Shown: one piece after another, positions 1-64,000 of the stretch | Position numbering within the stretch: position 1 is the stretch's first letter | Layout: each line of letters starts with the position of its first letter | DNA from: Liolophura sinensis | Taxonomy: Eukaryota > Mollusca > Polyplacophora > Chitonida > Chitonidae | Direction of reading: 5' to 3' | NCBI RefSeq assembly: GCF_032854445.1 | Contig: NC_088303.1 | Location: 5,153,501-5,217,500 of the forward strand | Length of the DNA: 64,000 nucleotides | Position numbers and translations under genes: made by a program | The notes under the pieces: generated by a model | What the model saw: only the letters and a program-made list of their open reading frames with translations | Told to the model about the DNA's origin: nothing | The model's database searches: none

Positions 1-304
1 ACATCTTGGTAGAAAAATAAACATTTCAGCACCCAAAGAAGTACTTTATATCATCTTGCCAGCAAAAAAATGCAATTTTAAGGCAAAATTTTAGGACAGT
101 TACCGTAACACAATGACCTGATGTCTGTATGAAATTTAACATACAGATCACATATTTAACTTCAAAGAGTACCGTACTAATTGCTGGTACCAACTGCAAA
201 TTGCCACAGAAATGCTAGATTGAAAGAGCCGGAGAAGGCCAATCATGTTAATAATCTTCTCTACATCACATTCACACTCCTCTGCGTCACAGATGTAGCC
301 CTTA

Positions 305-24417
<24,113 letters not shown>

Positions 24418-25260
24418 GCACTTGGCTGGGGTACTGTCACCTAAAATCCAGGGTCGAAATTTCCAACCTAAACCAACCCAGCTTTCGGAGGTCACCTTCC
24501 TCTGTCTGAATCCGATGGCCGACTTTCAAATTTCACTTACCGGATATATCAAGTGCGCATGCGATAAGAGGCGGCGATCCCGGTGGCCCCGAAACACGCA
24601 CAAAGAAGTTATGTTTCGCAGGTAAGTATCTCTGTTTTCCGTGTAAGTTTGCAAGAAAATCACAGATCACTTAACCTACACCTCTAAGAATTACGTCTGG
24701 TTTGTACAATTCACAGCGAAAGCCCAGGTAAACACATACTGCTACACCGAACAGGCCGATATTTTAAACATACAGGCTTCCGGGCGGTCAGTTAAAATCC
24801 ACCAACGTGACAGGCACACGGCGGTGGCTTAGAAAATGTCAAAACAAAATGTCAAAATTCCTGAAAATTATCGAGCGGTGCGTGAGTTCTGAGAGAAAAT
24901 CTGAAGGCGACGGATCACCCATTGGTGTAAAATAAATTGTTACCTGTCGAAGAGAATTCCCAAAACCTTGAAGTACAACCTATCCATGTCGTCCCTGGCC
25001 GCCTTCCAGCTGAACGTTCAGGCTCGAGTCAGGGAGAAGTCATTATCTTTTCATCCGGCTTTCCTAGTGTCAACCCGGGGTCACTGCGACACACTCGTAG
25101 AGCATTGGTCGGTGCCTCGGCCAAGCTCACTCTGTAACCCACCCTTTCTGGCCCACCCATCATCTTACCTCCCCTGCTCTCACAGCTTGGGACTGACCGG
25201 TGTCCAATCAAAGAAGTTGTCAGGACTGACTTTGTTGTAATTTAACACAAAAGATCACGT
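24418..25260. promoter_or_regulatory. Probable TENT4 promoter and 5' region, CpG-rich
   Basis: The sequence just upstream of the TENT4 start codon has clearly more CpG and GC than the surrounding AT-rich DNA, mainly about 24340-24640 and 24770-25200. No TATA box was evident. Open frames on the plus strand here show no recognisable protein features and are best explained by the base composition. A role as a CpG-type promoter is inferred from position and composition only. The transcription start was not located. Confidence 0.4.
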
Positions 25261-26896
25261 GTAGACCCCTATAGGCAAGAAATCAGCTGGCGGCATTTAT
25301 CAATTCATATGTGTATACATGTACAGCCTGTAGAGCTTGTGTGATGACAATGCATGAAAACTGTGAATGTTACTTGTACTTAACAGGAATATAGTATTTA
25401 AAGAATGAACTGTTGCGAATGATAAAATGCATGTACTTCATGAGTACACCATATTACTTTGTAACTGTGCTTAAACAATTCTATATGGTTTTAATCCAAG
25501 GATGGTATATTTTGTGTTAAAATTTTTCAAGTGCTGGGTACTTACAGTAATTAATTCTCTCCTCACAGTTAGGTATATTTCTTATTTCCAAATATCAATT
25601 CTAAGTGCTCTGTACCATATATACAGTCCTATATAGAAGCATATTGACCAGAGGGTTGAAATTAAGAAGCTTGTTAAAATTGACCTGGTGCTTATTATAA
25701 GCCCATATTGTGATCCTTAATACGGGGGCCTAACTATTTGCAAGCGTGGGAATTGATGATCAGAAAAAAAGCCTGAAGTTTTTTGTATTTGTATTAAACA
25801 AATGGTCTTGTTGAAATTTGTTTTTCAATGTTAAACAAAAAAGTCTGAAATCCACCAAGTGGAGGAAAATTCCCATGCCTGAAAATATTTGTGTAAGATG
25901 TGCTGTACCATCTCCATGTACCTGTAGCCAATCTTATTTCTGTCTGGTTCTGTGATTCTGAGAGAGATGGTTGCTCACCAAGATTGGTTCTCTCGATAGT
26001 CAGTGCTTATGTATATTTCACTGTTAAATGTGGACTACGATGTCACTACAGTCATCACCCACAATTTTGTAATTTTCAGCTGCATGTAGACCAAGGAGAT
26101 CATGCTATCACCTTCAGTAACAAATACATTTCCTTGGGAGTTATGTACAGACAATGCGTGTTGAGCCAACGAAACAATCCCGACTAGTTATATGTGATGA
26201 TGCCATGCCCATAGAATGCAGAGGGTACATTGTGTTTTTTGTATATATTGACAACTGTTATTATATCTTATCATAATGGCTGTTACATTTGCTTCAGTTT
26301 GAGAACGTATTGGTCACATACGTGTATATTATTTGTCTTGTTCATTCATTTTTACCTTGCTGCTTGTACATGAATGGAATGGTTGTACTAGGATTTCTTG
26401 AAATCATTGAACACCACTTTGATGGTTATGCAAAGCATCCATAACTATTTTCTGAGTTACAAGGTTCAGCTATGATATCAGGTTTTAACCAAGTTAAAGC
26501 TTGTCGGGGTGATCAGCGATCATTATAGCTTCCATCCTGGCACACTACTCCTCAATTGTGGCTGGAACCAAGTGGTTCTTTTCAGGGCCTGACATCTTTA
26601 TAACCTGCTTAGGCAACACTAATGTTATTTTGTGTTAAATTATGGAACACAAAAAAATCCAAACGCAGAATAAAAATGAAATCAGAAATCAGCCTATGTA
26701 TTTTCTGATATTGATGTTAATATTACAATACATGTAGGCCTCTGTATCTGTTTGTAATCAGTTACATCTAATTACTTTACCAGGAATAATTGCTGGCACA
26801 ACAAAATTAAATGGGTTTTTTTTCCAGCTTTAATTTATATTTATACAATATCTCCAACATAAAAAAAGAATCATTCTGCCCATAATACAAAAATTA

Positions 26897-27098
26897 TTTA
26901 TTTATTTATTTCATTGGTGTTTTACGCTGTACTCAAGAATATTTCACTTATGCAACGGCGGCCAGCATTGTGGTGGGAGGAAACCGGGCAGAGCCTGGCG
27001 GAAACCCACGACCATCCGTAGTTTGCTGTCAGACATTCCCATGTATGGTCGGAGAGGGAACCAGCATGAGGTGGACTTGAACTCATGGCGACTGCATC
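26897..27098 (-). mobile_element. 5'-truncated family A SINE with target duplication
   Basis: Carries the tail and body of family A but stops within the region after the B box (minus-strand start near GATGCAGTCGCC). It is flanked by the perfect 10-bp repeat ACAAAAATTA (26887-26896 and 27099-27108), so the truncated form itself was inserted. The copy at 40694 stops at the same point. Confidence 0.88.
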
Positions 27099-28127
27099 AC
27101 AAAAATTAGTATGTGGCCTTAATAGCAAATCAGTGCCAGATTTATTCATATAAAACTACTATAATGCAGCTCATAAATGTCCAGTAATCAAAGAAACCTT
27201 GTAGTGTTTCCTTAATTTTGATTTCAGTGTAAAAGGCAAGGTTTTCTTATTGTGATTTCTTACTGAAATTGTGATTGCAGTAGATTTTCCCCATTATTGC
27301 GGCCAGATTTATGAGCACAAATCTGGAGAGTTAAAATTTCACAATATGCCTGGCTTGTCTCCCTTTAATTTTGAATTGTTATTACGCAATGCGGACTCAT
27401 TCATCTAGCGACCGTGGACCATGTCTCACAGACTGTTAAATTTTATGAAACATGACTCATGAATGAAAGCACAACAACATCACAACATTCTGATAACAAA
27501 GAGAGATGTATTTATGTATTTGGTTTTGAACTAATCAAGAATACTTCTGATATATGCTCTGGAGACCTGAGTGCCTGGAGTAAACCACTGACATTTGTCA
27601 GGTAGCTGGCCACCCTGTTGACTAAAAGCTGCAACTAAAAGAATGAAAACATAAAATCTCAGTGGTCAAGTGTCTGATAGTTTCCAGGCATTGGATGAGC
27701 AATGTAAATTGAACAGCTTGTATAATATTACACAGAGAAGCAAAAAAAATAAGTGAATTATTTTCATGTTAAATTTTGTCTTTGTGGAGGAATTTTACCA
27801 GTCATGCCAAAAGGTGGGTAAGTTTGAATATCTGCAAATTGTTACATTTCGTAATAATCAAGAATATTTCGTATTCAGTTTTATGGGCAATCGAAGTGCT
27901 TGGAGTAAACCGTGAACCTTTGACAAAATACATGCACTTTCCTACATGTGATGCACACCACAACGATGGAAGACAAGCGGTCTTCATCGAATATAAGAGC
28001 ATATATGGAAGCATATTTATAGACAATTATGGGTAAGAATTGTCCGACATGAATTGGCACTCACTGACAAGACCAAACTTGATGTAAGGTAGAGTTACGT
28101 CCCTTGACAATACCATCATGCGTGAGA

Positions 28128-28270
28128 GTGTGAATGAGTGCTTGGGGTTTAACATCATACTTAACAATTTTTCAGTCATATGATGACAAAGAAGTCCTTA
28201 GGGTGTATGTTATGTGCCTCCTTGTTGCAGGACGGATTTCCACCACTCTTTTATCAGTGAACAAAATACA
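28128..28270 (-). mobile_element. Family B SINE 3' fragment
   Basis: Shows the family B tail: GAGTGCTTGGGGTTTAAC, an ACAATTTTTCAGTCATATGA segment, then CTCCTTGTTGCAGGACGGAT. The tRNA head and half of the body are absent. Confidence 0.85.
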
Positions 28271-29304
28271 GCTTTCTAATAACAGCAGAGTTTGTGTATT
28301 ATGCATTTATTTCAACTGTGCTTGACTTATCCATCTTTTTTCATGTCTACAAACACAGTAGCTGTTATAAGTTAAGAATGAAACATGGGTAGAGCAGGAA
28401 GATATTATGACTGTAGTGGCAATTAATACAATTATAATAATTAAACAAGCAATTCCTTTGTTAAAGGGTAATCATTTTATTTGTTATATTTTAAAACAAT
28501 CCAAAGCATGAACTCACACAAAGAAAGTATCATTAACAGTGAGATATACATACAGTAAATGACCTACAAATGTCCACATGCTTCAGCACAAAATATTTTA
28601 TGGCATTTATTTGTCTCTAAAAATGATTGTTTTCTTGGGTGAAATTTTAGGTGATTCTACTGTATGTTTGAAATGTGTTGAGATCAACCTCTTCAGTTAT
28701 CAGCACACATCGGGTTATGAACTCCTGTGCATGATCTAGGCTATATGTAATTTCTACTCACATCAACTATACACACCGAGTTCAGTAACTGGTTAAGGGG
28801 GTTACAAGGAAAGTAGAGAGAAATTCTTATACCTCTAATAGGTATGGTTGTCACAATATTAAAACCAGAAACCATGGGGGTGAGGATTACCTCCCTTCTG
28901 TAAGGTTTATGATTCAGTTTCTAATTTAGACGAAATACAATAAGATACACCTCAAGAGGTGTCTTAATCACAAATTAAATGAATGTTCAAATTCAAGTTT
29001 AGATCATCAAGATTTGGTGAAATGGATGTGGAAATGTAAGCACAACACCCACTGGCATGCTCTTGAAAGGACTTAGGTTTTGAAACACACTGTCATGATT
29101 TTCTTGACAAAGAAATATGTAAATAACTTCATAGCAGTTTAAAATGACTTCATCTCATTAACTCCTGGAAAAACACACTTGTTAGACTTAACACTGTCAT
29201 TTTTGGGAGATATAAACATCCATAAAACAGAAAAATCCATCAAAGCATGCCGCAGATGAAAAGACATTTGTACAGACACTTCAATCTGGAAACATCTGGC
29301 CGTG

Positions 29305-32300
29305 TCAGCCATCTTTTGTCGCTGCGAATATTTTGTCCAGGTTATGTTGACCTGCTGTGAGGAGGAAGTCTACCCACTGGGCATCATCCTCTGTGGTCAC
29401 ATGAGATTTTCTGAAACACAGATAGTTGTGTAGGGTCAACTCTGTACTCCTATCAATAACAATACTATTTCTTACAGTAGAATTATGCATACCTCAGTTG
29501 ACCAAACAATTCATTACATAATTCTGAACAAGCCCATACATCATGAATTCCAGTGTAGCAATAATTCCACATTATCAACAGCCCACGCATATTGGAATAA
29601 GAATACCAAATTATCCACAGCCCAGAGGTACTGAAATAAGAATTCAACATTATCCACAACCCATGGGTATGGCAATAACAATTCCACATTATCCACAACC
29701 CATGGGTATGGAAAAAAGAATTCCACATTAGCCTATCAACAACCCACAGGTATTGGAATAAGAATTCCACATTTGCCTATCAACAACCCACAGGTATTGG
29801 AATAAGAATTCCACATTAGCCTATCAACAGCCCAGAGGTACTGAAATATGAATTTCACATTATCCACAGCCCAGAGATACTGAAATATGAATTCCACATT
29901 ATCAACAGCCCACGGGTATTGGAATAAGAATTCCTCATTATTCACAGCCCAGAGCTACTGAAATAAGAATTCCACATTATTCACAGACCAGAGGTATTGA
30001 AATAAGAATTCCTCATTATCAACAGCCCACAGGTATTGAAATAAGAATTCCACATTATACACAGCCCACAGGTACTGGAATAAGAATTCCACATTATCCA
30101 CAGCCCAGAGATACTGAAATATGAATTCCACATTATCAACAGCCCACAGGTATTGGAATAAGAATTCCTCATTATCCACAGCCCAGAGATACTGAAATAT
30201 GGATTCCACATTATCAACAGCCCACAGGTATTGGAATAAGAATTCCACATTATCCACAGCCCAGAGATACTGAAATATGAATTCCACATTATCAACAGCC
30301 CACAGGTATTGGAATAAGAATTCCTCATTATTCACAGCCCAGAGATACTGAAATATGAATTCCACATTATCAACAGCCCACAGGTATTGGAATAAGAATT
30401 CCTCATTATTCACAGCCCAGAGATACTGAAATAAAAATTCCACATCTATCCTGAGGGATGGTAATCAGAATTTCACATCACATGAAGGAATTTAAAGAAG
30501 AATTCCACATTACTCACAGGAATTGTAATTAGAATTTCACTCTATAGGAAATAATTATAGAAATATTACAACTAAACTTACCTTAAAAACAGTAAACAGC
30601 TTTTGAGATTTTCGGCTAATTTCTGGGACTGAAACAAAGTATAAATCATAATCATACATGTAAAATGTGGCATTTTTTTTTAAGTATTTAATATTATATA
30701 AAGTTCGTTCCATACATGACTGAACATATAACACAAGTTGATCATTCTCAACTCTTTACAGCCATACATCTCTGTACAGGTAACATGGTTGTGCTGTAAG
30801 CTGCTCACCTTCCAACTCTTAACTGCCATCATACCTCTACAGGCAAAAGGATACACCAAGATGATCGCCTTTGTCCCTTTTATCTCCATACAAGGAACAG
30901 GACAAACCATCTTCAACCTTCAGAGCCAAATACAGCCTTTAATTTGGGCACCTGTTTAGCAGTCAATTATCCAATTTTCAAAATTACAAAACCTGAACTT
31001 AAAAGCCTTTTATAACAAAATATAGAGGCAAAATTACTTATAAATTTTTGTGACTATAAGGATTTTTTCCAATCACTGAAGCTAAATTTATCAGGCAATA
31101 CGCCCATGAAATGGACTTTTTTTTTGACAGTATGCTGTACTTTGGGCACCTGCAAAGAATATTAAAACGTCTGTGCACTTGACGCTGACTCCTGACACCT
31201 CTTAAATATCAGGACACTCACATTTTCCTCAGCCACTCTGTCATTGATTGGGGGATACAGATTTGAGGCCAGCTCATCCACTTGTGGGCTCAGGCGTTCC
31301 ACTTGGTCTGCTAGGTCATCAAACTGAGCAATGTTAGCGTCACTGTCACAATGACCATTCCGTCTTACAGCTTCACTGGATTTCTTCAGCACTGACTGAC
31401 ACACTTTGGTCAGTCCTAAACAAGCCTTGACCAGAGCTTTGTCATGATCTGACCATTTGTTACTGTTGTCCTCTGCCAGGATCTGCTCATTTGAGGAATC
31501 CCCAAAATCATCCTCCAGACCACTGTCCACAGCCTGATTATACAAACAGAAATTATAAACACATGTAGCCAGTTGTACAAGAATACTGAAGCCATAAATT
31601 ATACACGAATCATCTACACATCAGCTTTATGTATGGTAGTGGTTCAGGAATACATGTCGTTTGTTCAGCAATACATAATGGTTGTGCAGGAATATATGGT
31701 GGTTGATCAGGAATACCTGGTGATTGTGGATGAATACCTGGTGATTGTGGAGAAATACATGGTGGTTGTTCAGATATACATAATGGTTGATGAGGAATAC
31801 ATGTTGGCTGTTCAAGAATACATAATGGTTGTGCAGGAATACATAGTTGTTATGGGAGAAATACATGGTGATTGTGAATGAATACATGGTGATTGTGAAT
31901 GAATACATGGTGATTGTGGATGAATACACGGTGATTGTGGATTAATACACAGTGATTGTGGATGAATACATGGTGATTGTGAATGAATACATGGTGATTG
32001 TGGATGAATACATGGTGATTGTGGATGAATATATAGTGATTGTTGAGAAATACATGGTGATTGTGGAGGATTACATGTTGATTGTGAAAAAATACATGGT
32101 GGTTGTGGAGAAATACATGGTGACTGTGGAAGAAAACATGGTGCTTGTGGAGGTATAGATGGTGATTGTGGATGAATACATGGTGGTTGTGGAGAAACAC
32201 ATCGTGACTCTGGAGGAAAACATGGTGCTTGTGGCGGTATAGATGGTGACTGTGGATGAATACATGGTGGTTGTGGAGAAACACATGGTCATTGTGGAGA

Positions 32301-35300
32301 AACACATGGTGATTGTGGATGAATACATTGTGCCTTGTTCAAGAGAACAAGTACTGAGCTTGTTGAGATAAACAAGTATTGCTGCAAAGATGATTACACA
32401 TTTACACTGTGTAGCACTTTATGGGAGATGGAGAGGTTGAATACTTCATGGATATAGAGATTATCACCACACTGATCTGCATGGTCGTATCTGCTCGAGT
32501 TCTCTGCAGTTGCATCGCCGTATCGACAGACCGAGGCAACCACAAAGAATAAGAGCAGATGCAACGATGCAGATCTGCACAATGTAGTGAGAATCTATTT
32601 ACCATATACCTTCTATTGACACTACTTTGGGTCCTTAAAATCCAGATATTTCTTCAGACTACTTTGCTTAAACAAAGAAAATAAAATAAAACAAAGACTC
32701 AAAAAACGGTGGAAATATTTTTTATACAACATCAAATAAGTGTAGCTGCGTTTTCAAAACATAGATGCTATCTGAATGCAAGAGCTGTAATGTTTATAAA
32801 AACATTATCTCAGACCTGACAAGAGGCATTTGAAATTGAGTATAGCAGCTGTAAAGTGCGCTAAAAAAAATCAGGTCAACCACCAGTTTTAGAAGTGAAG
32901 AAGTGATTTAATTACATGTGGATGTCTCTGTGAGTTCTTGAAAGAGTTTTTCAACAAAGTGAATAGGAAGCTGAACCATGGCAGAAATTGAGGTGGAACG
33001 TGCAATTTGAAAAGGATGCACCCCGGAAAATACCAGCAGTTGTACATATTCTAGTGGCACGCTTTACATTCTGTGTAAAATTCCGTGAAACAAACAGACC
33101 ACTCTGCACTGTGGAAGACGATGGGACAGCTGCATCAATTTCTGTGGATGTACTGGGTTGGGGAGGAAGAGTAACACTCGTAGCGGAGGGCTGTGTGACT
33201 GGTGCATTTGAAATGATATGGCTCATCTTTTCCTGCATACCATGAGAAGCAACAGCGTAATTATTCATACTTGCAACATTTTTGTGGCCAGTGAGTAGCA
33301 TAATAGTCCTGGGACTTACGCCAGCATGAAGGAGATGGGTACATATTGTTTTGCGGCACTGTGGTTTGTCAAAAAGCCAGGTAAGTTTGATCATTTTGCC
33401 ATGGTTTTCATAATTGATTTTAGGGCGTGCTCTCCCATTGGTTGGCATTTGTACCATACATTACTGCAAGCTTTTCTTTGGTAATTGATGCCAAGGTAAA
33501 ATGGACTGTCGGCTGTGCCCATTTTTTGTGATCTGGTGTCCTTGTAGACTGTGCGCCTCTACCGGGCAGTCATCCTTGTTATCGAGCGAAAAATGGTTTC
33601 GGCTGGAAGGGGCGGACATGCATGTTTGGGTTTTCACCACTCCTAGTTTTAGTGTCACGTTCATTGTAGTCCAGGTATTGTCCCCTGTTCATCACATTTT
33701 AAGGTCACATCTCCCCATCTGAGTTTACGATTTTCTTCTCCTTCAGTATACATTCCTCATTTTCTGTCAGCGGTTCAGCTCTGTTTGGTCTGTTCCCTTT
33801 GCCTTTCTGTTTGAGCTCCTTGTGTTTTGAAGCAAGGATGTCACACGAAGTTTGAAATTCTTTGTCAAAAATCAAGCTATATGCATAGTTATGCTCACGT
33901 AGATAGCGTTCTATGGCCCTGTGGTAACTGGTTAGGGTGTCTGGTTCATACTCACTACCGTCATGTTTTCCCAGGGAAAGAAGGAACGATCCAACATAAA
34001 TGTTCAACTGGACGGGTGGTATGTCCTCAAGTTTCCGATCATCTTCGCGAGGAAAGGTTTACAGGAACCAAGAAAATATTCTGACTACACTTTCCATCTT
34101 CCGGATAGTGGTTTTGTTTCTCATTGACACGAAAGTTGGCCTCCTATTCGGAAATGAAACCCGTTTTAAGTGGTTGTTATGGGCGTCAGTCGCCAAAATT
34201 CCCTGTTTGAAAGCATCTACTCTAGCAAGAAAATCACCGTCATAGTCGGATAGTTGCTCACTGTCCCTGTCCGACCAAAATCCGACGTCAAAATTTGGCA
34301 TGTCTGAGACGCTGCTGTCCTCAGCTTCCATAATGGCGTGGTTTGCACTGGTAACACTAACAGTACAGTACAGTTCCAAAGGTAAACAGTTTAACAGTTC
34401 AGAAATCCCGAAGTAACTGAGTAGCAACAACAAACTTTTGAATGGAGAACGAACAGGAAAAGGCGAATTTAAATATTTACAGGAGAAAACTTAATATACA
34501 GATGACTTGCAAACGTCTCAAGCTAGGAAACTGGCCTGAATTAACATCAACAGCTCTAAGTGTTGCGGAATGTAATTTGACACCAAAAACCACGAAACAG
34601 ATGACAAAAAAAAAATGACGAAAATATTTGAATGTAGTAGACAGTGTAGAAAAAATTTTATTAGTTTTTATGAGTCTTAATTTGAGGGAGAATAAATTGC
34701 ATGCTCGTGTAAATAGGTTAGCACTGCGTGGAAATCCCCGTCAAGGACTGCAGGGCTTTCCCAGGGAAAGATCACTCGGTGCGAATGTAGTTCTGTGCGT
34801 GCAAAATGTTCAGAGGATGGTGATACAAAAAAAATATCAGGGGGCTCTGTATCAGGCGGGTAGCATGCATAGGTATATGATAAAGTACTGCCATATGTCT
34901 GCAGAGGTCAATGATGTTGCTCACCATCAAGTTTGGGTAGAGATTGTAATAGATGATAAAGATCTGTAAGTTCAAATAGCTGCATCATGAAGTGGTCAAA
35001 CTCAATTCATGGATCCATAATTGTAAGATCATGCATAGCGATATTCCTTCTCCAAATCTCTTATTACAGTAAGTCAACTGTATCTACAACACCTACTTCT
35101 TGAAGTTCATCAGCTGCATCTTTTACTAGGCTGGCTGTGTCACCCAGTAGTGTTAGAACCAACTCACGATTATCTGCAACAAATGCACATTTATTTTGTT
35201 AAACATTACATTGAAGAATATTTCACTAAGACTAAGGTCAAAGACTCACAAAACCACACCAGAAATTAGCTTTAGGGGACTTGTGACTTGGTGCAGACCT

Positions 35301-38300
35301 TATATTTGATTTATTTTATTGGTATAATACGTTATCCTGGACTACATCATATGCAGTATTTTCCCTTAACATTTCAATTAAAAAAAAATAGATTTTTAGT
35401 GGCAAAGGTCAGAAACTGTTACTTAAGGTGCTAAATTCACCCTTTCACACTAGAATATCATCCTAACTTCCATACAAACCAGAACATATGTCTTTAAAAT
35501 GAATAGAACTCTTGGAATAAGGCAAAATTATTAACATAGTCGGGGTCAAAATTTTAGTTCAAATATATTATATGATGGTTGTCTGGTTTACCAGGTCAAC
35601 AGCTAGCCAACAAATCAGCCAGAGTGCCAGCAAGTTAGTCTGTCAGTGAGCCAACCAGTCATTCATCAGCCACTAATTCACTCAGCCAGCCGGCCATATA
35701 GCTAGTTAGTCAGACAGCCAGCAAGTTAGCCTGTCAGTGAGCCAACCAGTCATTTATCAGCCACTCATTCACACATCCAGCCGGCCAGCCAGCTAAGTCA
35801 GACAGCCAGCTAGGCACCAAATAAGCAACAAGCAAGCTGGCCAGCCAACTAGTCAGTCAGCCAGCCAACCAGCTAGCTAGTCAGTCAGCCAATCAGCTAG
35901 GCACCCAACAAGCAACAAGCATGTTGCCTGCCAACCAGCCAGCACTTCACTGAGCCAGCTAAGTACTCAACAAGCAAGAAGCAAACTGCCTAGCCAACCT
36001 GTCAGTCAGCCAGCAAGTGAGACAGTCAGACAGACAGCTGGCACACTACCCAACAAGGCAGCCTGCTAGCCAGTCAATTATCCAGATTTTCTTTTGCAAT
36101 CCAAACAAGTGCTGTAACGTTATCGATTCCTTACCTTTAGGCAATGATGAGAAGGAGTCTGTGCATTGCCAAACACAAGCTGTGGACTTCAACTGATCGG
36201 GAGATCTGAAAATTGCATACTTAAGGAGTAAGAAATAAGACATTTTAAACCTCCTAACAAGCCACACAAGTTTTGTAGATAAATGCGTGAATTATGAAAA
36301 ACATTTTCAACTCTACACTTCTTATACAACGAACACCATTAAATCAAATAAAATGTGCATTAACCTTGAAGGCAATAAAACATGAGAAAAAAAAAACAAC
36401 TTGTAGCTGGTTGACAACTGACAGATTACGTGTATATCACAAGACTTACCCAAGTGATTGGGTGTTCAGAACCTGACCTAAGCCTATCACAGACTGCACC
36501 ACTTCTATCACAGCATTCCTGATGGACCTTCGCAACCTCAGTCCTATTAACAGCAAACAAGTCCAGTTGTAGTATTACAGAATAAACTAACGGAATTGGG
36601 AATAAGGTCACAGCAATTAAAATTTTCATTTTATAGGCAGAATTACTTTTTTCTCCGTGTCGAAGGAGGTCATAAAAATAAAACTGAAAAATCACCTATT
36701 TTGTAGGAAATGTGAACTGTGCCTGCAATTGTTTCTGTTAAAGTCATATTTATGTTATTGGAAAGCATTGAAAAAAAATACAAAACAGAATCACTAAAAA
36801 CACAATTAAGAACAGTCACAATATAAGGCAGATTTTCATTTTGTTAATATCATTTTTGGATTTTTTAGTGCTGACTTGCCTGTAAAACATAAAATAAAAT
36901 TGTTGTTGCCTAATAGTTAACAAACGTATTGTACGAGGTATTCAGATTATGTAGAGAAAATAAACTCAAATTTGTAAATCATATTATATTAAACTATAAT
37001 TCTTTATTTAACCATTTTATTGTTATTTAATAGAAACTTCATTTTGGCTTATTGGTGAAGAAATTGAAGTTCCAAGAGTGAATCATCCTTCGTCAAGAGT
37101 GAGTGAGTGAGTGAGTGCTTGGGGTTTAACGTCGTACTCAACAATTTTTCAGTCATATGACGACAAAGGAATCCTTAGGGTGCATGCACGTGTAATGTGC
37201 CTCCTTGTTGCAGGACGGATTTCCACCGCTCTTTTATTTAGTGCTGCTTCACTGAGACGACTTACCAAAGGCAAGTAAGCCGCCCCGCCCGAGCCATTAT
37301 ACTGATACGGGTCAACCAGTCGTTGCACTATTCCCTTCATGCTGAACGCCAAGCGATGAAGTTACAACTTCCTCTTTTAAAGTCTTAGGTGTGACTCGAT
37401 CAAGGATTGATCCTGGATCTACCAACTGTGCTATCCGGGCCGGTTTCCTTCGTCAAGAAGTACAATACACATAAACACACACCCTGACTAGAAGCTGCTG
37501 CTTAACGAGTAAGATTAGTTTGTTTATTTAACTTGGTTGAAATAATGCACAAGTTGAACAGCCAGGAAGCAGGGTCAACAAATCAGTATATCTACATATC
37601 GGTGAAATACCTTGAGATTTTGGTAATGAGTAGAACGCAGAAACCATCATCAGAGTGGCCTTTTCTACTCTACCGATGATCTGCTCACAATGCTGAAACA
37701 CAGGATCACATAGAATTAGTCAGTCTAGAGGTTCAGCCGTACAACGACGAAACGTCATTAGGTGTGTGTGTGTACATATACTGTGGCTTCTAGTGGTAAG
37801 GCAAATCCATACCACCAAAATGATGCAGCCACTGAAGTATCGTGACTAGGACTCCAATGTAACACCCCATCCAGTCACATTATATTGACACAGGGTCAAT
37901 CACTCCCGTTACCTTGCTCTAACCTCTCTGCGCTGAGTACTAAGCCAGGTAAGAGAACAGCCCACATTAAAACATAATGCCATCTCCCACAACCTTACTT
38001 TCCCTGCTAAATGGGACAGCTGCGGGGACATCGCTACTGGTTGTGTCATTCCTTGTTGCATGTATGAATATATATAGCTTCTCTTTTCAAACTACATGTT
38101 GCCTTGTCTTGTTTTATATATATTGATGTATTTTCTGATAATACTCTGAAGTACACATGTTTCCTGAATATTTGTTTTCTCTGAGAAAGCCTCGGGGAAG
38201 AACAGTTTCATTGTAAACTGAACAAGCTGCCTTTGATAAATAAAGACATTATTACTATTATTATCACAGGATGTCAAAAGTTGACCAATCAGCAGACCAG

Positions 38301-41300
38301 GTGAACTGTCACAGCTGTTAAACTTATGCTTAACAGAAAACATTGTATAAATATTCTTGAGTACGGTGTAAAACACTGAGCAAATAAATAAATATATAAA
38401 GAAATAAATAAAAGAAAACAATGCTTACTTCCACTGGTGGCACTGGAGGCTTAGAGAATACCATGGACAACTTGGTTACCTCTGCAGATACAGCCTGGAC
38501 TGATGTTCCTTTGAAAAATAACACATTACAAAAAGTAAAGAGGCAACCACAGAAGTTTTAAATTTGGAAATATATACATGTAAATTACTTCACACTCAAA
38601 CGAATGCAGTGACGCCTTGCTATTTCCTGAGCAGTTGATTATTTTTCGAGAATCCACACTTGAGAGTTAGTGGTGTGAGTTGGGATGGGTGACAAATTGT
38701 AACTGAGAGCACCTTTACAGCAGTCCGTAATTCAAACCCACGAACAAAAGGCTCTAAAACATTCAAATATCTCACTCAGCTATCTGAGAAGACCAGACAG
38801 CTGTCTCCTTTTGGACGATTTTAAACGCTCGTTGTGAATCAATCCTTTGTCTGACCGACTGCTTCTTTTCAAAAATAGACAAGTATCAGTATTTAAAATG
38901 GTGCCTAGATATAATCCGATACCAAGCCGATACCGATCTTTGCTTGGGACAAACAGTCATCAGGCATGACCTACAGTGGAAACTCACACAGAACCTGTAT
39001 CAGCAGAGTTACAAAAAACAAAAACAGTTACAAATTCGTGGCTGTCACAGCATACAGAAGAAACGCAAGCTACTTTCTCATTACTTATGGCTGTACGCCA
39101 ACTTTAGTTGTTTCAGTTAATTGCTTTGCTATCTGGAATTGCTGCCTACCAATTCCGGAATGTGTAAGGATAGAAGGTAAGAGTATATAAATTTTAACGT
39201 CATGTTATAAACGGCCTTTGTAGAATTATGGCCACTAAACAACCTGCTGATGAACAGATATACTGGGTCTGATCAGAAGTATACTTTGAAATTTATTTTC
39301 AGAAAGATAAGTTATCACAACAAATAAAAGCCACAATAGGTATCCAAATATTTATTTACTTGACTTCTGTATCTGGCCTAAAAATTAGCCGTTAAAGCAC
39401 CCCCAAATGTGAACACAAACAACAAAACATTTAGCACAATCCAATTATACCAAGTAAAAAACTATTATTTCATGTTATAGAAGAATTAACAAAAGGACAA
39501 TTAGAAATACTAATACTAATAAATATTAGAAATAGGTATTATTTAGGGCAAATAGGTAGAATTTGCAGACATCACATTCAAGACCATTCTTTAACAGTCA
39601 ATCAGTCTGACAGTGCAAATTAAACCATCAAAATGTTACTGGTGTACATCTAACTACAGAGCTTGATATATTTTTTTTTTATCAATTTTGAGTCATTTAA
39701 TATTTTGTAGGAGTCCTCCTGAAAGACCCTGTATCATACCTACCTAACCTATCCCAGAATGCCTGCCTATCAAAGTCTGCTGAGTCACCTCTACTGGTAT
39801 CTCCATCTATGAAAGACAATTTGAACAGCATTGTTTGTGATGGGGACTTCTGAAAAGCAAGTATGAACTGCCACAAGAGTCTCATTAACCAAGGGACTCT
39901 TCAAGTCACAATTTATTACAACTTTGAAACCACATTTTACAACAGAAATCCTAGTTTGCATAGTCTGCAAGCCTTTCCTCTTGTGTGACTGGGTAATTCA
40001 GATACATGTGAAAGGATAGTCTGCCACAGTTGGCATGTTTGTAATATCTGTTTAAAAATAATACAGAACAACCACCTGGAGAAGTTACACTGATGTAAAC
40101 AACTCGTTATGTTAAGTCACACAGATACAATGTCTATCATTTGGTTTTGTTTACCATGGGAAAACTAGTTGCTGGATATAGATATTTATTCATCTGAACA
40201 ATGCTAACACTTCACTCAAACAAACCTACTTCTCCTACATAATGGTAGTTCATTTCATACTGAGTGAAGGAAAAATGGCAGAGCCCATGCTCAAGGTAAC
40301 AGCTACCTTGACAGCTATTTGACATACATGTATCTCCAGACCTAAAGCCACAAACCAAATGTTCTGGTACCTGCATGTATTTAATCCTGTAATCTCATTG
40401 GTCAAGGGTTAGTGGAATTCCACCAGAATCTGCTCATCCACCAAGACAGCTCCAATTTAAATTATCATAGAGTATTGACTTTGTATTTTATGAATTCTTT
40501 GGCCTCATAAAACATGGCTTGTTTCCAATGACCTCACATCTGAACTTTAACAATTTTCCTGATTTTTTACTATATTTTTATTTTTTAACTGGGACAATTT
40601 ATGAAATAAGCTTTTTACTGTTCTTTTTTTTAACATGAGCTTACAGAAAGATTGGCATGGTCACAATCGTGGGCCCTTCTTAAAATCTGTAAAATAAATT
40701 TATTTATTTATCTATTTTACTGGTGTTTTACGTCCTACTCAAGAATATTTCAGTTATTTCGGCGGCCAGCATTATGGTGGGTGGAAACCAGGTACAGCCC
40801 GGGGGAAACCCGCAACCATCCGCAGGTTGCTGGCAGAACTTCCCACTTACGGCCGGAGAGGAAGACAGCATGAGCAGGACTTGAACTCACAGCGACCGCA
40901 TCAAATGCATTAAAAGGGTCATATAGGCCTACTCAGTGGCCAAATAACATTACACACCTCACTGACTTATGCCTATACTACAACCTTTTGCAGACTCTTG
41001 GCTTCTGCCCAGGATTTAGCTCAGTTCTAGCTTTTTTTTTTAATATACTTATATTTTTCTCAATTTTTCGTTGAGTCCACCCATGTTTAGCCGTTAAGAA
41101 TCACAAAGATTGACTCCAAAATTAATGAACAAAATTTGTGAGGCTGTCGAGGGTTACAATGCTTTAGCATAGGAGACAGACCCTCACTAACTGTATATGA
41201 CCTGGATGTGACATACACACTCAACACTCTGATTTGCCATATTAGAAAATAAGGTAAACAATTTGTAAATACATGTACTCCATTTTAACCATTCCGTTAA

Positions 41301-41660
41301 CTTAAAGTTTTAACTCTTTTATGTCCACGGGTAATCAAACATTACTTCAGACACATTTAACTTATCTCGGATTTATTCAACTGCCAGTCTAACCTTGCTT
41401 AACATTTTAACTTAAAAGTCCTGTTAACTGGACCATCGGTGGTGCACAATGACATGTGTCGTCTGCTTCAATTCAGGTGAGGAAATAATTCTACATTGTG
41501 AGTCAATAAGTTGAATAATGTAGTTAAGGGGGCACAAAATCCAAATTTACATGTATTAGCAAGCTGAAAACCGAAAGTTACCTAATAGTTGCCTTTCAAC
41601 AAGACGTAAATTGTCGATAAAAGCAGAGAAAACATTGCACAACGTGTGTCTAGCAGCCAT
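29305..41660 (-). CDS. CCNDBP1: Cyclin-D1-binding protein 1 (GCIP), complete
   Basis: Known homologues bind cyclin D1 and other helix-loop-helix partners and restrain cell-cycle entry. Coding exons on the minus strand: 41660-41582, 39806-39744, 38508-38429, 37692-37611, 36543-36450, 36205-36135, 35173-35097, 31533-31222, 30628-30582 and 29410-29305. All borders are GT-AG and phases agree throughout, giving 1011 nt or 336 aa against about 360 in human. Alignable blocks include FDRQAFWDRL, HCEQIIGRVEKA..AFYSLPKSQG, LRLRRSIRNAVIEVVQS, the SP..VWQC exon, LVKDAADELQEAV, WSDHDKALVKACLGL and LSPQVDELASNLYPP, then KSHV..WVDFL near the end. The start is the first ATG of exon 1 (MAARHTLC), placed head to head with PDCD5. 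The residues before the FDR block are poorly conserved in the family. Introns carry two minisatellites, a full SINE and a dead Crypton. Confidence 0.94.
29545..30442. repeat. 39-bp minisatellite with dimeric order in CCNDBP1 last intron
   Basis: About 22 copies of a 39-bp unit built around GGAATAAGAATTCCACATTA and TCAACAGCCCACAGGTATT. From about 29820 on, two variants (GGTATTGGAATAAGAATTCC and GATACTGAAATATGAATTCC) largely alternate, making a 78-bp higher-order unit. Two early copies carry a small insertion containing GCCTATC. The unit is a multiple of three, which creates long minus-strand frames that are not genes. Confidence 0.93.
31640..32335. repeat. 21-bp minisatellite in CCNDBP1 intron 7
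   Basis: About 33 copies of a 21-bp unit close to ATACATGGTGATTGTGGATG plus A, starting about 100 bp from the exon at 31222-31533. The seven-codon unit opens frames on both strands (MVIVDEY on plus, HNHHVFI on minus). These are by-products. Confidence 0.93.
32951..34331 (-). pseudogene. Crypton-type tyrosine recombinase, decayed
   Basis: Resembles the YR proteins of animal Cryptons and KIAA1958-like genes, which integrate circular DNA. The N-terminal acidic part begins at ATG 34331 (MEAEDSSVSDMP). An in-frame TAA at 34061-34059 precedes a core-binding region with DGSEYEPDTLTSYHRAIERY and KQKGKGNRPNRAEPLTE (34007-33705). A frameshift with an apparent deletion follows near 33710. Further on, the catalytic domain is split between frames: LTNHSA is readable just before RKTICTHLLHAG but in another frame, so about one base is lost inside the HxxR box near 33356. 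LTGHKNVASMNNYA still shows the GH box and the Tyr. The tail GIFRGASFSNCT is typical of the group. It lies inside CCNDBP1 intron 7 in the gene's own orientation. Element ends were not found. Confidence 0.85.
34440..35096 (-). other. Unassigned part of CCNDBP1 intron 7
   Basis: Between the Crypton remnant and the exon at 35097 there is no recognised coding exon. A 113-codon plus-strand frame (34628-34969) has no family I recognise and is probably chance or part of the decayed element. Confidence 0.4.
35590..36065. repeat. Degenerate CAGY-type tetranucleotide-rich repeat
   Basis: A long tract of AGCCAGCAAGTTAG, CAGTCAGCCAGCC and similar words, with partial larger copies (for example CAGCAAGTTAGTCTGTCAGT near 35627 and CAGCAAGTTAGCCTGTCAGT near 35718). 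It lies in CCNDBP1 intron 6, ending about 70 bp before the exon at 36135. Confidence 0.85.
37099..37445 (-). mobile_element. tRNA-derived SINE, family B, with 13-bp target duplication
   Basis: Near-identical body to 19359-19723 but in opposite orientation. The head on the minus strand is GGCCCGGATAGCACAGTTGG, with the segment before the B box shortened. Perfect flanking repeat TCCTTCGTCAAGA (37086-37098 and 37446-37458). It lies in CCNDBP1 intron 4. Any small frame within it is part of the SINE. Confidence 0.92.
37705..37960 (-). mobile_element. Degenerate SINE-like repeat, family D
   Basis: Shares AACACCCCATCCAGTCACAT, a TTGACACAGGGTCAATCA segment and the CCTTGCT..CTGAGTACTAAGCC tail with 49895-50095 (ACCCAGTCACATCATAATGA, CACTGGGCCAACCAATCATG). 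It is old and diverged and lies next to the CCNDBP1 exon at 37611-37692. Confidence 0.45.
40694..40907 (-). mobile_element. 5'-truncated family A SINE
   Basis: Tail and body of family A (TGGTGTTTTACGTCCTACTC, CGGCGGCCAGCATTATGGTG, GGCCGGAGAGGAAGACAGCA). It ends at GCGACCGCATC, the same point as the copy at 26897. No clear target duplication. It lies in CCNDBP1 intron 1. Confidence 0.85.
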
Positions 41661-41916
41661 GTTTTGCCCAAGTGTGCCATCGCGAGCAATGTACGAGTGA
41701 AAACAGACATGCCTGAACAGCTTTTTTTTCTGTAGTTTATCAGTGTATACCACAAGAAACTGTTAATGATTACAGAACTAACAGATTTTCTTAACGATAT
41801 ACCCTGTCCAAACAGCGTGCTAGACGAGCATTTTTGGTGAGTTGCGGAATCGTACAATTAGGTACGAGTTTTAACATTGCTTGACGCCGTGACGACAACA
41901 ACATCACTCATTGAAT
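41661..41916. promoter_or_regulatory. Probable shared CCNDBP1-PDCD5 bidirectional promoter
   Basis: The two start codons, 41660 on minus and 41917 on plus, are 256 bp apart. Both 5' UTRs and the promoter must fit here unless there are further upstream exons. TGACG words occur near 41883-41893. There is no convincing TATA box. Shared regulation is inferred from the spacing. Confidence 0.65.
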
Positions 41917-44900
41917 ATGGCAGACGATGATTTGGAAGCTATACGTGCCAAAAGGATGGCTGAACTCCAGTCACAAATGGGCGTAAGTGTATGACATATA
42001 TTCACTGTACATTTCAAGACGGATTTCTCGTTTGTTTTCTAAGAAACGAAACATGTCAATGCTACACAAAACACGATATCTGGACCTCGTATAACCTGGT
42101 CCGAGATCGCTCTAACGTCGAGGACCAACCCTAGAACTCTAAGTGAGTTTCATTCAAAATGAAAATGTTCTCATGTTTTCAGCTATCATTTTTTAACCTA
42201 ATCATCAACACTCTTTTAATTTGCTGGTCATCAAAACCATTAGGGATACTTTTGTGACATAAATGAGTAGTAGGCCTATAGAAGCTTTAACGACAACATA
42301 TGTGTAATTAAAAAAAGTCTCAACATGCTTTTTGTAGCCACATAGTCCGAGTACACTGACGGTTTGTTGAGGAATATTTGGATATGCCATAATCATGGCA
42401 GCTCAACAATGTTGTCTCATTGGTGGGGAACAGGCAGAGGCCCAAATAACCACTCCGCTTACCTCTAGCTGGTCAAATCCACATTGTAATTAACATCTCC
42501 CCTTTCAGTTGCCACACAAAATTTTGTAATGATAAACCAATAAAGTTTGACTAGCTACACATCTCCTTTCATGTCGTCCTCTCCTAACAGCAATGAAATG
42601 CATTTGAGAAGTCTTCGAACGACTACTAATATTTACGAAGTTACAGTAGAAATTCATACCTTGTGACATTGGGGTCCTACGTGGCACAGTAGGTTAGCGC
42701 GCTAGTGCAGCGTAATGACCCAGGAGCCTCTCACCAGTGTGGTTGCTGTGAGTTCAAGTCCAGCTCATGCTGGCTTCCTCTCCGGCTGTATGTGTCTCCT
42801 GCGGATTGTCATGGGTTTTCCCTAGGCTCTGCCCGGTTTCCTCCCACCATAAAGTTGGCCGCCATTGTATATCTGAAACATTCTAATCTAAAGACTAATC
42901 AAATACATAAATAAATAAGTAAATTGTGACATTGTACACATTTCTCTACAATGAATTTTTCACATAACAGTGGCTTGAAGTTCTGTTTTACACTAGCACC
43001 TCAGTACAGAGTTATAAAATATGCCACCACTCAATTATATCAGAACTTTCATCAGGTGCTTGTGAAGGCAAGATTCACAAGTGATGGTAAGAAACATTTA
43101 CGGCTGTTCACGTGCATTAAAACTTCCACGTCATAAATTTATGTTCCCACTGAATGTTCCTACATATTAATTAACCTGTTGACAAAAAAAGACAATTTTA
43201 GGGTCTACTGCGGCCACCATCTTGATAACTCGTAAACTGCTTAGAAAATGTGATTTCCAAACAGAGGTGATTGCCATGGACCCTTTTGGTTCAGCGAATC
43301 TCACAACAGGTTAGTTTATTACAGAGACCACACAGTTGACATAGGTTTATGCCAGGAAAGGTTTAATGTGCATGGAAAGATGTGCTAAGTATTCCTTACT
43401 GCTGACATGTTTTGGTCCCAGGAGCCTCTAACCAATGTGAACGCTGTGTGTCCAGCGCATGCTGGCTTCCTCTCCGGTGATGCATGGAAAGGTCTGCTGA
43501 CAATCTGTGGACGGTCGTGGGCTTCCTGAGGGCTCTACCAAGTTTACTCCCATCATAATGCTGCCCATGGTCTTAAAAGTGAAATACTCTTAAGTATGGC
43601 GTAAAACTCCAATCAAATAAATAAATAAATACAAGGTTTAATCCGAGGCTTCCACTATATCATCTCGTTTCATGATAAAATTTCTGTACTTTTTAGGGAG
43701 GTGGTCCATCCAAGGAACAACAAGAACAACAGAGAGCAAGGCAAGAGGAAATGAAAAATAACATTTTGTCTCAAGTCTTAGACCAGTCTGCAAGGGCAAG
43801 ATGTAAGTTTAATATAAAATTCAAAAACACAGGGTTAATATGTTGGGGACATTCTTGTACATGTGCCAACATTTCTTGTGAGAAAACTTGTCTTTGCTGT
43901 AGTGTGTGTTTGCTACAATTTTACTGGGATCAACTGAACCTTGAACCATGTAATGGTTCACTACTGACTTGTTGTATGCCAGGCTTTGAAACACATCAGC
44001 AGGACAGTTTAAGTAAGGGGTTTTGGACTTTATCCTAAATTGGGAATCCAAATTAAAGTCTAAAATGCAAATTTATAAAATTTTGACCACTGATTCTAGG
44101 CTATAGTAGATGTTTAGTTTGGTAATAATTTGCCTTGTAATGAAGATAAAAGGTTTGGACTCAAGCAATAAATGGCATTGCAAAGCTGGCCCAAGGATTT
44201 TATGGAAGTGATCTAAAGTTGAAGCAGTTCTCATTTGTTGTAGCTTTTCAGGAAATTTGTCAGGTATTTGTATCTGCTGGTATTTGACAGGTGGTTTGTG
44301 ACAGAGATAAACTGGACCGTCATTGTGTAGGCGATGTATTCCTGAGTACATAAATGTAAAACCACAATCAAAGAAAGCAATCATACCTCACAAGCAGAAA
44401 GCCAGCCCTGAGATACCCAGGATCTTGTCCAGCGGATTTTTATAATGGACGCTCCAGTTGCCTATAATGCCTTTTACCCCCCAAAAAGATGGTACAAACA
44501 TCAAGCTATAGCCCCATCCCGCATGTCTGTTCTGAACTAATTTGCTGTTTAAGATTGGACTTTTTTTTCCCCATACTTGTGATAAGTAATATCAGAAGTC
44601 CATTACTTAGAAATATGTAACTTTCCTTTAGCTAGTTTCCACATCACAGTACATATGTTACGTCATCTTTAGAAGCTAGCACTATCTGTAGACTGAACGT
44701 GTAACCCCTGACAAAACGGTACGTAAATCAGATCAGATCAGGTGCCCTTTGGTTGTTACTTACACCCCATCCTTATAAGGCTAGAATAGGCCCTGATACA
44801 GTGTGTATTGATTTATCTGGCGGACAGCTACAGGTTGAGAAGCATATGAGCCAAGTTGATGAATCGTTTCCTCTTCCCTTTTTGTGGATCAGTTGTATTT

Positions 44901-46106
44901 ACTCCAAAACGCTGTCTTTGACTTAATCTTTTCACACAAAACCATTTAAAATTTTGCAGGAGCACCGTATATCATAGATTTGTGGATTTGTTTTGTTTTT
45001 TTGCAGTAAACACGATCTCTTTGGCAAAGCCAGAAAAAGCACAAGCTGTTGAGAACATGTTGGTACAGATGGCAAGAATGGGTCAGATACAGGAGAAGGT
45101 AAGAGTCACCCAAATCATCAACTGCTATATTTATACAATTTATTACATTGCGGTCCAGCTATGTTTGACCAGGGAGATATACCTGTATATTTGTGTTGTG
45201 TACATAGGAACAAAGAGATAGACAGACAGAAAAAGAACATACAGCACTCTAGTATACATATATGTTGTGACCCATTTACAGATTTTTACATGTGCAATGT
45301 GGTTATTCCCCTGTCCTCTGGTTATAAAATTAGCCATGGGCTAGGGAGACTAAATGTGTTCGTCACTACCTAAGTCTATGAGGTCACTGGTTCAATCCAG
45401 ACCTTGGCGGGGCTCCATTCCGTTTCCCTTACCCTTATAAAACAGGGTCACCTGCTTAATAATTAAAAAATTGTCAGCATGTCCTAAAACAGCAACCAAA
45501 TGAATCTAGTTTTTGTGTAGAATGAAAAGGCTTCTGGTTTAAGTGTTTTTTTTTGTGTATTGATAAAACAAATTGCATAAATATACCTGCATGATCTTTG
45601 ATTGTGTTGATGTTCTGTGTAAAAGCAAGGATTTAACAATTATCATTTTCAGCTCAATGAAGATCAGCTGAAGGGATTATTAGGACAAATCAGTGAAAAA
45701 ACACAGAAGAAAACAACAGTTAAGGTGAGTTTTACTTTTTCCAAAATTCACAAGTTGTTCCTGTTGTGTCAGATATGGCTAAGCTTTCTCAGGTCTGTGG
45801 TCTGCACAGATGCCATTAGGCTATAGAACGGAACGGGCAGAGTAAACTTGTAGCAGGCTGCTAAAAGCTGTCTGTTTTTGTCCTTAATTAGGTCACATTG
45901 GCGTTATCTAAGAATAATTATCCAAGAAAGACAATCATAATGTTTGGCATTTCACTGGCTTTGTTGTGAAATGACAACAGACCAACGACATTAAACCCCT
46001 AGCTACAAATGAAGCTAAATGTGAAGAAATGCAGTTGACGGTTGTTAACCTGATGTTTCTGTTTTAGTTTAACAGAAGGCGTATGGATGATTCAGATGAC
46101 GACTGA
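41917..46106 (+). CDS. PDCD5: Programmed cell death protein 5, complete
   Basis: Small conserved helical protein (TFAR19) that in known species moves to the nucleus during apoptosis and binds the CCT chaperonin and TIP60. Exons 41917-41982, 43697-43802, 45007-45098, 45653-45724 and 46068-46106 join without a phase break to 375 nt, 124 aa, against 125 in human. The sequence reads MADDDLEAIRAKRMAELQ, then a Gln-rich linker, NNILSQVLDQSARARL, NTISLAKPEKAQAVENMLVQ, MARMGQIQEK and a C-terminal FNRRRMDDSDDD. The acidic end with Ser121 matches the CK2 site region of the family. The start is the only ATG giving the conserved N-terminus. Intron 1 holds two family A SINEs. The gene diverges from CCNDBP1. 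Confidence 0.97.
42672..42923 (+). mobile_element. tRNA-derived SINE, family A, with 11-bp target duplication
   Basis: The head has GGCACAGTAGGTTAGCGCGC and GAGTTCAAGTCCAGCTCATG. The body ends AATCAAATACATAAATAAAT. The perfect direct repeat TTGTGACATTG lies at 42661-42671 and 42924-42934. It is in PDCD5 intron 1, in the gene's orientation. Confidence 0.92.
43418..43633 (+). mobile_element. Older 5'-truncated family A SINE
   Basis: Starts in the head at CCCAGGAGCCTCTAACCAAT and continues with GCATGCTGGCTTCCTCTCCG, a TAAGTATGGCGTAAAAC segment and an AATCAAATAAATAAAT tail. The A box is lost and the body is diverged. It lies about 60 bp before PDCD5 exon 2. Confidence 0.85.
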
Positions 46107-46412
46107 TGTAGCCCAATATCAAATCAAATTTACACCATTCAGGAATTCTCATTGGAATGTGAATGCGGGTGTCAAACTGTGCTACTATGCAAAATGACAT
46201 GCTGGAGATATTTGAAGGAGTACATCCCGATTCATCAGCACTCTAGTGTGACTATGAATGATGTTGTCAGCATTTTGATGTGTTTGGTTATAAAACAGTT
46301 TTCCAGCAGAGATAAACTTTAATGACAAATCGTTCATCTGTGCATGTTTTAATGCATCATATTTTATAAATGTAGGGTTATGTGACCCAAGGCCATTCAA
46401 AAAAGGAACTGA

Positions 46413-46418
46413 AATAAA
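46413..46418 (+). terminator. Candidate PDCD5 poly(A) signal
   Basis: AATAAA in GAAATAAAGTTTC, about 307 nt after the PDCD5 stop. A second AATAAA is near 46687. Which one is used cannot be told from sequence. Confidence 0.55.
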
Positions 46419-46870
46419 GTTTCAATTTTTTGTGTAGCAGGGCATATTTTTCAAGAAGTTAATGACTTAAACTGGATTGAAAGCTTCTTTGAGATTCGAT
46501 AAATTTGTAATGACAGTTTAAAGAAGTATGTGTATCGTTTTTATTTTTTGTTTTGAGGTACTTTTGATTGAATTGAAAACTGGAGATACTTTCTAACTTG
46601 TGCCATATTATTCTTCTTTTGTCAGTTTATTCCCACTTTTCACTCTGTCAGTGGTAATTACCGGTATTATCATCATGAAGCTGAAAATAAAAACTTTCAA
46701 ATTTAGAAGCCAGGCACGAACTTTACTGGAAGATGGGGCAGGTTAAAGGCAAAAAAAAAACCAACCACAGTAAAATGAAGTATATATCAGATGAAAGACC
46801 ATTAAACATGGCCCAGGAAAATAATTCAGTGTATTTTTTTGAGTTTTCCAATTGTCTAAAATGTGTAATG

Positions 46871-46953
46871 CATTAGAATCTAGTGGTCTGTAGTGATACA
46901 TTAGAATCTAGTGGTCTGTAGTGATACATTAGAATCTAGTGGTCTGTAGTGAC
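46871..46953. repeat. 28-bp unit repeated three times
   Basis: Three consecutive copies of ATTAGAATCTAGTGGTCTGT plus AGTGATAC, essentially identical. A weaker echo is at about 47080. Confidence 0.9.
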
Positions 46954-47957
46954 CCAGAGGCTGTAAGTGACGTCACATCCATATTTTTTGCTTGACAGTG
47001 TTCATTAAAACAACCATTTTGCCAGTGTATTCATACACTGTATATACATATCTGTATATTTAAGCATTTATAATGATGAAATCTAGCAGTCTGTGTGTGC
47101 TAAGTGGCAAAAAACTGATGTGATGTCACTGGTCACAAAAGGCCACCTTAGAATCCCAAGTTTCAAATGCATTTAAAAAAAAAAATAAATCCATATCTTG
47201 CAGACGGTGTTTGATGATCATCGTCTGGTAGATACTTCATGTTTTTTGTGTCTTCTTTGCCTGTAAGTGTTGTTAGGGATGTACTTTAGGAGAATGAAGA
47301 TAATAAATAAACAGGATCAAGTTATGAGATTGAAGTCTATATACATGTATGTAAGTGACAGGACTTACCAGTTGAGGATTTGAACCAGCGATCTTTGGGT
47401 TTGGAGTCTAAGCTTCTACCACTAAACTGAAGGGAAATTACCTCCAGCTGGGAGGTAGATAGCGCTTATGTATCACTCTGTTACATGAACAGCTGTATAT
47501 TGGTCTGGTTATTGTGTCATGCCTACATGAAGGTGTGCCCACCAAGAGGAAGCCACATACCACATATCACCTATACTCACTTAACATTGCGAACTGTAGT
47601 ACAAAAAGTGATTATTTGGTGAAAAATTTTGTCAAGTTATATGTGAATTACTGTTTGTCAGAAAATTTCACATCTTAAAGCGTTCAGTTGGTGAAAAAAT
47701 TCTTTAAATTATGTGAGTTACTATAGCTGAATTGGCTGACTAGTGTCCGTCAAAGCGTCTCATAATAGCTCAGGTGACTCTAATTTCACATCATGTATTG
47801 AGGTTTCTTATTTTAGATCATTACAATGTCAAGGTAAATTTTTTCACAACTTGTTGTCTGTAACCATGTGTAAGACATTGTGTAAATGTATGGCTTGTGT
47901 GGAATAAATTGTGCTTTTTGTGATAATTTGGGGTCCAAACATGACCATTTCTAAAGG

Positions 47958-48300
47958 GGTTGTAGGGTGTAGCCCAGTGAGTAGGATCTACAACTACCCT
48001 CAAGACAGGGATTCAACCCCAGCCTGCAACACACAATTTGTAGATTTCCTTGCACTCATTGTGCTAAGGGACTTTGGAGACAACAAGTGGTCAGCAATGT
48101 TTATGAGGCCATTAGTGCAGTCTTTGCGAGCCACACTTGTCCTTAGCTATTACAAAGTCACAGCCTGTGTGTCGTGTGGGAAAGTTTGTCTGTAGCTGTA
48201 TGGGGTTTCCCTCGGGCACTCCTCAGCCTACAAAACTGCCCCACCATCATATACATGTTAATGGACAATTCTTGAGTATGGCATAAAGCAGCGAGTAATA
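47958..48300 (+). mobile_element. Degenerate tRNA-derived SINE-like element
   Basis: The head TGTAGCCCAGTGAGTAGGAT and GGGATTCAACCCC resemble A and B boxes. The end, CTTGAGTATGGCATAAAGCA, recalls the family A tail. The body is strongly diverged. Confidence 0.5.
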
Positions 48301-48769
48301 CATCGGTTTCTCAAGTGAAAGTGACAATTACTGTAAAGATGCAGCACAACACGATGATGAGTAATACTGTCTTTTGTGTTGCTGTTCAATCTTATGCTTG
48401 AATGAGACATTTGAACCTTAACTGACGGGAGTATCTTGGTTCTCGCGGGTGAAGTTGGTTGCTTTGTCTAGCTGTCAAGTGTGATGATATTTCACCTGAT
48501 CTGTGCCTCTGTGCATGTAAAGAATAGCAATAAAACCTACAAAACAAAAGCAATGACCTGTTAACCACCAATGGGTGAACTTTACAATGAGAACACTTGA
48601 GTCACCGGCTGTAGCCAGCTCAATGGTCTGCAGCCAATTGTACAAGAAACAGGTTTTAGGCTAATAACAGCCTGATTCCTTGTTGTGAAGTGTGAAAATT
48701 TTCCATCAATTGGAAGCAGGACTTGAGTAATATATCTGCTTTTACAGTCACATCCATTTATCAATGTGT

Positions 48770-48870
48770 TGATGGCAGACTTTCCACATACGACCGAAGA
48801 GTAAGCCGGCATGAGCTGGACTTAAACTCAGACTGAGTGTGCTGCACTAACACACTCCCCACTAGGCCCC
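48770..48870 (-). mobile_element. Family A SINE head fragment
   Basis: Reads GCAGACTTTCCACATACGAC, then a GGCATGAGCTGGACTTAAAC segment and CACTAGGCCCCC. This is the tRNA-side half of family A on the minus strand, without its tail. Confidence 0.6.
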
Positions 48871-49894
48871 CTATATTGTTATATAAGGTTTTCATACAAC
48901 TGATTTGTAATGTAATAGAACATGTCAATGTAAAGCCAAAAAAGACAGACATGTTAAGGAAATTATTTTATTTAAATTTCTTTATCACACTTTTGCTTCA
49001 CCTTGACCCATTTTTACAAAACATTCCATTTTTACAAAACATTTATAAAAGGAGACAAATGTTACATTTTATAAGAGAGAACACAGTACCTGAACTGTGG
49101 ATATTCCACTATATATATAATGTTTATAACTTAACAGTGTGTATATCAAAAACATACACATATTCATATTGCCAAACCGAAGTCCGACAGTATGTTGGGT
49201 AACAGGTGAAGGCTGGTGATTTTCTCTCCACACTCCAGTTTCCTCCATACTTACACTTCACAGCCATCTCGCAGGTGGAAAATTCTGATTGCCATTGTAT
49301 AATAAAGTGATAATTTTGAGTATGGCATCAACCACATATCAAATAAATACATACACATGGTCAAATAACAATATTGGTTGTCAGAAGAGGTTTGATTGAA
49401 TTGAGGACATCTGTGTCCAGTTGTGGGTCTGCCCTGTCAATTCTTTACCATGTTCATTTTTACAGCAGTTTCTGGGGGCAATTTGCAGATTCTAGCATTG
49501 GAAGAAAGTATTTTGGAAGATCTGAGACCTCTTTCAGCTTGGTTTCAAAATGTTTCTAATAGCTACCATAATAAAATTTAAAAAAAAAAATAATCAGCTT
49601 AAAAAGATAAATTTATTATATCATTCATTAAACTTCTATCCTGAATCATGAAAAAATCAAGTATTGTATTCATCCATTAATGTTCTTCACACCTTTCAGA
49701 GCTTAACTTTCCACTGAGAATTCAGGAATTAGAACTCCAATAACTACAACTAGAAGATCTGCTTGATTTCCATACAAAAAATTAACATTCAAATTAAACT
49801 TTTTATCTCAATAAATAATATCTTGTTTCAGATCATTAGCATTCTGAACATGGAATTCCCCAAATTTGTTGACTTTCATGTGTATGTATGTGTG

Positions 49895-50095
49895 TATGTT
49901 TAAGTTTAGGTCGTACTTAACAACTTTTCAGGAATATTAAGACTAGTAATCTTTCTGGTGTTCACTGTATCTTGAGTCCATACTACCAAAGTTTCATGAC
50001 ACCAGACATGACAACCCACCCAGTCACATCATAATGACACTGGGCCAACCAATCATGCTTCCTTGCTGATGGCCAGCAACAAGTACCATTTTTAA
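49895..50095 (-). mobile_element. Degenerate SINE-like repeat, family D
   Basis: Pairs with 37705-37960 (see shared blocks there). Its start, TTTAGGTCGTACTTAACAAC then TTTTCAGGAATATTA, resembles the 3' tail of family B, so D may be an old relative of B. Confidence 0.45.
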
Positions 50096-50283
50096 ACATT
50101 CATTTGGACCAACTGATTCATGGTATTAAATTTGCATTACATTCAAATGGATTCTCTCAAAGCTAATGACAAAAAAAATAAAGCATTGCTTTTAATTCCT
50201 AAATGCCACTCTTGAATTTTATAACAACAAAAAAAATTAAAATTTCACTGGACAATAATTGGATGATTTTGGTTTATTCTTCA

Positions 50284-53200
50284 TCAGATAACTCTCTTCA
50301 TTTCATTTGGAAACAATTCCTTGAGAAGTTCTTTCTTGTTCACTTTCCCAATAGGGCTCCTTGGCATCGCAGGCAGGACTTTCATCACAGTTGGAATCTG
50401 ATAAGCTGCCATCTTGTCCTTGGCCCATTCTCGGATAGACTCGAGGGAGATAACTGTGTCATCTCTAAACACCACCACCAGGGCAACTCGCTGACCCCAT
50501 GTGATATCCGGCAGGCCCACAACTGCGCAGTCTATAATATTGGGATGTGCCAGTAGATGGCGTTCTACGTCTAATGCGCTGATCTTATAACCACCACTTT
50601 TGATGACATCAACAGAAGTTCGGCCTATAATTCTGTACACTCCCTTCTCAAACACAGCGGTATCACCTACAAAATTGAGTGGACATAAAACATTTTTTAC
50701 ATTTAACTCATCTCGTTGGTAACAACAAATTAATTTTCCATTTTTATTTCTCTTCATTTGTGAGATTATGACAGAAGTCACACCTGGCATCTGGTGAGAA
50801 TTCCACGAGCTAAAGCTATCTGAAAATCAAGTTTAGAGGCCACATGCACAGGAAGTTACCACCTCAGTCGAACCTCAGTGTTAGACAAAACTTGTCCAAG
50901 CCAATGAGTGCATGAAACAAATTACAAGTCAAACCCAAAGGCTGACATAAATTTTAATGGCCTTTGGCTCATAAATCATGTCACAAAAAGACAAAATAAT
51001 TTAGACAACATTAACAAAAGAAATTTAGTTTACAAATTTTAGTGAAAGTGGCTCCAGGTGTTCGTGTTGTGTCCATTGTGGTATTTAACCTTTTCTGTTG
51101 GTAATGAGACGACTGACCTGTTTTAAACCAGCCATCTTTACTGAAGGCTGCCTGGGTCTCCTCAGGCCTGTTGTAATATTCTTTGAACACCCCAGATCCT
51201 TTCACCAACAGTTCCCCCTGCTCGCCCTCAAAACCTACAAAACAAGTGATACAACTATTATCTTAATGTGCTTATAGCTGATGAAAAGATACAAGCTCTG
51301 AGAAAAATCATGAACAAGAAAAACAAACCTGTTAATAATGGCAACCCACCCTGACAAGACAGCCCACCCAGACATGACACCCCTCCCAAACATGACACCC
51401 TACACAGACATAACAGCTCATCCTGCATGACATCCCACCCAGATATAACATCCCACCCAGACATGACAACCCATCCAAACAACACCTCACCCAGACATGA
51501 CACTTCACTCAGACACGACACCCCACCAAGGCATGACACCCCACCCAGACATGACATCCCACTCAGACAATGCACCCACCCAGACATAACACCTCATTTA
51601 GTTCTGTTTTAAAACTTTAGCCTGACACCCAAGTTGGCTGTACCTGGTATGGTGTGACTCCCCCTGGTGTTTCCTCGCGTGATGACATCATATCCATACT
51701 CCGCATACACGTTGTTCCTGGCTATGCAGACCTCTACCCCAGGCATGGGTGTCCCAACGGAACCTGAAAGTACACAACATCCACTTCAGCAAAATACACA
51801 CCTTTTATCTAGTGTCTGGACACCAGGGTTTGTAGCAGCTTCAAGCAACACCATTGCCTGTTTATCTGCTCACTGCTTCTTAAAACAGGCAATCCTTTGC
51901 TTTCTTACATGATGCTAAATTTTCTCCTGTGACATCACCTGTCAAAGCACACAGGTATGTGAATGTTACCTGGGACCCTGGGTCCATGGAGGGGGTTACT
52001 GAGGGCCATTCCTATCTCCGTCATCCCGTATCTCTCCAGCAGACGGTGTCCTGTTATCTCCTCCCACCTGTCCATGATTGGCTGAGGCAGGGCAGCTGAT
52101 CCACTCACCATCAACCTGGCCACAGGATCAGACTATTATTGACAGACCCACAAGTTAGGAATTATACACCACAGCAGTGTCTAATAGGCCAAACCAGTTT
52201 GAATTTTGGGGGAAATTTTCAATGCCATCCTTAAAAAATTCTTTATAGATCCTACCCAAAAAATGCGAAAGGGAATTTTATTTATTTATCCTGACTAATG
52301 AAAATTTCAATAAATACAATTTTGGAGGGTAACACATTTGAGATAATTTTTCTTCATTTACATACAGGTACCTATTATACATATTTTCTTTGGATTTGGA
52401 ATGCTAGTTTTGTGTTTACCTTATCCGCGACATGCAAGAAGACCTGACGTATTCCTTCATCCAGCGTGACCCACGACCCCGATTAATCCGTGTGTCATAG
52501 TTTTCTATCAGTTTGGCATACACTGTGGGCACAGCCATAAAAAGGTTGATTCGCTGGGAATTGTTGCCCGCCACGGGATTCAGCAGTCTTGACCATACCT
52601 GAAGGAAAGCAGGCAATTATTTACGTGCATGCAGTTAGGTCTATTCTGTCAGGTATATATCAATAATATATATACTCTTTATTTTCCAGCAACCTGTGGA
52701 CGGTGGTGCACTTCCCCTGGGCTGTGGTTGGTTTCCTCCAACCACAATGGGGGCTGCGGTCATATAAGTAAAATAAATCTTGAGAGCAGCATAAAAAATC
52801 AATCAAATACATCAATAAATATTATTTGATTGTTGTTTAATGCCATAATGAAGAATTCTTCACTTCAGCTATGGCAGCCAGTTTTGTGAGTGGAGGAACT
52901 TCAGTTCCCAGAGTAAACCACAAACCGCTGGTGAGTTACTAGTGATCTATGTCATACTGGTGAAAGGCATGTACTGTATGGAAAACTCCCTTTCAAGGTC
53001 ACCCAAGAGAATACCATAGAATGTTTAAAGTAAAAGATAGCTAAAATATGAAGTACGTTTCATCATACAGACAACTGAAAACTATTCCTAAAAATACTTT
53101 CATTAATTTTTATGAGTGTTGAAAGGCATTAAAATATTTGAATTCTATGGTGGGTTTTATGAGCCATACTGACGGTATCTAGGATCTCTGACATCACATC

Positions 53201-56200
53201 AGCTCTATGGTGGGCTTTCCATGAGCCATACTGACGGCATCTAGGATCTCTGACATCACATCAGCTCTATGGTGGGTTTTCCATGAGCCATACTGACGGT
53301 ATCTAGGATCCCTGACATCACATCAGCTCTATGGTGGGCTTACCATGAGCCATACTGATGGTATCCAGGAACTCTGACATCACATCAGCTCTATGGTGGG
53401 CTTTCCATGAGCCATACTGACCGTATCTAGGATCTCTGACATCACATCAGCTCTATGGTGGGCTTACCATGAGCCATACTGACGGTATCTAGGATCTCTG
53501 ACATCACATCAGCTCTATGGTGGGCTTACCATGAGCCATACTGACGGCATCTAGGATCTCTGACATCACATCAGCTCCATGGTGAGCTTACCATGAGCCA
53601 TACTGACGGTATCTGGGATCTCTGACATCACATCAGCTCCATGGTGGGCTTACCATGAGCCATACTGACGGTATCTAGGATCTCTGACATCACATCAGCT
53701 CTATGGTGAGCTTACCATGAGCCATACTGACGGTATCTAGGATCTCTGACGTCACATCAGCTCTATGGTGGGCTTACTATGAGCCATACTGACGGTATCT
53801 AGGATCTCTGACATCACATCAGCTCTATGGTCAGCTTACCACGAGCCATACTGACAGTATCTAGAATCTCTGACATCACATCAGCTCTATGGTGGGCTTA
53901 CCATGAGCCATACTGACGGTATCTAGGATCTCTGACATCACATCAGCTCTATGGTGAGCTTACCATGAGCCATACTGACGGTATCTAGGATCTCTGACGT
54001 CACATCAGCTCTATGGTGGGCTTACTATGAGCCATACTGACGGTATCTAGGATCTCTGACATCACATCAGCTCTATGGTCAGCTTACCACGAGCCATACT
54101 GACAGTATCTAGGATCTCTGACATCACATCAGCTCTATGGTGGGCTTACCATGAGCCATACTGATGGTATCTAGGATCTGTGACATCACATCAGCTCTAT
54201 GGTGAGCTTACCATGAGCCATACTGACAGTATCTAGGATCTCTGACATTACATCAGCTCTATGGTGGGCTTACCATGAGCCATACTGATGGTATCTAGGA
54301 TCTCTGACATCACATCAGCTCTATGGTGGGCTTACTATGAGCCATACTGATGGTATCTAGGAACTCTGACATCACATCAGCTCTATAGTGAGCTTACCAT
54401 GAGCCATACTGACGGTATCTAGGATCTCTGACATCACATCAGCTCTATGGTGGGCTTACCATGAGCCATACTGACGGTATCTAGGATCTCTGACATCACA
54501 TCAGCTCCATGGTGGGCTTACCATGGGCCATACTGACGGTATCTAGGATCTCTGACATCACATCAGCTCTATGGTGGGCTTACCATGAGCCATACTGACG
54601 GTATCTAGGATCTCTGACATCTCTGACATCACATCAGCTCTATGGTCAGCTTACTATGAGCCATACTGACGGTATCTAGGATCTCTGACGTCACAGCAGC
54701 TCTATGGTCAGCTTACCATGAGCCATACTGACCGTATCTGGGATCTCTGACATTACATCAGCTCTATGGTGGGCTTTCCATGAGCCATACTGATCGTATC
54801 TAGGATCTCTGACGTCACATCAGCTCTATGGTGGGCTTTCCATGAGCCATACTGTTGGTATCTAGGAACTCTGACATCACATCAGCTCTACGGTGGGCTT
54901 TCCATGAGCCATACTGACAGTATCTAGGATCTCTGACATCACATCAGCTCTATGGTGAGCTTACCATGAGCCATACTGACGGTATCTAGGATCTCTGACA
55001 TCACATCAGCTCTATGGTGGGCTTACCATGAGCCATACTGACGGTATCTAGGATCTCTGACATCACATCAGCTCTATGGTGAGCTTACCATGAGCCATAC
55101 TGACGGCATCTAGGATCTCTGACGTCACATCAGCTCTATGGTGGGCTTACTATGAGCCATACTGACGGTATCTAGGATCTCTGACATCACATCAGCTCTA
55201 TGGTCAGCTTACCATGAGCCATACTGACAGTATCTAGGATCTCTGACGTCACATCAGCTCTATGGTGGGCTTACCATGAGCCATACTGACGGTATCTAGG
55301 ATCTGTGACATCACATCAGCTCTATGGTGAGCTTACCATGAGCCATACTGACAGTATCTAGGATCTCTGACATTACATCAGCTCTATGGTGGGCTTACCA
55401 TGAGCCATACTGACGGTATCTAGGATCTCTGACATCACATCAGCTCCATGGTGGGCTTACCATGAGCCATACTGACGGTATCTAGGATCTCTGACATCAC
55501 ATCAGCTCTATGGTGGGCTTTCTATGAGCCATACTGACCGTATCTAGGATCTCTGACATCACATCAGCTCCATGGTGAGCTTACCATGAGCCATACTGAC
55601 GGTATCTAGGATCTCTGACATCTCTGACATCACATCAGCTCTATGGTGAGCTTACCATGAGCCAGACTGACGGTATCTAGGATCTCTGACATCTCTGACA
55701 TCACATCAGCTCTATGGTGAGCTTACTATGAGCCATACTGACGGTATCTAGGATCTCTAACGTCACATCAGCTCTATGGTGAGCTTACCATGAGCCATAC
55801 TGACCGTATCTAGGATCTCTGACATTACATCAGCTCTATGGTGGGCTTTCCATGAGCCATACTGACGGTATCTAGGATCTCTGACATCACATCAGCTCCA
55901 TGGTGGGCTTACCATGAGCCATACTGATGGTATCTAGGAACTCTGACATCACATCAGCTCTATGGTGGGCTTACTATGAGCCATACTGATGGTATCTAGG
56001 AACTCTGACATCACATCAGCTCTATGGTGGGCTTACCATGAGCCATACTGATGGTATCTAGGAACTCTGATATCACATTAGCTCTATGGTGAGCTTACCA
56101 TGAGCCATACTGATGGTATCTAGGATCTCTGACATCGCATCAGCTTTATGGTGAGCTTACCATGAGCCATACTGATGGTATCTAGGATCTCTGACATCAC

Positions 56201-59001
56201 ATCAGCTCTATGGTGGGCTTACTATGAGCCATACTGATGGTATCTAGGAACTCTGACAACACATCAGCTCTATGGTGAGCTTACCATGAGCCATACTGAT
56301 GGTATCTAGGATCTCTGACATCACATCAGCACTATGGTGAGCTTACCATGAGCCATACTGACGGTATCTAGGATCGCTGACATCACATCACCTTTTTTTC
56401 CTGATGTTCACCAGAAGGAAGGAATTTTTGAGAACATTATTTCAGCAATGTTTTACTCATAGGTAAAAGAGTTATTCCAACATTCGGTGTCATGATTACA
56501 GTTGGAAAAAGTTCCTGTGACGTCAGAGTTCCTAAACTCTGATAATATGGTCCTTAAAGCCCACCGTAGAATTCAAATGTTTGAATGCCGCTTCACAAAA
56601 ATCTATAAAAAAATAAATGAAATTATATTTATGCATAGTTTTAAATGGTCTATTTAGTGATGCCTACGTTGATTTTTATATGTTTTTTCCTTTCAAGCCA
56701 ACAAGACCCTGAGAACAATGGATTATACCCATGAAAACACAAGGGAGATAAATGTAAGTCTTGTGCAACAACCATAAAACAGGGAGAGAACTCCGTCCCT
56801 GTAAGTCCAAAACAACCAGACAGCGATACATATACATCACACAATCACCAGATGAAATGTTACTACCCTAATTCTTCAACCTTTTCGAGCAGCTTTCAGT
56901 TAAATTTATGCTCGTTTCAGGACACAAAACCACCCCAATTTCAGGAATTCACAAGAAGTATAATTTCATCAGTCTACACAGAATAATGCCCTTAGAATTT
57001 ACTTGAATAAACACCTTGCAAACATGTAGAAAGGTCGAATTAATTTATTTATTTGATTGGTGTTTTACAGCGTACTCAAAAATATTTCACTTATACGACA
57101 GCGGCCAACATTATGGTGGGTGGAAACCGGGCACAGTCCGGGGAAAACCCACAACCGTCCGCAGGTTGCTGACAGACCATCCCACATGCAGCCTGAGAGG
57201 AAGCCAGCATGAGCTAGACATGAACTCACAGTGTCCGCACTGGTGAGAGACTCCTGGGTCATTACGCTGTGCTAGCGCGCTAACCAACTAAGCCATGGAG
57301 GCCCCCACAGAAAGGTCGAAGAATTATAATATAACATGACTTGTCCTCTCAAGATTATCTGAGCTGTTTTCAATACAGGGATCAAAACCTTTCCTCATAT
57401 TTTCTTCACATTACACAAGCAATATGTAATAATACAAATTAATTACATAATTTATAATAATCGTTTCCACAGGACATACCATATTAGCATCAAACTTTGG
57501 CAGCATTATGCAGGTGGCTCCACAATGAAGAGGGGTGACCAAGGTATTAATTATCCCATGGGTGTGATGCAGAGGCAGCACATGTAGTATGACATCAGAT
57601 GCTCTCCACTCCCAGGCATGTATCATGGACTCTACCGCTGAATACACATTTCCAAAAGTCAATACTACACCCTGTAATTAGGTACAAAATTAAAATAAAA
57701 AGAAACCACAGTATTTTGAAAGTCTAATGAAAAGCTTCACTTTACAAGGCTAATTTTATTACTTCCTACAAAGAGGTTACGTTTTTGCTAGTGTTTATGT
57801 GCCTGAATGTCTCTTTGTGCTTGTCTGTTGGCAGCTCTGCAGAACAAATAATACATAACAAATAAATTTTAATAAAATATTTTTTACAGACTGGGCTTAC
57901 AACCAATATATTAAATTTTGGTGTTAATCCAGGCCCGGACAAAATGGACATCATTTTACTGAAAACAGATGAAATGGCCAAAAACTTGAACTTGACATGT
58001 AAGTCATCCTGGCAAAACCATGCACCAGACACATGGTCATAGCAGGTCATGGATTTCAATTCAATAAGAATCAATGAAAAAGTTTTGAAAGGTAAAAAAA
58101 GTGTAGAAAACGGATTACAGACTGACTGACAGACTGACAGATGAGACAGAAACCTACTGCCCTCTGCAGTACAGGAAGGGAACTACTAAATATATCTTAC
58201 ATGTGGCATGAGGTTGTTTATTAGTTATACTCCATATTTTTGACTCCACTTTACCTTGGGCCTTCCAGTTGTACCACTGGTGTAAACAATCATTGCTGGA
58301 ATCCGTTTGTAACTATTGTTCATCAGCAAATCATCAAATCTATTTTTCAAGCGTAATCTGCGCACTTTTTTCACAACCACATCAGTTTGGAACCATTCAT
58401 TGTCTGCTGGCAGATAACCTGAACTTATGGAAGCTGTTGACAAAACTTTAATAGGTATGTTTGTCCTTTGGGCCAGTTCCTTTCCAATGTTTGTGAACTC
58501 TTCTGACACGATTATCGACGAACACTGAGAGTCCGTCACGAAATATTCCAGTTCGCTAACCGGATGTGTCTTACACAGTGGCACCACCACGCCCCCAGCC
58601 ATCCAAACTGACCACTGACCAATCACATAAGAGCCGTCATTGCCACACAGTAATGCGACACGGTCACTGGTCAGATGTTCTCTGCCATACAACTGCTGGA
58701 CTTCTTTGGACAAGACAGCACTATAGTGTAACAAATCAGCATAGCTGAAGACTTTGTGACAATCTATCAAAGCTGTTTTGCTAAGGAAATTTTCTGCCCT
58801 CAAAAATACAGGAGTAACCAGATTCTGTCGCTTAGTGCTATACACTGGCCGACTGTAGCCACGTTGGTTTCCATGGAAACCCCAAATTAAACACGCTGAT
58901 GGCTGAACAAGTCTGTGTGGTCTATCACATTTCAGGAGACGAAGAATGTTTAAGCACATTTCCTGATATCCACACATCCTCTTAGAGCCATGCAACATCA
59001 T
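50284..59001 (-). CDS. ACSF3: Mitochondrial malonyl-CoA/acyl-CoA synthetase (ACSF3), complete
   Basis: Activates malonate (and methylmalonate) to the CoA ester in the mitochondrial matrix, feeding mitochondrial fatty acid synthesis in known species. Coding exons on the minus strand: 59001-58255, 57671-57480, 52598-52420, 52115-51970, 51763-51644, 51234-51118 and 50666-50284. All phases agree, giving 1884 nt, 627 aa (human 576). The N-terminus is rich in basic residues and poor in acidic ones, as expected of a mitochondrial presequence. Adenylation motifs: [12 protein letters not shown] (about 238-249), [10 protein letters not shown] (280-289), [11 protein letters not shown] (402-412), DGWFKTGD (about 495-502), [16 protein letters not shown] (515-530) and the catalytic-lysine motif [10 protein letters not shown] (Lys608). 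A pyrimidine-rich AG at 59034 suggests a non-coding 5' exon upstream. I took the first ATG after it, which is followed directly by a second ATG. Coding intron 2 is 4.9 kb and holds the 62-bp array. Confidence 0.96.
51345..51602. repeat. 18-20 bp minisatellite in ACSF3
   Basis: Tandem degenerate copies of CACCCAGACATGACACCC in the intron between the exons at 51234 and 51644. A minus-strand 109-aa frame ([13 protein letters not shown]-like) is a by-product. Confidence 0.88.
52687..52820 (+). mobile_element. Family A SINE 3' half
   Basis: CCAGCAACCTGTGGACGGTG, then GGTTTCCTCCAACCACAATG and an AATCAATCAAATACATCAAT tail. The head is missing. It lies just upstream of ACSF3 coding exon 3. Confidence 0.75.
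53020..56690. mobile_element. TIR element carrying the 62-bp array (DNA transposon or MITE-like)
   Basis: The sequence left of the array (AAAACTATTCC at about 53079, TTTCATTAATTTTTATGAG, GGCATTAAAATATTTGAATT then CTATGGTGGG) reappears inverted to its right. There the reverse complement from about 56645 inward reads AAAACTATGCATAAA, TTTCATTTATTTTTTTATAG, then GGCATTCAAACATTTGAATT and CTACGGTGGG. Similarity covers at least about 80 bp per arm and probably more outward. Outer ends and target duplication were not resolved, so the limits are approximate. No transposase frame was seen. Confidence 0.7.
53147..56392. repeat. 62-bp satellite array, about 52 copies, in ACSF3 coding intron 2
   Basis: Unit: ATCAGCTCTATGGTGGGCTT, ACCATGAGCCATACTGACGG, TATCTAGGATCTCTGACATC, AC. 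Copies are 90% or more alike, with shared variants (GGTGAGC or GGTCAGC for GGTGGGC, GACGTCAC for GACATCAC). A few copies have a 9-bp duplication (TCTGACATC). It is the longest array in the window. The unit matches the inner part of the flanking inverted repeats. Confidence 0.97.
57040..57308 (-). mobile_element. tRNA-derived SINE, family A, with 12-bp target duplication
   Basis: Full-length copy with head (TTGGTTAGCGCGCTAGC on minus) and tail. Perfect direct repeat AGAAAGGTCGAA at 57028-57039 and 57309-57320. It lies in ACSF3 coding intron 2, about 170 bp from the exon at 57480. Confidence 0.93.
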
Positions 59002-60300
59002 AATGTTCAGGACTGGATGTATTTTTGTAAAAGCTAAAAAGGAAGAAAAAAAGTTAGACATGTACATTAAAAAATGACATCACAGCAAAACAATACTTCA
59101 TTTATCGAATGGATGGGTGTTCAGCACTCTACTGAGAAATATTTCATTTATATATGTATTTATATGGCTGGTCAGGTTTATGACTGGAAGGAGTCCCGAG
59201 ATCTTAGAGGTAAACAACCATCTGTATCTGGCCACATATTTGCCAGATCTGCTACCAAAAGCCACATCCACAGCACCTAATGCCATCGTGGCCTCTTGGC
59301 GAGGATAACTCATTGTGGGCCAAGCAAAAGCAGGGTGAAATCTCTCAAAAAGTTGATTCGAGTAGCCAAGTGACTTTAACTATAAATAATGCCCCTTAGT
59401 TGAATGTTTTGTTTACCATACATGGGTTAATCATTGAATGAATGGACTCCTAGCTATTTATTATACACTAAACATTACACAATATGAGATGACAATGACC
59501 GATCAAGTGAGAGAGTCTGACACTGGAAGGAACACCAGCTGTTTGAAAAGAATACATCTTTCGTGGATGTAACAGGTTAAGAATTAGCAAACATGAGTTT
59601 GCCTTTAAACTGATTTTATGCCCTCCAAAGATGATAACCCGATAAACATGCAAAACCCCGCTAGTCGTTTAGATCAAGTGCAAGTACTACTGAATTGAAG
59701 AACAGTAAACAGAATCTTGCTATCATGACAACCAAGAGGAAATTTCTTTCTCCCTACACCCATTGGAGTACACCTTTCACTTACTGCCTCTTAGCGTACT
59801 GTGTAGGCCTAATGTAAACCCAAGGATGCAGCAAGGAAAACCCCGCTAGTCGTTTAGATCAAATGCCAGTACTACTGAACTGAAGAACAGTAAACACTAT
59901 CTCGTTATCATGACAACCAGAGGTAATCTCTTTCTCCACACACCTACTGGAGTACACCTTTCACTTACTGCCTCTTAGTGTACTGTGTAATATAGGCCTA
60001 CAAAGTACAAGACTACATAAATACACAAGGCTACGATACATGCAAATTCACATGCAAATTCACGTGCAAAGCCAAGGCCGTTAAATGTAAGGCAGTCCAA
60101 AATACAAAAGCCGCTCTCTTACAAAATGTATTATATCCACGTACATGTATAACTTCCTTCGAGTGCTCTGTCATCAACTGTTTTAACTGTACTTAGTTCT
60201 GCACAGTAAAGGACAGAGGCAAAGTTGTATCCACTACACCCTCGTAAAGCGAAACCGGCGCACAGGGCGCAGACATCTTGGCTGTTGCTTTATGGGAGCG
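59002..60300 (-). promoter_or_regulatory. ACSF3 upstream region (5' UTR exon and promoter expected here)
   Basis: The acceptor at 59034 implies an upstream non-coding exon. A more GC- and CpG-rich patch at about 60225-60300 contains CCAAGATGTCTGCG on the minus strand, a context often seen near initiation sites. Neither the exon nor the start site is proven. A 160-bp duplication sits between. Confidence 0.35.
59652..59999. repeat. Direct duplication of about 160 bp
   Basis: 59652-59810 and 59837-59999 both begin AAAACCCCGCTAGTCGTTTA and both contain a GGAGTACACCTTTCACTTAC block followed by TGCCTCTTAG and TACTGTGTA. Copies are roughly 85% alike and 26 bp apart. Confidence 0.92.
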
Positions 60301-60309
60301 ATGACACGC

Positions 60310-60448
60310 CCACTGATTGTGTGCATGGCACTCATAGGCGCAGAAAAGCTGTGGGTCTCATGTCCCTAAGTATATATATGTTTGTTTCTTAGATACATGA
60401 GACCCACAGCTTTTCTGCGCCTATGAGTGCCATGTACACAATCAGTGG
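60310..60448. repeat. Fold-back with 61-bp arms and 17-nt AT-rich loop
   Basis: Arm 60310-60370 pairs with 60388-60448 with about three mismatches. The core TGGCACTCATAGGCGCAGAA, then AAGCTGTGGGTCTCATGT, is exact. The loop is TATATATATG plus TTTGTTT. It lies just upstream of the likely ACSF3 promoter patch. Confidence 0.95.
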
Positions 60449-61464
60449 ATATATATATATATTTGATTTGACATATTATATTAAATAAAAGAGAAGTGTG
60501 CATATGATGTCCGACATTCATATACCATTCGTAGTCCGTAAAAGGCGTTCCAAGTCGATAATCGCAAGATCCATTTCCAAAACAACGTTTAACACTAACC
60601 CCCAAAGACAAAGGTATGTAAGAAATTATACAAATCAGAAATGAAGCCGGTAACACACAAGAGAGAAGCGGTCATCAGTTTTCAATGATGCCGGGCAGAC
60701 AATGAATATTCCAGGCACGAATTCCATATCCATAAGTTCAAATTCGTATTCCGTGAATGAGTTCCAGGTCAAATAATTAAACAAGTATCTCAGTCGCGCT
60801 TTAATTGCAACTGTTCATAAAAGCATCATGCTGATGTAATAACCATGGCTACCTTTACGGCCCCTAGCCCCAAGTTAAGCGGTATTAGGCCTAAATACAG
60901 TTTGAAAATGACGAGCACATTTCTATTTGTAACACAAATACACACACTGTGCTTGTTTACTTGGTCGCTTTCGACATTATTTCGATCATTTCACAACAGT
61001 GTCTCCTTGTTTCAATATCCACATGTAATTTTGTAGTGCACCCTTACTGGATCAGTCACGCTGTGTCGCCAGTTCTCTATCTCAATGTTACGGAGCCGTA
61101 AAATGCACTGGCTAGCAGTGCATTTCAGTTCGCATTCCCAAAAATTAACCACCAAAGTAAAGTCAGAACTTTGGTTAAAGTAGCCTTTACGGGATTTAAC
61201 TGTGCAAAAAGTATTCGGAATGCTTATTGGCCTAAATGATGGCCAGCGAGAGCTCAAAGGGCCAGCGAGAGCTCAAACGACCCTGCGAGAGCTCAAACGG
61301 CCCTGCGAGATCCGCCAACCGCTTATTGCCTTTAACTCCAGTGGAGCAATAAGAGAGAGGGGAATAGGTAAAATTAAGTAAACCTGTTTGAAAAAGAAAA
61401 TTGTCATCGCGTTTGTGAGACTTTTCGGGCAACTTATACTAACGTCACATATCAAATTATCTGT

Positions 61465-61770
61465 ATACTTTACCCGGGATAAAGCACCCGTCTTTGACAA
61501 GTTAATGACGAACTTCCCCACATATAGAGGTATAGATATACAAGTACACACATCAAATTGATGTAAGAAGACGAGTGAACTTCAGCGAGCATTGTAGACT
61601 GCGCAAACAGCCCCAAGGGCAATGTCGAACGCTTACGTCACCAACGCCCCACAAGTTGTGAGAGCGGAGAAATCTGCAAATTCGCTGCCCAAGGCCTGGA
61701 TTTAACCCGACTCCCGTGTGTCCTATATAGCGACAGAAAGGCAGCCACTGGGCCAAATCCCGCTCCCCTG
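61465..61770 (-). mobile_element. tRNA-derived SINE, family C
   Basis: The minus-strand head GGGATTTGGCCCAGTGGCTG with GGGTTAAATCCAGGCC resembles A and B boxes. The 3' part matches 10575-10785 (TAAAGCACC, ACTTCCCCACA, TATAGATATAC). The region is CpG-richer than its surroundings. Confidence 0.65.
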
Positions 61771-61989
61771 CTTATGCATGCGTTATAGGCTTTATCAGGA
61801 AACTCAGTTTAACTACAATTACACTTGACCAGTATTAGCATGCACACTCATCTACATGTATATTTTCGCTTTTCTGATGTTCTCTCAGTGGTCTATGCTT
61901 ACATTGTATTTTTATTGTTTGTTGCTTTTCTATCTATTTCAGGTAAGTCAAAAAAGCACAACTCACATAAAAATAACGTCATATAAAGA

Positions 61990-62225
61990 CGTTGCCAATT
62001 CCATCCCATCAATATGCAAGGCGCCGCCTAGCAAACTCCATCCCACCAACATACAAGGCGCTGCCCAGCAAACTCCATTCAACCAACGTACAAGGCGCCG
62101 CCTAGCCAATTCCATCCCATCAATATGCAAGGCGCCGCCTAGCAAACTCCATCCCACCAATATACAAAGGCGCTGCCCAGCAAACTCCATTCAACCAATG
62201 TACAAGGCGCCACCCAGCTAAACCG
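61990..62225. repeat. 37-bp minisatellite with trimeric order
   Basis: Six copies of a 37-38 bp unit in the order A-B-C-A-B-C, where A starts ATGCAAGGCGCCGCCTAGCA, B starts ATACAAGGCGCTGCCCAGCA and C starts GTACAAGGCGCC. This makes a 111-bp higher-order unit. Echoes of the unit with a flanking CTGTTGCC(A/C)TGCATG block occur at about 62230-62320 and 62710-62770. Confidence 0.92.
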
Positions 62226-62329
62226 GCGCCTGTTGCCATGCATGTTAGACCACCGACAACACAAACACCATCCAACCATATACAAGGCATCCACAGAACC
62301 ATCGTGTGTTGCCCTGTATGTTATAAGTA

Positions 62330-63095
62330 GGGCGTAGCTCAACCACGTGACTGGGACAAAGTAACTGGGTTTTAGGTGACCCTAAGCACCTGGGAGCAAC
62401 TGGAAATGATCAACAGGGGACATACGACCGAGCATTAATTTTAGTCGATCTACGTCGGCTTGCAATCACCGACAACTGCTGACTGCTCGGAAATGAACAT
62501 GGTCTACTTTGCTGCGTCTCGAAGCATCCAGTTATACCCGTCGATGTAAGCTTGATTGTGTCTAGTTGGTCAGAGTTGCTGACGACAACAAGGTTTTGCC
62601 AAACTTTTCGACATAAGCGTTACGTGTAGGTCGACTTTGTCCAGTTGGACCCAGTTGCTTAGGGTCGCAAGTCGACCTACGTTTGGCTTTAGGCCACCAG
62701 CAACGAGGGCTCCATCCCAACCAAATACAAGGCGACCTCTTACCAGTCGCCTGTTGCTCTGCATGCACTTAAGGCAGAAACAACGCCAAATCCTTCCAAG
62801 GGAGAGCCCTGCACCTGCACTTTATATATCAGTCCAGGTGATTGTATTATTGCCAGTTTTAATTTATCTGGCAGTCTGTCAGATGATTTATACGGTGAAA
62901 GTTATTCACACGTCTGGATGAAATTTTGTTTGAAGGAAAACTTCGTTTTGTGCCAAGCGCCAATTAACCTGTTACATTTTAATAGTGATTTTCTTCACCA
63001 TTTTTTGACAGGACACAAATGGATATTTTCCTTTTACCTTGTAATAGTGTCAAGCAGAGAACTACCCATTCTGAACTAACCAAACACTTTAAATG
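62330..63095. other. Intergenic stretch without recognised gene
   Basis: Contains echoes of the 37-bp repeat near 62710-62770 and several GTTGCT/AGTTGG-rich segments. Small frames here have no recognisable features. Confidence 0.4.
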
Positions 63096-63099
63096 TAGT

Positions 63100-63297
63100 T
63101 GGGGCCTCCGTGGTTGAGGTGGTTAGCACGCCAGCGCGGCGCAATGATTTAAGAGCGTCTCACCAATGGGGTCGCCATGACTTCCATGTGCTGGCTTCCT
63201 CTCCAGCCGTACGTGGTTTCCTCCCACCATAATGCTGCATGACCGCCGTCGTATAGATGAAATATCCTTGAGTACGGCGTAAAACACCAGTCAAGTT
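63100..63297 (+). mobile_element. Family A SINE with internal deletion
   Basis: The head GGGGCCTCCGTGGTTGAGGT is followed by GGTTAGCACGCC and the GCTGGCTTCCTCTCCAGCCG segment. It then jumps to GGTTTCCTCCCACCATAATG and a GAGTACGGCGTAAAACACCA end, so about 60 bp of the usual body is lost. The tail is changed to GTCAAGTTAAAACTT. Confidence 0.85.
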
Positions 63298-63564
63298 AAA
63301 ACTTAATTTAGCTGTGATGGAGGTCTAAGCTGCCAGAGTGCCTTGCTTTAGTGTGAATATCAGACATTAACGCAGTTTTTGCCGAAACCCAGGTACTGAT
63401 TCAGCGACAACGAACCAAATCACGACTTCGTTACAAATAGGGTGGACACTAAAACCATTCTACATACATTGCCAATTTTACGACAAACGCAACAAAAACG
63501 AAGAAAAATGGGATAAAGATCCATGTGACATATTCTAGCTAAAATCCGCTTACATTTATACATA

Positions 63565-63570
63565 TTTATT
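63565..63570 (-). terminator. Candidate poly(A) signal for the right-edge gene
   Basis: AATAAA on the minus strand, about 60 nt past the stop at 63631. Confidence 0.4.
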
Positions 63571-63630
63571 TTTCGTAATCACTTTTGAATTAGGACTTAA
63601 ATTCAGACCCTGTCAGAAAATCTATTAAGT

Positions 63631-64000
63631 TTACCAGGATATTTTCTGCGGCTTTTTCTTAAATCTAACGTGGTGTTTCTTTTTCTGTTTCCTACGAGGC
63701 CGTGGGTCGTGAGGGTATTTCAAAATGGAATTCGCCGGACGGTGCGGAAATGATGATATTGTCACTGACTGGGTCTTCTTGGGGTGAAAGACGCGATTCC
63801 ATAAAGATTTTAGCAAGCCTGTGTCTTTTTTCGGCTCTGGTTCGCGATGTTCCGCCTGTCGGTAAACCGGAGAGCTCCGGAGATCCGCGTCCTCTGGACT
63901 CGGGAGACCGAACTTGACCCGTAGCATCCGGTTCATTGCTAAACCTTCCTCTCTCAACAGAACGATCTGGGCTGTCCAATCCGGCCACATCCGGCGGCGA
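63631..64000 (-). CDS. C-terminal exon of a putative protein phosphatase 1-binding protein (partial)
   Basis: A minus-strand frame is open to the window edge; the first ATG seen is at 63990 and the codons before it are also open, so the protein may start further right. The 119 visible residues are basic, especially the last 35. Three PP1-docking-type motifs are visible, numbered from that ATG: RVKF at 24-27, SILK at 88-91 and HHVRF at 106-110, nine residues before the stop. SILK followed at short distance by RVxF is a known arrangement in PP1 regulators. The DNA is GC- and CpG-richer than its surroundings, and an AATAAA lies about 60 nt past the stop. I do not recognise a specific orthologue. 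Short motifs can arise by chance, so the role is an inference. Confidence 0.5.
   Translation of the reverse strand, partial: RRRMWPDWTAQIVLLREEGLAMNRMLRVKFGLPSPEDADLRSSPVYRQAEHREPEPKKDTGLLKSLWNRVFHPKKTQSVTISSFPHRPANSILKYPHDPRPRRKQKKKHHVRFKKKPQKISW

Follow-up and report, generated by a model that had tools for sequence, protein, structure and literature searches.

A 62-bp tandem array probably born from the terminal inverted repeat of a short intronic transposon

In the 64-kb stretch of Liolophura sinensis DNA analysed here (the window), a 62-bp tandem array lies inside the left terminal inverted repeat (TIR) of a short element, and its unit is homologous to a single-copy segment of the opposite arm. 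Judged from sequence comparison, the locus very probably represents an old, non-coding and non-autonomous transposon with TTAA/AG ends that sits within an ACSF3-like gene, in one of its introns; in this element, the left subterminal segment would have been duplicated, expanded and homogenised. An earlier note on this DNA had described an array between inverted arms and had derived its unit from those arms; the observation is confirmed, in a stronger form than was claimed, and the central interpretation of the unit's origin is supported.

The array and its place in the left arm

TRF placed the array at 53144-56390 (+), with a period of 62, 52 copies and 92% matches. Unit alignment and unit-to-unit similarity delimit the same feature, and a separate split gave 52 units, in line with the roughly 52-fold amplification previously proposed: 47 units are 62 bp long, three are 71 bp, one is 60 bp and one is 66 bp. 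The 60-bp unit is the first of the array and the 66-bp unit, which has trailing Ts, is the last; a 9-bp duplication is identical in all three 71-bp units. The mean pairwise difference among units is 0.068 (1326 pairs, gap columns counted), and the 52 units make up the long, homogenised head-to-tail array expected of a satellite. As that term also implies a genome-wide family, abundant at many loci or in heterochromatin, the array is at most a candidate satellite.

Within the array, an exact 224-bp repeat occurs at 53641 and 53889, 248 bp or four units apart. Adjacent units were more alike than in permuted order (lag 1, 14 of 2000 permutations as low), as were units at lag 17 (18 of 2000), both modest results among the 26 lags examined. 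Together, the similarity of neighbouring units and the exact internal repeat may be read as modest traces of unequal exchange. An exact search with the unit pattern returned no match in the prokaryotic genome contigs or in the viral contigs, a result that says little for an animal sequence.

The array is flanked by inverted arms at 53029-53198 and 56516-56691. Arms in these positions had been described before, and their presence stands; the coordinates given then (53079-53160 and 56540-56645) were too narrow, as homology extends over 53024-53198 and 56516-56696. The TIR of the element is about 170 bp long. The outer part of the left TIR (53029-53143, +) is identical at 88 of 114 ungapped columns to the inverted outer part of the right TIR (56571-56691, -), which ends in AGGAAAAAA when read inwards. 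Aligned by themselves, the outer arms (53040-53142 against inverted 56571-56690) scored 90, and the best of 1000 dinucleotide-shuffled pairs reached 51. When the 350-base flanks of the array were compared as an inverted repeat, the score was 104, as against 69 for the best of 600 control pairs drawn elsewhere in the window with gaps of 30-900 bases. A permissive alignment carried the arms outward to 52733-56947; this extension was rejected as gapped noise beyond 53024.

The same flank comparison was applied to 14 tandem arrays of the window. Only two of them, both inside copies of the element, had flanks that beat all 600 controls, and for the second copy the lead was narrow (a score of 70, with 69 for the best control). 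The flanks of the other 12 did not rise above the 600 controls; the best of these, at 49008-49043, scored 52, a value reached by 9.5% of controls.

Homology between the unit and the opposite arm was assessed with a profile of the 52 units. The right-arm row was present while the unit alignment was built and was taken out before the profile was made. On the window with the array masked, the top match was the right arm itself (56570-56516, minus strand, E 1.4e-6). The second, weak match fell in the right arm of a second element (47134-47115, E 0.17), and the third, at 50792, was at chance level (E 3); the reversed control window gave no match up to E 10. The segment at 56516-56570 (-) is a diverged single homologue of the unit within the right TIR (73.7% over 57 columns), with 45 of 59 positions identical to the unit consensus and 43 of 60 identical to the first unit. 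Both earlier statements on this point are thereby borne out: the unit aligns with the inner part of the arms, and the right arm holds one diverged copy.

The left arm continues on the far side of the array. Downstream of the last unit there is TGACRTCACA with a T-run a few bases later, as in the TIRs of the other arms, and the resumed sequence (TGACATCACATCACCTTTTTTTCC) matches the T-run that follows the same motif there; the remaining TIR and the element centre occupy 56391-56515 (+). Because TIR sequence continues after the last unit, the array is located inside the left TIR. At its other edge the left arm leads directly into the array, as the earlier note had it: the first unit (53144-53203, +) is part of the left TIR in both the arm and the unit alignments. 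Two bases are missing from this 60-bp unit and from the right-arm copy and are present in units 2-52. This shared absence favours the view, already put forward, that the unit arose by amplification of a subterminal stretch of the TIR in which it lies. The same view is backed by the right arm being the top match of the unit profile, by the continuation of the TIR past the array and by a second copy of the element that is free of the 62-bp array.

Element ends and a second, diverged copy

When the arms were searched with BLAST, a second, diverged copy of the element came up at 46747-47262 (46743-47266 with boundary bases). Its left TIR (46747-46870, +) and the inverted right arm (47155-47262) are identical at 81 of 104 ungapped columns (128 columns with gaps); the right TIR as a whole spans 47115-47262 (-) and carries the TGACATCACATCAG motif. 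With a profile built from the two arms of the first element alone, the best matches outside that element were 47256-47111 (E 4.7e-6) and, below the inclusion threshold, 46772-46846 (E 0.014). The reciprocal profile, built from the arms of the second copy alone, found 53035-53208 (E 0.0036) and, likewise below the threshold, 56678-56501 (E 0.022). These E-values are to be taken with caution because the composition-bias terms in the AT-rich arms are large (8.8 to 17.1 bits) and comparable in size to the scores themselves (11.1 to 22.9). Against the reversed control, the arm profiles gave no match up to E 1.

Edge bases included and extra units set aside, the first element is 487 bp long and the second 470 bp, and the two align end to end. 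With all units kept, the whole-length alignment scored 146 in forward and 149 in reversed orientation; with one unit kept it scored 169, forward being the only orientation scored. The centres of the two copies gave 36 and 35 by orientation, neither being better, and we do not assign the two expansions to the same arm. In all eight comparisons, the 200-base flanks of one copy matched those of the other no better than shuffles did, and therefore the copies are not a segmental duplication. Immediately outside the boundaries, 1 to 5 of 20 bases match in five of the six end pairs, and 10 of 20 match between the left end of the first element and the right end of the second.

In place of a 62-bp array, the second copy carries a perfect 28-bp x 2.9 tandem repeat (GAATCTAGTGGTCTGTA) at 46871-46952 (+; TRF, 100% matches). 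It occupies the subterminal segment equivalent to GAATTCTA-GGTGGGCTTTA in the first element. When the 28-mer at 46870-46897 was compared with the arms, shuffles did as well in 9 of 2000 cases for the right arm of the first element, 25 of 2000 for the right arm of the second and 104 of 2000 for the left arm of the first. Because the repeat copies are free of differences and the arms are not, this duplication looks young relative to the element that contains it.

Several other resemblances to the arms were set aside. In pairwise tiling, an AT-rich segment at 36721 tied with the second copy at 75 against the right arm, and a segment at 3511 scored 67 against the left arm, compared with 74 for the second copy. 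These two, together with 28486 and 58996, were rejected as further copies, since the three arm profiles, read up to E 1, returned none of them. Two matches that the arm profiles did return, 27782-27731 (E 0.42) and 60956-60822 (E 0.59), were taken as chance. Two copies within one 64-kb window, each short and TIR-flanked, suggest that the element may be a MITE.

Read inwards, the four ends are TTAA followed by AGTAAAAGA and TGAA followed by AGGAAAAAA in the first element, and TTAA followed by AGGCAAAAA and TTAC followed by AGGCAAAGA in the second copy. The left boundary of the first element (53025-53028, +), a putative target duplication, reads GTTTAA ahead of AGTAAAAG, and arm homology stops at 53024; the right boundary is at 56692-56695 (-). 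In the second copy, the boundary sites lie at 46743-46746 (+) and 47263-47266 (-). TTAA is exact at two of the four ends and one change away at the other two, and on the + strand the target duplications are imperfect, with TTAA...TTCA in the first element and TTAA...GTAA in the second copy. The duplication sought at the outer ends of the first element is thus visible in part: TTAA is intact on the left, and the right side has TTCA.

At all four ends, AG directly follows the TTAA-like site. The relevant passage on Kolobok elements gives a TTAA target duplication and 5'-RR termini (PMC9587614), and all four ends begin with RR. Xenopus T2-MITEs are described in a passage of PMC6004289 as combining TTAA with AGGRR; the corresponding bases here are AGTAA, AGGAA, AGGCA and AGGCA, of which one is exact and the others are one change off. 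The piggyBac terminus CC[C/T]T, as given in part of PMC2872659, occurs at none of the four. Kolobok/T2-like is on these grounds the likelier superfamily, though not a proven one. Another TTAA or TA inserter, piggyBac-like or mariner-like, has a real chance of being the source, somewhat short of even: TTAA is altered at half of the ends, a palindromic TA within TTAA would leave much the same trace, and AGGRR is exact at one end of four, but the consistent RR termini and the missing piggyBac terminus, by the same partial descriptions (PMC9587614, PMC2872659), speak for Kolobok.

Gene setting and other features of the window

Exons with AMP-binding matches lie on the minus strand on one side of the first element (57411-57677 and 58225-59079, Pfam). 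On the other side, also on the minus strand, there are exon-like pieces at about 52535 and about 52030, one at 51011-51262 that had no Pfam hit, and one at 50284-50826 that matches AMP-binding_C. Because AMP-binding exons stand on both sides on the same strand, the first element lies in an intron of an ACSF3-like gene; this intron runs from roughly 52.6 to 57.4 kb, and the element makes up most of it. The earlier placement in an ACSF3 intron holds as far as the intron between AMP-binding exons is concerned; for the gene itself Pfam gives the AMP-binding family only, and the name ACSF3 is one that we assume from sequence motifs. The second copy sits between a PDCD5-like gene, whose last coding piece is at about 46071-46106, and the 3' end of the ACSF3-like gene. 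The exons of the PDCD5-like gene span 43697-46106 (+; Pfam dsDNA_bind), and we take its name from sequence motifs together with the Pfam domain.

Six copies of the palindrome TGACGTCA lie in the array; elsewhere in the window it is present at just two positions, 46968 and 56518, each within an element arm. The form TGACATCA occurs 38 times within the array, and TGACRTCACA is kept in all four arms. We take TGACGTCA to be a CRE-like site. A function by way of such sites was considered and set aside; the array is most likely neutral intron growth.

Other genes and repeats were recorded in the window. A Cid1-type poly(A) polymerase gene (1361-1633, -; Pfam PAP_assoc) and a GCIP/CCNDBP1-like gene (31162-31620, -; Pfam GCIP_C) were recognised from their exons. 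TRF listed seven more minisatellites with units of 18-111 bp (693-1326, 15074-15658, 29563-30540, 31633-32341, 35626-35900, 51345-51593 and 61994-62223), none of which had inverted flanks above controls. Open frames at 32951-34490 (-) include a weak Phage_integrase match at 32951-33460 (E 7.9e-6; 26.2 bits against a Pfam cut-off of 27.1), and we take this region to resemble the remnant of a Crypton-type element. Near-identical open frames of 70 residues lie on opposite strands at 19465-19677 (+) and 37149-37361 (-), the former directly 3' of an Rfam tRNA match (19363-19434, 29.2 bits); the pair is possibly a dispersed tRNA-derived repeat. Finally, open frames at 26834-27109, 40634-40913 and 57007-57246 share similar peptide-like stretches and form a dispersed repeat, which, along with 52700-52830, we presume to be reminiscent of mollusc repeats.

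Proposed origin of the array and comparison with known systems

The starting segment of the array is still readable, in that the opposite arm, the edge unit and the second element keep what appears to be the pre-array state. Since this state is apparently kept, a single locus is enough to propose a series of steps: one segment, its duplication, the spread of the two-base variant, and expansion. The ancestral element would have been about 490 bp long, with a TTAA target and AG-ending TIRs of about 170 bp, and would have held one subterminal segment of about 60 bp in each arm, a state still seen in the right arms. A tandem duplication of the left segment would have followed, around the time of insertion or later, probably by replication slippage or by end joining at very short matches. 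Expansion to 52 units and homogenisation may then have come about through unequal exchange and local conversion, and the variant longer by two bases, which is found in every unit but the edge unit, would have spread through the array. If many genomic copies with 1, 3, 10 and 50 units exist, the rate and trigger of satellite birth would become measurable.

More tentatively, the subterminal segment by TGACRTCA could be a recurrent hot spot at which arrays start independently after insertion, here with units of 62 bp and 28 bp. The TIRs of one MITE family would on this reading repeatedly seed arrays, and two stages, of about 3 and 52 units, would be represented in the window. We also consider it conceivable, if rather unlikely, that a short array was already present at insertion, in a transposing subfamily with subterminal repeats, and was expanded later. 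In each of the two copies, the homologous subterminal segment holds tandem repeats, internal repeats are described for the TIRs of Tetris and Galileo in a passage of PMC4079207, and homogenisation could mask a common origin of the two arrays. Yet the unit lengths (62 and 28 bp) and phases differ, and the complete identity of the 28-bp copies, set against arms that agree at 81 of 104 columns, points to separate, later events.

Capture of a pre-existing satellite or minisatellite into the left arm, which would mean that the array was not born from the TIR, has a published model in the capture of tandem repeats by MITEs, proposed for Xenopus miDNA4 in part of a 2025 review (PMC12628747). We regard it as improbable here: the opposite arm holds a single inverted homologue of the unit, in register, and TGACRTCACA, the motif at the unit's end, recurs in all four arms. 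The segment is therefore part of the TIR and older than the array. Slightly less probable still is a local inverted duplication or palindrome beside an ordinary intron minisatellite; the target duplication is not intact and no transposase frame was recognised in the element in the open reading frame list, but the second copy, which repeats the arm anatomy between unrelated flanks, the boundaries at TTAA-like sites and the homology of unit and arm all argue against it.

Amplification of a TIR segment within a transposon, the origin that we prefer, has relatives among known systems, which are compared here by their descriptions in parts of the cited papers. The closest in its ends is Xmix/Xstir of Xenopus, a T2-MITE of Kolobok-like type, which likewise has a TTAA target, a TIR starting with AG and an element segment amplified head to tail. 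The source region of Xstir is given as the TIR in a review table (PMC9659126) and is called an internal segment, not the TIR, in passages of two other papers (PMC6004289, PMC12628747). Xstir differs in being a large repeat family, whereas the present case is one locus with strongly diverged arms; the likeness is one of description, not of sequence. Tetris/TIR-220 of Drosophila virilis also has tandem repeats inside its TIRs; the repeats contain a 37-bp stretch common to the outer TIR and reach up to 66 copies (PMC4079207, in part). By description, Tetris is unlike the present element in being foldback-like, with TIRs of up to 1,735 bp, a unit of about 220 bp and repeats that are a family trait.

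Two further systems share fewer features. The bivalve pearl-family elements (CvA, DTC84) and related satellites are, as here, non-autonomous mollusc elements with satellite-like internal repeats, but they are described as modular, with up to six monomers that do not form part of a long TIR (PMC5139131, in part). The miDNA4 MITE of Xenopus tropicalis carries an array of variable length and belongs to a model in which MITE-borne arrays give rise to satellites; it differs in being of Tc1/mariner type and in having an array thought to be captured, not made from a TIR, according to passages of the 2025 review, which also counts TIRs among satellite sources (PMC12628747). Tandem arrays in or from TIRs are thus already on record in frogs and flies, as far as these partial descriptions go. 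What is new here is a clear case at a single locus with legible anatomy, accompanied by a second, diverged copy of the element that carries a small version (28 bp x 2.9) of the subterminal repeat.
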